Part shown: piece by piece, positions 1 to 64,000 of the stretch
Position numbering within the stretch: position 1 is the stretch's first letter
Layout of the letters: every line of letters starts with the position of its first letter
Origin: a bacterium
Lineage (GTDB): Bacteria > Actinomycetota > Acidimicrobiia > Acidimicrobiales > Bin134
Assembly (NCBI GenBank): GCA_028819295.1
Contig: JAPPMA010000094.1
Coordinates: forward strand, 50,693-114,692
Reading direction: 5' to 3'
DNA: 64,000 nucleotides
Notes under the pieces: generated by a model
Database searches by the model: none
The model's input: only the letters and a program-made list of their open reading frames with translations
What the model was told of the DNA's origin: nothing
Made by a program: the position numbers and the translations under genes

Positions 1-129
1 AACCAACCGGCCCACCCGCGGTACCTTTTTCTTCCTTTGGGCCGGCTCCCCGCCGTATCCCCCCCTTGGGGGGGGGCGGTATTGGGGGGGGGGGGCCCGG
101 GGGCCCCGCCGGGGGGCCCAACGAGTCAA
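1..129. other. Low-complexity homopolymer-rich end, no gene
   Basis: This stretch is dominated by runs of C and G, including a run of about 13 G, and by GGGCCC-type strings unlike the rest of the window. I see no coding signal. It lies just downstream of the stop of the first binding-protein gene. It could be a strong GC hairpin region, but a contig-edge assembly artefact is at least as likely. Confidence 0.5.
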
Positions 130-1920
130 TCAGCCTTCGTCGATGTAGGCGTCGTGGAAGAGCAGTGCGCTCACCTGGGTGGCGATGACGCCCTTGACCT
201 CGGGCTTCAAGATGATCAGCTCTTGGACGGATTCAGTAATGGCGCTCGGCCAGGACTGCTGCCAAACCCTCCAGATCTCGGCTAGTGCGGCCTGGATCTG
301 TTCGGTGTTCGTGGCCACCTGGAGCTGGTCGATGGCCGCATCCATGTTGGGATCGGCATAGCCGATTCTATTGTTCCTAGCGTCAGACCGGAACTGGATC
401 ATCGGGAAGAACGGCGTCTCGTCGGCGATGTTGAAGCCCCAGCACGCCAGATCGAAGTCCGCGTTTCGCAGCACGATGGTGATGAGGTCCAAAATGGTGC
501 CGTCGTTGTCCAGTTCGACCTCGAATCCCGCGGCCTCCAGCAGGGCGACGACAGCAATGGCCCAGTCAATTCGGCTGGGTGCGTTGTGGCAGGCCAAACG
601 GATTGAGCCGTCCCAGCCAGTTTCGTCCTTCACCTCTTGGACCAGAACTCGGGCCCGGTCCAGGTCTTGCTGAACCTCGGGGAACAGAGCTGCGTCGTAG
701 TAGACCGAGTCGGGATGCATCAACGCGGTGTTCGCCTTGCCCAATCCCTCATTCGACCGCTGGTTCAACACGTCGACATCCACGGCGAGGGCAATCGCCT
801 CCCGCAGGCGCAGATCGGTGGTCGGCGGCGTCGAACCCCGCACGCCGTTGTTCATAAAGATCGAGCTGCCGCCATTTTGGAGGGATGAAAAGGCGTTCTC
901 GTCGTCGCCACTATCCACCGCGTCGGCGATCGTCCTCGCCTCCCGGAGGAAGGCAACGTTGATCTCATCATTCTGGAATGCCTCATAGGTGGCGGGCGCG
1001 CCGGGTATCCGGATGAAGCGGATGGTCTCGACGCAAACCGGGCCTCCCCAGTAGTCATCCTTGGCGGTCACCACGATCTCCTCGCCGGGGGCATAGCGCT
1101 CGATGTTGTAGGGACCGACACCGCCGTCTACCGGGTTCAGGTTGAACTCTTCCGTGCCCATGGCTTCAACCACGGTGGGGTTGACCACCATGCCCGGCTC
1201 ATCGGCCAGGGCATAGGGGAAGGTGCCCCACGGCCGATCGAGATGCAGCACCATGGTGAGGTTATCGATGATTTCCATCTCCTCGATCCAGGCGATGAAC
1301 GCGCTGCTTCCGTTGAGGGCATCCTCAGTCACGAATCGGTTGAGGCTGTACTGAACCGCCGCCGTGTCCAGCGGCGTGCCGTCGGGGAACGTGATCCCCG
1401 GGCGCAGCGTGAGAGTCCACTCGGTAAGGTCGTCGTTCGACGTCAACGACTCCGCCAAATGAGGCCTGTAGTCGCCCAGATCGTGGTCGTAGACCATGAG
1501 CTGGTCGTAGAGCGTTGACAGCTCGGTCATGCCGGTCACACCGCTGCCGGATGTGACAATCGGGTCGAGGCCGCGAGTCTCAGAAAAGACGCCCATGTCG
1601 ATCTGGGTGCCGGGCACGGTGGCTTCGCAGGCATCCATCATCGGCTCTTCCTCCGGGGGAGCCTCACCGTCGTCCCCGTCGTCGGCCGGTGCCGGATCGG
1701 GCGCATCGTCCCCGTCATCGGCCGGCTCAGGAGCGGGCGCATCGTCCCCGTCGTCGGCCGGTGCCGGAGCGGGCGCGTCGTCCCCGTCGTCGGCCGGCTC
1801 GGCCGGCGCCGGCTCCTCGGGGGCGGTTGCGACCCCGTCATCATCGTCGTTGCCGCAGGCCGCGGCCACCAGGCCGAAGACCATCAACAACGCCAACAGT
1901 TTCAATAGCCATGAACGCAT
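130..1920 (-). CDS. ABC transporter substrate-binding lipoprotein, peptide/nickel (SBP_bac_5) family
   Basis: An extracytoplasmic solute-binding lipoprotein of 596 aa. It starts with a basic-hydrophobic signal and a lipobox ending in Ala-Ala-Cys near residue 22, then CGNDDDD. A 12-residue Pro/Ala/Asp linker is repeated four times before the family 5 fold begins near residue 95. Family-like stretches include WTLTLRPGITFPDGTPL and the GGVGPYNIERYAPGEE region. The start has a GAGGGGG ribosome site 8 nt upstream. It is homologous to the binding protein at 7.1-8.9 kb but has no permease directly beside it; partners may lie left of the window. The substrate is unknown; peptides, nickel or opines are possible in this family. 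Confidence 0.9.
   Translation of the reverse strand: MRSWLLKLLALLMVFGLVAAACGNDDDDGVATAPEEPAPAEPADDGDDAPAPAPADDGDDAPAPEPADDGDDAPDPAPADDGDDGEAPPEEEPMMDACEATVPGTQIDMGVFSETRGLDPIVTSGSGVTGMTELSTLYDQLMVYDHDLGDYRPHLAESLTSNDDLTEWTLTLRPGITFPDGTPLDTAAVQYSLNRFVTEDALNGSSAFIAWIEEMEIIDNLTMVLHLDRPWGTFPYALADEPGMVVNPTVVEAMGTEEFNLNPVDGGVGPYNIERYAPGEEIVVTAKDDYWGGPVCVETIRFIRIPGAPATYEAFQNDEINVAFLREARTIADAVDSGDDENAFSSLQNGGSSIFMNNGVRGSTPPTTDLRLREAIALAVDVDVLNQRSNEGLGKANTALMHPDSVYYDAALFPEVQQDLDRARVLVQEVKDETGWDGSIRLACHNAPSRIDWAIAVVALLEAAGFEVELDNDGTILDLITIVLRNADFDLACWGFNIADETPFFPMIQFRSDARNNRIGYADPNMDAAIDQLQVATNTEQIQAALAEIWRVWQQSWPSAITESVQELIILKPEVKGVIATQVSALLFHDAYIDEG
1654..1797 (-). repeat. Four tandem 36-bp units coding the lipoprotein linker
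   Basis: Four 12-codon units (consensus PADDGDDAPAPA, residues 42-89 of the binding protein) form the linker between lipid anchor and domain. The last unit diverges to PADDGDDGEAPP. The period is an exact multiple of three, so unit gain or loss would keep frame and only change tether length. Confidence 0.85.
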
Positions 1921-2131
1921 ATTTTTTTCCCCCTCGTGGAAGTTGGTGCCGACACTCTAGGAGGCCCAACCAAATTGGGCAACAGAAGAGCCAGGCCATT
2001 GCCACGGCTGAGGATCAATCGAATCCCATCGGGGTTGCCACGGCGACGCAGCAGAATCGACGACTCGGAATCCACCTAGACTTGGTGAGCAGACAGAGGG
2101 TCGGGAACGCTCCAGACGGCTTCTCGCTCCG

Positions 2132-2797
2132 TCAAGATGGCGGGCTCACCTCATGGGCGACGGCGGCGGCAAAATCCTTGGTTCCGATATCTTCCAAACA
2201 CCAGGACGTCTCGGGTATTTGAGGGAACTGGCCAATGCACCTGGTCGCCCCGCGGCGCATTTCTTCGGGGATCTCCAATTCTGCGACCTTCAGCGACAGG
2301 CCCTTGCCGTGGGCTTTCACCAGCGCCTCTTTGATCGTCCAGAATCGGAAGAACGCATGCATCTGCTGACAACCCTCAAGCGACTCCAGCTCGGCCTTTT
2401 CTCGCGGGCTGAACACGCCTTCGATGAGGATGTCGAGATTTCGGCGCGGGGCCCGCTCCTCAACGTCTACTCCTAAGCGGCCACTGGGGGCCACGGCAAT
2501 CAATCCGTGGTTGCCGCTGTGGCTCACGTTAAAGCTGATGGATGCGGGCTGGCCGTCAACCAAGGCAACGGGCTTGCCGTGTTCGGCGGCCACGAATGCC
2601 AACGACTCGTTGGAACAGCCGACCTCGCGACACAAGACGGCACGGAGCGCAGCGCGGCACAGCACATAGCGTCGCCGAGCAACTGGAGACTGGAAGCGCT
2701 GCCACCGCAAGCGCTCTTCCCCGTCGAGCGAGGCAAGAGCTTCGGCCTCATGGGCGGCATTGGGTCTCAAGTCAACGTGGAGAATGGCGATGGACAT
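2132..2797 (-). CDS. 4'-phosphopantetheinyl transferase, Sfp type
   Basis: Transfers the phosphopantetheine arm of CoA to carrier-protein serines, so it would activate the ACPs of the polyketide synthase 26 kb away. Family motifs are clear: FNVSHSGNHGLIA, GVDVE (metal-binding Asp and Glu) and FRFWTIKEALVKAHGKGL. I chose the ATG at 2797 (MSIAILHVD...) because a GGGAG site lies upstream; the frame is open to 2857 but that extension looks non-coding. The length, 221 aa, suits the Sfp group. It is divergent from the hydrolase at 3.1 kb, a paralogue of one in the PKS locus, which supports a link to that pathway. Confidence 0.93.
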   Translation of the reverse strand: MSIAILHVDLRPNAAHEAEALASLDGEERLRWQRFQSPVARRRYVLCRAALRAVLCREVGCSNESLAFVAAEHGKPVALVDGQPASISFNVSHSGNHGLIAVAPSGRLGVDVEERAPRRNLDILIEGVFSPREKAELESLEGCQQMHAFFRFWTIKEALVKAHGKGLSLKVAELEIPEEMRRGATRCIGQFPQIPETSWCLEDIGTKDFAAAVAHEVSPPS

Positions 2798-2989
2798 ACT
2801 CTCGCTCCCCATGAATCGGCTGCGGCAGCAAATCGGCACACTAGCCAAACATTTCACGGCTGAAAAAGAGCACGAATACGTGATGATACCCCTACTTGAA
2901 AGCTCGACCCGGAGATATTAACTTGTGTTTTTTGACTTGGGGCTTATTTCCCAACAGCAACGGAGCCCGACAGCGAAGGAGCATGCACA

Positions 2990-3058
2990 GTGGCCACGAC
3001 CGAAGAGCGACTGCGGCCACCCACCCTCGACGAACCCGTGCCGTGGGTGCCGCTCTGA
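2990..3058 (+). CDS. Possible 22-residue small protein or gene-start remnant
   Basis: A GTG codon is preceded at 8 nt by AAGGAG and opens a short frame reading MATTEERLRPPTLDEPVPWVPL before TGA. The ribosome site is better than that of the hydrolase just downstream, so it could be a leader, or the surviving 5' end of a lost gene. I do not recognise the peptide. It is the only feature I can propose in the 294-bp divergent gap between the PPTase and the hydrolase. Confidence 0.25.
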   Translation: MATTEERLRPPTLDEPVPWVPL

Positions 3059-3091
3059 AGCGAACGAATTTCGACGGCCCCGCCAGCCAAG

Positions 3092-3991
3092 ATGTCGGCC
3101 ATATGGGAAATCCCGCCACCTCACGAGACCTTCAACACTAGCGTAGGCCAACAGACGCAGATCGCTCTGCGGCGCTACGGGAACCCCGACGGCCCCAGAC
3201 TGGTCTTGAGCCACGGCAACGGACTTGCCATCGACCTGTATTACCCGTTCTGGTCGTTGCTGATCGAGGACTTCGACCTGTTCGTGTACGACTTGCGCAA
3301 TCACGGGCGCAATGCGCTGGGGCCGCTTGCGGACCACAACATCCCCGTTTTCGCCAGGGATCAGGACACCGTCCTTGCGGCCATCGACGCCCGCTGCGGC
3401 AAGAAACCCACAGTCGGGGTCTTCCACTCTGTCTCTGCCCTGGCGACATTGCTTGCACCTAGCAACGGCTGCGAACTGGCGGCGGCCGTCTTGTTCGACC
3501 CTCCGCTTCGCAAGCCGGGATTCACGATAGAAGAACTGGACGAGGCCTCGCTGCGCAATGCCGCTATGGCCCGGCGCCGTTCTGCGCATTACGCCGACTT
3601 GCAGGAGTTCATCGACGGTGCCATGTTCTCCCCGAATTTTCGACATACGGTGCCCGGCGTGATCGAACTGCTGGCCGAGACGACGCTCAGGCCGAGCCCA
3701 TCGGGGGCAGGCTACGAACTGTGCTGTCCGCCCGCTTACGAGTCTCAGCTCATGGAATACGGTCGACTCTTCGCCGCCGTGGTGGACCTGCCCGGCTATG
3801 GATGCCCGACCAAGGTAATCGGCGCAGATCCGACACTCCCGTACTCATACCTTCCGACCTACGACCTGTCTGGAATGGTCGGCGTTGCCTATGACTTCCT
3901 CCCGGGTGCAACTCACCTGCTTCAGCTTGAGCAGCCTGAGATATCTGTCAGCACGATGCTCGAGTTCCTCGGCGAGCAAGGCCTCGTCTAG
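3092..3991 (+). CDS. Alpha/beta hydrolase with FHS-type nucleophile elbow
   Basis: A 299-aa alpha/beta-hydrolase-fold protein. The oxyanion motif SHGNG is at residues 40-44, followed by YDLRNHG at about 66-72, and the presumed nucleophile is Ser113 in GVFHSVS rather than the usual GHSxG. A C-terminal GATHLLQLEQPE supplies a likely catalytic His. It is a clear paralogue of the hydrolase at 26.5-27.4 kb (same NPDGPRLVLSHG, YYP and GVFHS blocks) and of a broken copy at 28.7 kb. The substrate is unknown; thioester or ester release for the PKS pathway is a guess from context. The stop codon is part of the CTAGTGGTGTGTC motif. Confidence 0.8.
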   Translation: MSAIWEIPPPHETFNTSVGQQTQIALRRYGNPDGPRLVLSHGNGLAIDLYYPFWSLLIEDFDLFVYDLRNHGRNALGPLADHNIPVFARDQDTVLAAIDARCGKKPTVGVFHSVSALATLLAPSNGCELAAAVLFDPPLRKPGFTIEELDEASLRNAAMARRRSAHYADLQEFIDGAMFSPNFRHTVPGVIELLAETTLRPSPSGAGYELCCPPAYESQLMEYGRLFAAVVDLPGYGCPTKVIGADPTLPYSYLPTYDLSGMVGVAYDFLPGATHLLQLEQPEISVSTMLEFLGEQGLV

Positions 3992-4002
3992 TGGTGTGTC
4001 TT
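3988..4002. repeat. Boundary motif copy 1 (CTAGTGGTGTGTCTT)
   Basis: First of three copies of a 13-bp word, CTAGTGGTGTGTC; the copy at 40639 shares 15 bp with it. Here the TAG is the hydrolase stop codon. It lies between a PKS-type hydrolase and the deleted permease relic. Function unknown; see findings. Confidence 0.6.
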
Positions 4003-4024
4003 GGGTTTATTCGCGCGTGTCCTG

Positions 4025-4162
4025 CTAGGCAGAGCCTCTGACCTGCACGGTAACGATATCCAATCCGCCGCCAGCGCCAGCACCACACCCCAGAAGCCCG
4101 GCGACAGCCGCAATACCCGGAGGGCAGTGCTCATCAGGCTCGTATCGAATGGCGTCGCCCAT
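4025..4162 (-). pseudogene. Internally deleted relic of the permease gene at 38.8-40.5 kb
   Basis: On the minus strand a 45-codon open frame begins MGDAIRYEPDEHCPPGIAAV and ends GLDIVTVQVRGSA. The intact permease begins MSDAIRYEPDEHCPLGITAV and ends GLDIVAVNVNGSA. The relic therefore joins the two termini of that gene with over 500 codons missing. DNA identity is near perfect over the first 13 codons and then decays through a small indel. It fills most of the gap between the hydrolase and the toxin-antitoxin pair. Confidence 0.85.
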
Positions 4163-4184
4163 AGGTGCTGCTTCCAATAGTGAC

Positions 4185-4216
4185 TATGGCTAGACTATGG
4201 TCAAATCTTAGCCATA
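4185..4216. promoter_or_regulatory. Inverted repeat, likely operator of the Phd/VapC pair
   Basis: TATGGCTA (4185-4192) and TAGCCATA (4209-4216) form a perfect 8-bp inverted repeat just upstream of the GGAGG site of the antitoxin gene. Phd/YefM antitoxins usually repress their own operon by binding such palindromes, so this is the expected operator; binding itself is inferred. Confidence 0.55.
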
Positions 4217-4231
4217 ACCCTTGGAGGAACC

Positions 4232-4534
4232 ATGTCTAGCCCATCAGCAGAGCAAACCATCGCTGCGGGGGACTTCAAGTCCAAGTGTTTGGCCCTAATG
4301 GACAGGGTGCGAGACGAAGGAGTGGAGTTTGTGATCACCAAGTACGGCCATCCTGTGGCCCGGCTCGTGCCATGCGAGCCGAAGCGAGAAGTGCCCACTC
4401 TACGGGGCATGGGACGCGACCAGATCGCCATCCACGGTGACCTGACCGAACCGACCTTCGGCGATGAACCGGTGGAGGAGATGCTGGCCAACTGGGATGC
4501 CGTGCACCACTCTCGTGCAGACGACTCAGCCTGA
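4232..4534 (+). CDS. Antitoxin, Phd/YefM family
   Basis: A 100-aa protein with the Phd/YefM pattern: an N-terminal AAGDFKSKCLALMDRV DNA-binding/dimer segment followed by VEFVITKYGHPVARLVP. The acidic C-terminal half would wrap the toxin. Strong GGAGG ribosome site, with ATG 5 nt on. Its TGA overlaps the ATG of the PIN toxin by one base (TGATG), the normal coupled arrangement. It would neutralise the toxin and autoregulate through the inverted repeat upstream. Confidence 0.9.
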   Translation: MSSPSAEQTIAAGDFKSKCLALMDRVRDEGVEFVITKYGHPVARLVPCEPKREVPTLRGMGRDQIAIHGDLTEPTFGDEPVEEMLANWDAVHHSRADDSA

Positions 4535-4938
4535 TGCTGATCGCTGACACCCATGTTCTGCTCTGGGAATTGAGCGACATGGGAAATGTTCCACCCGCGG
4601 TCAGCACGGCAATTCAAGACGCCCTCGCCTCCTCCGAGCTTGCTGTGTCTACCGCCACCTATTGGGAGCTTGGGGAGCTCTTGCGCAAGGGCAGGGTCGA
4701 ACTGGCCGGGGGCTTGAGAACTTGGCGATCGCGGCTTCGGGATAGTGGCCTCCTTGAACTTCCCATTGACACAGAGATCGCGCTGAGGGCCGTAGAGCTG
4801 CGAGACCAAGCCGGCCCCAACGATGCTGCCGACCGATTCATCATGGCCACCGCGTTGACTCGCAATGCGGTACTTGTCACCGCCGATCAGGAGATTCTGG
4901 CCTGGAACGGCCCCCTCGACTGCATAGATGCGATCTGA
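4534..4938 (+). CDS. Toxin, PIN-domain (VapC-like) ribonuclease
   Basis: A 134-aa PIN domain. The acidic residues expected for the metal site are visible: Asp5 in IADTHVLLWEL, Glu near residue 45 in ATYWELGELLRKG, and the Asp pair of GPNDAADRFIMATAL, followed by VLVTAD. The family cleaves RNA (tRNA or rRNA in studied members). Coupled to the antitoxin. It ends 36 bp before the stop of the convergent transporter genes, in the repeat-marked region next to the permease relic. Confidence 0.9.
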   Translation: MLIADTHVLLWELSDMGNVPPAVSTAIQDALASSELAVSTATYWELGELLRKGRVELAGGLRTWRSRLRDSGLLELPIDTEIALRAVELRDQAGPNDAADRFIMATALTRNAVLVTADQEILAWNGPLDCIDAI

Positions 4939-4974
4939 AGAGCGCGAAGCTCGGGAGCGGTCGCTGCTGGCCGC

Positions 4975-6042
4975 TTAGAGCTTGGCTTCGCGGGGGTCCC
5001 AGAGGGCTCGGAGCGATTCCCCGATGCGGTTCAGCGACAGCACGGTGAGGAACATCATCACTCCGGGTACGAACACGATGTGGGGGGCCTTTTCCAGCAG
5101 ATTCGGATCGCGGCCCTCCTGGATCATGTTGCCCCACGTGGGCGTGCTGATGGGATCGATGCCCACCCCCAAGAAGGCCAACGAGGTCTCAGCCACGATC
5201 AACACCGCCACGACAATGAAGGCATAGGAGGCCAGCGGCAGGGCCACGTTGGGCATGATCTCCCGAAACAGAATGCGGCTGTTGGACGCACCCATGGCCT
5301 TGGCTGCGGTAACGAACTCCCGAGCCGCGAACGTCAGTGTGTTGGCCCGCGACAGTCGTCCCATGGTGGGGATGCTCAATACCGACAGCGCGAGCGTGAT
5401 GACCAGCACGCTGCCCCCGAAGATAGCCACAATAGAAAAAAGCAGAATGAGGGCAGGGAAGGCCAAAACGGCGTCGGTAATGATGTTGAAGGTTCCTTCG
5501 GTTGCCCCCCGAAAGAAGCCGGCAGCCAGACCGATAACCGACCCCACCGCCAAGCCGATGCCCACGGCGCCCAGGCCCACAATGAGGGAGATTCTCGCCC
5601 CCCGGATGCTCTGGTTCATAACGCTCTTGCCCAAACGATCGGTGCCCATCGGCTCGTCGGTGGTGAACGACGGGGGCCGTTCCCGATCCTGGAAATTGGC
5701 CTCCAAGCTGTCGAACAGCCCGCCCAGTTGCAAGAACACGAAGAGCACCAGTACAAACAGCCAGACCATGGAAATCCATGTAGTGGGGTCCACCCGAGAT
5801 CCGAATGCTGCTCGGATAAGCTGCCCCACCCCGGTAAGGATGCCGTATATCCCTCCCAGAGCGAGGATCACCTGAAGCCAGGCGACGGCGTCGTAGGCCA
5901 CCAAAAGCTGCACCAGCAGCAGGGCAACTCCTGCAACCAATCGGATGCTTCCCTCCCAAGCGAGCCGAACGCGACGCCCTCGTTCGGGGTCAACGACAAC
6001 TGGCTCCTCAGACCTAGCGACAATCCCAGCTACGTCAGCCAC
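4975..6042 (-). CDS. ABC transporter permease, DppC-like
   Basis: Inner-membrane permease of a peptide/nickel-type importer, 355 aa. An N-terminal extension carries two or three hydrophobic segments (VALLLVQLLVAY, MVWLFVLVLFVFL). The binding-protein-dependent permease domain follows, with the EAA loop at REFVTAAKAMGASNSRILFREIMPN. I chose GTG 6042, preceded by GAGGA at 6 nt and overlapping the DppB stop by 8 nt; a TTG at 6060 is also in frame. It ends the run SBP-DppB-DppC; no ATPase gene follows before the toxin-antitoxin pair, so the ATPases must be elsewhere. Confidence 0.9.
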   Translation of the reverse strand: MADVAGIVARSEEPVVVDPERGRRVRLAWEGSIRLVAGVALLLVQLLVAYDAVAWLQVILALGGIYGILTGVGQLIRAAFGSRVDPTTWISMVWLFVLVLFVFLQLGGLFDSLEANFQDRERPPSFTTDEPMGTDRLGKSVMNQSIRGARISLIVGLGAVGIGLAVGSVIGLAAGFFRGATEGTFNIITDAVLAFPALILLFSIVAIFGGSVLVITLALSVLSIPTMGRLSRANTLTFAAREFVTAAKAMGASNSRILFREIMPNVALPLASYAFIVVAVLIVAETSLAFLGVGIDPISTPTWGNMIQEGRDPNLLEKAPHIVFVPGVMMFLTVLSLNRIGESLRALWDPREAKL

Positions 6043-6988
6043 GTCTGATCCTCGGGTCAAGCAGGGCGTAGGCGATCTCCACCAACATGTTCAACAGGAT
6101 GTAGGCCACCGCCACCACCAGCACCAACCCCTGAAGAACCACCAAGTCATTGCCGTTGATGGAGTCAACCATCTTGAGCCCTATCCCCGGAAGCTGGAAC
6201 AACACCTCGATGATCACGGTGCCGCCGATAAGGCGGCCAGTGCTCACCCCGGCCAAGGTGATAAGGGAGAAAGAGGACGGCCGCAGGGCATGGCGGAACA
6301 AAACGTGCGCGGGCGACATGCCCTTGGCTCGGGCCGTCAGCACAAAGTCGTTTTGAAGGGTGGCCATCATGTCGGCCCGCAACAGCCGCTGGAACACGGC
6401 GATCTCGGTCAGGGCCAAGGCAATCACCGGCATGATCAAGCGGCGCGTGTGGTCCCACCAGTCCCACTCGGTGAGACGGGTCCAACCCTGGGGCGGCAGA
6501 AGATCAAGCTGGTTGAACAAAATGAATATCAGCAGGATGCCGACCAGGAAAGAAGGCAGGGAAATAGCGGCAAACGAGGCCGCATTCAACGCTCGATCGA
6601 TTCTTCGGCCCGCCCGATAGGCGGCATACACCCCCAGCGGAATAGCCAGAATCAAAGCCAGAGCCTGAGCCACCAGGGTCAGCTCCAATGTGATGGGCAG
6701 CCGCTGTCGGATGGTGTCCGACACCTTCAGGCCATGGGTCTTCACCGACTCGCCGAGGTCGCCGGTGACCACGTCGCCCAGCCACTTTCCGTAGCGGACC
6801 ATCACGTTCTCGTCGAGTCGAAGCTCCCGGTTGACCAACTCCCGGGCGGCGGGCTCCTGGGCCCGCTCTTGGCCCAGCAGACGGATGGTGGGATCACCGG
6901 GCAGCAGCTCCACATAGAAGGAGGAGAAGAAGCTCACAAGAATCAGCACCGGAATGATCCGGATGATGGTGCGCCCGATGGTTCTCAA
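6035..6988 (-). CDS. ABC transporter permease, DppB-like
   Basis: A 317-aa membrane permease. It has an N-terminal TM (IIRIIPVLILVSFFSSF), then the DppB signature GDPTIRLLGQE and NRELRLDENVMVRYGKWLGDVVTGDLGES. Five further TM segments and an EAA loop (DFVLTARAKGMSPAHVLFRHALRP) follow. The start codon is TTG, with GGAGG about 10 nt upstream. It pairs with the DppC protein through an overlapping junction and with the binding protein upstream, from which it is separated by a strong hairpin. Confidence 0.92.
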   Translation of the reverse strand: MRTIGRTIIRIIPVLILVSFFSSFYVELLPGDPTIRLLGQERAQEPAARELVNRELRLDENVMVRYGKWLGDVVTGDLGESVKTHGLKVSDTIRQRLPITLELTLVAQALALILAIPLGVYAAYRAGRRIDRALNAASFAAISLPSFLVGILLIFILFNQLDLLPPQGWTRLTEWDWWDHTRRLIMPVIALALTEIAVFQRLLRADMMATLQNDFVLTARAKGMSPAHVLFRHALRPSSFSLITLAGVSTGRLIGGTVIIEVLFQLPGIGLKMVDSINGNDLVVLQGLVLVVAVAYILLNMLVEIAYALLDPRIRRG

Positions 6989-7045
6989 CTTGCTGTCACC
7001 TCCCCCTGCGCTTCAGCGAGGCCCAAAGATAATGCCCGATAGAGC

Positions 7046-7076
7046 AGGGGGTGGGCACTGATCGTGCCCACCCCCT
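7046..7076. terminator. Perfect 13-bp hairpin between binding protein and permeases
   Basis: AGGGGGTGGGCAC (7046-7058), a 5-nt loop, then the exact complement GTGCCCACCCCCT (7064-7076). There is no clear T run. In transporter operons such stems often act as partial terminators or as 3' stabilisers, giving more binding-protein message than permease message; that role is inferred from position. Confidence 0.6.
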
Positions 7077-7098
7077 CGTTCTCAGATGAGTTTCTCAG

Positions 7099-8916
7099 CT
7101 ATCCCTTGGCGGTGAATTCCAAGAGGATGATGCCGGCATCAGTCTGGAACACGCCGGACACCTCATCAGTCCAGTAGTAGCCGACCTCGCCCTTGCTGGT
7201 GACGATCACCGGCACCTGGTAGGCGAACTCGCGCTGGAAGCGGCTGTAGCCCTCGTAGCGCTCCTCGAAGGTGACGCCCTCTCGACCCTGCTTGAGGGAG
7301 GCGTCGAACTCCGGATAGCACGCCTTGGCCCAGTTGCGGGACGAGACGTTGGGACCGCACACGCCGTCCTCGGTGGAGTCGCCGAAGTACACGTCGTACA
7401 TGTAGTCGGGGTCACCAACGGGAATGGCCCACGGGTTGGCCACCGATTCGCCGCCGAACACCGCGCCGACCATCTCGCCGACCTCCACGCAATTGGCGGT
7501 GGCAGAGATGCCCACCTCAGCCCACATGGCAATCAAGCTCTCAGTGAGGAGCACGTTCTCCGGAGAGGTTGTGCAGTAGGTCTGGAACTCCAGCGGACCG
7601 CCCAGTTGCGCTTCACACTCTTCGAGCGCGGCAGCCGACGCGTCCTCGTCAAAGCCCGGCAGCACTGCTTCGGGATCGGTCCACGGAGAACCGGGCCTCA
7701 TCAAACTGCGGATCATGTTGTTGAGGCCGTCGTACACAATCTCGTTGATGGTTTCGTAGTCGATGGCGTGGGCCGCAGCCACCCGGCACTCCCGGATGTT
7801 GAACGGCTCTTTCACGTTGTTGAGCATCCAGTATCCGCCGTGGCTGTCGATACGAGAGGTGGTGTTGACACCCTCGGCGATGGCGTCCTGCAAATTCTGG
7901 GGATGGCGGTCGTAGGCGATGTCGAGGTCGCCGGCGTTGAAGGCGTTGTAGCGCTGCGGCGGGTCGATGATGGGCTTGAAGATCACGCTGTCCAGGTACG
8001 GGCAGCCCTCCCGGAAGTAGTCAGGATTGCGCACCACAACGGCTTGGTCGTCTTGGACCCACGACTCAAGCATGAACGGGCCGGCGCCCACGCCGACCGG
8101 ATTGATGTTGACATCTGAGTTGAGGCCGGTTTCCGGGTCCTGTCCAGCCTGGTAGGTGGTGGGCGACATCATCCACGCCATGCGGGCGGCGAAGATCTGC
8201 GGGAACACCGCGTTCTTGCTGGTGGCAGTGAGCTCAATGGTGTAGTCGTCGATCTTCTCCCATGAGGCGATCAGATCGGCCTGGGCCCGGGACTGCGATC
8301 CAATGTCTGGATTCTGGTGGTGCTCGACATTCCAGATGAACGCATCGACATCCAGCGGGGTGCCGTCGGTGAAGTTGACGCCCTCGCGCAGCTTCAGCGT
8401 GAACACCTCGTTGTCCTCAGAAGAGATGCTCTCGGCGAGTCCGGGCACCAGTTGGCCGGTGGCAATGTCCTCGTAGAACAGCGCCCCGTAGATGGAGATC
8501 ATCTGAGTTCCGCCCAGCGAGGCCCCGCCTTGGATCAAAGTGGGATCCCAGCCGGTGATCTCACCGAACATGCCGATGGTCAGCGCTCCACCCGTGGGCC
8601 GCCCGTCGGAGCAGTCTGTCGAGAGGATCTCACCAGAGATATACCCGGTGTTGCCGGTGGGCACCCCTCCCTCTACTTCCTCCACCTCTTCGGAGTCCTC
8701 GATGACCACCACCGCTTCTTCGGGCTCTTCGGCGGGGGCCACCTCGGCAGGGGCCTGCTCGGAGGGAGCCTCTTCAGCGGGGGCCTCTTCGGCAGGGGCG
8801 GGTGCTGCGGTTCCCGCGGTTACACCGGCGTCTTCGTCATCATCGTTGCCGCAGGCGACAGCGAACACTGCCAGTGCCAACATGACGGCAAAGAACCTCA
8901 ACCAACGCGATTTCAT
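7099..8916 (-). CDS. ABC transporter substrate-binding lipoprotein, peptide/nickel (SBP_bac_5) family
   Basis: A 605-aa lipoprotein starting MKSRWLRFFAVMLALAVFAVACGNDDDED: a signal peptide, a lipobox Cys, then an Ala/Glu/Pro linker. The family 5 binding fold follows (GALTIGMFGEITGWDP, FTLKLREGVNFTDGTPLDV, GVGAGPFMLESWV). I chose ATG 8916 because GAGGGGG lies 8 nt upstream; another ATG two codons earlier is too close to that site. It is first in the minus-strand run with the DppB/DppC permeases, so it is the natural receptor for them. Substrate not deducible. Confidence 0.92.
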   Translation of the reverse strand: MKSRWLRFFAVMLALAVFAVACGNDDDEDAGVTAGTAAPAPAEEAPAEEAPSEQAPAEVAPAEEPEEAVVVIEDSEEVEEVEGGVPTGNTGYISGEILSTDCSDGRPTGGALTIGMFGEITGWDPTLIQGGASLGGTQMISIYGALFYEDIATGQLVPGLAESISSEDNEVFTLKLREGVNFTDGTPLDVDAFIWNVEHHQNPDIGSQSRAQADLIASWEKIDDYTIELTATSKNAVFPQIFAARMAWMMSPTTYQAGQDPETGLNSDVNINPVGVGAGPFMLESWVQDDQAVVVRNPDYFREGCPYLDSVIFKPIIDPPQRYNAFNAGDLDIAYDRHPQNLQDAIAEGVNTTSRIDSHGGYWMLNNVKEPFNIRECRVAAAHAIDYETINEIVYDGLNNMIRSLMRPGSPWTDPEAVLPGFDEDASAAALEECEAQLGGPLEFQTYCTTSPENVLLTESLIAMWAEVGISATANCVEVGEMVGAVFGGESVANPWAIPVGDPDYMYDVYFGDSTEDGVCGPNVSSRNWAKACYPEFDASLKQGREGVTFEERYEGYSRFQREFAYQVPVIVTSKGEVGYYWTDEVSGVFQTDAGIILLEFTAKG

Positions 8917-9021
8917 GAGCATGACCCCCTCGGGTTTGTCTGTGGGCAACCGGGTATTGTCGGGCTGCAAGTTCTCAGACTCTAGGTATCCATTGGGAAC
9001 TCGTGCAAAATGTCGCCTGGT

Positions 9022-9558
9022 CTATGACTGCAACCGAGCGGCGGCGGGGGCAAGCTCCCGCTCCAGACGGTCGGCAATTTGCCGAAAATAATGCAGAGAC
9101 TCGCCGATGGGGTCGGGAATCTCGTCGGCTGCCCGGCCGAAGAGCCGGGCGTTGGCCTGGGTGTCGCGCCGTGCGTGCAGCCGACCCACCCAACCTTGGG
9201 CATCAGCCCCGTTGAGGTTGCCGATCTGGTCGGCAAGGCGACTCAGCTCGGCAGGCAGGAACGTGGCCGCCGCCTTGGATTCGCTGCGGGCTGCCACCGC
9301 CCAGCCGTGGTTGCGGGTCATGGCCACTATCAGGTCGGACTCGTCCACCAGGTACTCCGAAAGGCGGCGGCTGCGATGGGCCGACAAGTCGAGCCCCCGC
9401 TCGGCCATGGCGGCAACGGCGTGCTCGTGGGCCGGCCGCCCGCTCCAGTCCATAGTGCCGGCCGAACCCACTTCGACCTCGGACGCCATGTGGGCGAACA
9501 GCGCCTCGGCCATGGGAGAGCGGCAGATATTCCCAGTGCAGACGAACAGAACCCTGAT
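9022..9558 (-). CDS. Low-molecular-weight protein-tyrosine phosphatase, non-ATG start
   Basis: The catalytic P-loop, VCTGNICRSP (CX5R), is coded at 9515-9543, upstream of the first ATG at 9513. It reads in frame as RVLFVCTGNICRSPMAEALF, the usual N-terminus of this family. Between the upstream gene's TAG (9568-9570) and the P-loop the codons are ACT GCC GCC ATC AGG GTT CTG TTC. Initiation must therefore use ATC (9556-9558) or another rare codon, probably by re-initiation after the upstream stop. The general-acid DP motif is at EIPDPIGES. About 178 aa with this start. It dephosphorylates phosphotyrosine; arsenate reductase-like activity is the alternative. Confidence 0.85.
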   Translation of the reverse strand: MRVLFVCTGNICRSPMAEALFAHMASEVEVGSAGTMDWSGRPAHEHAVAAMAERGLDLSAHRSRRLSEYLVDESDLIVAMTRNHGWAVAARSESKAAATFLPAELSRLADQIGNLNGADAQGWVGRLHARRDTQANARLFGRAADEIPDPIGESLHYFRQIADRLERELAPAAARLQS

Positions 9559-9567
9559 GGCGGCAGT

Positions 9568-11226
9568 CTACGGCTCAGCGAGGGTGTATTTTGCGCCGCG
9601 CCCGGCGCCCGACTTCACCAACCGACCCTGCTCGACAAGGTTGCGCAAAAGCCCCAAGGCCACAGAACGCGACACGCCGAATCCCTCCTGCACTCGCGAG
9701 TTGGCGACCGGCCCATCGATTCCCCAACCCAAGACAATCGCCTGCATTTCTTCGCGGCTCAACGGGCGGCCGCGCGGCGCGGGAACCGCCGACGCCAAGC
9801 GGTAGCGGGTGCCAGCACCCTCGCCTCTCTGCTCCAGCAACCCCATCTCGCATAGGCGCTGAAGGGTGTTGCGGGCCGGGGACACCCCGACATCGAGCAT
9901 GGACCGAACTGCCGTGTTGGTGAGCCCGACACCCCTCAGCGCCTCAGCAAGCACACGGCGGTCGCCGGGATGCAGCTCGAACTCGCCCCCAACCTCATAA
10001 GTCCAGGCCAGTTCCTCAGGCGTCACCGGCCCGACCGTCGGCAGCACCACCCTCACCCAACCCTCGGGTGCTTCCTCGAACCTCGGCTCGAAGCGCAGCG
10101 CGGCGGCCATTTCGTGTCGAACGAGGTCGATTCCCCGTCCTGCGTCTTCGGCAAGCTCGAACGCTCTCAAAACATTGATCACCGCCCGGTTGCGGGCGAA
10201 ATGCGCCTCGCCGATGTTGTCGCTGGTCACGCCGCCCGCAAATCCTCCCGGCGAGACCACTACCAACTCCCGCGGCATCAGATGCACCTCGATGGCGGCG
10301 CCGGAAAGCTGATAGTCGCGATGGGCCACGGCATTGGCCAGCACCTCGCGCAGCGCATCAACGGGAAGGCGAGGCAGCTCGTGGCGAATAGTCCGAACCA
10401 CCATGAGGTCGAAACCGATCTCGTCGATGATCCACCCCACCGCGTCGCCCACCTGCTGACGGGGTGTGCCTGTGAATACTTCGCGCCGGTCATATTCGCG
10501 GCTGCCCTCGCCGTAGCGGAAAACCTCAATGCAGAACTTGCCCAATGCCGCCTGCGCCTCTTCCACAAGATAGAGAGCACCGGCAAAAGTGAGTATGCCA
10601 GTTTGATCTCCCGCAACGGCGAGGCCCCGCTGGGACAGGGCCGAAGCCAACACGGCTGGTGAATGGCTGGGATCGATTCCCAGGGCTAGGCAGAGTTGGC
10701 CCAACAACTCCGGGGCAGCATCGTCAACCGACCAGGGTGACGGGCTGGCCTCAAAGGCCCCGGGGAGTCGCTCGTTGAGCAGCTGCCGCAGCTCTCGGCC
10801 CAACAGGGGCAGATTCTGCTTGCCCCGGCGAACCAATGCACGCCCGTTCGAAGTCTGGGCAATGCCGTCATGTCGCCGGCCCACAGCGACCACGGTGACC
10901 CTGTCCCGACCCACTTCCATACCGGATATCTGGACCAGTCCGGGCGATTCGATCTGGCCGACCATTTCCCAGAGGTTCTTTTCCAACCCCTCATTGAGCG
11001 GACAGCCGACTATGCGACCCCGATCGTCCACACCGAGGATGAGGATGCCTCCGTCGGCGTTTGAGAAAGCGACGATTGCCTCTTGGATGGGACGCCGCCC
11101 CGTTCCAGCCTTCCACTCGACGTGCTGCCCCTCGCCGGGAAACGCTTCTGTGAACTCCTCAGGAGTCAGACGAGTCGGCAGCTCGCGGCCAAACCAAGAA
11201 ATGCGAGAAAACGCACTATTCGTCAT
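9568..11226 (-). CDS. AlbA_2 (Schlafen-like) domain and HATPase-containing putative DNA-binding regulator
   Basis: 552 aa. Residues ~20-140 carry the AlbA_2/divergent AAA_4 domain (QHVEWKAGTG, AFSNADGGILILGVDDRG). Residues ~290-400 resemble the RecG-C/HATPase_c_4 segment (LREVLANAVAHRDYQ, then the ELAEDAGRGIDLVRHEM box). The C-terminal third has two winged-helix-like stretches (NTLQRLCEMGLLEQRG and SVALGLLRNLVEQGRL). Proteins of this build are usually called transcriptional regulators or RecG-like ATPases; roles are poorly known. It is followed directly by the phosphatase. A 9-bp inverted repeat straddles its start. Confidence 0.85.
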   Translation of the reverse strand: MTNSAFSRISWFGRELPTRLTPEEFTEAFPGEGQHVEWKAGTGRRPIQEAIVAFSNADGGILILGVDDRGRIVGCPLNEGLEKNLWEMVGQIESPGLVQISGMEVGRDRVTVVAVGRRHDGIAQTSNGRALVRRGKQNLPLLGRELRQLLNERLPGAFEASPSPWSVDDAAPELLGQLCLALGIDPSHSPAVLASALSQRGLAVAGDQTGILTFAGALYLVEEAQAALGKFCIEVFRYGEGSREYDRREVFTGTPRQQVGDAVGWIIDEIGFDLMVVRTIRHELPRLPVDALREVLANAVAHRDYQLSGAAIEVHLMPRELVVVSPGGFAGGVTSDNIGEAHFARNRAVINVLRAFELAEDAGRGIDLVRHEMAAALRFEPRFEEAPEGWVRVVLPTVGPVTPEELAWTYEVGGEFELHPGDRRVLAEALRGVGLTNTAVRSMLDVGVSPARNTLQRLCEMGLLEQRGEGAGTRYRLASAVPAPRGRPLSREEMQAIVLGWGIDGPVANSRVQEGFGVSRSVALGLLRNLVEQGRLVKSGAGRGAKYTLAEP

Positions 11227-11276
11227 CAGAACATCTTATATCAACTACTTGGAGCGAGTGGTGCAATAATAGTGCG
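11212..11276. promoter_or_regulatory. 9-bp inverted repeat around the start of the AlbA_2 gene
   Basis: CGCACTATT (11212-11220, inside codons 3-5) and AATAGTGCG (11268-11276, upstream) are exact complements 47 bp apart, bracketing the divergent promoter gap between this gene and the CoA-transferase gene. It is a candidate binding site for the encoded regulator; inference only. Confidence 0.35.
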
Positions 11277-11333
11277 ATTGTGGGAGATGTGATAAACCTG
11301 GCTGGGCAATCAACGGCTTTCTAAGCTCAACCC

Positions 11334-12536
11334 ATGGCAGGTCCGATGGATGGCGTGAAGGTGGTCGAGCTGGGGGTGTGGGTGGCCGGCCCCGCGACGG
11401 GCGGGATCTTGAGCGACTGGGGGGCCGACGTGGTCAAGATCGAACCCCCCGCCGGCGACCCGTCCCGCACATTCCAGCGGATGCTGAGCGGCGACATGCC
11501 CTCCAATCCGGTGTTCGAGTTGGACAACCGGTCGAAGCGGTCGGTGGTGGTCGATCTGGCCAGCGACGAGGGCCGAGCCATCGCGGCAGAGATCATCGAT
11601 GAGGCCGACGTGTTCCTTACTAACCTGCGGCTGAGTGCACTCGATCGGCTGGGGCTGGACTATGAGTCCCTGGCCGCCCGCAACCCAGCGCTGGTGTACT
11701 GCGCCATCACCGGCTACGGGCTCGAAGGCCCCGACGCCGACCGCCCGGCCTACGACATCGCCGCCTTCTGGGCCCGCTCGGGCATCGCCGCCCAGCTCAC
11801 CCCGCCGGGCGGCGCGCTGCCCTTCCAGCGGGGCGGCATGGGCGACCACAACGTGGGCCTTGCCGGCGCAGCGGCCATCAGCGCGGCGCTGTACCACCGG
11901 GAGCGAACCGGCCAGGGCCAGATGGTGTCCACCTCGCTGTTCCGGGAGGGCATGTACACCATCGGCTTCGACCTCAACATCTTGCTGATGTGGGGTCTGA
12001 ACATGGCGGTGGGCACCCGGGAGGCCATGGGCAACCCGGCCATCAACAACTACACCGCGGGCGATGGCCGCCGCTTCTGGGTGGTGGGCTTAGAGGGCGA
12101 CCGCCACTGGCCCCCGCTGGCTCGGGCGGTGGGCCATCCCGAGTGGATCGACGACGAGCGGTTTGCCACCGCCCGCGACCGAGCCGTCAACGCGGTGGAG
12201 CTGATCGCGGCGCTGGATGAGGCGTTCGCCGAGCGACCGCTGGAGGAGTGGGCCGAGATCTTCGCCGCCGAGCCCGACATGTTCTGGGCCCCGGTGAACA
12301 CCCTCGACGACGTGCTGGCCGACCCCCAGACCGGCCCGTCGGGAGCGCTGGTGGAGGTGCCCGACGGGGCCACCGGCACCACGATGCTGGCCACCCCGGT
12401 GGACTTCCACGGCACCCCGTGGGCGCCGCGCGCCCTAGCCCCCGGCCTGGGCGAGCACACCGACGAGGTGCTGGCCGAGCTCGGACGCACCCCCGAGCAG
12501 ATCGCAGCGTTGCGGGCCCGCGGCACCGTGGCCTGA
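11334..12536 (+). CDS. CoA-transferase, family III (CaiB/BaiF)
   Basis: 400 aa, cytoplasmic, moving CoA between carboxylic acids. The N-terminal Rossmann-like part reads VKVVELGVWVAGPATGGILSDWGADVVKIEPP, and the catalytic Asp is expected at residue 171 in GGMGDHNVGLAG. Length and layout match the family. Substrate not deducible. It lies 33 bp before the molybdopterin oxidoreductase, so the two may form a small catabolic operon. No good ribosome site is seen at the ATG. Confidence 0.92.
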   Translation: MAGPMDGVKVVELGVWVAGPATGGILSDWGADVVKIEPPAGDPSRTFQRMLSGDMPSNPVFELDNRSKRSVVVDLASDEGRAIAAEIIDEADVFLTNLRLSALDRLGLDYESLAARNPALVYCAITGYGLEGPDADRPAYDIAAFWARSGIAAQLTPPGGALPFQRGGMGDHNVGLAGAAAISAALYHRERTGQGQMVSTSLFREGMYTIGFDLNILLMWGLNMAVGTREAMGNPAINNYTAGDGRRFWVVGLEGDRHWPPLARAVGHPEWIDDERFATARDRAVNAVELIAALDEAFAERPLEEWAEIFAAEPDMFWAPVNTLDDVLADPQTGPSGALVEVPDGATGTTMLATPVDFHGTPWAPRALAPGLGEHTDEVLAELGRTPEQIAALRARGTVA

Positions 12537-12569
12537 GACTCTTTTGGAGCAGGTCCATAAGATGTCGCC

Positions 12570-14627
12570 GTGAGTCAGACCGCTTCTACTCCAACGCTCC
12601 TTCGGCGGGCCGACGGAGCATCGGCCAAGCCCGGAGCGTTGTCTGGGGTTCGGGAGGTCCACTCCTTCTGTCGCATCTGCATCGCCATGTGCGGCATCAC
12701 CGTCACCGTGGAGGGCGGCCGGGTACTCAAAGTTCGCGGCGACGACGCCCACCCCATCTCCAAGGGCTACACCTGCCCGAAGGGCCGGGCGCTGCCCGAA
12801 TGGCACCACCATCCCAACCGGTTGGACCAACCCTTCATCAACGGCCAGGCCGTGGGGTGGGACCGCTGCCTCGATGACCTGGGAAAACGACTGGCCGACA
12901 TCATCGACGAGAGCGGACCCGACGCGGTGGCCATGTATCTGGCCAGCGGCTCGGCCTACGACGCCAACGGTCGCCGGGCCGCAGACCGGTTTCTCACCGC
13001 CATCGGCTCCCGCCAGAAATACACCGCCACCACCATCGACACCCCCATGCGCCCGCTGGTGGCCGAGCTCATGGGCGGGTGGTCGGGGCTCACCCCCATG
13101 TGGGACCAGGAGTCGGCGCGAATGCTCCTTCTGGCAGGGATAAACCCAGTGGTATCCCACGGCCACAGCAACGGCTTGGCCGACCCCATTAGACGGCTGC
13201 GGGCCCAGCAGGAGCGGGGCCCGGTGTGGGTGATCGACCCGCGCCGCACCGAGACCGCCCGGCTGGCCGACCGCCATCTGGCGCCCTGGCCCAGCACCGA
13301 CCACCTCATCCTGGGCTGGCTGGTTCGAGAGCTGCTGGCCGACGGCGCTGACTGGGATTACCTGCGCAACCATGCAGACGGGATCGACGACCTAGCCGCT
13401 GCGGTGGCCCCATTCACTCTGGACCGCGCCGCAACCGGAACCGGATTGGACCCGACCGACCTGCTCGACCTTTTGCAGGCAGTGCGGTCGGCGGGCCGGC
13501 TGTCGGTGCTGTCGGGCACCGGCGTGTCCATGGGCCGCCACGCCAACGTGACCGAGTGGCTGCTGTGGGCATTGGCGGTGGTGACCGGCTCCTACGACCA
13601 GCCCGGCGGGATGTGGTTCAACCCCGGCTACCTGCTCCAGTTCGACACCCGGAGCTGGCAGCCCACCGACGGCCATCCCGAACCGGGACCGGCCAGCCGC
13701 CCCGAGCTTCCCCGCCGGTTCGGGGAATACCCGTGTGCCGCCCTGGTGGACGAGATCGAGGCCGGCAATGTGCGGGCACTGATAGTGGTGGGCGGCAACC
13801 CGCTGATCGCCTTTCCCGACCACTGCCGGACCCAGGCGGCGCTCGCCGCCCTGGAGGTGTTGGCGGTGGCCGATGTGGTGGAAACCGACACCACCGCGCT
13901 GGCCACCCACCTGCTGCCCGTCGCCGGACAGATGGAGCGGGCCGACCTGCCCTGGATGCTGGATGCCTACCAGCCCGCCATCGCCACCCACTACACCCCG
14001 GCGGTGGTGCCACCCGGCGCCGACCGCCGGCTCATGTGGCAGGTCTTCGCCGAGCTGGGGCGCCGTCTGGGAGTGGGCGTGCTGCCCCGGGGGATCGATC
14101 CCGACACCGCCACCGATGAGGATCTGCTGGCTCTGATCGCCGAGAGGGGCCGCAGCGACGCAGCCACCGTGCTGGCCGCCCGGCGGGGCTTGGTCGGCGA
14201 ATCCCGCCCGGTTCACGGCTGGGTACTCGACCGGGTGCTGCCCAACAGCCGCTGGCGATTGGCCCCCGAGCCGCTGGTGGCGCAGTTGGCCGACCTCGAC
14301 GAACCGGCCCCGGTGGTGCTGCTGCCCCGCCGCCAGATGCGGACCATGAACGGGCAGCTCCGCGACTTGGGCAACGTGGGCCCCGAAGTGCTGATCCATC
14401 CCGACCACGGCATCGCCGACGGCCAGCCGGTAAGGGTGCAAAGCGCCCACGGCGAACTGGTGGGCACAGCCCGCACCAGCGACGAGATCGCTCCGGGAGC
14501 AGTGTCCATCCCCCACGGCTGGGCCGACCCCAACGTCTGCGCCCTCACCACCGCCGAAGTCGACGTCGACCCCCTCACCGGCATGGTCTGGCAGTCGGGC
14601 CTGCCGGTGCGGCTCAGCCCGGCGTGA
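12570..14627 (+). CDS. Molybdopterin oxidoreductase with [4Fe-4S] site
   Basis: 685 aa, DMSO-reductase superfamily. The N-terminal cluster motif is Cys34-X2-Cys37-X3-Cys41 with Cys69 (CRICIAMC ... GYTCPKG). Then come the molybdopterin halves (VWVIDPRRTETARLAD, LIVVGGNPLIAFPD) and a C-terminal dinucleotide-binding domain (MNGQLRDLGNVGPEVLIHPDHG and IPHGWADPN). GTG start. No Tat motif, so probably cytoplasmic. Formate dehydrogenase-like or another catalytic subunit; the substrate cannot be told. No iron-sulfur partner subunit lies beside it. Confidence 0.88.
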   Translation: MSQTASTPTLLRRADGASAKPGALSGVREVHSFCRICIAMCGITVTVEGGRVLKVRGDDAHPISKGYTCPKGRALPEWHHHPNRLDQPFINGQAVGWDRCLDDLGKRLADIIDESGPDAVAMYLASGSAYDANGRRAADRFLTAIGSRQKYTATTIDTPMRPLVAELMGGWSGLTPMWDQESARMLLLAGINPVVSHGHSNGLADPIRRLRAQQERGPVWVIDPRRTETARLADRHLAPWPSTDHLILGWLVRELLADGADWDYLRNHADGIDDLAAAVAPFTLDRAATGTGLDPTDLLDLLQAVRSAGRLSVLSGTGVSMGRHANVTEWLLWALAVVTGSYDQPGGMWFNPGYLLQFDTRSWQPTDGHPEPGPASRPELPRRFGEYPCAALVDEIEAGNVRALIVVGGNPLIAFPDHCRTQAALAALEVLAVADVVETDTTALATHLLPVAGQMERADLPWMLDAYQPAIATHYTPAVVPPGADRRLMWQVFAELGRRLGVGVLPRGIDPDTATDEDLLALIAERGRSDAATVLAARRGLVGESRPVHGWVLDRVLPNSRWRLAPEPLVAQLADLDEPAPVVLLPRRQMRTMNGQLRDLGNVGPEVLIHPDHGIADGQPVRVQSAHGELVGTARTSDEIAPGAVSIPHGWADPNVCALTTAEVDVDPLTGMVWQSGLPVRLSPA

Positions 14628-14643
14628 TCTCTTGCCAGCCCGG

Positions 14644-14664
14644 AGGTAAGACAGTCTCTTACCT
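14644..14664. terminator. Perfect 8-bp hairpin in a convergent gap
   Basis: AGGTAAGA (14644-14651) and TCTTACCT (14657-14664) with a 5-nt loop, placed 17 bp after the oxidoreductase stop and facing the convergent MFS gene. There is no T run, so terminator function is suggested by position only. Confidence 0.45.
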
Positions 14665-14794
14665 GATCCGCCAAGAAACCAAGGCCTGGTGGACAAGTTG
14701 CTGGACTGTCCGGCCCAGGGCTGGTTTATGCCCATTGAATCCGAGACAACCGACTCACTCGAGCCGACATGACAGTGCTCGGGGATGTGTCCGA

Positions 14795-15994
14795 TTAGGA
14801 ACCAGCGGGTTCCGCCTCGCGCCGGCTGCGGCCATCAGGTCCCATGAGCTCCTCCCCCAGCGCGATCGCCCCAGCCAATGCCACCACCATGATTATCGAC
14901 GAGCCGGTGAAGAGCACTTCGGCGCCCCAGGCTTCATAGACCGGCCCAGTTGCCACCGCGGCGCTCCCCGCGACCGCCAAACCCATCGCACCATAAATCC
15001 CTTGGGCCGCGGCAGCCTGCTCGGTGGGCGCCGATATGGCCACCGCCAACTGCCCGGCTGGCATGGTGAACGCATCGAACATGGCGTGAAGCGCTGAGAC
15101 TGCGATGAGCACCCATAGGTACTCCACAAAGCCGTACACGAACATGCAGGCCACCGCTCCCATGATGGTTACCGCCATGACCCGAATCGGACCTCTGCGC
15201 TGAGCGTATTTTCCGCCGAAGGGCGCCAATGGGATCATCGGCAAGGCAAAAAGGCTGATAGACAGGCCGATGATCAGCGTGCTGGCCCCCAAGTCGTCGA
15301 GCAGCAGCGCCCATGAGGCCTCGAACACGCCGATGGTGGTGAAGAAGGCGATGCCGGCCAGAATCCCGGCCATCATCGGCCTGATTTCCAACAGTCGGAG
15401 TACGGGAACTCTCGTGTGAGTCGTGCCGCCAGCCGAAGTGTCCAGCTTCAGCACCCAGACATACACCAGGGCATAGAGCGCGGCCAAGAACCAGAACGGA
15501 GCATGCAGGTTGACGAAGTGGGCAAACACCGCGGCAACTAGTGGCCCGAGCACGAAACCGCTGATGTCGAATGCCCCCATAGCCCCCAAGTTGCTGCCCA
15601 TGTTGGACGGATCACGGGTAATGAGAATGCGACGAACGGCCGGGGCCACCATCCCGACGCCCGCACCGAGGAAGAAGCGAGCAACGATGAATTGCCAGGC
15701 ATTGCTGGCCGTCGCCATCCCCACCATGGAGATCATGGCCACGATGATCCCCATATGAACCAGCAATCGGATATGGCCTTTGTCGGCAAAGCGGGCCAAA
15801 CCAAACTGGGCGATGACCCCGGCATAGAGGCCTGCACCCGCGATCAGCCCAATTTCGAATCCGCTTACCCCGTACTCCTCTTCGATCTCGGCCAACAGGG
15901 TGAACACCGAGCCATAGCCCAGAGACAGCGAGCCGGTGACTGCGAAATAGGGAAGGAACTGGCGCGCCGAACCCAGGGGGGTGCTCACTGCCAT
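14795..15994 (-). CDS. MFS transporter
   Basis: 399 aa with about 12 hydrophobic segments and the major-facilitator pattern: ARFADKG in loop 2-3 and VARFFLGAGVGMVAPAVRR in TM4. The C-terminal half begins near IRPMMAGILAGIAFFTTIG and contains PLAPFGGKYAQRRGPIRVM. Likely drug or metabolite efflux; substrate unknown. It ends convergent to the oxidoreductase and sits 34 bp from the ABC permease gene downstream, so it could be read together with the importer or only be adjacent. Confidence 0.9.
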   Translation of the reverse strand: MAVSTPLGSARQFLPYFAVTGSLSLGYGSVFTLLAEIEEEYGVSGFEIGLIAGAGLYAGVIAQFGLARFADKGHIRLLVHMGIIVAMISMVGMATASNAWQFIVARFFLGAGVGMVAPAVRRILITRDPSNMGSNLGAMGAFDISGFVLGPLVAAVFAHFVNLHAPFWFLAALYALVYVWVLKLDTSAGGTTHTRVPVLRLLEIRPMMAGILAGIAFFTTIGVFEASWALLLDDLGASTLIIGLSISLFALPMIPLAPFGGKYAQRRGPIRVMAVTIMGAVACMFVYGFVEYLWVLIAVSALHAMFDAFTMPAGQLAVAISAPTEQAAAAQGIYGAMGLAVAGSAAVATGPVYEAWGAEVLFTGSSIIMVVALAGAIALGEELMGPDGRSRREAEPAGS

Positions 15995-16028
15995 CGGGGA
16001 ACCCTACTCCCCGCCGAGGACGATTGAC

Positions 16029-16985
16029 TCAGCGCTCTTCCCGGCGATAGGGCAGGCCCAGGGCAGCAGGCGCCGGGGAGGGGCGGTGGCGGTAGCGCCA
16101 GCTTATGATCACCAGCACCACCACGGTGAGCACGAAGGGGAGGATGCCGAGCAGCGCCGGCGAGATGCGGTTGACCTCCACTCCCAGCAACTCGATGTCG
16201 AAGGACTGCAAGCGGGGTTGCAGGGCCAGCGTGAAGCCGAACAGCAGCGCGCCCAACGCCAGACGCCCCGGGCGCCAGGCCCCAAAGATAACCAGGGCCA
16301 CCGCGATCCACCCCCGACCGGCCACCATGCCCTCCACCCAGCCGGGGGCCATGTACAGCGACAGGAACGATCCCGCCGCCCCGGCGCATGCGCCGCCGAC
16401 CATGACCGCCCCCGACCGCAGCGCCATCACCGAATGGCCGGCGGTGTCGGTGGTGGGGGCCGATTCGCCCGCCGCCCGTATGGCCAGGCCCAGCCGGGTG
16501 CGGGCCAGCACGAACCACCCCGCAATCCCGAGCAGCACGGTGAGGTACACCACCGGCGGCTGGTCGAAGAAGATCTCGCCGATCCAGGGAATGTCGGCCA
16601 GCCCGGCGATGCCCAGATCGGTGAACAGCGTCTCGGGACGCTCCCCCACCACGTTTCGGCCCACATAGGCGGCCAATCCCAGACCGCCGATGGTGAGCGC
16701 CAAGCCCGACACCACTTGATCTGCGCCCAGCACCACGCTCACCAGAGCATGGAGTCCGCCCACCAGGGCACCGACCGCCGCGGCGGCGAAGAAGGCGGCC
16801 CACGGGCTGCCGGTTTCCAGCCCCACCATGAACCCGCTCACCGCGCCCATAGCCATCATCCCCTCCACGCCGAGGTTGAGCACACCGGCCCGCTCGGCGA
16901 TGAGCTCGCCCAGCGCAGCCAAAAACACCAGCGTGCCGAACTGCACCGTGGCAACGAACAAACCGATGAGGGCTTCTTCAGACAT
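16029..16985 (-). CDS. BMP-type (nucleoside-like) ABC importer permease, second subunit
   Basis: 318 aa of mostly membrane segments with the BPD_transp_2 pattern: GELIAERAGVLNLGVEGMMAMGAVSGFM near the N-terminus and ARTRLGLAIRAAGESAPTTDTAGHSV in the coupling region. It overlaps the partner permease by one base (TGATG). With the ATPase and the BMP-family binding protein it forms a complete importer of the nucleoside type. Start ATG at 16985. Confidence 0.92.
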   Translation of the reverse strand: MSEEALIGLFVATVQFGTLVFLAALGELIAERAGVLNLGVEGMMAMGAVSGFMVGLETGSPWAAFFAAAAVGALVGGLHALVSVVLGADQVVSGLALTIGGLGLAAYVGRNVVGERPETLFTDLGIAGLADIPWIGEIFFDQPPVVYLTVLLGIAGWFVLARTRLGLAIRAAGESAPTTDTAGHSVMALRSGAVMVGGACAGAAGSFLSLYMAPGWVEGMVAGRGWIAVALVIFGAWRPGRLALGALLFGFTLALQPRLQSFDIELLGVEVNRISPALLGILPFVLTVVVLVIISWRYRHRPSPAPAALGLPYRREER

Positions 16986-18196
16986 CAGGCCGCTCCCTCA
17001 ACCGGATCGGGCTCAACCGGGTCGGGCTCAACCGGACCAGGCTCAACCGGATCGGGCTCAACCGGATCGGGCTCTGCGGGGTCGGCAGACGACGATCCTC
17101 CTCCCGGCCCGGTCCAGCGGACCCGGTAGTTGAAGAACACCACGGCCACCAGGGCGCCGAACAGGATCATGGCCTGCAAAATGTCGGAGATGGCCGAGCT
17201 GACTCCCAGCGTCTGGATGCTCTGCCCGCCCACCTGAACCGCGCCGAACACAAAGGCCACCACCGCCACCCCCGAGGGGCGCATGAGGGCCAGGGCGGCC
17301 ACGATGATCCCGGCGAAGCCGTAACCGTTGGACAGGCCCGATTCCAGGCGGACGGCCGAACCGGTGAGCTGCACCGCCCCGGCCAATCCGGCGATGCCGC
17401 CCGACAGCAGCAGCGCGGTCAGCACCTTGCGGCGCAGCGAGACGCCGGCGTAGCGGGCCGTGTCGGGCGATGAGCCGGCCAGGCGCAGCTCATAGCCCCA
17501 CGCGGTTCGCGACACGGCCAGCCAGAACACGAGAAGCAGTCCCAGTGCAATCAGCACCCCGATGTTGGCCCGGCCGAACAGCCCCGGCAGCGCGGCCTGC
17601 TCGGGCACCGGCTCGATCACCGCGAAGCCGAAAGACTCGGGATCCTTCCACGGGCCGGTCTCCAACCACTCCACCACCCGGATGGCCACATAAACCAGCA
17701 TGAGGGTGGTGATGATCTCGCTCACCCTCAGATGAGACCGGGCCAGCGCGGGGCCGAGCATCAGCACCATGCCGCCGACGATGCCCGACACCATCATCAA
17801 GGCTATGAGCAGCGGACCGGAGAGCCCGTCGGCCATCATCGCAACGCCGGTGGCGACGATGGCCCCGGCCATCATCTGGCCCTCGGCGCCGATATTCCAC
17901 AGCCCCATCGACCCGGCCACCGCCACCGACAGACCGGTCAGCGCCAACGGCGTGGCCCGCTCCAGCGTGCGCGACAGCGAATCGGTGCCCATAAAGGCAG
18001 AATCGAACATCCGCTCGTACACCTCGGCCGGGCTGTGACCCGAAGTCCACAGCAGAATCACCCCCAGAATCAGCGCCACGACGATGCCCAGCAGAAAGGC
18101 CACCGCCTGGGTGGCCGGAACCACATTCTCCCGTCGGGCCAACACTGGCCGGTTGCCGGCCAACGCCTGGAACGGCCGCCAAACAATTCGGATCAC
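16985..18196 (-). CDS. BMP-type (nucleoside-like) ABC importer permease, first subunit
   Basis: 403 aa. TM segments begin around AVAFLLGIVVALILGVILL; the family segment GLWNIGAEGQMMAGAIVATG and the coupling loop GYELRLAGSSPDTARYAGVSLRRK are present. Start GTG, overlapping the ATPase stop (GTGA). The C-terminal ~35 residues form a repeated Asp-Pro-Val-Glu-Pro tail coded by 15-bp units, not a normal part of such permeases and presumably cytoplasmic or disordered. Confidence 0.92.
   Translation of the reverse strand: MIRIVWRPFQALAGNRPVLARRENVVPATQAVAFLLGIVVALILGVILLWTSGHSPAEVYERMFDSAFMGTDSLSRTLERATPLALTGLSVAVAGSMGLWNIGAEGQMMAGAIVATGVAMMADGLSGPLLIALMMVSGIVGGMVLMLGPALARSHLRVSEIITTLMLVYVAIRVVEWLETGPWKDPESFGFAVIEPVPEQAALPGLFGRANIGVLIALGLLLVFWLAVSRTAWGYELRLAGSSPDTARYAGVSLRRKVLTALLLSGGIAGLAGAVQLTGSAVRLESGLSNGYGFAGIIVAALALMRPSGVAVVAFVFGAVQVGGQSIQTLGVSSAISDILQAMILFGALVAVVFFNYRVRWTGPGGGSSSADPAEPDPVEPDPVEPGPVEPDPVEPDPVEGAA
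16997..17087 (-). repeat. 15-bp tandem units coding a DPVEP tail
   Basis: About six 15-bp units (CTCAACCGGATCGGG and variants) code the repeated pentapeptide Asp-Pro-Val-Glu-Pro at the end of the permease. The period is a multiple of three, so copy changes keep frame. Confidence 0.8.
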
Positions 18197-19701
18197 GCCC
18201 GCACCTGCCCGGCCATGGCCTCGCCGATCACAGTCCGCGGAGTGACGTCGGGAGTGTATTCCACCACCACCCGGCCCTCATACATCACGAGGAGGCGGTC
18301 GGACAGCGCCAGAAGCTCGTCCAGATCCTCGGAGATCAACACTATGCCAACCCCATCATTCCGCTGGGCCACCAGATGGCCATGAATGGCGGCCACCCCC
18401 TGCACGTCCAAGCCGCGAGTGGGCTGGGCGGCCACCAGCACGGCAGGCCGCTCAGCCAGCTCCCGGCCCAGGAGCAGCCGCTGGAGGTTGCCGCCCGACA
18501 AGCCGGCCACCGGGTCGTGCAGCCGGCCCGCCCGCACTCCGAAACGCTCCACCAAGTCTTGGCAGAACTTGATGCACTTGTCCATCACCAACATGAGCCC
18601 GCGGCGCTGCGACCGGTACGACCGCACCACCGCGTTGTCCACCACCGACATCTTGGGCGCCAAGCCGACCCCAAGACGGTCCTCGGGAACATAGGCCAGG
18701 CCGAGGCGGTAGCGGTCGCCCGGGGGGGCGTCGGTGACGTCCTGCCCCTTGACCATCACCCGGCCCTGAGTAGGCCGGCGCAGGCCGTTGACGACCTCGG
18801 CCAGCTCCTTCTGGCCATTGCCCGACACCCCCACGATGCCCACGATCTCACTGGAGCACACGGTCATGTCGATGTCGGACAGCGCGGGCAGCCCGCGATC
18901 GTTGAGTGCGCTGACTCCCCGGAGAGACAGCACTTCGGGACCAGGCTCCAAAGCCGGCGGGCGCTGCCCGTAACCGCCCCCGGCCGCCCCCACCATCATC
19001 TCGGCCAAGGAGGTCAAATCCACGTCTTCCAAGTCGTCGATCGTGGCCACGGTCTTGCCGTGGCGCAATACGGTGGCCTCGTCGCAGAAGGCAACCACCT
19101 GATCGAGCTTGTGGCTGATGTAGATGACCGAGCGGCCCTCCTCGGCCATGGCCCTCAGGGCGACTCCCAACTCGGCGGCTTCGCCGGGGGTGAGCACCGC
19201 AGTGGGCTCGTCCATCACCAGCACCGAGGCGTTCCGCCACAGGGCCTTGAGTATCTCCACCCGCTGGCGCTCGCCCATGGAGAGCTGCCACACCGGGCGG
19301 TTGGGATCGGCAGCCATGCCGTAGGCCGCCGACAGCTCGGCCACCCGCTGCTCGATCTCCGCGCTGCGGAGCAGCCGGGGCGCCGACCCCAGCACGATGT
19401 TCTCGGCCACCGTCAGGGTGGGCACCAGCCGGAACTCCTGGTAGACCATGCCCACCCCGGCGGCGATGGCATCAGCAGGCGATTGAAAGAAGCGCCGCTG
19501 CCCGTCCACCCATACCTCGCCGCCATCGGGCCGGTACACCCCGGCCAGCACGTTGACCATGGTGGTCTTGCCCGCGCCGTTCTCGCCCAGCAAGGCGTGA
19601 ATGGTGCCGGGGCGGACCCGCAGGTCGGCCCCGGCACAAGCGATCACTCCGGGGAACTGCTTCTCAATTCCCCGGAGCCAGACCGCATAGTCGGCATTCA
19701 C
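18193..19701 (-). CDS. ABC importer ATPase, two-domain (nucleoside/sugar type)
   Basis: 502 aa with two nucleotide-binding domains. The first has Walker A GENGAGKTT, Q-loop VYQEFRL, signature LSMGERQRVE and Walker B VLVMDEP. The second has the degenerate Walker A GVSGNGQKE, signature LSGGNLQRL and VLVAAQPTRGLD. This asymmetric pair is normal for BMP/ribose-type importers. It energises the two permeases and is coupled to them by GTGA. GAGGTGA sits close to the ATG. Confidence 0.94.
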   Translation of the reverse strand: MNADYAVWLRGIEKQFPGVIACAGADLRVRPGTIHALLGENGAGKTTMVNVLAGVYRPDGGEVWVDGQRRFFQSPADAIAAGVGMVYQEFRLVPTLTVAENIVLGSAPRLLRSAEIEQRVAELSAAYGMAADPNRPVWQLSMGERQRVEILKALWRNASVLVMDEPTAVLTPGEAAELGVALRAMAEEGRSVIYISHKLDQVVAFCDEATVLRHGKTVATIDDLEDVDLTSLAEMMVGAAGGGYGQRPPALEPGPEVLSLRGVSALNDRGLPALSDIDMTVCSSEIVGIVGVSGNGQKELAEVVNGLRRPTQGRVMVKGQDVTDAPPGDRYRLGLAYVPEDRLGVGLAPKMSVVDNAVVRSYRSQRRGLMLVMDKCIKFCQDLVERFGVRAGRLHDPVAGLSGGNLQRLLLGRELAERPAVLVAAQPTRGLDVQGVAAIHGHLVAQRNDGVGIVLISEDLDELLALSDRLLVMYEGRVVVEYTPDVTPRTVIGEAMAGQVRA

Positions 19702-19730
19702 CTCAGCAGCCGGGATGGGCCCGGACTAGA

Positions 19731-20915
19731 TCACGGAGTGGCGCTTCCGACGACACCTTCAACGAAGAACGTCATGCCCAGCATGGCGCCGTCCTCCATG
19801 GTCTCGCCGTCGGCCACCACCACATTGCCGTCCTGATCCCGGATCTCGCCGGTGAACACGTCCCAAGAGCCGTCGATGAGCTGTGCAGCCACCTCGTCGA
19901 TCTCGGCGGACACATCGGCGGGAACATCGGCGGCCAGCGGCGCCAAGGCGACGATCTCGTCGTCCATGCCACCCCAGTAGGCGCCCGGCGAATAGGTGCC
20001 GGCACCCACCGCTTCGATGATCCGGGCGTAGTACGGGCCCCAGTTCCAGACCGGTGCGGTGATGAACGCATCAGGGGCGAAGGCGCTCATGTCGGAGTTG
20101 TACGACACCCAGCGAGCCCCGGCCTCTTGAGCGGCCAGACCAGGTGCTGTGGAGTCTTGGTGCATGGCGATCACGTCGGCGCCGGCTTCGATCAGGGCCG
20201 CGGCGCTGTCGCCCTCAATGGCCGGATCGAACCAGGTGAAGGTCCAGGTGACGTGGACTTCCACATCGGGGTTCACCCGCTGCGCCCCCAGCGTGAAGGC
20301 GTTGATCCCCCGCAGCACCTCGGGAATCGGGAAGGCGGCCACATAACCGATCTGGTCGGCCTCAGTCATGGCGCCGGCGGCCATGCCCGACAAATAGCGA
20401 GGCTGGTACATGCGGCCGAAGAAGTTGCCGAAGTTGGTGTCGTTCATCTTGAACCCGCTGGCGTGCTCGAACACCACGTTTGGATACTCGCCGGCCAGTT
20501 CCTCCATCGGATCCATGTAGCCGAAGGATGTGCCGAAGATCACGTCGGCCCCCTCGTTCTCGATGAAGTCCACAACGACCGCCCTGAAGTCTTCGGCCAC
20601 CTCTGGCACGTTCTCCACAAACAGGGTGGTGGCACCTGTGGCGTCCTCGGCGTGGCGGCGACCCTGATCATGGGCCCACGTCCAGCCCGCATCGCCAACG
20701 GGCCCCACAAAGACGAACGCGGCCACTACCCCGTCATCCATCGGCGGCTCCGTGGGCGCCGGTTACGGCGCCTCCGTGGGTGCTGGGGCAGGCGCCTCGG
20801 TTGCCGGAGCCGGCTCCGGCTCCGGAGCGGCGTCGTCGTCGTTTCCGCATCCCACCGCGATCAGCGTCAACGCCGTCACAGCCACCAATAGTTTCAGCAA
20901 GAACTTCCTCGCCAT
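19731..20915 (-). pseudogene. BMP-family binding lipoprotein gene interrupted by an in-frame TAA
   Basis: The gene should start at ATG 20915 (AAGGAGG upstream) with MARKFLLKLLVAVTALTLIAVGC, a lipoprotein signal whose Cys is followed by GNDDDAAPEPEP. In the Pro/Ala/Thr linker the frame meets TAA at 20763-20765. Seven codons later, in the same frame, the binding domain resumes at MDDGVVAAFVFVGPVGDAGWT and runs intact for 336 codons to 19731. The domain matches BMP/PnrA-like receptors (nucleoside or purine ligands). Either the receptor is lost, or read-through, internal starting or a sequence error is involved. All other genes of the importer are intact. Confidence 0.85.
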
Positions 20916-21033
20916 GTTTCCCTCCTTGGAACGGCTCTACAAGCCAACCCCCGGATAGTAGCCTGTAACACCGACGCGGGTGCCATGATCGAGGCCTCCG
21001 CTCCAATTTATTTTCGATTCGACAGGTTATGCC
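20916..21033. promoter_or_regulatory. Divergent promoter gap between importer and catabolic operon
   Basis: These 118 bp separate the minus-strand importer genes from the plus-strand PLP/amidohydrolase operon, so promoters for both should lie here. I see no confident -10/-35 pair or strong palindrome. Shared control of uptake and breakdown is a reasonable inference from the arrangement. Confidence 0.4.
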
Positions 21034-22526
<1,493 letters not shown>

Positions 22527-22527
<1 letters not shown>

Positions 22528-23762
22528 TGCTGACCTGTTCGTGCGGGGCGGTCGCACCGGGCGACGCGTGGGCGTGCGCGAAGAGAGGCAGTGACGGCCT
22601 CGACCACGTACTGGCGTTGCCGATGCCGGAGTGGTCGGTGGACGACACGAGCCGGCATCCGTTTGTGCGCTACCGCCGGATGCTGCGGTCGTGGGCGGAG
22701 GCCGACGACGACGGGTGGTTCGTGGATCGGGCGGGGCGGCTCGACGAAGCCGTGGCGAAAGTGGACGGGCATGGCTTTGAGGTCACTCCCTGTTCGGAGG
22801 CCTTGATCGGCTCATTGTCGGATTGCGCTGAGCTGCCGAGTCGGTCCGCCGTGAGGCGGCGTGTCACCGTGAAGGACGAGACCGACAACGTGTCGGGGTC
22901 GCACAAGGCGCGCCACACCTTCGGGCTGATGTTGCATTTGCTGGTGCGGGAGCGTCGGGCCGGTGCTGCCACCGACCGGCCTCCGCTGGCCATCGCCTCT
23001 TGCGGCAACGCGGCGGTGGCCGCCGCGGTGGTGGCCGCCGCTGAGCGCTGGCCGATCACCGTTTACGTGCCCGAAGACGCTGAGCCCGCTGTGGTCGTTC
23101 GACTTCAAGAGTTGGGCGCGACAGTGCAGTTCTGCCCGCGAGTCGAAGGCGAGGAGGGCGACCCCTCCTATCATCGCTTTCAGGAGGCGGTTGGCGCCGG
23201 GGCCGTTCCTTTCGGCTGCCAGGGGCCCGACAACGGCTACACCATCGACGGTGGCCGCACCCTCGGCTATGAGCTGGCCGAGCAGGCCCCCCGCATCGAC
23301 CGGGTGTACGTGCAGGTGGGCGGGGGCGCACTGGCCGCTTCGGTGGCCCAGGGACTGGCCATCGGTGGATCGCCGGCCGCCCTGATCGCGGTGCAGACCG
23401 AGGGGTGCGCACCCCTGGCCCGGGCGTGGGAACTCACCGCCGAGCTGGGCGGGTTGGACGAGGCCCGCCGACAGCGGAGCGCCGTCATGTGGCCGTGGAC
23501 GCCGACCCCGTTCTCGGCGGCCACCGGCATCCTCGATGACGAGACCTACGACTGGGCCGCGGTGACCGAGGCCATGGTGGCCACCGGCGGGCACCCGGTG
23601 GTTGTGCCTGAGCCGGTGGTGGCCGAGGCCTGCGAGGCGGGCCGGTCGGCCACGGGCATCAACGTGAGCCCCACCGGCTCAGCCGGCTTGGCCGGCCTGC
23701 TGTGCGACGATCCGCCTGCGGGAACCAATCCGGCGGTGCTGTTCACCGGGGCGCAGCGATGA
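22527..23762 (+). CDS. PLP-dependent enzyme, threonine synthase/ammonia-lyase-like
   Basis: 411 aa starting MLTCSCGAVAPGDAWAC, a Cys-rich head like that of threonine synthases. The PLP lysine is in VKDETDNVSGSHKARH, the Asn loop is ASCGNAAVAAA and a Gly-rich phosphate loop is at VQVGGGALAASVAQ. ATG overlaps the previous stop (TAATG) and its TGA overlaps the next ATG (ATGA). Candidates are threonine synthase-like or diaminopropionate/serine ammonia-lyase-like; context favours catabolism over threonine synthesis. Confidence 0.82.
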
Positions 23763-25057
23763 GCTCCCGCACGGTGTTCCGGGGGGCCCGCTGGCCCGGC
23801 GACATCGCCATCGCCGACGGTGTCATCGCCGAGACGGGCACCGTTGAGCCCCAGCCCGGCGATGTGGTGGTCGATGTCGGCGGCGACATCATCACCGCCG
23901 GTCTGGCCAACACCCACCACCATCTCTATCAGTGGATGACCCGGGGTCGGGCGGTGGGCTGCGACCTGTTCGGCTGGCTGGTGGAGCTGTACCCGGTGTG
24001 GGGACGGCTGTCGGTGGACGACGTGGCCGCCGCCGCGCTGGTCGGGCTGGGCGAGCTGGCCGCCACCGGGTGTACCTCCGCGTCCGACCACCACTACCTG
24101 GTGCCCCACGGCGACGACGCGGTGTTCGATGCCATCGTCGAAGCGGCCGCCGCAGTGGGCATCCGCCTGCACCTGAGCCGTGGGTCTATGGATTTGGGCG
24201 AGTCGAAAGGCGGCTTGCCCCCCGACCATGTGGTGGAAGACCTGGACTCCATCATGGCCTCAACCGAGCGGGTGATTGCCCAATACCACAACGGCGACAT
24301 GGTCCATGTGGTGGTGGCCCCGTGCAGCCCGTTCTCGGTCAGCTCTGAGCTGATGGAGGCGTCGGCCGCTCTGGCCCGGAAGCACGGCCTGCGACTCCAC
24401 ACCCACCTGTGCGAGACCATCGACGAGCAGGAGCACTGCCTGGAGCGGTTCGGACGCCGACCGGTGGAGCAGCTCGACGACTGGGGATGGGTGGGCGACG
24501 ACGTGTGGCTGGCCCACGGCATCTGGATCAACGACGAGGAGATCACCCGGCTGGGCGCGGCCGGAGTGGGGGTGGCCCACTGCCCGTCGTCCAACGCCCG
24601 GCTGGCCGCCGGGGTCTGCCGGGTGACCAACTTGGAGGCCGCCGGCGTGCCGGTGGGACTCGGGGTGGACGGGGTGGCATCCAACGAGGTGGGCGGCCTG
24701 TTCCCCGAACTGCGCCAGTCGCTGTATGCCGCCCGGCTGCGGGCCATGGCCGCCGACGCCTTCATGCCCCACGACGCCATCCGCCTGGGCACCTCGGGCG
24801 GGGCGGGCTGTTTGGGAGTGGCCGACCGCCTGGGCCGGATCGAACCCGGCACGGTCGCCGACCTGGCCGTGTGGCCCGGCGACGACATCGCCGACGTGGT
24901 CGACCCGCTGGCCGGCCTCGTCCTCGGCCCCGACCGCCGAGTCCGCCACCTCTACGTCGCCGGTCGCCCCGTCGTGCAAGACGGCCACCTTCTGGGCTGC
25001 GACCTCACCGCCGCCCACGCCGAACTCGCCAAACGGGCCCGCCGCCTCTGGGACTAG
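23759..25057 (+). CDS. Amidohydrolase, 8-oxoguanine deaminase-like
   Basis: 432 aa of the metal-dependent amidohydrolase superfamily (guanine deaminase/TrzN group). Metal and substrate motifs: NTHHHLYQWMTRGRA (HxH), HTHLCETIDEQEHCLERFG, LAHGIWINDEE and GLGVDGVASNE (metal Asp). The H-H-H-L-Y-Q and H-T-H-L-x-E-T combination is typical of 8-oxoguanine deaminases, which make urate from 8-oxoguanine; other purine or triazine deaminases are possible. Third gene of a tightly overlapped operon divergent from the importer. Its TAG is part of the CTAGTGGTGTGTC motif. Confidence 0.85.
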   Translation: MSSRTVFRGARWPGDIAIADGVIAETGTVEPQPGDVVVDVGGDIITAGLANTHHHLYQWMTRGRAVGCDLFGWLVELYPVWGRLSVDDVAAAALVGLGELAATGCTSASDHHYLVPHGDDAVFDAIVEAAAAVGIRLHLSRGSMDLGESKGGLPPDHVVEDLDSIMASTERVIAQYHNGDMVHVVVAPCSPFSVSSELMEASAALARKHGLRLHTHLCETIDEQEHCLERFGRRPVEQLDDWGWVGDDVWLAHGIWINDEEITRLGAAGVGVAHCPSSNARLAAGVCRVTNLEAAGVPVGLGVDGVASNEVGGLFPELRQSLYAARLRAMAADAFMPHDAIRLGTSGGAGCLGVADRLGRIEPGTVADLAVWPGDDIADVVDPLAGLVLGPDRRVRHLYVAGRPVVQDGHLLGCDLTAAHAELAKRARRLWD

Positions 25058-25066
25058 TGGTGTGTC
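25054..25066. repeat. Boundary motif copy 2 (CTAGTGGTGTGTC)
   Basis: Second copy of the 13-bp word, again containing a gene's TAG stop (8-oxoguanine deaminase). It marks the exact change from the purine operon to the biosynthetic locus that begins with DoxX. Confidence 0.6.
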
Positions 25067-25111
25067 GCAGAAATAGCGCCTGGCTTCAACTGCTGAGCGG
25101 GCTGGAGCTGT

Positions 25112-25663
25112 TCAAAACAGCTCTTTTCCGGTCCAGCGCCGCTCCAACCCCCGCTTTCCGCTGCCGAGGATCCCAATGGCCCACGCACACAAGAAGTGCA
25201 TTATCGCCACCTCTCCGCCGTGGTGGAGGGTGTCGAAGCCATGAACCGGATCCCAGTAATGGGGCCAAAGCCCCCGATCCAGGTGAATCATGAAGAAGGC
25301 CAATGCGGTCACAACCATAATGGCCCCGGCCGCCATCCGGGTATACAGGCCCACGCCGATCAAAACGGCGGCGATCAACTCGACATAGCCGGCGATGTCC
25401 ACAAAGGGGTCCAGATCCTGCTCGGCGGGAAAGTTCCAAAACAGGAAGACCTTCTGGATGCCGTGCATCACAGTCATTATGGCGAAGCCCACGCGGAAGA
25501 TCAGCCACAGCTCAGAGAAGTGAGCGCCGAAGAACTGGCCCAGATACCCGTCTTGGGGGGAGCCTTTGCCGAACCTGAACACGCTCCGAGCGATGCGCGG
25601 CGTCGGCCGAGGCGAGGGTGGGGGTTCGGGGTCGATTTTTGCTGACTTGCGTGTTCCAGCCAT
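25112..25663 (-). CDS. DoxX family membrane protein
   Basis: 183 aa: a Pro-rich N-terminus, then four membrane segments (LWLIFRVGFAIMTVMHGIQKVFLFW; GYVELIAAVLIGVGLYTRMAAGAIMVVTALAFFMI; the HGGEVAIMHFLCAWAIGIL end). The pattern G-x-Q-K near TM1 and G-x-Y-T-R-x-A-A is typical of DoxX. These are quinone-related or redox-partner membrane proteins. It follows the hydratase gene by 9 bp on the same strand. Weak ribosome site. Confidence 0.88.
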   Translation of the reverse strand: MAGTRKSAKIDPEPPPSPRPTPRIARSVFRFGKGSPQDGYLGQFFGAHFSELWLIFRVGFAIMTVMHGIQKVFLFWNFPAEQDLDPFVDIAGYVELIAAVLIGVGLYTRMAAGAIMVVTALAFFMIHLDRGLWPHYWDPVHGFDTLHHGGEVAIMHFLCAWAIGILGSGKRGLERRWTGKELF

Positions 25664-25672
25664 GCCTACATA

Positions 25673-26455
25673 CTACTTTCCGGTGAACTTCGCCTTGCCG
25701 GGGCCGCTCTCCAAGAAACTGGCCACGCCGATGCGGGCGTCGTCGGTCCCGAAACAAGCGGCGAACGCCTCGACCTCCACGTCCAAAGCCTCGTCCAGAG
25801 GCAGGGCGAACCCTTCGAGGATCGCCCGCTTGGCCATGGCGATCGCCGCCGGCGCGGAGCAGTACCGGGCGGCAAGCTTGACCGCCTCGTCGTACACCTC
25901 GTCGTCGGGGTGGGCGGCCGACGCCAGCCCGATGGACACCGCCTCGTCAGCCTCCACGTTGCGCCCGCTGTAGATCAGCTCTTTGGCTCTCGTGATGCCC
26001 ACCAAGCGGCTGAGCCTCTGGGTGCCGCCCCCGCCGGGGATGATCCCCAGTTTGATCTCGGGCTGGCCCAGAACCGCCCCCTCGCCGATCAGGCGGAACT
26101 CGGCCGCCATGGCCAACTCGCACCCCCCGCCCAACGCATAGCCGTTGACCGCGCAAATCGTGATCTGGGGAAGCAGCTCCACCGCCCGAAACGCCGCTTT
26201 GAACCTCTGGGCCAGGTCTCGCCCTTCGTCAACGCCCATGCCGGTGAACTCGCCGATGTCGGCGCCGGCGGCGAACACCCGCGGCCCGCCCCAGATCACC
26301 ACGGCCCGCACCTCGGCCATCACCGACAGCTCGTTTGCCGCCTGATGCAACTCGGCCAAGACCTGCGCGTTCATCGCATTGGCCTTCGGGCGGTCCAGTC
26401 GCAGAGTTGCCACTCCTGGAACCTCACCGGTCTCAACTCTGACAAATTCGCCCAC
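25673..26455 (-). CDS. Enoyl-CoA hydratase/isomerase, copy 1
   Basis: 260 aa crotonase-fold enzyme. Both catalytic Glu positions are kept (GGGCELAMAAEF and GQPEIKLGIIPGGGGTQRL), and the oxyanion-hole segment reads FAAGADIGEF. It would hydrate enoyl thioesters. GTG start with AGAGGAG 7 nt upstream. A close paralogue lies at 40.7-41.5 kb (same SGRNV, ASAA and GKAKFTG blocks) and a 3' fragment of that second type at 28.6 kb. It is followed by DoxX and preceded by the hydrolase. Confidence 0.93.
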   Translation of the reverse strand: MGEFVRVETGEVPGVATLRLDRPKANAMNAQVLAELHQAANELSVMAEVRAVVIWGGPRVFAAGADIGEFTGMGVDEGRDLAQRFKAAFRAVELLPQITICAVNGYALGGGCELAMAAEFRLIGEGAVLGQPEIKLGIIPGGGGTQRLSRLVGITRAKELIYSGRNVEADEAVSIGLASAAHPDDEVYDEAVKLAARYCSAPAAIAMAKRAILEGFALPLDEALDVEVEAFAACFGTDDARIGVASFLESGPGKAKFTGK

Positions 26456-26548
26456 GATCGTGCTCCTCTCTTGTGGTGCCAGCCAACCGTATTCGGCGCG
26501 CGCTCCGGCTGCTTTGTCATAGCCCGGTCTGTCGAGCCGGTCTGAGAC

Positions 26549-27448
26549 TCAGGCCAGGCCGTGGCTCTCGAGGAACTGCACCGTCAGGTCGGCGCACTGC
26601 TCGGGGACCTCTAGCTGGAGAAAGTGAGATGTCTCGGGCACGAAGTCATAGTCGAGCTTGACCAAGTGGCTCAGGTCCAAACTAGGCACGTACGAGTACT
26701 GGGCCACGGGATCGGCGCCTATGGCCTTCAAGGGGATGTCGAAGCTGTCCAGAACGTGGATCGCCCGCATGGCAAAGCCGAAATACCACTCGTATAACTG
26801 GGCCTCTTGCTCGGGCGGGCAGCGAAGCTCGTAGCCACCGCCTTGCGCAGGCCGAAGCGTGGTCTCGGCCAGCAGCAAAAGCGTCTTCGCCGGTATGCCG
26901 GAGTAGGCCGGCGCCGATCCGAGCATCTCGGCCAGCTCGTGGGGCGACTCGAAATGGCTCTGTCGGCGCCGGGCCCGCTTAGCCTGGCGCTGGCACTGCT
27001 CGTCCAGCTGTCTGCCGCCTCCACCGGCCAGCTCGAACGCCGGGTCGAACAGCACCAAGCTGGCAAAGTCAGGCTTCTGGAGCTGGTGCGACATAGCGAT
27101 GACGGTAGTTATCGAGTGGAACACGCCGAGGCACGGCTTCGACCCCCAGCTAGAAGAGATGGTTTCGCACACAGTCTGGTTGTCTTCGGCCAGGGTCGGG
27201 ACGTTGAAGTTGTCGATGGGGTTGACGGTGTTCCAACCGTGGTTCCGCAGGTCGAAAACACAGATGTCGAAACGGTCGGCCAGCCGCGACCAGTACGGGT
27301 AGTAGAGGTCGGCGGCCAGCCCGCATCCGTGGCTCAGCACCAGCCGAGGCCCGTCGGGGTTGCCGTGCCTCCGCACGGTGATGGCGGTTCCGTCGGCCAT
27401 GACCGCATCCACGATCCCAGCTGGCTCCGGCACTCTCCACTGAGCCAT
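26549..27448 (-). CDS. Alpha/beta hydrolase with FHS-type nucleophile elbow, copy 2
   Basis: 299 aa from ATG 27448 (MAQWRVPEPAG...). It is a paralogue of the hydrolase at 3.1 kb: GNPDGPRLVLSHGCG, ADLYYPYW, FDLRNHGWN, CLGVFHSITT (nucleophile Ser in an F-H-S context) and a C-terminal ETSHFLQLEVPEQ. The frame is open 17 codons further upstream, but a G-rich site and homology favour 27448. It is divergent from the free acyltransferase and just upstream of the hydratase on the same strand. Thioesterase-like release or editing is a plausible but unproven role. Confidence 0.82.
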   Translation of the reverse strand: MAQWRVPEPAGIVDAVMADGTAITVRRHGNPDGPRLVLSHGCGLAADLYYPYWSRLADRFDICVFDLRNHGWNTVNPIDNFNVPTLAEDNQTVCETISSSWGSKPCLGVFHSITTVIAMSHQLQKPDFASLVLFDPAFELAGGGGRQLDEQCQRQAKRARRRQSHFESPHELAEMLGSAPAYSGIPAKTLLLLAETTLRPAQGGGYELRCPPEQEAQLYEWYFGFAMRAIHVLDSFDIPLKAIGADPVAQYSYVPSLDLSHLVKLDYDFVPETSHFLQLEVPEQCADLTVQFLESHGLA

Positions 27449-27580
27449 TGCGACATTGTACCCCCCGCCACTTTGTCCTTCATCACGCTCCTCGCTCACA
27501 CCGCCAACGCCACCCCCGTCGAAAACGCCCCGGGGAATCGCCTATCATGCTCTGGCTAGGTCTATGGCGAGGAGCAGCCC

Positions 27581-27625
27581 ATGTCGATATCGCGTCTGTA
27601 TACGCTGATCTTGAAGGAGGTGTGA
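27581..27625 (+). CDS. Possible 14-residue leader peptide overlapping the acyltransferase ribosome site
   Basis: ATG at 27581, preceded by GAGGAG, opens a frame reading MSISRLYTLILKEV and stopping at TGA 27623-27625. Its last codons are the AAGGAGG ribosome site of the acyltransferase, whose GTG follows 3 nt after the TGA. Such a layout would couple the acyltransferase to translation of the leader. It fits the sequence well but is short, so moderate confidence only. Confidence 0.4.
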   Translation: MSISRLYTLILKEV

Positions 27626-27627
27626 GC

Positions 27628-28545
27628 GTGGGCACTCATCCAGACGAACCGCCTCCGGCTGAGGCCAGCCCGCGAGAAGCTGTGATGTTCCCTGGCGGCG
27701 GGATCGACATGAACAACATGCGGGAGACGCCCTTGCTCCACACCGGCGAATTGAGGCGCGTGAGCGATTACTTGGACATCGACTTCGTCTCCAAACTGGC
27801 GAATGGCGAGGTGGGATCAGAACCCGGCCCGTATCAGACCAGCGTGGCCGCCCTTACCTACGCATGCACCCGCCAGCGCTATGGCGACACCCAGCCCATG
27901 GCGGTGATCGGCCAGTCAAGCGGGGTTTGGGCCGCCGCGGCGCTCATGGGCGCCATCCGGATCGAAGATGCCTGCAAAATGCTGATGATCCGCGGCGACC
28001 TCATAGCTGAGGCCAGCGCCCGCCACGGGGAGGGTCGAATGCTGTCGGTGGTGGGACCGTCCCCGGACGAGACCGCGGCCGCGGTGGAGGGCATCGACGG
28101 TTGCTGGGTTTCAGGCGTGATGACTCGCAGCTCGGTGACGCTGGGATGCCGCTTGGAAGCCCGGGAAGACGTGGAGAGAATCCTGTCCGCCGAAATCGAG
28201 GCCAACGTCATCAGGCTGCCCATAGACTTCGCCAGCCACTGCCCGCTTATGGCCGGGGTGGCCGACGAACTCAAAAAGGCCATGAGCGACCTTGAAATCT
28301 TCGACAGCGCCGACTCGCGCGCAGTCGACTTTTACGACTGCTTCATCGGTGATCCCGGCCCTGTGAGCCTCACCAACCTCTGGGACCGGTTAGCGATGAA
28401 CATTGAGAAGCCCTTCGACTTGATGGCCGCCATTCAGTCCTTCGACGAGGACACCATCTTCGTGGAATCCCTGCCCAACGCGGGCATCTTCAACATGATC
28501 CGCTACTCAGGGATCTCACGCAAGCGAATCGTCAAAGCCACATGA
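27628..28545 (+). CDS. Discrete (trans-acting) acyltransferase, FabD/PKS-AT-like
   Basis: 305 aa from GTG 27628, with AAGGAGG 7 nt upstream. The fold is malonyl-ACP transacylase: MFPGGGIDM at residues 20-28 (for the usual FPGQG), nucleophile Ser97 in IGQSSG (Gln instead of the usual His of GHSxG), Arg122 in MIRGDLI, and His204 in DFASHCPLM. It would load extender units onto a carrier protein. The last PKS module has lost its own AT, so this enzyme is the obvious in-trans supplier, with the free ACP next door. Its last 11 codons are duplicated at 40.66 kb. Confidence 0.88.
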   Translation: MGTHPDEPPPAEASPREAVMFPGGGIDMNNMRETPLLHTGELRRVSDYLDIDFVSKLANGEVGSEPGPYQTSVAALTYACTRQRYGDTQPMAVIGQSSGVWAAAALMGAIRIEDACKMLMIRGDLIAEASARHGEGRMLSVVGPSPDETAAAVEGIDGCWVSGVMTRSSVTLGCRLEAREDVERILSAEIEANVIRLPIDFASHCPLMAGVADELKKAMSDLEIFDSADSRAVDFYDCFIGDPGPVSLTNLWDRLAMNIEKPFDLMAAIQSFDEDTIFVESLPNAGIFNMIRYSGISRKRIVKAT

Positions 28546-28675
28546 GAAGCCTGCCGGCTGCCCAGGCACCGGCGGCTAGGGTCACCTGCCGGTGAACTTC
28601 GCCTTGCCAGGACCTTTCTCGAAATAGCTCGCCACACCGACACGAGCGTCTTCGGTGGCAAAACATGAGGCGAAA
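28510..28675. repeat. 166-bp direct repeat, left copy
   Basis: Matches 40658-40823 at 165 of 166 positions (the difference is C at 28555 against T at 40703). It contains the last codons of the acyltransferase, a short spacer and, in reverse, the last ~31 codons of an enoyl-CoA hydratase. The two copies, 12,148 bp apart in the same orientation, bracket the ACP, the PKS and the permease. Confidence 0.95.
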
Positions 28676-28840
28676 CAGGAGGGGAACGAGCGACGATACC
28701 GAGTGGAAAACGCCAACCTGCGGTTTCTGGCCGAATTGCTCGACAATCTCCTCAAGTAAGGCATCATGGCCGCTGACGAAAGTCGGAATACTGTGGTTTT
28801 CCAGGCTCTTGAGCGGTTCCCACCAGCGTGCTGCGTGGCT
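28582..28840 (-). pseudogene. Chimeric relic: hydrolase fragment joined to hydratase 3' end
   Basis: Read on the minus strand, 28840 to about 28676 codes RWWEPLKSLENHSIPTF and GQKPQVGVFHSVSSLVPLL, an internal piece of the FHS-type hydrolase family (compare GKKPTVGVFHSVSALATLL at 3.4 kb). At about 28676 it switches, in another frame, to the last codons of hydratase copy 2 (FATEDARVGVASYFEKG, stop at 28582). Neither part is a complete gene. The join coincides with the edge of the 166-bp repeat, so it marks a recombination point. Nothing else is seen in the 297-bp gap. Confidence 0.85.
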
Positions 28841-28842
28841 GA

Positions 28843-29085
28843 TCAACCAACGGACTCGAGGTGGTCGATGAGGTCTTTAGGCATCAGGAGCTCGGCAAAC
28901 TCCTCCGCCGGGATATCGGTGCCGAACTCCTGGTTGACCATTTTCCAGAACGCCACAAGATCGGAAGACGAGACGCCCATCTCGGCAATGTTGCGAGTCA
29001 GATCCAAGGGCTGACCGGCCTCCCGGCCCTCGATTTCAACCGTCTGGTCGACAATGGCCCTGATCCGTTCCTCGGTGGATGACAT
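28843..29085 (-). CDS. Discrete acyl carrier protein, copy 1
   Basis: 80 aa with the four-helix ACP pattern. The phosphopantetheine Ser is most likely Ser40 in MGVSSSDLVAF (for the usual GxDSL), and the end reads LLMPKDLIDHLESV. AAGGAG lies 7 nt before the ATG. It directly follows the PKS on the same strand, so it would act as carrier for the AT-less last module, loaded by the discrete acyltransferase. Confidence 0.92.
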   Translation of the reverse strand: MSSTEERIRAIVDQTVEIEGREAGQPLDLTRNIAEMGVSSSDLVAFWKMVNQEFGTDIPAEEFAELLMPKDLIDHLESVG

Positions 29086-29170
29086 CTACTAGCTCCTTTG
29101 CGAAAGCCTGATGGCGGGGAAAGTGTACCAATGGGCGAGTGCAGGTCAATCGCCTTCAACCCGGCTCGGT

Positions 29171-32100
29171 CTACCGGTTCTCATCTGCCCAGTAGCGATT
29201 CCGCTGGAAGGGATAGTCGGGCAGTGAGATCCGCCGACGGGCCTCGCCGCTGTACAGGCGCTCGAAGGACACGGTGCGCCCCTCCGCGTACTGCGCGGCA
29301 AGGACTTCGACTAGACCATCGCCATCTTGGGGCATTACCCCGCCGCCACGATGCTCGGGAACTCCCTCCCCGCCCGCCTCGAGCACGGCCCGAAGCTGTT
29401 GGCGAAGCGACTCGGCATCGCGGAACACCACAGCGGCCCTTTGCGAGAAGTGGCCTCGGCCCGTGCTCGCTGTCCACGCCATGTCCGAGAGCAGCGGGTC
29501 GGTGGCCGCGTCGGTGCCGGCAAGCTCATCGCCATGCTCGTCGATCCAGTCGAGATACCTTTGTGCGAGTTGCTTCAACGCCCCCGGCGTCTTGGCCGAC
29601 AGCGGCAGCAGCCTCTCGCCCGATGAGCCCGGCGGGCCTCCAGCCTCCAGATCATCTGCATCATCTGCTGCCACCAGCTTGGGTGATCCAACCGGCCGCC
29701 ACGATGGGTTGCGTCCGTCAGCGTTGTCACCGGCTGCGTCGCGGCCTTCGATCACAATGTGGGCATTGGTGCCGGAGATTCCGAAGGCGTTCACCGCGGC
29801 CAACGACCGGAGACCCTCACCCCGCGGCCAGTCGATCGCGTCGGTGGCCACCCTCAGCGGCACCCTCTCCCAATCGATCTCGGGGCTCGGATCGCGGAAG
29901 TGCAGGTGTCTCGGAACCGTTCCATTCCTCATTCCCAGCACCACCTTGATGAGGCCGGCTATCGCCGACGCGCCTTCCAAGTGGCCGATGTTGGTCTTGA
30001 CCGAACCCATCCACACAGGTCGGTCATCCTGGCGGCCTCGGCCATAGACCGCGGCGATGGCACCCGCCTCCACCGCATCGCCCACGGCTGTGGCAGCTCC
30101 GTGGGCCTCGACGTAGCCGACTTCGCCGGGGTCGATGCCGGCCCGGGCCAACGCCTCGGCCATGACCCGCTCCTGAGCCCGCATGCTGGGGACGGTGACC
30201 GCCAAGCCCGTCCCGGTTTGGCTCACGGCCGAGCCTCGGACGACGGCCCAGATCCGGTCTTGGTCGGCCTCGGCATCCCTCAGCCGCTTCAGCACCACAA
30301 CGCCGCAACCCTCGCCTCGCACATAGCCGTCGGCCGAGGCGTCGAACGGCCTGCACTGCCCTTGCGAAGACAGCATTCCCGCATCGGCAAGGGCGCTGGT
30401 GACCCCGGTCGAGAGCGCGACGTTGGCGCCTCCGGCCAAGGCCACGTCAGTCTCCCCGCGCCGGAGGCTCTCCATTGCTTGGTGAACAGCGACCAGCGAA
30501 GAGGCGCAGGCCAAATCCAACGGCATCGCCGGCCCCTCCAAGCCCAGCGAGAACGCAACCTGGCCAACCGTCACGGGGCCGGAGGTGTTGAGATGGGCCC
30601 CGGTTCGACCGATCCTGTTGATGACGCGCCGGTACTCGCTGACTCCGAACCCCCCGTATACGCCCCCTCGGCTTCCCTTCAGGCGGTCGGGGTCGATGGC
30701 GGCATCCTCGACGGCCTGCCAACTGGTCTCAAGCAACAGCCGTTGCAGAGGGTCGATGGTCCACGCATCCTTCGGCGACACCCAGAAGAACTGGGGATCG
30801 AAGAAGTCCAAGCCATCGACGAACGAGCCCATTCGATAGGTGGGATCGCCAGCGGCCGGGTCGCCGTGGAATCCCTGCCAAGAGCCGCCGTCTTGGCGGC
30901 CGTCGGTGACCGTGTTCTCCCCCGCCTCCAGCAGGCGCCAATAGGCCGACAGGTCCTCCGCTCCAGGGAATCGGCAGGCCATTCCGACGATGGCGATCTG
31001 ATCTTCCTCCGACTGATCAAGCCGGGGCAGGAATACCTCGACTGTTTCGGTGGGTGCGGCCACCTCACTGGCCTGCCCGAACTCCTTGGACAGGTGGCGG
31101 GCCAGACCGGTGGTGTTGGGATAGTTGAATATCGCCGTGTTGGACACGGTGTATTCGCCGGCGAATGCCCGGTTCAGGCGGTTGCGCAGCTCCACAACCA
31201 TGAGCGAGTCCATGCCCAGATCGGCTAACGCCGCCGACGCTTCCGGCAGCTCCGGCAACCGCATCACGGCCTGAAGCTCCCGCTGCAAGAACGAGACCAG
31301 AATCTCCTCCCGCTCAGCGAGCTTCGCACCTCGGAGCTGCTCCAGCACACCGTCCGCCGATTCATCGGACTCTGTCGCATCGCCGCCACCGGCCGTAAGC
31401 AGTTCTGCGAACAATGGCGAACGGGCGTAGCTGCTGCCAGACGCCACCTGCCAGTCGATCACCGCCACCATGCTCATGGTCGCGTCTTGGCGCACCAGGT
31501 GGTCGAGCGCTTTCAAGCCCAGTTCCGGGGAGATCCACCCCCTGCCCCCGGCCTCGAGATGGTCCCCGATCCGCTCCCGCTGCTCTTCGGCCTCACCAAG
31601 TCCCGACCATGCTCCCCAGGCGATTGACTGCCCAGCGAGCCCCAGTGAGCGCCGGTGGGCGGCAAGCTGATCCAAGAAGGCATTGGCGGCGGCATGATTC
31701 GACTGCCCCGCATTTCCCCGGACGCCGGCGACACTCGAGAACAAGACGAACATATCCAGATCGAGGTCTTCAGTGGCCCGATGCAGATGCCAGGCCCCCA
31801 GCATCTTCGGCCACAGCACCTCCTCGAACTTTTCCCATGTCTGGTTGGTGAGCGCACCGTCCGACAGCACGCCCACGCTGTGGATCACGCCCCCGAGCGG
31901 CGGGAGGCTGGCGTCGATCCGGCCCAACATCTGGTCGATGGCCTCTTTGTCGGTCATGTCGGCCAGCTCCACTTGCACCACCGCGCCCTGCTTACGGAGC
32001 TGGCTGATCGCCTCGACCGCTTCGGGGTCGGGGGCCCGGCGCCCGTTCAACACGATGGTCCCGGCACCCCGATCGGCCAGCCATCCGGCCACGGCAATGC

Positions 32101-35100
32101 CTATCCCGCCCAAGCCGCCGGTCACCAGATACGTCCGGTCGCCGCGCAGCCGTCCTGTCTCCAGCGGCGAATTGGCCAAGACTATCTTGCCGATGTGCCG
32201 GGCGGCTTGCATGTACTTCATCGCCGAGCCCGCCTCGGCCATCGACCAACGGGTATGCACCAGCGGGTTCAGATCACCCGCCGCCACCTGGTCCATGACC
32301 CGCCTGAGGGAGTCTCCTGCCTGGGTCGGATAGCTCTCCTTGAGTACGTCTAGCCGCAATATCCAGTAGGCCACGTCGGGGCGAGCCGCCGCCATCTCCT
32401 CTTCGCTGAGGATGTCCACCCGGGCCATCTCCACGAACCGCCCGCCATGGGACAAACACGACAGGCTGGCATCGATGAAGCCAAGACCGGTCGAGCTGTT
32501 CAGCACCATGTGAACCCCCTCGCCCCTCGTGGCCTCGAGGATCTCCTCGCCGAACTTGGTCTGGCGGCTGTCGAAAACATGCTTGACGCCCAGCGACTTC
32601 AGATAGGCCTGCTTGGGAGCACTGGTGGTGGCGAAGACCTCGGCACCAATGGCCTGGGCCAACTGGACGGCGGCCATCCCAACGCCGCCGGTCGCGGAGT
32701 GGATCAGCACACGCTCACCGGCCTTCAGGTTGGCCATTGAGAAGGAGAGCTCTGCCGACACGAAGGCGGTGGGGATCGTGGCCAGTGACGCGGCGGGGAT
32801 CCCTTCTGGCACCTGCACCACCATCTCTTCTCGGGTGACCGCCTCAGCCCCGAACGTCCCGACCGCTAGGCCGGCCACCCGCTCACCGACAGCGACCGAC
32901 GAGACATCTGCGCCGACATCGGTGACTCGGGCGCAGAACTCCCCGCCCAGCAGGCCCTCGTCGACGACACCCAGCGCGCGGAACATGTCCCAGAAGTTGA
33001 GTCCGGCGGCCTCGACTGCCACCCGCACCTCTCGGGGCCCCAACGACGCATCCGGATGGGGTTCTGGACGGATTCCGTCGAGGTCTCCGTCGGAGGCGGG
33101 GGCCAACAGCCATTTCGCCTCCCCCGCCGGGACGGGCAGGCGGGGTCGGCCCGATACATCATCAGAGCGAGCCAGCCGAGCCGCTTGTCGCAAGCCGGTG
33201 CGATAGGCGATGTGGTTCTCTCCATCGGGATGCAGCAACTCGCTGGCGAGATCCGACAGCGGCGCCGGTCTGCTGGGATCCAAATCGATCATTCTCGATT
33301 TCAGGTGAGGGGCTTCGCGGTCCACTACCTTTCCGAACCCCCACAGCAGCGAGCCGGCAATGCCCTCAGCGGATTCGTGTTCCAGCACCACAGCCCCCCG
33401 GGTCACCAGCCAAACCCCATTGGTGGGAGTGACGTCGGCGTCTCCCAGTCCCTGCACCACTGCCAAGCCGCTCATTCCGGCCTGGGCCGCATCCTCGGCC
33501 AATTGCTCGGTGGTGACATGCGCCCCTTGGGCATCCAGCGAAACGAGGTGGACGACGCCGCTGAGCGCCCCATCAGCCGAGAGGCTTTCGAACAGCAGCT
33601 TCCACGACTCCCGCCGGTTCATCGGCAGGGATGCCCGGACCACGCCGGCTTCCTGCGGCAGAGGCCCAAAGTCGGTGGCGGTGCCCTCGCCGACCAGCAC
33701 CACAGTTTGGTTGTGCGCGGCCAGCTCCAACCCCAGATGCTCGGCTGTGCCAAAGGAGTCCGCGGCCAGAACCCATACGCCCGCCCGCTCGCTAACTTTG
33801 GCCGGTCCCTGGGCCACGATCACCCCGCGGTCAGGCGCCTGGGCTGAGTCGGAATAGTCCACTCCCACCACTTCAGACTCAACGAAACCAGCATCGCTGA
33901 GGGCCTGCTTCCACACGGCCGGGCCGGCCAAGGCATGGTGCGGACGATAGTCGTCGGCAAACCGCCACCAGCCGTCTAGTTGCCCGAACGTCAGGTCCAG
34001 CCAGCCTTGGCCCCGCAGGTTCTCCAACGCCACCAGATGGCCCGACGGCGCCAACAGCCGTCGGCAATGGTCCAGCGTCTCGTTCAGGTAGCGGGTGGCG
34101 TGCAGAACATTGGAGGCGATTATCAGGTCGTACCTGTGGTTGTCGAAGCCCTGTTCCATGGGATCTGCTTCGATATCCAGCACCCGGTAGTCGATTGACG
34201 CCTCCGCGCCGCCAAAGCGGGCCTCTGCCTCAGCGAAGAACCCGGCGGAGATATCGGTGTAGGTGTAGTCGCAGCGCTCGGAGGGAAGCTCTGGCAGCAC
34301 CGACGCCGTTGCCGAACCAGTGCCTGCCCCCACCTCCAGCACCCGCAGCCGTCTGCTTTCGGGCAAGTCGGCCAGCAGTGCGGCCACCGAGTCGCCCAGC
34401 ATCCTGTTGGCACCTTTGGCTACAGGCGCCTTCAGATAGAGGTCGGCGGCGCTGGGCTCGCCGCTGCTTAACAGCAGCGTCAGCGGATCGGCGTCGCCCA
34501 CCAGCACATCGGCCAAGGCCCCGGCGCTTCGCCGGAACAGCCCGATCTCGGTGACCCCATGCGGGTATTGGCCCTCCATGGCGTCGGCTAGCCCCGAGGG
34601 ATCGATTGACAGCACATCAGGCAAGGGGTCGTCTGAGCCCGCCATCACGGTGAACCCGTCGCCGGTCGCTTCGAGAACACCTGCCTTGGCCATCATCTCG
34701 AGCATCCGGCGGAACAGTCGCCCGTGCTCTGGAGCGACCCTCAACTGCTGGCGCAGATCATCGGGGACTACCGCTTGGCCTGCGGCGCGCACCCACCCCA
34801 GCCGGTCCAGTGCCAAGCAGGCATAAGACCACGCCAGCCGTTCGAGGCCGGACAACAGCGCGGCCCGACTTTCGGCCCCGACACCTTCTGCCGCCAGGTA
34901 CTGGGAAAACTGCTCCGAGCCCACCGCAACGGCGGTCGGGCGGGGCAGGAACTCCGCCGACTGGATCCCGGGAGCGAGAGGGCGGTCTCGCCAGACAATC
35001 TCATAGAGAAGATCGTCCAAACCCCCCGCGGTCGATAACAACGCCGCTCGTGTAGCCCGCTTCACCGTGTAGCCGCTTAGTCCCCCGAGTACGGCGCCAC

Positions 35101-38100
35101 GCCGGTCATAAAACTCCAGATCTCCGGTCAACACCTCAGGGATCCCGACTACTTCTTCCTCCGCTTCTCGCAAGCGGGCACGGCAGACCAGCTGGTCGGG
35201 CAATGGACCGGTGAGCCACAAGCGCTCCCAGCCGAAAGGCAGATAGGCCACCCCTTCCTCAAGGCTCGTCACGCTGCGAGCCTCGGCCATGACCTGGAAG
35301 CAGCCGTCGAGGAGCAACGGGTGGACTTCGTTGCCACTTCGGTCGATGGACTCTGGAAGTGACAATTCGCCCACTGCCTCGCCTTTGGCAGCCCACAGCC
35401 CCCGCAGGGTGCGAAATGGTGTACCGAGCTCAACCCCCATGCTGGCCCGCGTGCGGTAGAACTGCGAGATGTCCTTGGGTTCCAATCCGGCCTTAAGCCC
35501 GTCCAAGTTCACTCGGTCGGCCGCTTCAGGCCCCGCGGCCTCGGTGTGAGCAAGGCCCTCCGCATGCAGCGTCCACCCGTTGTCGCCGGTGCCCCGGCTG
35601 TAGATCTCAAATCGAACCGGCGCCTTGGGATCGGCTTCGTCCAAGATGAACTTCACTTGGCGCCCTTCGGACCCCTCCCCATCGTCGGCGCCCGGCTCAG
35701 AGAAGACCATGGGGCTGTGCAGTTGGAGATCCTCGACCATGAGGGTTCCTCCGCTGCGACCCATCGGCATCGGTGGCCGGCCACTGGTATTGGCAGCCAG
35801 CGCCGACACCGCCATGGCGCCGTACAACGCCCCGGGCGTGATCACCTGGCCATACACCCGGTGGTCCTTCAGCCACGCCGGCTGGGAGGAATCCATCTCT
35901 GTCTCAAACTGGAGCTCTCCGCGAGGAGATTCATGGCGGACACCGAGCACCGGGTGCCCGGCGCTGGCGCGGCGGCGCTTCAGGGCTTCCGGCCAGTAGC
36001 GCTGACGCTGGAACGGGTAGCCCGGGATCGAGATGCGGCATCGGGTCTCTCCCCCGAATTGGGCTTCGAACGAGATGTCGAGACCGGCCTTATACGCCCC
36101 GGCCACCGCATCGAGGAATCCGCAGCCGTCTTCCGGGGCCGGGGTTCGCACGGAGGGCCGCTTCATGCTCGACACCACAATCGGCTCGGCGGTGCCGGAT
36201 TCCTCTGGCCACGACAGAACCGTCATGGGGCCGAGCACTGCCCCGGGGCCTACTTCGATTACAGCTTCCACCCCCAAATCGGCCAGCGCTTCCACACTTC
36301 GCCGATATTCGACCTGCTGGCGGGTCTGGCGGCGCCAATACGCCCCGTCCATTGCTCGGCCGTCTTCGAGCAGTCGGCCGGTCATGCTGCTCACCAGCGG
36401 AATCGACGGCGCACAGGGCGCGAGTTCGGAGATGAGCGCCTCTACACTGTCCAACAGCGGATCCATCATTGCGCTGTGGTAGCCGGCGCTCTTTTCCAAC
36501 CGCCGAACCCGCACCTCGGCAGCCTCGAATCGCCCAAGCAATGCCTCGACATCGCAAGTCGGACCGCTCACCATCAGGTGGGCGCCGTTGTCGGCGGCAA
36601 TGGCCAGACGCGGATCGCCCGAAGCGGCGCATTGCTCCGCCACCGCGGCCGCCACTTCAGATGCCGTGGCGAACACCGCGGCCATCGCACCGGGCTCCGA
36701 CAACTCCGACATGAACTTGCCCCGGCCAGCGGCGAACCGAAGGCCGTCTGCCAAGCTGAGCACGCCCGCGGTGTGGGATGCCGCGATCTCACCCAGGCTG
36801 TGCCCGACCACCACACTGGGTCGCAGCCCCAGGCTCGCCCACAGCGCTGTCAGCGCGCACTCCAACGCATAAATGGCGGGCTGCGTCCAGGCCGGGTTGT
36901 CCAAGTCTCCCTCGGCGTCGGGCCTGCCAAACATCACTGCCAACAGCGAGGTGCCGCGCTCTTGTCGGAAGACCTCCTCGCATCGATCTAAAACGGCTCG
37001 CACCACAGGCTCGCTCTGATAGAGCGTCTCGCCCATCCCAACCCACTGGCTGCCCTGGCCGGTGTAGGCGAACGCCAACTTGGGAGCAGCACGAGACCCC
37101 GGCGCCTCCTCGCCGGAATCCACGAACGCACTGAGCTTTTCGCGCAGCGAATCGGCATCAGTGAACACCACCCCGGTTCGATGGGAGAAGTGGCTGCGAC
37201 CCACCCCAGCCGTCCAGGCCATGTCTGAAAGCAGCTCGTCGGCTGCGCCACCTGGGGAATCTAGAGCTTCTGAGTGTTCCTCAAGCCATTCCAGATAGCC
37301 TCCCGCCAGCTCTCGCAGCGCTTTGTCCGATTTGGCCGACAGGGGCAGAAGCCTGGCCGGGCGCACCAAGGCGGCCCCGTCATCCAACGCAGCCACTGCT
37401 TCGTGGTCCGAAGTGGTCGCAACGGGCCGAGGTGAACCGATCGGCCACCGTTGTTCATCAGGCTGAGCCGGTTCGCCTTCCAGCGTCCCGTAGGCCTCCA
37501 CAATGACGTGGGCATTGGTGCCCGACCAGCCGAATCCGCTAACCCCGGCAATGGGCATGCGGTCGGCGCGGCGCGGCCAAGGGGTGAGCGCCGATGTCAC
37601 TCGAATCGGAAGCTGATCCCAATCGATCTCCGGTGAGGGGTTCTCAAAGTGCAGGTGCTTGGGAATCAACCCCTGCTTCATGGACAACATCACTTTGACC
37701 AGTCCGGCCACCCCGGCGGCTGGCTCCAGATGGCCCATGTTGGTCTTCACCGATCCGATAAGCAGCGGCTGATCGGCACCGCGCTCTTGGCAATAGGCCG
37801 CGGCTAAAGCGCCCAGTTCGATGGGGTCGCCCACAGGAGTTCCCGTCCCGTGGGCCTCCACATAATCCACCTGCGAGGGCTGAACACCGGCTCGTGCCAA
37901 CGCCTCCTCGATCACCCGCACCTGGGCATCGCCGTTGGGCACTGTCAATCCGGGGGTGGCACCATCCTGGTTCAGCGCCGACCCCCGGATGATGCCCCAG
38001 ATCCGGTCGCCGTCGGCCTCGGCCTCGTTCAACCTCTTCAACACCAAGATTCCGCAGCCCTCACCCCGCACATGACCGTTGGCCGCGACATCGAATGTCT

Positions 38101-38791
38101 TGCACTTCCCGTCGGGGGCCAGCATCCCGGCGTTGGCTCGCATTTCGAACAGCCGGCTAGACAAGATGGCGTGTACTCCGCCAGCCAGAGCCAGATCGGC
38201 CTCCCCCCGCTGGAGCCCGGACACCGCTTGGTGTACTGCGGTCAGCGACGACGAGCAGGCGGTGTCCAGCGACATGGCGGGGCCTTGCAGCCCTAGGGCA
38301 TAGGCCACCCGCCCAATGGCGGTGTTGTAGGAGGTGCCGCTCACCGAGTACAGGCTCTCTGCGGCCTCGGCGGTGGCGCTGTCGGTCGAAATCAGCGCGA
38401 GGTAGTCGTTGTTGCTGATCCCGGCATACACCCCGGTGCGGCTGCCGCGGAGTTGATCTGGGTCGATTCCCGCGTCTTCCAATGCCTGCCAGGCCAATTC
38501 CAGCATCAACCGCTGCTGAGGATCCAAAAGCTGGGCTTCGACCGGTGAAATCCGGAAGAACGAGGCGTCGAACTGGTCGATGTCGTCGATGAATCCGGCG
38601 AAGCGGCAGGCATCGCTGCGAACTTCTGCCCCTTGAAACAGCTCTCCGATCCGCCCCACACCAGAGCCGGGAACGCCCTCGGTTACGGCATTCTCGCCCG
38701 CCTCCAGCATGCGCCAGAACGACAACAGGTCACCGGCACCGGGGAATCGGCAGGCCATTCCTACAACTGCTATCGGCTCACCTGATGCCAT
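29171..38791 (-). CDS. Type I polyketide synthase: KS-AT-DH-cMT-ER-KR-ACP-KS, last module AT-less
   Basis: 3206 aa from ATG 38791. KS1 is ~5-432 (Cys179 in DTACSSS, His314 in HGTGT, His354). AT1 is ~572-870 (Ser665 in GHSLG). DH is ~945-1250 (His977 in HRVYGQVITP, Asp1162). A C-methyltransferase is ~1440-1665 (LEVGAGTGSAT). KR structural half ~1668-1870; ER ~1895-2205 (HSATGGVGMAA). KR catalytic half is ~2217-2400 (TGGLGGIG; the Tyr position is His2366 in GQSNHAAAN). ACP is ~2490-2570 (Ser2529 in GMDSL). KS2 is ~2598-3016 (Cys2762 in DLACASS, His2897, His2937). After KS2 the KS-AT linker (3061-3140) runs almost directly into the post-AT linker (3160-3201, ISLPDYPFQRNRYW): the AT is missing. 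It would make a fully reduced, alpha-methylated unit and hand it to KS2. No loading domain or thioesterase is present. Confidence 0.95.
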   Translation of the reverse strand: MASGEPIAVVGMACRFPGAGDLLSFWRMLEAGENAVTEGVPGSGVGRIGELFQGAEVRSDACRFAGFIDDIDQFDASFFRISPVEAQLLDPQQRLMLELAWQALEDAGIDPDQLRGSRTGVYAGISNNDYLALISTDSATAEAAESLYSVSGTSYNTAIGRVAYALGLQGPAMSLDTACSSSLTAVHQAVSGLQRGEADLALAGGVHAILSSRLFEMRANAGMLAPDGKCKTFDVAANGHVRGEGCGILVLKRLNEAEADGDRIWGIIRGSALNQDGATPGLTVPNGDAQVRVIEEALARAGVQPSQVDYVEAHGTGTPVGDPIELGALAAAYCQERGADQPLLIGSVKTNMGHLEPAAGVAGLVKVMLSMKQGLIPKHLHFENPSPEIDWDQLPIRVTSALTPWPRRADRMPIAGVSGFGWSGTNAHVIVEAYGTLEGEPAQPDEQRWPIGSPRPVATTSDHEAVAALDDGAALVRPARLLPLSAKSDKALRELAGGYLEWLEEHSEALDSPGGAADELLSDMAWTAGVGRSHFSHRTGVVFTDADSLREKLSAFVDSGEEAPGSRAAPKLAFAYTGQGSQWVGMGETLYQSEPVVRAVLDRCEEVFRQERGTSLLAVMFGRPDAEGDLDNPAWTQPAIYALECALTALWASLGLRPSVVVGHSLGEIAASHTAGVLSLADGLRFAAGRGKFMSELSEPGAMAAVFATASEVAAAVAEQCAASGDPRLAIAADNGAHLMVSGPTCDVEALLGRFEAAEVRVRRLEKSAGYHSAMMDPLLDSVEALISELAPCAPSIPLVSSMTGRLLEDGRAMDGAYWRRQTRQQVEYRRSVEALADLGVEAVIEVGPGAVLGPMTVLSWPEESGTAEPIVVSSMKRPSVRTPAPEDGCGFLDAVAGAYKAGLDISFEAQFGGETRCRISIPGYPFQRQRYWPEALKRRRASAGHPVLGVRHESPRGELQFETEMDSSQPAWLKDHRVYGQVITPGALYGAMAVSALAANTSGRPPMPMGRSGGTLMVEDLQLHSPMVFSEPGADDGEGSEGRQVKFILDEADPKAPVRFEIYSRGTGDNGWTLHAEGLAHTEAAGPEAADRVNLDGLKAGLEPKDISQFYRTRASMGVELGTPFRTLRGLWAAKGEAVGELSLPESIDRSGNEVHPLLLDGCFQVMAEARSVTSLEEGVAYLPFGWERLWLTGPLPDQLVCRARLREAEEEVVGIPEVLTGDLEFYDRRGAVLGGLSGYTVKRATRAALLSTAGGLDDLLYEIVWRDRPLAPGIQSAEFLPRPTAVAVGSEQFSQYLAAEGVGAESRAALLSGLERLAWSYACLALDRLGWVRAAGQAVVPDDLRQQLRVAPEHGRLFRRMLEMMAKAGVLEATGDGFTVMAGSDDPLPDVLSIDPSGLADAMEGQYPHGVTEIGLFRRSAGALADVLVGDADPLTLLLSSGEPSAADLYLKAPVAKGANRMLGDSVAALLADLPESRRLRVLEVGAGTGSATASVLPELPSERCDYTYTDISAGFFAEAEARFGGAEASIDYRVLDIEADPMEQGFDNHRYDLIIASNVLHATRYLNETLDHCRRLLAPSGHLVALENLRGQGWLDLTFGQLDGWWRFADDYRPHHALAGPAVWKQALSDAGFVESEVVGVDYSDSAQAPDRGVIVAQGPAKVSERAGVWVLAADSFGTAEHLGLELAAHNQTVVLVGEGTATDFGPLPQEAGVVRASLPMNRRESWKLLFESLSADGALSGVVHLVSLDAQGAHVTTEQLAEDAAQAGMSGLAVVQGLGDADVTPTNGVWLVTRGAVVLEHESAEGIAGSLLWGFGKVVDREAPHLKSRMIDLDPSRPAPLSDLASELLHPDGENHIAYRTGLRQAARLARSDDVSGRPRLPVPAGEAKWLLAPASDGDLDGIRPEPHPDASLGPREVRVAVEAAGLNFWDMFRALGVVDEGLLGGEFCARVTDVGADVSSVAVGERVAGLAVGTFGAEAVTREEMVVQVPEGIPAASLATIPTAFVSAELSFSMANLKAGERVLIHSATGGVGMAAVQLAQAIGAEVFATTSAPKQAYLKSLGVKHVFDSRQTKFGEEILEATRGEGVHMVLNSSTGLGFIDASLSCLSHGGRFVEMARVDILSEEEMAAARPDVAYWILRLDVLKESYPTQAGDSLRRVMDQVAAGDLNPLVHTRWSMAEAGSAMKYMQAARHIGKIVLANSPLETGRLRGDRTYLVTGGLGGIGIAVAGWLADRGAGTIVLNGRRAPDPEAVEAISQLRKQGAVVQVELADMTDKEAIDQMLGRIDASLPPLGGVIHSVGVLSDGALTNQTWEKFEEVLWPKMLGAWHLHRATEDLDLDMFVLFSSVAGVRGNAGQSNHAAANAFLDQLAAHRRSLGLAGQSIAWGAWSGLGEAEEQRERIGDHLEAGGRGWISPELGLKALDHLVRQDATMSMVAVIDWQVASGSSYARSPLFAELLTAGGGDATESDESADGVLEQLRGAKLAEREEILVSFLQRELQAVMRLPELPEASAALADLGMDSLMVVELRNRLNRAFAGEYTVSNTAIFNYPNTTGLARHLSKEFGQASEVAAPTETVEVFLPRLDQSEEDQIAIVGMACRFPGAEDLSAYWRLLEAGENTVTDGRQDGGSWQGFHGDPAAGDPTYRMGSFVDGLDFFDPQFFWVSPKDAWTIDPLQRLLLETSWQAVEDAAIDPDRLKGSRGGVYGGFGVSEYRRVINRIGRTGAHLNTSGPVTVGQVAFSLGLEGPAMPLDLACASSLVAVHQAMESLRRGETDVALAGGANVALSTGVTSALADAGMLSSQGQCRPFDASADGYVRGEGCGVVVLKRLRDAEADQDRIWAVVRGSAVSQTGTGLAVTVPSMRAQERVMAEALARAGIDPGEVGYVEAHGAATAVGDAVEAGAIAAVYGRGRQDDRPVWMGSVKTNIGHLEGASAIAGLIKVVLGMRNGTVPRHLHFRDPSPEIDWERVPLRVATDAIDWPRGEGLRSLAAVNAFGISGTNAHIVIEGRDAAGDNADGRNPSWRPVGSPKLVAADDADDLEAGGPPGSSGERLLPLSAKTPGALKQLAQRYLDWIDEHGDELAGTDAATDPLLSDMAWTASTGRGHFSQRAAVVFRDAESLRQQLRAVLEAGGEGVPEHRGGGVMPQDGDGLVEVLAAQYAEGRTVSFERLYSGEARRRISLPDYPFQRNRYWADENR

Positions 38792-38816
38792 GGTCAGATC
38801 ATAGGTCGCCTCGGGC

Positions 38817-40541
38817 CTACGCCGAACCATTGACATTGACCGCAACGATATCCAGGCCATGGTACTTGTGATGATGGACGGAAGAGGCGTGGTGCCGCAG
38901 GAGACGAAACGACACCTCGCCCTGCTCCGCGCCATCGGCCTCTTCGCTCAGACACGCCAGCCGATCTTCGAGATTCTCCATGTCGACCACCGCCAGAAAC
39001 TCCAACTCCACTCTCGCAGCCTCAAGACGAGCCAGGATGATCAGCCGAGGCTCATCTTCAGGAGGTTGACCAGACTGCACCAGGCTCAACAGCGCCTCCT
39101 CGCCGGCGGAGCGAAGTCGCTGAGTTGAAGCCTCGTTCCAGCCAATCTGAGCGGCCAGCCCCTGAAGAAATAGATCGACTTGGGACAGCGCCGACATGCT
39201 GAACTCCACCTCCAAGCGGCTGCGACGCTGCGGGCTGCTCAGGTCCAAGAACACGGTCATCAACACCGCCGCCAGCGCCCCGACAAGCATGCCGTTGTCG
39301 AGCAGCAATCCCCACTTGTGGCCAAGCAGATCGGCGAAGATGGTCCGGTTGTCTATTCCTATGCCCAGCGAGAACGACAGCCCCACCACCAGCGCCTTTT
39401 GGGCATCGAGCCCGTCCTGCACGACGGTGCGAACCCCGCTGACGAAGAGCAGCGCGACAGCCGTAATGATGTAGGCGACCAAGACCGGGCTGGGCAGGGT
39501 GAGCAGTAAGGCGGTCAGCTTGGGCAGGAAGGCCAGCGCCAGCAGCGTGCCGCCGATGACGTACCCGATTCGGCGGGCCGCCACGCCGGTGAAGCCGATA
39601 AACGACAAGCTGCTGCCGGAGTAGACAGAGTTTGGAGGGGTTCCGAACATCCCGGCGGCGACGATGCCGAGTCCGTTGGTGTTGAGCGAGCCCTGAACCA
39701 ACCGGAAGTCGGGCACCCGGGGCGTGCGCCACGAGACCTGCTGAATGGCCACGCTGTCGCTGACGTTCTTGACCCCGCCGGCCAGCGTAACCACCACGAA
39801 CGCGGGCAGAAGCGACCAAAAGCTCGCCCCCGGGGTGAAGTCGAATCCGGGGAACCCGCTTACATCTGGTATGCCGACCCATGCAGCCTCGGCCACCAGG
39901 CTGATCTCATAGGCGCCGAACAGCGCAGCGGCCGCGCTGCCGGCGACGAACCCGATGAGCGGCGACCATAACCGCCACACCCCGTACGCCCGCAAGAAGA
40001 GCAGGGTGGACACCACCAGAGTCGCCAGGGCGATGGTTGGCCCCGCGGCCGCGGGCGCGCCGGAGGGGACGTCGCCCAGTCGGTCGAGCCCCACCGGCAA
40101 GATTGCGGCCGCGATCAGCATCAACACCGTGCCTGTGACCACCGGTGTGATCACCCGGCGCAAGAACGGCAGCCAAAATGCCAGCACGAGATAGAACAGC
40201 GAGGCCGCCACGGTGAGGCTTGCCAGCATCTCCGGCCCCCCTTCGGCCAGCGCCAGCACTGAGATGGCAATGAAGTTCGAAGTAGGGCCCATGAGCAAGA
40301 TGTGCCCGGCGCCGAATCGCCGGAACCGAGTGGCCTGCAATGCGGTCAACGCCCCGGCGATGATCAGGGCCGCGAACAGCGCCCACGATAAGTAATCGGC
40401 ATCTTGGCCTCCGGCTCGGACAGTGATGACCACAAACGACACGATCGGCGCCAGCGCCAGCACCACCCCCTGAAGCCCGGCTACGGCAGTGATGCCAAGA
40501 GGGCAGTGCTCATCAGGCTCGTATCGAATGGCGTCGCTCAT
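38817..40541 (-). CDS. NCS2-like (xanthine/uracil family) permease fused to a degenerate GHKL-type domain
   Basis: 574 aa from ATG 40541 (GGAG upstream). Residues ~1-440 have 12-14 membrane segments of the nucleobase:cation symporter-2 type (GHILLMGPTSNFIAISVLALAEGG, FVVVTLAGGVKNVSDSVAIQ, VYSGSSLSFIGFTGVAARRIGYVIGG). The last ~130 residues are soluble. Their pattern (QIGWNEASTQRLRSAGEEAL, RVELEFLAVVDMENLEDRLA, HHHKYHGLDIVAVNV) resembles an anti-sigma/RsbW-like HATPase that lacks the usual Asn and Gly-box residues. It ends 25 bp before the PKS start on the same strand. Export or uptake of a pathway compound is possible. A deleted relic of this gene lies at 4.0-4.2 kb. Confidence 0.85.
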   Translation of the reverse strand: MSDAIRYEPDEHCPLGITAVAGLQGVVLALAPIVSFVVITVRAGGQDADYLSWALFAALIIAGALTALQATRFRRFGAGHILLMGPTSNFIAISVLALAEGGPEMLASLTVAASLFYLVLAFWLPFLRRVITPVVTGTVLMLIAAAILPVGLDRLGDVPSGAPAAAGPTIALATLVVSTLLFLRAYGVWRLWSPLIGFVAGSAAAALFGAYEISLVAEAAWVGIPDVSGFPGFDFTPGASFWSLLPAFVVVTLAGGVKNVSDSVAIQQVSWRTPRVPDFRLVQGSLNTNGLGIVAAGMFGTPPNSVYSGSSLSFIGFTGVAARRIGYVIGGTLLALAFLPKLTALLLTLPSPVLVAYIITAVALLFVSGVRTVVQDGLDAQKALVVGLSFSLGIGIDNRTIFADLLGHKWGLLLDNGMLVGALAAVLMTVFLDLSSPQRRSRLEVEFSMSALSQVDLFLQGLAAQIGWNEASTQRLRSAGEEALLSLVQSGQPPEDEPRLIILARLEAARVELEFLAVVDMENLEDRLACLSEEADGAEQGEVSFRLLRHHASSVHHHKYHGLDIVAVNVNGSA

Positions 40542-40638
40542 AAGTGGCTCCATCTGGGCATTCCGTAATCTAGTGCTCATCCCTTTTGCAGAACCGGTTG
40601 ATGGTCTCCACCGAATGGAATCAACTCGACAGGATGAA

Positions 40639-40653
40639 CTAGTGGTGTGTCTT
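40639..40653. repeat. Boundary motif copy 3 (CTAGTGGTGTGTCTT)
   Basis: Third copy of the 13-bp word, 15 bp shared with copy 1, in the gap upstream of the permease gene and 5 bp before the right 166-bp repeat. Here the TAG is not the stop of a gene I can recognise, though a short frame does end there. Confidence 0.6.
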
Positions 40654-40657
40654 CGCG

Positions 40658-40823
40658 GGGATCTCACGCAAGCGAATCGTCAAAGCCACATGAGAAGCCT
40701 GCTGGCTGCCCAGGCACCGGCGGCTAGGGTCACCTGCCGGTGAACTTCGCCTTGCCAGGACCTTTCTCGAAATAGCTCGCCACACCGACACGAGCGTCTT
40801 CGGTGGCAAAACATGAGGCGAAA
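40658..40823. repeat. 166-bp direct repeat, right copy
   Basis: Right partner of 28510-28675. Positions 40658-40692 are an orphan copy of the last codons of the acyltransferase (GISRKRIVKAT, stop), with no acyltransferase gene beside them. The rest is the intact 3' end of hydratase copy 2. The order AT 3' end facing hydratase 3' end is the same at both sites. Confidence 0.95.
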
Positions 40824-41512
40824 GCCTCGATCTCCACTTCCAGAGCATCGTCCAAGGGCAGGGAGTAGCCATCCAAAATAGCCCGTTTGGCGATGGACAT
40901 GGCCGCCGGCCCCTGGGCGTATCCGGCCGCCAGTTTGAGCGCCTCGTCGTATACCTCGTCGTCGGGGAATGCCGCCGAGGCCAGCCCTATGGCCACCGCC
41001 TCCTCAGGCCACACATTGCGCCCGCTGTAGATCAGTTCTTTGGCCTTTGTGATGCCCACCAGACGGCTCAGCCTCTGGGTTCCACCCGCGCCGGGGATGA
41101 TCCCCAATTTGACCTCTGGAAAGCCCAACACAGCTCCCTGACCGACCAACCGGAACTCTGAGGCCATGGCCAACTCGCATCCCCCCCCCAAAGCGTAACC
41201 GTTCACGGCGCTAATGGTGATCTGAGGCAAACCCTCGAAGGCACTGAACAGCGTGTTGAATCTCCTTGAAAGGTCGCGGGCCCCGCGCACATCCAAACCG
41301 TTCAGCAGGTCAATGTCTGCGCCTAAGGAGAACACCCTCGGACCACCCCAGACGACTACGGCCCGTATGTCGGTTCGCTCCGACAACTCGTCCACCGCCT
41401 CATGAAAATCTGTCAACAGCTTCGCGCTGAGCGAGTTTCTCTTTGGGTTGTCCAACCGCAGCGTTGCCACACCCTCGGCCGCACCGGTTTCTATCCTGAC
41501 CAACTCACCCAC
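40730..41512 (-). CDS. Enoyl-CoA hydratase/isomerase, copy 2
   Basis: 260 aa. Catalytic Glu residues are in GGGCELAMASEF and GFPEVKLGIIPGAGGTQRL; the oxyanion-hole segment is FSLGADIDLL. GTG start with AAAGGAG 8 nt upstream. It is a close paralogue of copy 1 at 25.7 kb. It follows the degenerate SDR gene and precedes the permease on the same strand, in the long minus-strand gene run of the biosynthetic locus. Dehydration or hydration of a carrier- or CoA-bound intermediate is the likely job. Its 3' end is part of the 166-bp repeat. Confidence 0.93.
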   Translation of the reverse strand: MGELVRIETGAAEGVATLRLDNPKRNSLSAKLLTDFHEAVDELSERTDIRAVVVWGGPRVFSLGADIDLLNGLDVRGARDLSRRFNTLFSAFEGLPQITISAVNGYALGGGCELAMASEFRLVGQGAVLGFPEVKLGIIPGAGGTQRLSRLVGITKAKELIYSGRNVWPEEAVAIGLASAAFPDDEVYDEALKLAAGYAQGPAAMSIAKRAILDGYSLPLDDALEVEIEAFASCFATEDARVGVASYFEKGPGKAKFTGR

Positions 41513-41544
41513 AACTGCTCTCCTTTCCCCAGATCACGCCAACT

Positions 41545-42297
41545 CTAAGCGGTCAGGCCACCGTCAACTCGCAGCACACATCCTGTTATGGCACTGGCAC
41601 CGGGGCCGCACAAGAAGCGGACCGCCTCGGCAACCTCACTCGGAGTGCCCGCACGGCGCAGCGCAGTACGGGTCCGCAATTGCTTGCGATCCGCTTCATC
41701 GGAAAGCGCATCGCCACCGTCTTCTATATGTCCAGGCGCCACCGCGTTCACCAGCACATCATGAGGCGCGAACTCGACAGCCAATGACCGCACCAAGCCC
41801 TCTAGCGCCGCTGAAGATGCGCATAAGGCCGCATGCCCGGGGTAGCCCGCCACCGACGCCGCCGAACCCACAAACACCACTCTTCCATAGCTCTGTTCGC
41901 TTAACTCAGGAAGGAACTCCTGTGCCAGCCAGAACGCCCCTGAGAGGCTTGCGTCGACGGTGCTCTGCCACTGCTGTGGGGACAAGTCTTGCGAGGGGCC
42001 CGACTCCGCTAAAGGAGGGACAGCGACAATGTACAGAGGTAAACCGAATCGTGCGGTGCTCATCTCCTTGAAGGTTCTCAAAGAACCCGGATCCAGCCCA
42101 TCAAGCTCGTAATCCGCCACCTTGCAACCAGAATCAGTAAGTTCTGCTACCAGGTCGCTGTGGGAGGAAACACCGGGAGGGTACCCGAATGACACCGGGT
42201 GTCCTGCGGTGGCCAGCGAGCGTACGACTTCGATGCCGATACCGCTCGTTCCCCAGGCAACAGCTGCCGGCACTTGCGCAGCCGGACGGGTTCTCAT
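41545..42297 (-). CDS. SDR-family protein with lost catalytic Tyr and Lys
   Basis: 250 aa, FabG-like in length and layout, ending RVDGGLTA as FabG proteins do. Where an active SDR has YxxxK it reads GHAALCASSAALEGL, so Tyr is Leu and Lys is Ser. The cofactor loop TGxxxGIG reads AWGTSGIG, losing the first Gly. It is therefore unlikely to be an active reductase. The start is 2 nt after the stop of the intact SDR gene. Together they suggest an active/inactive pair; see findings. Confidence 0.85.
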   Translation of the reverse strand: MRTRPAAQVPAAVAWGTSGIGIEVVRSLATAGHPVSFGYPPGVSSHSDLVAELTDSGCKVADYELDGLDPGSLRTFKEMSTARFGLPLYIVAVPPLAESGPSQDLSPQQWQSTVDASLSGAFWLAQEFLPELSEQSYGRVVFVGSAASVAGYPGHAALCASSAALEGLVRSLAVEFAPHDVLVNAVAPGHIEDGGDALSDEADRKQLRTRTALRRAGTPSEVAEAVRFLCGPGASAITGCVLRVDGGLTA

Positions 42298-42299
42298 AC

Positions 42300-43040
42300 T
42301 TACACCGGCTCCTGGTGTACGGCTGCCGACTCTCCGCAGTCTACGTTGAGAATCGTGCCGGTCACATAGGAACTGTGCGGCCCGACAAGCCAGGCGATGG
42401 CCGCAGACACCTCGTCGAGGTCGGCCATCCGACCTAGCGGGCTGCGGTCTACTAGAGCCTGCCTCGTCTGGGCCAGCATGTCGCCCATGGGCGAAACGAC
42501 CATCCCCGGGGCCACAACATTAATGCGGACATTGCGGCGACCCACTTCTCGGGCCAGCGAATAGAGAGCCGCGTTCATCGCCCCCTTGGTAGCGGCGTAG
42601 GCCACCTGTCCCGGATCGCCGCGTTCTCCTCGTAGTGAACTAACCCAGACGATCGAACCCCTCCTCTGAGACAGCATTGAGGGCACGAGAGCCTTTGTGA
42701 CCGCCAAAGGCCCCAGGAAGTTGACGGCGAGCATCTGTTCGACCGCCTCGATCGTCAATTCGGCCAGCAGCGCCACCTGGTGAATGCCCGACGCGATTAC
42801 CAGACCATCGCAATCCCAACCCGCTTCATGCAGCCAGCTTTCGATTACCTCCCCAACATCGGGAGAGGTTATGTCTGCTCTAAGGCTGGCGACGCCAGCA
42901 GCCGACAACTCCTCTGGCAATTCGCTTCTTCCGACGCCAAGCACGTTCCAGTCTGGGACAAGCGCCTGGCAAACCCCCGCTCCAATTGCGCCTGTCGCCC
43001 CGACCACGACGCATGAGGGTCTGGCCTCATCGGCGGTCAT
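42300..43040 (-). CDS. Short-chain dehydrogenase/reductase, 3-oxoacyl-ACP reductase-like
   Basis: 246 aa. Nucleotide-binding VVVGATGAIGAGV, NNAG-equivalent region VIASGIH, catalytic Ser in IVWVSSLRGE, Tyr and Lys in VAYAATKGAMNA, and the end VTGTILNVDCGES. It is an intact reductase for beta-ketoacyl thioesters (inferred). ATG overlaps the stop of the KS-like gene (ATGA). Part of the run ACP-KS-KS-like-SDR-SDR-like-hydratase, which resembles a small type II fatty acid/polyketide set. Confidence 0.9.
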   Translation of the reverse strand: MTADEARPSCVVVGATGAIGAGVCQALVPDWNVLGVGRSELPEELSAAGVASLRADITSPDVGEVIESWLHEAGWDCDGLVIASGIHQVALLAELTIEAVEQMLAVNFLGPLAVTKALVPSMLSQRRGSIVWVSSLRGERGDPGQVAYAATKGAMNAALYSLAREVGRRNVRINVVAPGMVVSPMGDMLAQTRQALVDRSPLGRMADLDEVSAAIAWLVGPHSSYVTGTILNVDCGESAAVHQEPV

Positions 43041-43735
43041 GACCCCGCAGACTCGTATACCGGCAGATCAACGGGCAAAGCAGAACCCCGCTCCAAGGCC
43101 GAGTGGGCGCTTTCCATCTCCAAGAGGAACTCAGGATGAGGACGCGACGACAACTCGAATACATCGCCATCCTCAGGCCCCTCGGCGACGATGCGCACGC
43201 CAACGGCGCCAACCTGCTCAGGCGCCAACTCAACGCCACCGCCAACATAAGCGGCCACTGCGAAACCAACGTCTACCTCACCGAGAGAAACATCTCGCAC
43301 CGCCGCGGCCACTGCGCTGTGATCGGAATGGGAGTGGTTGATGTACTGGCAGTGCCGCCAGCACTCGATTCCCTCCTTGACTGCGAGGTAAAGCCCGACG
43401 TTGGTAAGCGTGTGGAGCGCAATCAGAGGGTTGAGCTCTTGAGAGAACTCTGTGAGTGCTGCCACCCTGTCCTGCTTGTCGGCGAGATGCTCGGCAAGTT
43501 CCCCGATAACTTCCTTGACTTCCTTGGCGCCCTTCGTCCCGGCGAAGTAGAGCCCGCAGCGGCGTCCTTCCATCTCGCCTTCGGCACCCAGCAGCTCCTT
43601 GAAACACGCCAGGGTCAAGAACTCGAAGTCCCCAATGCAACGACGGTCGTGGCGGAACGGCACCAACTCACGGCGGTTCAACTCATACGGCATACCGAAA
43701 CCGATCTTGGCCGAAGCCTCGACTAGCGCCCTCAT
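43037..43735 (-). CDS. Ketosynthase-fold protein without active-site Cys
   Basis: 232 aa from ATG 43735, which overlaps the KS stop (ATGA). The middle (NPLIALHTLTNVGLYLAVKEGIECW, then HSDHSAVAAAVRDVSLGEVDVGFAVAAYVG) follows the N-terminal half of the beta-ketoacyl synthase fold. However, the nucleophile site has no Cys (I align Ser there), and the C-terminal catalytic His half is missing. It lies directly after a complete KS, as chain-length factors follow KS-alpha in type II systems. It may be a partner or initiation factor for that KS; function is inferred from fold and position only. Confidence 0.65.
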   Translation of the reverse strand: MRALVEASAKIGFGMPYELNRRELVPFRHDRRCIGDFEFLTLACFKELLGAEGEMEGRRCGLYFAGTKGAKEVKEVIGELAEHLADKQDRVAALTEFSQELNPLIALHTLTNVGLYLAVKEGIECWRHCQYINHSHSDHSAVAAAVRDVSLGEVDVGFAVAAYVGGGVELAPEQVGAVGVRIVAEGPEDGDVFELSSRPHPEFLLEMESAHSALERGSALPVDLPVYESAGS

Positions 43736-44940
43736 GGCTGCCTCAAGAACAAAGAAGCATTGGAGCCTGCCAAACCAAACGAGTTCGAGAGCACACCATT
43801 GCATGAGACATGGCGGGCGCTTCCAGGGATGTAGTCACCGAGCTTGCAGAGGGGGTCTACTTCTCGCAAGTTCGCGGTGGGGGGCAAGGTGGAAGTGTGA
43901 ATGGCCATCGCCGAAAACGCAGCCTCTAGGGCACCCGCTGCACCGAGGAGATGCCCTGTCACCCCCTTCGTTGAGCTGACGGGAGGAGCATCATCTCCGA
44001 AAACCCGCCGAACCCCCTCGCTCTCCGACACATCGTTGTCTGGGGTAGATGTTCCGTGCATGTTGATGTAGTCCACATCGGCAATACCGGCACCTGCGTT
44101 CTCGAGGGAGCGCTCCATCGCCAGCGCCTGTATCTCACCACCGACCGACCCCGCGGTGATGTGGGCCGTGGAGATCGCCGTGCCATAGCCAGCCAGCTCC
44201 GCTAGGGGCATCGCCCCCCTGGCCTCAGCACTCTGCTCCGACTCGATCACCAACAGGGCTGCCCCCTCGCCGCCCACGAATCCTGCTCGGGTTACGTCGA
44301 ACGGCCTTGAGGCGGTCTCGGGCATGGCGTTAAGCGTCGTCAACGCTCCCAGCCGAGAGTACATGGTGTACATGGTCTCGCTGATAGGGGCCTCAACGCC
44401 ACCTGCGATCACAATGTCGGCAAGGCCCGAACGCACCATCTCCCCCGCTTCCAACAGCGCCACGAGACCTGCCGAACAGGCCGTGCCCACCCCAGAGTAA
44501 CGGTCGCCGAAATCGGCGCCGATTAGCTGGTGGGCACTCTGAACTGGCTGCATGTAGTAGGCGGATAAATCGCAGCCGTCAACTTTCTCGCCGCGGGAGG
44601 TCGCAGTGAACTCATCGGTCTTCCAGCAAAAACCATGGCTGGCCACAACCACCCTAGCCCGCTGATTGCTGATAAGGGCCTCGCGTTCTAAACCGGCACG
44701 CTCCAAGGCCTCGGCTTCGGCGAACCGGTAGAAGTCCACCAGCCGCAATGCAGATGACTCATAGCCGCCGCCGTCTCGGGCTGGCACTTGGGCAGCCACC
44801 TGGCAGTCATCGTCTCCGACTTCTACCATCTCCAGCCTGGCGGTACCCGAACGCCCTTGGACCGCAGCCTCCCAGCAGTCATCGATGCCCCAACCCACTG
44901 AGCACACAGCACCGATGCCGGTAACGACCAGTCTAGGCAT
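43732..44940 (-). CDS. Beta-ketoacyl-ACP synthase, FabF/KS-alpha type
   Basis: 402 aa with a complete Cys-His-His set: Cys155 in GTACSAG, His295 in MHGTSTPDND, and His330 in TGHLLGAAGA. Also present: the N-terminal VVTGIGAVCSVG and a C-terminal SFGLAGSNAS. It would condense an acyl thioester with a malonyl-ACP. It overlaps the upstream ACP gene by 8 nt and the KS-like gene by 4 nt, so the three are translationally coupled. It is distinct from the two KS domains of the type I synthase. Confidence 0.94.
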   Translation of the reverse strand: MPRLVVTGIGAVCSVGWGIDDCWEAAVQGRSGTARLEMVEVGDDDCQVAAQVPARDGGGYESSALRLVDFYRFAEAEALERAGLEREALISNQRARVVVASHGFCWKTDEFTATSRGEKVDGCDLSAYYMQPVQSAHQLIGADFGDRYSGVGTACSAGLVALLEAGEMVRSGLADIVIAGGVEAPISETMYTMYSRLGALTTLNAMPETASRPFDVTRAGFVGGEGAALLVIESEQSAEARGAMPLAELAGYGTAISTAHITAGSVGGEIQALAMERSLENAGAGIADVDYINMHGTSTPDNDVSESEGVRRVFGDDAPPVSSTKGVTGHLLGAAGALEAAFSAMAIHTSTLPPTANLREVDPLCKLGDYIPGSARHVSCNGVLSNSFGLAGSNASLFLRQP

Positions 44941-45319
44941 TCTCGGCCAAAGCCCTTTGCAGCATGCCGGTTAGGTCGGCAACCTTCAACATTACGAAGA
45001 CGTTCTCTACCCTGTCTCCCGCCGCAATCCTCCCGTCGTCTACCTCGGGCATGAAATCGTTCAGGCAAGCCAAACCCTCTGCGGTCACTCCACCATCTTC
45101 ATCAAGCCAGCGGATCCCTGACTCATCAAAGTGCCGTTGGACATTGGCCAGGGCAAGCTCAACGCCAAACTCTTTGCGAACCCGGTAGTTGATGTCCAAA
45201 ATGTCCAGAGAATCGGCATCAAGATCGTTGATCAGGAGAGCGTCATCGCTCACCTCATCCTGCTCAATGTCAAGCGAATCTGCGACGATATCGTAGACCT
45301 TCCCAGATAGCCCTTCCAT
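44933..45319 (-). CDS. Acyl carrier protein with long C-terminal insertion, copy 2
   Basis: 128 aa, long for an ACP. The phosphopantetheine site is Ser37 in LDADSLDILDINYRV. After the ACP core come about 45 extra residues (RWLDEDGGVTAEGL..., DGRIAAGDRVENVFVMLKVADL). Similar long ACPs accompany specialised KS/SDR sets for unusual acyl chains. AAGGAG is 7 nt before the ATG. Overlaps the KS gene; it should be the carrier used by that KS. Confidence 0.9.
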   Translation of the reverse strand: MEGLSGKVYDIVADSLDIEQDEVSDDALLINDLDADSLDILDINYRVRKEFGVELALANVQRHFDESGIRWLDEDGGVTAEGLACLNDFMPEVDDGRIAAGDRVENVFVMLKVADLTGMLQRALAENA

Positions 45320-45418
45320 AAGTTGCTCCTTCGCATTTTCCTGCTAGCCAGCCCAGCAGGATTCGCCCGGCATCATACTCCGCGGCAGAGGGTAAACCCT
45401 ATCGGCTGGTCAGCACTA

Positions 45419-46333
45419 CTAGCCGACAAGCGCTGCCATCGCTTCCCAGGTCCGTTCGATTTCGTCGTCGGTGCCGGTGGGAACGACCACAATATTCGCG
45501 GCACCGGCCGCGAAGAACTCAGCCAGCTTCTCCGACACCTGATCCTCGCGGCCGATGACACAGATCTCCCCGGCATTCGAGAGGCCCTCACGGTCGAGCA
45601 TTTTCTTGTGGGCGGGGGCCTGCTCCGATTTGGCCAGCAACTCGGTGGCCCGCAACCTGGCCCCCTCGATGTCATCGGTCACGCACACCGGCAGCGACAC
45701 GAACACGTCTGGAGCGCTGCGCCCCGCAGCCTCCGCGGCCTCCCTGATAGTCGGAACAGTGAAATCGCGGATCGTCTTCGGCCCCGTCATCCAGGTGATG
45801 GCGCCGGCGGCAACCCTGCCCGCCAACTCCACCATGCGGGGTCCGTGTGCAGCGAGGACTACCCGGCAGGCGGGCCCCTCAATGTCCAATTCGCCCCTCA
45901 TGACAACTCGCTTGCCCCGCATATAAGCCCGTCGCTCGTTCAACAGGAGCAGCAAGATCTCCAGATACTCGGCCATGTATTCCGCCGGGCGGTCGAAGCT
46001 CTGCCCCCATATCCGCTCTACGAACGCCCGATGGGAAGCACCCACACCGAGGGTCAGGTTCCCGTTGAGCGCCTTGTTGGCCGTCAGAGCCTGCTGGGCC
46101 ATGACGACCGGATGGCGGGTGTAAACCGGCACGACAGCCACACCCATGGGCATGTCAACCCCCGATCCGACCGCGGCCAGAATCGTCAAGGAGTCCATGC
46201 TGTTCACTTGGGGGAGCCAATAGCCGCTGAAACCCTGGCTATGGGCACGCTGTATATGCATGCGGATGGTATCCAAAGAGTCTGGGCACCCTCCGTTCTT
46301 ACTCAGGTCCATGCCGCATATCGAAAGCTCCAC
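45419..46333 (-). CDS. LLM-class (F420-dependent type) oxidoreductase
   Basis: 304 aa luciferase-like TIM barrel: AHSQGFSGYWLPQ, VPVYTRHPVVMAQQALTANKALNGNLTLGVGAS (the typical LLM block) and the PTGTDDEIERTWEAMAALVG end. Start GTG 46333, 12 bp after the haloperoxidase-like gene. Such enzymes use F420H2 or flavin to oxidise or reduce small molecules. In this locus it may tailor the polyketide. A 27-codon fragment matching its C-terminus lies at 48.31-48.39 kb. Confidence 0.88.
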   Translation of the reverse strand: MELSICGMDLSKNGGCPDSLDTIRMHIQRAHSQGFSGYWLPQVNSMDSLTILAAVGSGVDMPMGVAVVPVYTRHPVVMAQQALTANKALNGNLTLGVGASHRAFVERIWGQSFDRPAEYMAEYLEILLLLLNERRAYMRGKRVVMRGELDIEGPACRVVLAAHGPRMVELAGRVAAGAITWMTGPKTIRDFTVPTIREAAEAAGRSAPDVFVSLPVCVTDDIEGARLRATELLAKSEQAPAHKKMLDREGLSNAGEICVIGREDQVSEKLAEFFAAGAANIVVVPTGTDDEIERTWEAMAALVG

Positions 46334-46345
46334 CGAAGCGACCGC

Positions 46346-48253
46346 CTACCGGCCAGTCCAGTAAGGCTCGTCCAGCCTGCTGTCGCGAGGCAGAGGCTCG
46401 ACCGACTCGACCATGGCCGCGGTGCCGTCCATGAGGGTCGCCCAATACTCGTAGGCAAGGTCGCCGATCTGTTGGCCCAACGGCACAGCTACCTCGACTG
46501 AGGGCCAGAAGTGTACGCCACCCCAAACCCTGCTCTTGGCGCACAGATCCTCGTACTCGCTCCAGGTTTCAAAGCTCAGTTCGATGTCGGTTGCGGGGGT
46601 TGCCCCGGGTTCGATGGAGTTCGAGCCCGCAGGCCGGACGCCGCGGTATCCACCTGTCTCATCCTCCACGCCCGCATACCGGCGCAGAGCCTGTGCATAA
46701 GCCCCGCAGAACGAAGTTGTGGCCGACGGATACTCGGGATGATCGGCAGTGCTGGCAAATGATCGCCACTGGCTGGCAGGCATACTCACCGTGCCCTTGC
46801 CAGGTCCACCCCAGCCGGAAATCGTCTCGTCGCCGAAGAGATGGTGGATAGCGGTGACCGGACGCACAGCATCGAAGCGCTGCTTCTCCTGCCACACAAC
46901 CACTCCCACATCGTGAGATGCCATCTCCACCAGGAAGTTGCCCTGCACGAACTTCACGACGTCATCCAGATTGTCGATCTTGACCTGGGGCAGGAACTGT
47001 GCCCCCCGAAGCTTGTTGTCGAAGAACACGACAATCGTCTTCTTGTAATCATCAAGGTTGGCAACCTCTTCTATGACTTCCTCTGCCTGAGCCCGATACG
47101 ACTCAGCGTTGGTGTGGTCGCTCTCTGTGGGAGGGTCAACCCGGTAGTCCCTGGGGTTGAAGCCGGAGAAGGGTTGGACGTTGGCCCACTGGGGGGTCAC
47201 GAAAACCTGCGACCGGAACACGCCATTGGTGTGGGGCACGACAAGGGGCTGCCAGCGCGACGCGTCGCTCAGCTCATAGGGCGAGTTGAACGGCACATAC
47301 CCGGTGGTGTCCCGCAATGGCGCACCGTTGACATCGCCGAATTGGTTGAACCCGTCGTTTCGACGGGCGTCCAGGGTGCAGCGGGCCGCCAAGTTGCCGA
47401 TAGCCGCTGCGCTGGCATCGGTACGGTCGCTGCTGTCGCAGGGCCAGTCCAATCCTGTCTCGTCATCGGGGTCGAGTCCGTAGTCGGTTAGCATCGCCCG
47501 CCATTCGTCGGTCCGGTGGGGGGCGAACTCCAGCATCAAGCGATATGCGGTGTGCAAGATCGCGGTGTTGGGCAGCAGGTTGTTTTCCGACTCCGAGGCG
47601 GGGCGGCGCCCAATCCGGGTGTAGATGCCCACGGCGGTGTCGTGGTAGGGCGCTACCGCATCGAATGACGCGCTGTAAAGCAGCACCGAGTAGCGGAACA
47701 CCATGGAAGCGTCGTTGAGCGCCGGGGATACTTCTTGGATCAGGAAAGGAGCGAGGCGCGGCCCCACGATCCCGTCTACGGCGTTGCCGGTGACCAGATC
47801 GAACCCGCCGTTTGACCCCTCGCCGGCCTGCGCTTCGGACTCATCCTCGGGCATCGAATCTTCCGAATCGCCTGAATCGCCGCTGTCGGCCTCGGGCGCT
47901 TCCATCATGCCATAGGCGTTCAGCAACCTCTCCTGTTCCGCTAGAAGCTGGTCGCGCTCAGCAATGTCGGCGGCGGTCGGCTGGTCGGGAGCAGGGCCGG
48001 GTTCGATGTGCTCAGGGTCGGAGCAGCCGCCGGGCACGGCGCCGGTGTCCACGCCGAACTGGCACCTGAAGGTGTTCAACTGGTTCTCCTGCTCGGCTAT
48101 CCGACTGTCTCGGTCAGCGACATCTTCGGCGGTTTGGGCTGCCAAGGGCGCCCCTCCCCCAACCAGCCCAGAGGCCAGCACCGCTAGGGCGCAGAACACC
48201 ACAAACCCGGTCTTCTTCCGTACGCCAAAATGCAGACCCCTGGAAATTCTCAT
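46346..48253 (-). CDS. Secreted vanadium-dependent haloperoxidase/PAP2-like protein
   Basis: 635 aa. A signal peptide ends near PLAAQ (residue 40). Two heptad-like stretches (DRDSRIAEQENQLN and ERDQLLAEQERLLN) and an acidic linker (~120-150) precede the all-helical domain. The oxyanion/vanadate motifs are in order: Lys457 in WQEK, Arg464 in VRPVTAI, Ser510 in HPEYPSATTSF, Arg575 and His581 in SRVWGGVHF. In classical haloperoxidases the middle motif is PSGH; here Gly-His are Ala-Thr, so halide oxidation is uncertain and a phosphatase-like or other role is possible. GGAG is 6 nt upstream of ATG. First gene of the long minus-strand run. Confidence 0.82.
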   Translation of the reverse strand: MRISRGLHFGVRKKTGFVVFCALAVLASGLVGGGAPLAAQTAEDVADRDSRIAEQENQLNTFRCQFGVDTGAVPGGCSDPEHIEPGPAPDQPTAADIAERDQLLAEQERLLNAYGMMEAPEADSGDSGDSEDSMPEDESEAQAGEGSNGGFDLVTGNAVDGIVGPRLAPFLIQEVSPALNDASMVFRYSVLLYSASFDAVAPYHDTAVGIYTRIGRRPASESENNLLPNTAILHTAYRLMLEFAPHRTDEWRAMLTDYGLDPDDETGLDWPCDSSDRTDASAAAIGNLAARCTLDARRNDGFNQFGDVNGAPLRDTTGYVPFNSPYELSDASRWQPLVVPHTNGVFRSQVFVTPQWANVQPFSGFNPRDYRVDPPTESDHTNAESYRAQAEEVIEEVANLDDYKKTIVVFFDNKLRGAQFLPQVKIDNLDDVVKFVQGNFLVEMASHDVGVVVWQEKQRFDAVRPVTAIHHLFGDETISGWGGPGKGTVSMPASQWRSFASTADHPEYPSATTSFCGAYAQALRRYAGVEDETGGYRGVRPAGSNSIEPGATPATDIELSFETWSEYEDLCAKSRVWGGVHFWPSVEVAVPLGQQIGDLAYEYWATLMDGTAAMVESVEPLPRDSRLDEPYWTGR

Positions 48254-48309
48254 CTCCTGCTCCTTTTCAATTCCCCGTGCGGAGAATCCTCAAACGTCGG
48301 ACAGCAAAA

Positions 48310-48390
48310 CTAGCCAACAAGCGCGGCCAATGCCTCTTCGGCGCGCTCTACTTCTTCTGCCGTGCCGGTGGGTGCAGCCAGAATGCCGAG
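48310..48390 (-). pseudogene. C-terminal fragment of an LLM oxidoreductase gene
   Basis: Minus-strand codons read LGILAAPTGTAEEVERAEEALAALVG then TAG, matching the end of the LLM gene at 45.4 kb (NIVVVPTGTDDEIERTWEAMAALVG). The rest of that gene is absent; the fragment abuts the stop of the carboxyltransferase gene. It occupies most of the gap between the haloperoxidase-like and carboxyltransferase genes. Confidence 0.75.
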
Positions 48391-48394
48391 CGTC

Positions 48395-49855
48395 TCAGCG
48401 GTTCTCGGCCAGGGTCAGGGCGCCGAGGATGGCGTTGCGCATGTCTCGGGGGTCGATCACATCGTCGCTGCCAAGGCGACCGGCGAGGCGGTAGGGGCCG
48501 GAGCGCTGGTCGCGCTCCACTTGGGCCTGGGTCTCGGGGTCGAGCTTGGCTGAGCGCCCGCCCGACTCGGCGGGCATGGCCGCCATGTTCACGCTGGGCA
48601 GGGCGAACGACTGGGTCTGGTTGTCGAACGGGTTCTGGGCCATCACCACCGAGCCGAAGCCGAACGCCTTGCGCATGGTGATCTCGATCTTGGGGTTGGT
48701 GAGGCGGCGCTCGGCCTTGTACATCTTGCCGCCCCACTTCAAGATGCCCTCCCGCTCGGCCTTGGTGCCGGCCATCACCCCGGGGTTGTCGGCCAAAAAG
48801 ACCACCGGGTGGTCGTAGTTGCCGATCACCTCCAAGAAGTCGGTGGCCTTGATGGCGGCGGCGGCGTCCACCGAGCCGGCCAGGTACGCGGGGTTGTTGG
48901 CCACGATGGCGCTGGGGCGGCCCCCGAAGCGGGCCAGTCCGACGACGATGGCCGGGCCGTAGGCGGGCTGGACCTCGAAGAAGCTGCCGTCGTCCACGAT
49001 GTGATCGATCACCTGGTGCATGCTGTAGGGCCGGCGGTCGTTGGGGGGGATCACGTCGAGCAGCTCCTCCACCGTCCGGGGCTCGGTGTCGGGCCCGCTG
49101 CTTCGGGGCGACGGCTCACCGGCCCGCGACGGGAAGTACGACAGATAGCGCCGGGCCATGTCGATGGCCGATTCATCGTCGGGCGCCTCGTTGTGCGCCG
49201 ACCCCGCGATGCGGGTGCAGACATCGGCGCCGCCGAGCTCCTCTTTGGTCACGTCCTCGCCGGTGGCTGCCCTCACCAGCGGCGGGCCCCCGGTGAACAT
49301 GGAGGCATACGAGGTCATGATCACGAAGTCGCTGAGGGGGGCGGCCAGCGCGCCGTGGCCGGCTGAGGCCCCCATCACCAAGCACACCATGGGCACTTGG
49401 CCGTTCAGATCGGCGTAGACCTGGAGATCGCCGGGCGAGCGGCTGCCCCCGGTGTCGGTGAGCCGGTGGCCGGCCCCCTCCAGCATGGTGACCAGCGGGA
49501 GGCCCTCCTGGGCAGCCAGCTCGGCCACCCGGTAGCGCTTGGCGGTGTTGCCCGCGCCGATCGACCCGCCCATCACGGTGAAGTCCTCGGCACCGGCCAG
49601 CACCGTGCGGCCGTCGACCCGGCCGTAGCCGCACACAAACCCGTCGGAGGGTATGTCTTCCAGAGTGCCCACCAGCGAGCCGATCTCTCGAAAGGTGCCG
49701 GGGTCGAACAGCCGGTGGATGCGCTGGCGCACGTCCAGCTTGCCCCGGGAGTGCATGTACTTCTCCACCCGCTCGGGGCCGCCCATGGCGGCGCCCTCAG
49801 TGCGCCGCTGGTCCAGCTCCTCCAGCCACGGCTTCCACTCCTCGCGGTTGCTCAT
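48395..49855 (-). CDS. Acyl-CoA carboxylase, carboxyltransferase (beta) subunit
   Basis: 486 aa of the propionyl/acetyl-CoA carboxylase beta family: crotonase-like N-terminal half (RQRIHRLFDPGTFREIG, MLEGAGHRLTDTGG, VCLVMGASAGHGALAAPLSDF) and C-terminal half (VVGLARFGGRPSAIVANNPAYLAGSVDA, VFLADNPGVMAGTKAE, ITMRKAFGFGSVVM). It transfers carboxybiotin to an acyl-CoA and could make malonyl- or methylmalonyl-CoA extender units for the PKS, or serve catabolism. No biotin carboxylase gene is in the window. Confidence 0.93.
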   Translation of the reverse strand: MSNREEWKPWLEELDQRRTEGAAMGGPERVEKYMHSRGKLDVRQRIHRLFDPGTFREIGSLVGTLEDIPSDGFVCGYGRVDGRTVLAGAEDFTVMGGSIGAGNTAKRYRVAELAAQEGLPLVTMLEGAGHRLTDTGGSRSPGDLQVYADLNGQVPMVCLVMGASAGHGALAAPLSDFVIMTSYASMFTGGPPLVRAATGEDVTKEELGGADVCTRIAGSAHNEAPDDESAIDMARRYLSYFPSRAGEPSPRSSGPDTEPRTVEELLDVIPPNDRRPYSMHQVIDHIVDDGSFFEVQPAYGPAIVVGLARFGGRPSAIVANNPAYLAGSVDAAAAIKATDFLEVIGNYDHPVVFLADNPGVMAGTKAEREGILKWGGKMYKAERRLTNPKIEITMRKAFGFGSVVMAQNPFDNQTQSFALPSVNMAAMPAESGGRSAKLDPETQAQVERDQRSGPYRLAGRLGSDDVIDPRDMRNAILGALTLAENR

Positions 49856-49914
49856 GTTGAGCCGGTGCCTTCAACTCTGGCCGCCGCATCGGCGATCGTG
49901 CTTGCAGGGCAGGA

Positions 49915-50916
49915 TCATGTTGGGCCGAAGGCGTCGATCATGGCCCGCACGTCGGGGCCCAGGGGGTAGAGGATGGGGCAGGTGGCCCCGTTGGCCACGT
50001 ACTCGTCCACCTTGGCCCGGCACTCCTCGGCGGTGCCGGCCGCGCACAGCATCTGCACGATGTCGTCGGGAACCAGCTTGGAGGCCGCCTCCACCTGCTC
50101 CATGGTGGCGGGCCAGGTGAGCACGGCGTTGACCTGATCCAGCAGCGAGTCGGGCACCCCGGAGGCGGCCATGATGTGGGGCTGCTGGCCCAGATACTGG
50201 GTCACCAGCAATCGGGCGGCGTCCAGCGCCTCGGCCCGGTCCTCGGCCAGCGAGCACACCACAAGCTGCGGGCGGTCGAGGTCGTCCACCGTTCGGTTGG
50301 CCCGGGCCGCGCCCTCGGCCAGGGCGTCCATGGCCCGGCGGTTGTAGTCGGGCGACACCAGGTAGTTGAGCACCACGCCGTCGGCGATCTCGCCGGTGAG
50401 CGCCATCATCTTCATGCCGGTGGCCCCGATGTAGATGGGCACGTCCTTGGGGCGGCGGGGCTGGTGTACGTAGTCGAGCTCCACGTCTTCGAGGTGTACG
50501 TAGTCGCCGTCGAAGGTCACGTTCTCGTCGGCCAGCAGCGCCCGCACCACGGTGACCACCTCCCGCATGGCCCCCAGCGGGCGGCGGCGGTCCACCCCCA
50601 CCTTGCCGGCCAGCGGATCCCACCACGCCCCCAAACCGCACAGGATGCGGCCCGGCGCCAGGTCGTCAAGCGTGGAGAACGTGGCGGCCAGCCGGGCCGG
50701 GTTGCGGGTCCACATGTCGAGCACCCCGCTGCCCACCTTGATGGTGTCGGTGGAGGCCGCGAACGCGGCCATGGGCACGGTGGCCTCCCGCACCAGCCGG
50801 GAGTCGGCCTGCCAGACGGCGTCGAACCCCTTCTGCTCGGCGTAGCGCACGTATTCGATGGCCTCGGCCACCGAGTGGGCGTCTTGCAAATAAAGGGCCA
50901 CGGGATATGGGCTCAT
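49915..50916 (-). CDS. LLM-class oxidoreductase, F420-dependent methylene-H4MPT reductase-like
   Basis: 333 aa luciferase-like barrel: [77 protein letters not shown] and [27 protein letters not shown], all typical of F420-type LLM enzymes. ATG overlaps the stop of the SsnA-like gene (ATGA), placing it in the catabolic run of block 5. The substrate is unknown; a redox step on a nitrogen heterocycle or its product is a reasonable guess. Confidence 0.9.
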
Positions 50917-51965
50917 GGGTCGGTTTCCTCCAATTTTGCGAACAGTCGGTTGGCGGCTTCGGCGGCTTTGGCCCGGATCTCATCGGGGTCCACCCGGGTG
51001 GCCACCCCGCCGGCCAGCATGGTCTCCCCGTCGACCATCACGTCGGTGGCCCGCACGCCGGGGGTGAAGGCCAGCCGCCACGGGTCGATCGGGTCATACG
51101 ACCAGCGGACGATATCGGATCGGGCCTCGGGGAACAGTTCCCAGCCCTGGGCCAGCCATTGCCATGCCGAGTCGGGGGTGGCGGTCACGTCGTGTTCCCG
51201 GTGGCGGACGTAGGCCACCCGGAACTCCTCCAGCATGTCGGCGCCGATGCCGTCGGTGCCCAGCGCCACCGGGTTGGCGAACCGGGTGGGGCGGGCGTAG
51301 CCCACCGCGTTGTTCATGTTGGACCGGGGGTTGTGGACCAGGGTGCCGGCCAGTCGGTGGCCGTCGGGCAGATGCACCCCGTGGATCAGCAGCCACTCGT
51401 CGGTGCTCCAGCGCTCCAGCCGCTCAGCGGCCGGGGCGTCCACAGGACCCTCGGCCACGTGGATGTGGACCCCGGTGCCCAGATCGGCGGCCAAGCCGGC
51501 GGCCGCTTCCAGCGTGTCGTCGGAGCAGGTGAAGGCGGCGTGAACGCCGACCATGCCCCGGCCCCCGGCCCGCAAGAACCGCTCGTTCTCGGCCAGGCCC
51601 CGTTGGGCGCCGTCGGCGCCGTGGCGGTCGGTCACCCCGTAGGCGCAGCTCACCCGCACCCCCACCTCGGCGCAGGCCTCGGCGATCACCGCAAGCGAGC
51701 CCTCGATGGCGTTGGGCGACTCGTGGTGGTCGACGATGGCGGTGCAGCCCGCCTCCAGGGCCTCCAGCGCGCCCAGCTTGGCCGACCACTCGATGGTGTC
51801 GAGGTCGAGCGCCCGGTCGAGGCGCCACCAGATCAGCTTGAGGATGTCGGCGAACCCGGTGGGAACTCCGGGCGGGGCGGGCATGCCCCGGGCCAGGGCG
51901 GAATACAGGTGATGGTGGGCGCACACCAGCCCGGGCGTGGTGTTGGAACCGTCGCTTGTGTCCAT
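50913..51965 (-). CDS. Amidohydrolase, SsnA-like, lacking the N-terminal beta part
   Basis: 350 aa. Motifs: [15 protein letters not shown] (HxH), [40 protein letters not shown] and [11 protein letters not shown]. This is closest in pattern to the SsnA/atrazine-chlorohydrolase group, which deaminates or dehalogenates purine-like rings. The usual N-terminal ~50-60 residues before the HxH are missing: the ATG stands only 13 codons before it, and just 42 bp separate it from the upstream gene. It may be a natural short form or truncated. SsnA-type genes commonly sit with xanthine dehydrogenase-like genes, as here. Confidence 0.82.
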
Positions 51966-52007
51966 ATCAGGAGTGAAGAATAAGCCGCTCAGCCCAGTCG
52001 GAGTCGC

Positions 52008-54563
<2,556 letters not shown>

Positions 54564-54566
54564 GGC

Positions 54567-55628
54567 TTACCCCCCTGGGTTTGGGGACGCCCCGCCGATG
54601 ATCGGCGCCCCCTCGACATATGGCTTCTGATGGATGATCGGCATCTCCTCGGCGATCGACTTGTACATCTCCGGGCGGCGGTAGCGGCTGAAGTCGTACA
54701 GCGTGTTCTTGTAGGCCGCGCACCAGTTGAGGTTGCAGGTGGCCGCCACCAGCTCGTCGCCGTCGGTGGCGGCTTGGGCCAGCACCTCGCCGGAGGGGCC
54801 GATTATGCAGCTCTCGGCCAGGCTCTCCACCCCCTCCTCCTCGCCTCCCTTGGCCACGCCGACCACGAACGTGCCGTTCTGGTAGGCCCCGGCCTGCATG
54901 ACCAGGCGGCTGTGGAATCCGGCCAGGAAATCCTGGGACGGGTCGGGGTAGTAGTGGATGGGAGTGTTATAGCCGATCAGGATCATCTCCACGTCGGCCA
55001 GTCCCATCACCCGGTAGGTCTCGGGCCAGCGCCGGTCGTTGCACAGGGCCAGGCCGATCTCGCCCCTAAAGGCGGTCCAGGTGCGGAACGTCTCGGCGGC
55101 GGGCTCGAAGTAGGCCCGCTCCAGGTGCTGGAACGGGCGCTGGGGCTCATAGGTCTCGTGGCCGGGGATGTGGACCTTGCGGAACTTGGCCACCTCGTGG
55201 CCGTCGCCGTCCACCAGCAGATAGGTGTTGTAGCGGCGGCCGTCGGGGGTCAGCTCGGCGTAGCCCAGGCAGAAGCCGATCCCCAGGCGGGCCGCCTCGT
55301 CGAACAGCGGCTTGACCTCCGGCGAGGGCATCTCTGTCTCATAGAAGCTGTTGAGCTCGTCTATGTCGTCGATCCACCACCGGGGGAAGAACGTGGTCAG
55401 GGCCATCTCGGGGTACACCACCAGCTCGCAGCCCTGCTTGTGGCCCTCGTGCAGCAGCGCCATCAGCCGCTCCACCACCTCGGCCCGGGTCTCGCTGCGG
55501 GCGATGGGGCCGAGCTGGGCCGCGCCGACGGTGATCTCGCGGAGATTGCTGGTGAGGCGCGACACCCGCTCGTCGACCGCTTCGCTCTCCAGGTGTGTGC
55601 TCAGCGTGCTGTTGTGGTTGGCGCTCAT
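54567..55628 (-). CDS. Carbon-nitrogen hydrolase, N-carbamoyl-D-amino acid hydrolase-like
   Basis: 353 aa from ATG 55628, overlapping the upstream stop (ATGA). Nitrilase-superfamily triad: Glu in VVYPEMALTTFFPRW, Lys in AKFRKVHIPGHE and Cys in GLALCNDRRWPETYR. The C-N-D-R-R-W-P-E string is characteristic of D-carbamoylases. It would cleave an N-carbamoyl group to CO2, ammonia and an amine or amino acid. Co-transcribed with the M20 amidohydrolase, indicating carbamoyl/ureido compound breakdown. Confidence 0.92.
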   Translation of the reverse strand: MSANHNSTLSTHLESEAVDERVSRLTSNLREITVGAAQLGPIARSETRAEVVERLMALLHEGHKQGCELVVYPEMALTTFFPRWWIDDIDELNSFYETEMPSPEVKPLFDEAARLGIGFCLGYAELTPDGRRYNTYLLVDGDGHEVAKFRKVHIPGHETYEPQRPFQHLERAYFEPAAETFRTWTAFRGEIGLALCNDRRWPETYRVMGLADVEMILIGYNTPIHYYPDPSQDFLAGFHSRLVMQAGAYQNGTFVVGVAKGGEEEGVESLAESCIIGPSGEVLAQAATDGDELVAATCNLNWCAAYKNTLYDFSRYRRPEMYKSIAEEMPIIHQKPYVEGAPIIGGASPNPGG

Positions 55629-56902
55629 GCCGTTGCTCCCGCCTTCTCCTCCGCCTCGGCGCTCTCGGTGATCTCGGCCAGTTCCAGCATGACCCGCAGC
55701 AGCACGTTGGCCCCCGCTTCTAAGTGCTCGGGCTCGGTGTGCTCGAACGGATTGTGGCTGATGCCCTCCCAGGAGGGCACGAAGATCATAGAGGTTGGGC
55801 ACACCGGAGCGAACATCTGGGCGTCGTGGCCCGCGCCCGAGCACAGCCGCCGGTGGCTGAACCCCAGCTCGGCGGCGGCCCGCTCCACCCGGTCGATCAT
55901 CTCCGGAGCGAACTCCACCGGGGCGAATCGGGCGAGGCGCCGGGAGGTGATCCCCGTTCCCGACTCGGCGGCCAGCTCCTCCAGGAAGGTGGCCAGGCGG
56001 TTCTCGGCCTCGGTGAGCAGGCGGTCGTCGGTGTTGCGCATGTCCACGGTGAGCACCGCATCGGAGGCCACCACGTTGACGAGGTTGGGGTGCAGCTCCA
56101 CCCGTCCCACGGTACACACCTGCGGGGGGCCGAACTCGTCGGCCAGCTCGTGGACGAACACCGCGATGCGGGTGGCGACCCAGCCGGCGTCGTGGCGCAT
56201 GTGCATCGGGGTGGTGCCGGCGTGGTTCGACTGGCCGGCCACGGTGATCTCGGTCCAGCTGATGCCCTGCACCCCGGTTACCGCGCCGATCACGATGCCC
56301 TCGGCATCGAGGATCGGGCCCTGCTCGATGTGCAGCTCGATGAAGGCGTGGGGCGGGGGCGACGGGCACGGGGCCGGGCCCCGATAGCCGATCCGGTCGA
56401 GCTCGGCACCCACCACCGCACCGTCGGCGCCTGTGATGTCGAGCGCCTCCTCCAGGGGGAGCTCGCCGGTGTACACCAGGCTTCCCAGCATGTCGGGCGG
56501 GAACCGGGAGCCCTCCTCGTCGGTGAAGAACCCCACCGCCAGCGGCCGCCGGGTGGTGATGCCCGCCCGCTGCACCGCCTCGATCACCTGCAAGCCGGCC
56601 AGCACGCCGAGGTTGCCGTCGTAGCGCCCGCCGGTGCGCACGGTGTCGATGTGGCTGCCGCACATCACCGGCGGCCCCGGCTCGGCCCCGGCCAGCGTGC
56701 CGGTCACGTTGCCGATGCCGTCGATGCTGATCTCCAAGCCCAGATCCCGCATCCACGTCACCACCAGGTCGCGTCCGTCGCGGTCTTCGTCGGTCAACGC
56801 CAGACGACAGGCGCCGTCGGTGCCCTCGATCTCGCCAATTGAAGCCAAAGCGGCCAGGCGGTCGCTCAGGCCCTGACCGTCAACGCTGATATCAGTAGCC
56901 AC
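55625..56902 (-). CDS. M20-family amidohydrolase, N-carbamoyl-L-amino acid hydrolase/allantoate amidohydrolase type
   Basis: 425 aa. Metal ligands are visible in MCGSHIDTVRTGGRYDGNLG (His, Asp), FFTDEEGSRFPP (Glu-Glu), ELHIEQGPILD (His) and the C-terminal GISHNPFEHTEP. The dimerisation/lid domain segment is QSNHAGTTPM. It hydrolyses N-carbamoyl-L-amino acids, allantoate or ureidoglycolate. First gene of the minus-strand catabolic run, divergent from the HigBA-like genes across a 118-bp promoter gap. Confidence 0.93.
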   Translation of the reverse strand: MATDISVDGQGLSDRLAALASIGEIEGTDGACRLALTDEDRDGRDLVVTWMRDLGLEISIDGIGNVTGTLAGAEPGPPVMCGSHIDTVRTGGRYDGNLGVLAGLQVIEAVQRAGITTRRPLAVGFFTDEEGSRFPPDMLGSLVYTGELPLEEALDITGADGAVVGAELDRIGYRGPAPCPSPPPHAFIELHIEQGPILDAEGIVIGAVTGVQGISWTEITVAGQSNHAGTTPMHMRHDAGWVATRIAVFVHELADEFGPPQVCTVGRVELHPNLVNVVASDAVLTVDMRNTDDRLLTEAENRLATFLEELAAESGTGITSRRLARFAPVEFAPEMIDRVERAAAELGFSHRRLCSGAGHDAQMFAPVCPTSMIFVPSWEGISHNPFEHTEPEHLEAGANVLLRVMLELAEITESAEAEEKAGATA

Positions 56903-57020
56903 AGAAGATATATTCTGCCAGAGTTATCGCTCGTTGTGTATTGCAGAATCACCATTGCCCATACAAAGTCCAGGGCGATTCCCCCTTCACGTCCTGTCCG
57001 GTATATCGTACAATACAGTT

Positions 57021-57359
57021 ATGTCCACGATCCTCCGCAGCGCGACTTTCGACCGTTGGCTGCGCAGGCTGCGGGACCGCCGGGCGGTGAACCGTATCAT
57101 TGCCAGGCTGCTGGCAGACGAGGATGGGCACCTCGGAGGCGTGAGACCTGCTGGTGAAGGCGTGTCCGAGATGAGGATCCAGCACGGGCTTGGATACCGT
57201 ATCTATTTCCTCTCGCGGGGAACTGAGCTGATCGTCCTACTATGCGGCGGCGACAAGGACAGCCAACGCAGAGATATCGAGCAGGCAAAGAACATGGCGA
57301 CAGAATGGAGGAGCAATGGCTGTGGAATACCAGAGGTTCGACCCGGCGGCCTACGTTAA
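57021..57359 (+). CDS. Toxin, RelE/HigB-like (Gp49 type)
   Basis: 112 aa: FDRWLRRLRDRRAVNRIIARLLADEDGHLGGVRPAGEGVSEMRIQHGLGYRIYFLSRG then LIVLLCGGDKDSQRRDIEQAK, the pattern of the small RelE-fold family paired with HI1420-like antitoxins. Such toxins cleave mRNA on the ribosome. The ATG is almost at the TACAAT-like -10 hexamer, so the message may be nearly leaderless. The antitoxin gene overlaps its 3' end by 44 nt, the toxin-first order normal for HigBA. Confidence 0.88.
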   Translation: MSTILRSATFDRWLRRLRDRRAVNRIIARLLADEDGHLGGVRPAGEGVSEMRIQHGLGYRIYFLSRGTELIVLLCGGDKDSQRRDIEQAKNMATEWRSNGCGIPEVRPGGLR

Positions 57360-57633
57360 GCCCGAAGGGGATGTGCGAGGACTTCTCCGGGCGGCCGCGG
57401 AAGAGGACCAGGGAGACGGGGCAGTCATTCGTGCCGTCTTGAAGCACATCGCCCAGACGCAGAACATGAGCGCCCTCGCCCGCGACACCGGGCTAAACCG
57501 TGGCAACCTGTACGAAGCACTGTCTGAAGATGGCAACCCCACTCTGTCAACGCTGCTGAAGCTCGCCAGCGCGCTGGGACTGAGGCTGCGCCTTGAATCC
57601 GTGGAGGAACGAGCTGCAAGGGCACCGCTGTGA
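57316..57633 (+). CDS. Antitoxin, HigA/HI1420-like DNA-binding protein
   Basis: 105 aa with a helix-turn-helix of the addiction-module antidote family: VLKHIAQTQNMSALARDTGLNRGNLYEALSEDGNPTLSTLLKLASALGL. Strong GGAGG before the ATG. Its TGA overlaps the GTG start of the molybdenum hydroxylase FAD-subunit gene (GTGA), so the antitoxin and a metabolic operon are translationally linked, which is unusual. Confidence 0.9.
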   Translation: MAVEYQRFDPAAYVKPEGDVRGLLRAAAEEDQGDGAVIRAVLKHIAQTQNMSALARDTGLNRGNLYEALSEDGNPTLSTLLKLASALGLRLRLESVEERAARAPL

Positions 57634-58496
57634 GCGATGTCGTAGTTGCCCGAAGTTTGGACGACGCCCTGGGTACGCTGGCCGACCACCCCGACGCCAC
57701 TGTTTTGGCCGGGGGCACCGACCTCATGGTGGAGATCAACCGGGGGCTGCGCCGGCCCAGCCGTGTGGTGGCCGTGGCCCAAGTGCCAGAATTGCGCCGG
57801 TGGAGCGTCGCGGATGACCGGGTGGTGGTTGGCAGCGGCGTCACCTACACCGAGATGATGACCACGGCTTTGGCCGGTGCCGCCCCCGCCCTGGCCCAGG
57901 CCGCCCGCACGGTGGGCTCCCCGCCCATTCGCAACGCCGGAACCCTGGGGGGCAACTTGGGCACCGCCTCGCCGGCGGGCGACACCCTGCCGGTGCTGGC
58001 CGCGCTCAACGCCGAGATTGTGTTGGCCGGCCCCGACGGGGAGCGCCGGATGGGCTTGGACCACTTCGTGGTGGGGGTGAAGCAGACGTGCCTGCAACCG
58101 GGCGAGCTGATCGTGCGGGCCGAGATGGACCGGCCCCGGGGCGGCCAGGAGTTCTTGAAGATCGGTCCCCGCAACGCCATGGTGATCTCCATGGCCGGCC
58201 TCGCCCTGGTGGTGGACCGTGACGCCCGGGCCGTGCGCTGCGCCCTGGGCGCGGTGGCCGCCGGCATTCCCCGGGCCCGGGAAGCCGAGGCCTGGGTGGC
58301 CGAGCGCATCCATTGGGACAACGGCGCGGGGGTGGACGACGCCGTGGCCGACGAGTTCGGCTCCCTGGTGGCCGCGGCCTCCTCGCCCATCGACGACCAT
58401 CGCTCCACCGCCGCCTACCGCCGCCACGCGGTGGCGGTGCTGGCCACCCGAGCCCTGAAGCGGGCGTTCGCAGAAGGAGGCTCTGACGATGCCTGA
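57630..58496 (+). CDS. Molybdenum hydroxylase, FAD-binding medium subunit (XdhB/CoxM-like)
   Basis: 288 aa. FAD loops TVLAGGTDLMVEIN and the GSPPIRNAGTLGGNLGTASPAGD motif are typical of CO/xanthine dehydrogenase medium subunits; the C-terminal domain ends with STAAYRRHAVAVLATRAL. GTG start overlaps the antitoxin stop. It passes electrons from the iron-sulfur subunit to an acceptor. Together with the two following genes it forms a complete three-subunit enzyme. Confidence 0.93.
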   Translation: MSDVVVARSLDDALGTLADHPDATVLAGGTDLMVEINRGLRRPSRVVAVAQVPELRRWSVADDRVVVGSGVTYTEMMTTALAGAAPALAQAARTVGSPPIRNAGTLGGNLGTASPAGDTLPVLAALNAEIVLAGPDGERRMGLDHFVVGVKQTCLQPGELIVRAEMDRPRGGQEFLKIGPRNAMVISMAGLALVVDRDARAVRCALGAVAAGIPRAREAEAWVAERIHWDNGAGVDDAVADEFGSLVAAASSPIDDHRSTAAYRRHAVAVLATRALKRAFAEGGSDDA

Positions 58497-58971
58497 TCCC
58501 TACACCCTGCGGGTGAACGGCGCCGACTGCGAGGTGGCCGATTCCGATCTCACCGAGAGCCTGCTGTTCGTGCTGCGGGAGCGCCTCGGGCTCACCGGCA
58601 CCAAGAACGCCTGCACCGAGGGCGAGTGCAGCTCGTGCGCGGTGCTGGTGGACGGGGTGCTCACCTGCTCGTGTCTGGTGCTGGCGGCAACCGCCGCGGG
58701 CCAGGAGATCACCACCGTGGAGGGCCTGGGCGACGGCCGCGACGGCCTGTCGGTGGTCCAAGAGGCGTTCGTGGACGAGGGCGCGGTGCAGTGCGGCTTC
58801 TGCACTCCGGGGCTGATCGTGGCCGTTCACGACCTGCTGGAGGCCGACCCCGATCCCAGCGACGGCGATGTGCGCGAAGCCCTGTCGGGCAACCTGTGCC
58901 GCTGCACCGGCTACGGGCGGATACTGGCCGCCGTCCACTCGGCGGCGGCGGTGAAGCGGAGCCAGCCGTGA
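58489..58971 (+). CDS. Molybdenum hydroxylase, [2Fe-2S] small subunit (XdhC/CoxS-like)
   Basis: 160 aa. The first cluster is CTEGECSSCAVLVDG with a later Cys (LTCSC); the second is QCGFCTPG and LCRCTGYGRI. AAGGAGG upstream of ATG, which overlaps the medium-subunit stop by 8 nt; its own TGA overlaps the large-subunit GTG. Electron transfer from molybdenum to FAD. Confidence 0.94.
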   Translation: MPDPYTLRVNGADCEVADSDLTESLLFVLRERLGLTGTKNACTEGECSSCAVLVDGVLTCSCLVLAATAAGQEITTVEGLGDGRDGLSVVQEAFVDEGAVQCGFCTPGLIVAVHDLLEADPDPSDGDVREALSGNLCRCTGYGRILAAVHSAAAVKRSQP

Positions 58972-61304
58972 CCGCCGAGCCGTTCGGTTCCGCGGGGGCA
59001 GCCGACTCCATGGTTGAGGGTGCCACCGGCTCCATTGCCGATGCCGGCACCATCGTCGATGCCGGCACCCGGGGGGTGGGCGCCGATGTGGGGCGCCCCG
59101 ACGGCGTGCCCAAGGTGCAGGGCCGGTTCGCCTTCTCCTCCGACCTGTGGGCCGACGACTTCTTGTGGGGCCACACCCTGCGCTCGCCCCACGCCTCGGC
59201 CAACATTCGCAGCATCGACATCGGCCCGGCGCTGGCCATTGCCGGGGTCCACGCCGTGCTGTTGGCCGGCGACGTGCCCGGTCGGCTCCACTACGGGCTC
59301 GAGCACCCCGACCAGCCGGTGCTGGCCGACGGGCAGGTCCGCTATGTGGGCGAGCCGGTGGCGGTGGTGGCCGCCGACCACCCCGACATCGCCCGGCGGG
59401 CCGCCGAGGCCATCGTGGTGGACTACGAGGTCACCGAGCCGCTGACCGATGCCGAGGCCGCGCCCACCGCGGCCCCCATCCACCCCCACGGCAACGTCTT
59501 TCGGGAGATCAACATCCGCCACGGCGACCAGGACGCAACCGGCGAGGTGGTGGTGGAGGGCGTCTACGAGGTGGGCATGCAGGATCAGGCCTTCATGGGC
59601 CCCGAGTCGGGCCTGGCCCTGCCGGATGACGACGGCGGGGTGGAGCTGTTCATTTCCACCCAGTGGCTGCACGTCGACCGGGAGCAGATCGCGGCGTGCC
59701 TGGGGATCGACGAGGAGCAGGTGCGCCTCACTCTGGCCGGGGTGGGCGGGGCGTTCGGCGCCCGCGAGGACCTGTCGTTGCAGATCCACCTGTGCCTGTT
59801 GGCCCTGCACACCGGCAAGCCGGTGAAGATGGTCTACAGCCGAGACGAGTCGTTCTTCGGCCATGTACACCGCCACCCGGCCAAGATGTGGTACCGCCAC
59901 CACGCCGATCGCGACGGGCGGCTGGTGAGGGTGGAGGCCCGGATCGTGCTCGACGGCGGGGCCTATGCCTCCACCTCATCGGCGGTCATCGCCAACGCCT
60001 CCTGCTTCGCGGCGGGCCCCTACAAGGTGCCCTCCGCCCACATCGTCGGCTTGGCGGCCCGCACCAACAACCCGCCGTGCGGGGCCATGCGGGGCTTCGG
60101 CGCGGTGCAGACCTGCTTCGGCCACGAGTCGCAGATGGACAAGCTGGCCGCGGAGCTGGGCATGGACCCGGTGGAGCTGCGGCTCATCAACGCCCTGGAC
60201 TCCGGCGACCGCCTCATCACCGGGCAGGTCATCACCGGCACCTTCCCGGTGGCCGAGGTAATTCGCCAGTGCGCCGGGGCCCCCGAGCCCCATATCCCCC
60301 AAAGCGACGATCGGCGCGACCTGCCGGGAGGCTCGGGACGCACCACCGACGCCGCCGACACCGTGCGGGGAACGGGCTTCGCCGTGGGGTTCAAGAACCT
60401 CATGTTCTCCGAGGGCTACGACGACTACTCATCGGCCGCCTGCCGGGTGGCCGACGGGGTGGCCACCGTCACCTGCGCGTGTGCCGAGGTGGGCCAAGGG
60501 TTCGTGACCCTGGCCCAGCAGATCGCCCGCACCGAGCTGGGAGTGGACAAGGTGATCCTGGCCCCCGCCCAGACCGCCACCGTCGGCTCAGCCGGATCGT
60601 CGTCGGCCAGCCGCCAAACCTGGATGTCGGGCGGGGCCGTGCAGGCCGCCTGCCGGGCAGTGCGCGACCAAATCCTGGCCAACGTAGCCGAGGCGTGGGA
60701 GGTGGCCCCCGACGGCCTGGTGCTACGCGACGGCATGGTGGTGTCGCTGGACGGCCAGCAAGAAGCACTGCTAGCCCAGGTCACTGCCGGCGCCGGCTAC
60801 GAGGCCGAGGTGGAGTATCACCACGCCCCCACCGAAGAACTGGACGAGAACGGCCAAGGCAACGCCCACGTGTCCTTCGCCTGCGCCGCCCACCGGGTGA
60901 TCGCCGATGTGGACCCCGATCTGGGCCTGGTTCGAGTGCGCGACATCACCACCGCCCAAGACGTGGGCCGCATCCTCAACCCCACCCAGGCCGTGGGCCA
61001 GATCGAAGGCGGCACAGCCCAAGGAGTAGGCCTGGCCCTGATGGAAGAAATAGTGCTGGACAACGGCCTGGTACGAAACGCCTCCTTCACCGACTACGTG
61101 ATCCCCACCACCCTCGACATGCCCGACGTGACCATCGCCGCCTGGGTGGAACAACCCGAACCCGGCGCCCCCTACGGCGCCAAAGGAATAGGCGAACCCC
61201 CCACCATCTCCTCATCCGCCGCCGTAGCCGCCGCCGTAAGAGACGCCACCGGCCTCCCCCTCCCCCGCATCCCCATCCGCCCCCCCGACATCGCCCTAGC
61301 TTGA
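58968..61304 (+). CDS. Molybdenum hydroxylase, molybdopterin-binding large subunit (XdhA-like)
   Basis: 778 aa from GTG 58968. An unusual Ala/Gly/Asp-rich N-terminus (~residues 1-35) precedes the domain, which begins VPKVQGRFAFSSDLW. Mo-pterin motifs are GVGGAFGAREDLS, PPCGAMRGFGAVQTCFGHE, the GQGFVTLAQQ segment and PYGAKGIGEPPT (catalytic Glu). A purine or similar heterocycle is the likely substrate. This is the second molybdenum hydroxylase of the window, differing in architecture from the fused one at 52-54.6 kb. Confidence 0.92.
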   Translation: MTAEPFGSAGAADSMVEGATGSIADAGTIVDAGTRGVGADVGRPDGVPKVQGRFAFSSDLWADDFLWGHTLRSPHASANIRSIDIGPALAIAGVHAVLLAGDVPGRLHYGLEHPDQPVLADGQVRYVGEPVAVVAADHPDIARRAAEAIVVDYEVTEPLTDAEAAPTAAPIHPHGNVFREINIRHGDQDATGEVVVEGVYEVGMQDQAFMGPESGLALPDDDGGVELFISTQWLHVDREQIAACLGIDEEQVRLTLAGVGGAFGAREDLSLQIHLCLLALHTGKPVKMVYSRDESFFGHVHRHPAKMWYRHHADRDGRLVRVEARIVLDGGAYASTSSAVIANASCFAAGPYKVPSAHIVGLAARTNNPPCGAMRGFGAVQTCFGHESQMDKLAAELGMDPVELRLINALDSGDRLITGQVITGTFPVAEVIRQCAGAPEPHIPQSDDRRDLPGGSGRTTDAADTVRGTGFAVGFKNLMFSEGYDDYSSAACRVADGVATVTCACAEVGQGFVTLAQQIARTELGVDKVILAPAQTATVGSAGSSSASRQTWMSGGAVQAACRAVRDQILANVAEAWEVAPDGLVLRDGMVVSLDGQQEALLAQVTAGAGYEAEVEYHHAPTEELDENGQGNAHVSFACAAHRVIADVDPDLGLVRVRDITTAQDVGRILNPTQAVGQIEGGTAQGVGLALMEEIVLDNGLVRNASFTDYVIPTTLDMPDVTIAAWVEQPEPGAPYGAKGIGEPPTISSSAAVAAAVRDATGLPLPRIPIRPPDIALA

Positions 61305-61355
61305 GCCAAGCTCCGCCAGTCCTTGACTCTCCCCGGGCACCCTACGACCACGATC

Positions 61356-63137
61356 TCATGGGTCCACTCCAAGGCGTTTAGCTACTTCCTGGACAAAGGG
61401 TGACTCGCCACGAACCGTATATTCCCGTTTATTTTTGAATTGAGATGAGTACACCAAGAAGACCTGGTCCCGCGCGCGAGTAAGGCCGACGTAGAACAGC
61501 CGGCGATCCTCAATTAGCTGTTTAGGTTCAGATCTGTAAACACCATTTCTCCACCTGGCGAATGGGAATAACGAAACTTGGAGCCCAGGGAGAATTACGA
61601 CGTCGAATTGACGACCCTTGGAGGCATGACACGTAGTCAGGACCACTTGGCCGCGCACTTGTACGCCTCGAGCGAAATCAAAAAGTGGCACGGCAGAAGA
61701 CTCCGACTCGCGCAGCCAGTTGATTGCTAGGAGATCATCTGGGCGGGTTCCGTCGGACTCAAGCAAGCCCCTTAGGCCGAGCAAGTCGTCGAATCCTGTT
61801 GCCCATTCCGACAACGTGAGTTGGGGGTCCGCTGCCATTACGGCTCCGAAGAGCTTCTTTCGTACATCCAGGTCATCTTCGAAGACGCCTGCAGAAGCCT
61901 GTAGCTCTCTGTAATGAGTCCCCAGTTCAGTCAGTGAGTCTGCGTCCTCGCCACCAAGAGCTCTGGTGGCGCATCGTTGTACCCATCGCACGATTGGCGA
62001 TGATGGAAATCGTACGTCTTTCTCCACAAGGTACCTTTGGTCTGCTTGTGAAATCTCGGCATGGAGTGCATCGAGCATCTCACCCTTCCCCTTGTACAGA
62101 ATGGCGATCTCGTGCGGCTCTACTCCAGAAGCAATCAGTTGGGGCACAATGCCGTGCACGATGCGCCTAGCCTGCCCCTCTAGACCCCCATCCACTCTTT
62201 CGAATTCAATCTCTCCCTCGTCATCGCGACCAGGGGCTGGCTGATAGTTGCGAGCCGACCCAAGTGGGGCCTCCGCTGCGGCAATTAATCGTGCACCACT
62301 CCGATAGTTGAATCTGAGCTGAATCTTTCGAAATGCTCTGTCCTCGGACAATTCCAATAGGTACGAAGGGTCGGCACCGGTGAAGCCCAAGATGCACTGG
62401 TCGGGGTCACCTACGGCAAAGATCTTCGAACCGGCACGACGGAGTTCGCTCACGATCTGGTGCAGAGGTCCGCCGAGGTCTTGGTATTCATCGACTGCAA
62501 TCCACGGGTACCTCGCAACAAGAATCTCACGTACCTCATGAGATGTCTTCACGATGCTAAGTGCCTCTAGGGTCATCGCCTCGAAGTCAACGGATTCTGT
62601 GGCGACGAGCTGTGCGTTGAAGTGCTCAGCGACGGCTCGTTGATCCTCGTCGAAAGGATCCAGCGACTCCCCGCAAGCCATGGCACGTCGAACCAATTTC
62701 AGTGTCGACTCGAACCGATTCGGGTCTTCATCCACCCCGACAGCATCTAGGGAGGTCTGAATCGCCTGAGTCTGTTCAGGTAGTTTGAGCACGCGGGGGT
62801 ATGTCAGCTCCGGGCGACCAACGATTCCAGCAAACGGCCGAAGTATGCGGTTCAAGCAGAAGCTGTGGACTGTCCCAAGAAAGAGGCATCGACCCTGATG
62901 TATACCGAGCTGGCGCAGGCGGATCGAAAATTCACGTACGGCGTCGTTGCTGTACGTGATGCAAGCCACCCCGCGAGGAGGCATGACCTCGCTATGGAGT
63001 AAGTTCGCAACCTTCAAGACGATGGTGTCGGTCTTACCGCTTCCGGGTCCCGCTAGGACAACGGTGCTGTTGTGATGCTCCACAGCATCTCGCTGCTCCG
63101 GGTTAAGGCGGGCAAGCATGCCAGCTAGGTCATTCAT
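61356..63137 (-). CDS. UvrD/Rep-type helicase of a Gabija-like defence system (GajB-like)
   Basis: 593 aa superfamily 1 helicase. Q-motif LNPEQRDAV, Walker A AGPGSGKTDT, motif II VDEYQDLGG, motif III VGDPDQCILGF, motif IV LRFNYRSG, motif V TCHASKGRQFDVVILPG, motif VI YVGLTRARDQVFLVY. ATG 63137 overlaps by 8 nt the stop of an OLD-family nuclease gene, the gene pair that defines Gabija (GajA + GajB). Lower GC than its neighbours, consistent with recent transfer. In studied systems GajB acts on DNA ends produced during phage attack and works with GajA. Confidence 0.88.
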   Translation of the reverse strand: MNDLAGMLARLNPEQRDAVEHHNSTVVLAGPGSGKTDTIVLKVANLLHSEVMPPRGVACITYSNDAVREFSIRLRQLGIHQGRCLFLGTVHSFCLNRILRPFAGIVGRPELTYPRVLKLPEQTQAIQTSLDAVGVDEDPNRFESTLKLVRRAMACGESLDPFDEDQRAVAEHFNAQLVATESVDFEAMTLEALSIVKTSHEVREILVARYPWIAVDEYQDLGGPLHQIVSELRRAGSKIFAVGDPDQCILGFTGADPSYLLELSEDRAFRKIQLRFNYRSGARLIAAAEAPLGSARNYQPAPGRDDEGEIEFERVDGGLEGQARRIVHGIVPQLIASGVEPHEIAILYKGKGEMLDALHAEISQADQRYLVEKDVRFPSSPIVRWVQRCATRALGGEDADSLTELGTHYRELQASAGVFEDDLDVRKKLFGAVMAADPQLTLSEWATGFDDLLGLRGLLESDGTRPDDLLAINWLRESESSAVPLFDFARGVQVRGQVVLTTCHASKGRQFDVVILPGLQVSLFPFARWRNGVYRSEPKQLIEDRRLFYVGLTRARDQVFLVYSSQFKNKREYTVRGESPFVQEVAKRLGVDP

Positions 63138-64000
63138 CAATGCGGACCATCGAGCGGATCTGGGCAATGGCATCCTTGATGTATTCTGGTGGCTCAACGC
63201 CAGCGAGGTGACTAGCAAGCCGTTGTGCGTACCGACCCTTGCCAATCCTGCCAATTCGATTGAGAACAGCCTCTGAACTCAAGTTTGCCCCCGATCGTAC
63301 CGCGTCAATTTCTTGGCCGAACTTGCGTTGCTTGTTGTCGCTGGACACGAGAGTTGCATAGGCATCAAACATCGCATCTCGTGCAACGGGGATGAGGTCT
63401 AGTTCGAGTGTGGTCTCGCCAACAAAGATGTTTTTGGCCCGAAGTGCCCGCTTTGCTTCGCAGTAGCTGTCTTCATCAAGGGCTCTATCGACGCGGGCTC
63501 GGGTCCTAGTGCCCACCAAAGAGCGGCCCCTCCTAATCCCTGCAGGGCTGCCGTCGCCCGCGGGGTCGCCATCCGTAATGATGACGTGCGGAATATTGAG
63601 GCCCTTCTTGCCGAGCAGTAGGCGGTAGGGAAAGAAGTCAATGCCTCGAACTGAGCACACTGTGACGCCATGGGCGTCTAAGTCAAACCCGCACCCGATC
63701 GCGAAGGCAGGCACGAGAAATTCCTCAGCCGCTCCTTCGACCAGGATGACGCCCTTGGCGAACAGCATCTCGGCGCGGGTCACATCCAAGTACCGCTCCA
63801 AGTCTGCCTCAACACCCGGTTCAAGGTTGAGCGAGCGAGTGTGGAACCCCGCGGACTCGCCGCCGACGTTACGCAGGAGTGTGATCGAAGACAGTGGGGC
63901 CACACTCGCGAGATGCGGCGAGTGAGTGGTGACGACTAGAGGCCGGCTGTCGTCCAACAAGTGGCGAAAAAGGACACGTTGCAAGTGCAGATGTAGGTGG
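63130..64000 (-). CDS. OLD-family ATPase/TOPRIM nuclease (GajA-like), partial
   Basis: The 3' part of the gene; it runs off the right end of the window. The first visible residues (HLHLHLQRVLF) look like the Walker B region of OLD ATPases, followed by VVTTHSPHLAS (D-loop/H-loop). The TOPRIM domain has Glu in VILVEGAAEEFLVP and the DxD motif in VIITDGDPAGDG. C-terminal helical part to KDAIAQIRSMVRIDE. Class 2 OLD proteins paired with UvrD-like helicases are the Gabija nuclease, which nicks phage DNA when nucleotides are depleted. The ATPase N-terminus must lie beyond 64000. Confidence 0.85.
   Translation of the reverse strand, partial: HLHLHLQRVLFRHLLDDSRPLVVTTHSPHLASVAPLSSITLLRNVGGESAGFHTRSLNLEPGVEADLERYLDVTRAEMLFAKGVILVEGAAEEFLVPAFAIGCGFDLDAHGVTVCSVRGIDFFPYRLLLGKKGLNIPHVIITDGDPAGDGSPAGIRRGRSLVGTRTRARVDRALDEDSYCEAKRALRAKNIFVGETTLELDLIPVARDAMFDAYATLVSSDNKQRKFGQEIDAVRSGANLSSEAVLNRIGRIGKGRYAQRLASHLAGVEPPEYIKDAIAQIRSMVRIDE

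Follow-up and report, generated by a model that had tools for sequence, protein, structure and literature searches.

Within the 64,000-nucleotide stretch of DNA analyzed here (the window), positions 41545 to 44940 hold four minus-strand genes, which lie in a run ordered by transcription as acyl carrier protein (ACP), beta-ketoacyl-ACP synthase (KS), KS-like protein (KSL), SDR1, SDR2, and enoyl-CoA hydratase. The ACP (44933 to 45319; 128 amino acids; PF00550, E = 2.7e-6) has a DADSLD phosphopantetheine site and is conserved in all copies of the cluster. KS (43732 to 44940; 402 amino acids; PF00109/PF02801; TIGR03150, 313 bits) retains Cys155, His295, and His330, and KSL (43037 to 43735; 232 amino acids) is a half-size protein without the catalytic Cys or the C-terminal half, a probable ApeC-like chain-length factor (CLF). 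SDR1 (42300 to 43040; 246 amino acids; PF13561, E = 1.7e-38) is an intact ketoreductase-type SDR, and SDR2 (41545 to 42297; 250 amino acids) is full length by family assignment (PF13561, E = 5.8e-39) and apparently non-catalytic. The enoyl-CoA hydratase family protein (40730 to 41512, minus strand; PF00378, E = 1.1e-54), the likely dehydratase of the set, directly follows SDR2 in loci L014 to L018. The genes are tightly packed: KS starts 8 bases within the ACP gene, 4-base ATGA overlaps join KS to KSL and KSL to SDR1, and SDR2 starts 2 nt past the SDR1 stop. The start of KSL is the ATG at 43735; a start at 43804 marks only the longest frame. The coordinates and close spacing of the four genes given by an earlier sequence-only reading were thus confirmed on the window sequence.

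Further conserved cluster members lie on either side. Upstream of the ACP are an F420-dependent LLM-class oxidoreductase (45419 to 46333, minus strand; TIGR03564, 276 bits, above cut-off), also present in L016, L018, L019, L109, and L112, and a vanadium-chloroperoxidase-like protein (46346 to 48253, minus strand; PF22778, E = 9.5e-42, and PF21167). In alignment with its orthologues, the latter carries PSAT at the position of the canonical vanadium-chloroperoxidase motif PSGH and SRVWGGVHFWP as its third motif, both invariant in seven orthologues; because its Thr stands at what we take to be the position of the acid-base His, this protein may also be altered. A malonyl-type acyltransferase (AT; 27655 to 28539, plus strand; motifs GQSSG, RGDL, and SHCP; 79% identity to the G034 protein) and an alpha/beta hydrolase (26549 to 27499, minus strand; PF12697, E = 1.1e-6), which adjoins AT in other cluster copies, lie further along the window. 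Between this part and the SDR2/KS part is a type I PKS of 3254 amino acids (29171 to 38935, minus strand), found in the window and L015 and absent from the other cluster copies. The window also holds a second, related enoyl-CoA hydratase (25673 to 26455, minus strand), and in L017 another copy (L017:6107-6886) sits just upstream of the ACP in the place of the F420 oxidoreductase. A phosphopantetheinyl transferase (2132 to 2857, minus strand) has its orthologue within the cluster in G034 (L112:4375-5031).

Orthologous clusters occur in seven lineages of Acidimicrobiia (Actinomycetota), comprising Candidatus Poriferisocius, which has the closest named loci, and relatives. These are the window (with L014 and L015), L016, L017, L018, G035 (L019 and L113), G205 (L109), and G034 (L112), the last a member of another family of the same order. 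Every checked genome found with the cluster has both KSL and an SDR2 orthologue, and in three congeners that lack KSL, no protein resembles SDR2 with an E-value better than about 1e-38. Sampled class-wide and phylum-wide searches for KSL gave only noise beyond the seven lineages. One match in G185 (L013; E = 4e-4) overlies a phosphoglucomutase-like frame, and we read it as chance.

KS is catalytically complete, as first read: the motifs TACS, NMHGTST, and STKGVTGH are invariant in 6 orthologues, and the catalytic Cys and both His are kept in all copies. Its gene directly precedes that of KSL, as in aryl-polyene-type KS/CLF pairs. The same reading took KSL for a KS-fold protein, and this claim stood in part. 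Sequence searches of Pfam and NCBIfam returned no match for KSL, and PDB gave no credible one; none of the 7 KSL proteins matched the CLF family PF13723 at E up to 10; and hhalign of KSL against the cluster's own KS gave no signal. MAFFT aligned KSL on the N-terminal half of KS, with the strands and helices of the two coinciding. When compared by hhalign with a profile combining KS and CLF, KSL scored 28.0 versus 15.1 ± 3.2 for shuffles (maximum, 25.1) and, in a second test, 22.5, where 100 shuffles reached at most 20.0. The register spans 118 columns and places RR-helix-GLYFA...AVAAAVRD..G.VDVGFA on the KS N-half. Among decoy families, KSL ranked first in one test (next decoy, 23.5) and was equaled by SDR2 in another (24.1, over 32 columns); its score against the CLF family alone was at noise level. 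A first structure model, from an alignment without KS sequences, reached a pLDDT of 35, and a model with KS sequences in the alignment was also of low confidence (pLDDT 50; pTM 0.50). The best structural matches of the latter were all thiolase folds (165 residues aligned and Z of 11.4 with 7f28_A, a 203-residue chain of the AbApeO-AbApeC entry), a result that is partly circular because its alignment held KS sequences. Arg31-Arg32 is invariant in KSL and recalls, as a resemblance rather than a test, ApeC Arg30-Arg31, proposed to meet the ACP (PMC8358021). Together, the weak profile and model evidence suggests that KSL has one thiolase fold like ApeC, making it a probable, though not proven, half-size partner that would pair with KS.

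The two SDRs differ in their catalytic residues. SDR1 has all four classical catalytic residues (Tyr, Lys, Ser, and Asn): N107, S135, Y148, K152, and the three loop glycines are kept in 7/7 orthologues, in agreement with its initial description as intact. In the window, SDR2 has Leu at the Tyr158 position, Ser at the Lys162 position, and Trp15 for the first loop Gly, and has lost NNAG. Across the seven lineages, Lys is absent throughout (Ser in six, Ala in G205), W, S, or C replaces the Gly that opens the cofactor loop TGxxxGxG, and NNAG is missing in 7/7; in L019, about 20 residues around NNAG are deleted. The Tyr158 position reads L/F/F/F/L/F/Y, with Tyr kept only in G205. Conservation of the altered residues therefore held fully for the loss of Lys and in six of seven cases for the loss of Tyr; the kind of orthologue named as refuting evidence, with restored Tyr/Lys or frameshifts, was approached only by G205, which has Tyr but Ala for Lys. 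We read G205 as suggesting that Lys was lost before Tyr. Ser145 is kept. SDR2 thus departs from the classical SDR pattern (YxxxK with Ser/Asn, TGxxxGxG, and NNAG), and these losses indicate that it cannot carry out classical SDR catalysis. FabG-type SDRs make their tetramer contacts through the beta5-alphaF-beta6 and C-terminal parts, and in SDR2 the beta5/alphaF/beta6 and C-terminal parts are 72 to 79% identical among orthologues, while the NNAG-alphaE part is 50 to 53% identical in SDR2 versus 72 to 75% in SDR1. Comparing how far each half keeps the FabG consensus does not prove that SDR2 serves only as an interface, since in a control against FabG SDR1 showed a similar asymmetry between N-terminal and C-terminal halves and the half pattern is therefore not diagnostic. 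We also rejected a recent duplication of SDR1 as the origin of SDR2: the two share 31% identity and fall into separate, fully supported clades, on a tree whose backbone is weak, and are not close paralogues.

If KSL were instead unrelated to KS, it might be a cluster-specific protein binding KS or ACP, as its missing database matches, its noise-level score against CLFs alone, and its weak structure model would allow; its size, the location of its gene immediately after that of KS, which it overlaps by ATGA, and its weak collinear match to the KS N-half make this unlikely. Nor do KSL and SDR2 look like degenerating copies. Simple decay would account for the lost catalytic residues, for the stepwise appearance of that loss given the Tyr of G205, and for the deletion in L019. 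However, the frames of SDR2 and KSL are open in all seven lineages, with no internal frameshift or stop. Pairwise dN/dS was 0.10 to 0.29 for SDR2 and 0.09 to 0.25 for KSL, close to the values for SDR1 (0.08 to 0.18) and KS (0.05 to 0.21) and, wherever dS was not saturated, far under 1 (saturated pairs yielded no ratio, and values for distant pairs are rough). Both genes are also retained in two families and across rearrangements. On the intact frames and dN/dS we rejected decay, which is very improbable, and the earlier judgment that the inactive copies are unlikely to be pseudogenes is borne out by purifying selection in all orthologous clusters. Low dN/dS together with the residue losses indicates that SDR2 remains under constraint although it has ceased to be a classical reductase, and because selection has kept SDR2 and KSL, they are probably helper subunits rather than dying genes.

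Which protein SDR2 helps is less clear from gene order. In the window, L016, L017, and L018, SDR2 sits directly behind SDR1 and ahead of the hydratase, and this coupling had been offered as evidence for a heterodimer, an argument that fails. The tandem is confined to the window's subclade. In G205, G035, and G034, SDR2 lies on the strand opposite SDR1, and its ATG overlaps (ATGA) the stop codon of a malonyl-type acyltransferase gene whose orthologue in the window is AT, located on the other strand about 13 kb from SDR2; SDR2 is convergent with SDR1 in G205 and G035 and about 9 kb from it in G034. (A 98-amino-acid protein precedes AT-SDR2 in G034 [L112:7387-7680] and in L113 [L113:13837-14130]; no counterpart was found in the window.) Because the AT-SDR2 form occurs in G034, a member of another family, the tandem is by parsimony most simply a later rearrangement of an older AT-SDR2 order, and coupling alone therefore does not indicate SDR1 as the partner. 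SDR2 could accordingly be read as a non-catalytic partner of AT or ACP, a scaffold uniting AT, ACP, and KS-CLF. Against this stand the separation of AT from SDR2 in the window's subclade, where SDR2 comes after SDR1, and the fact that we know of no similar AT-SDR complex; we consider the scaffold improbable. A new activity of its own without Tyr and Lys, such as binding or reshaping acyl-ACP, would fit the strong constraint on much of SDR2, among it alphaB-beta2 RSLATAGHPVSFG and Ser145, but conservation is lowest in the substrate/nicotinamide region, part of which L019 has lost, and this reading too seems doubtful. Every copy of the cluster keeps the inactive SDR2 together with the active SDR1, and in 6/7 lineages the two genes are adjacent or convergent; so durable an association within one cluster indicates that SDR2 belongs to the pathway. 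Its most likely role is that of a non-catalytic subunit of the reductase oligomer; SDR1 as its partner is the least certain part of this reading.

From what was observed directly (gene content, residue losses, purifying selection, and co-occurrence), we infer the following scheme. The cluster may encode a type II, aryl-polyene-like fatty acid or polyketide synthase with a KS/half-CLF heterodimer and a pseudo-SDR, likely held in an SDR1 oligomer, a reading to which we give about even weight. AT would load malonyl units onto the ACP, and KS, in a heterodimer with KSL, would catalyze condensation; KSL, with one thiolase fold and no Cys, would play the part that ApeC plays for ApeO, completing the pocket for the chain and some of the face on which ACP docks. 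SDR1 would then reduce the beta-keto group on the ACP, the enoyl-CoA hydratase would carry out dehydration, and the alpha/beta hydrolase may release the product. SDR2 would fill non-catalytic places in a mixed oligomer with SDR1, in a structural role or positioning ACP or substrate. More tentatively, the condensing and reducing steps may both run on obligate active/pseudoenzyme pairs, the SDR2 gene having moved from the AT operon to the reductase operon; we hold this stronger form to be somewhat less probable than its opposite. If SDR2 is a reductase subunit, the chain-length factor is not the only pseudoenzyme partner that type II synthases can have, and an oxidoreductase annotation mislabels the protein. 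The host bacteria are uncultured and, judging from the genus name, presumably sponge associated, and since this small conserved locus includes haloperoxidase-like and F420 enzymes, its product is worth finding. All proteins of the cluster are small enough for in vitro tests.

Several known systems resemble parts of this arrangement. No dead SDR is known to us from aryl polyene clusters, nor a pseudo-ketoreductase subunit from other ACP-dependent bacterial synthases. Like FabG (3-oxoacyl-ACP reductase), SDR1 and SDR2 match FabG models (TIGR01830 and NF009466), under the curated cut-offs; unlike FabG, SDR2 has no Lys, mostly no Tyr, and no cofactor motifs. Mixed SDR oligomers have precedents in other systems. 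BbsCD, the 2-(hydroxybenzyl)succinyl-CoA dehydrogenase of anaerobic toluene degradation, combines an active with an inactive SDR in a heterotetramer; there as here, an intact SDR stands next to one without catalytic residues in one pathway, but BbsCD belongs to CoA-linked catabolism with no KS or ACP, and its two subunits are known to pair physically, as is proposed for SDR1 and SDR2. The mitochondrial ketoacyl-ACP reductase is reportedly an HSD17B8/CBR4 heterotetramer (Venkatesan et al., 2014, cited in PMC10930455); as in our proposal, a mixed SDR oligomer there reduces keto groups on ACP, but it is eukaryotic, and its two SDRs share the work, neither lacking both Tyr and Lys. The bbsCD gene pair is named in PMC7285207. 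The known KS/chain-length-factor pairs invoked by the sequence-only reading do include a half-size precedent, ApeO-ApeC, a solved arrangement of aryl polyene clusters in which a full-size KS is joined by a partner of one thiolase fold and about half the KS size (PDB 6QSP and 7F28; PMC8358021). The present cluster likewise has a full-size KS followed by a half-size partner, which may also have one thiolase fold, with an ACP, a FabG-like reductase, and a candidate dehydratase nearby; it differs in that the PF13723 family shows no significant sequence match to KSL, a crotonase is the candidate for dehydration, and the set includes haloperoxidase-like and F420 enzymes. A KS with a half-size partner is thus already known, and the unusual feature is that a set of this kind also contains a dead SDR that is conserved.
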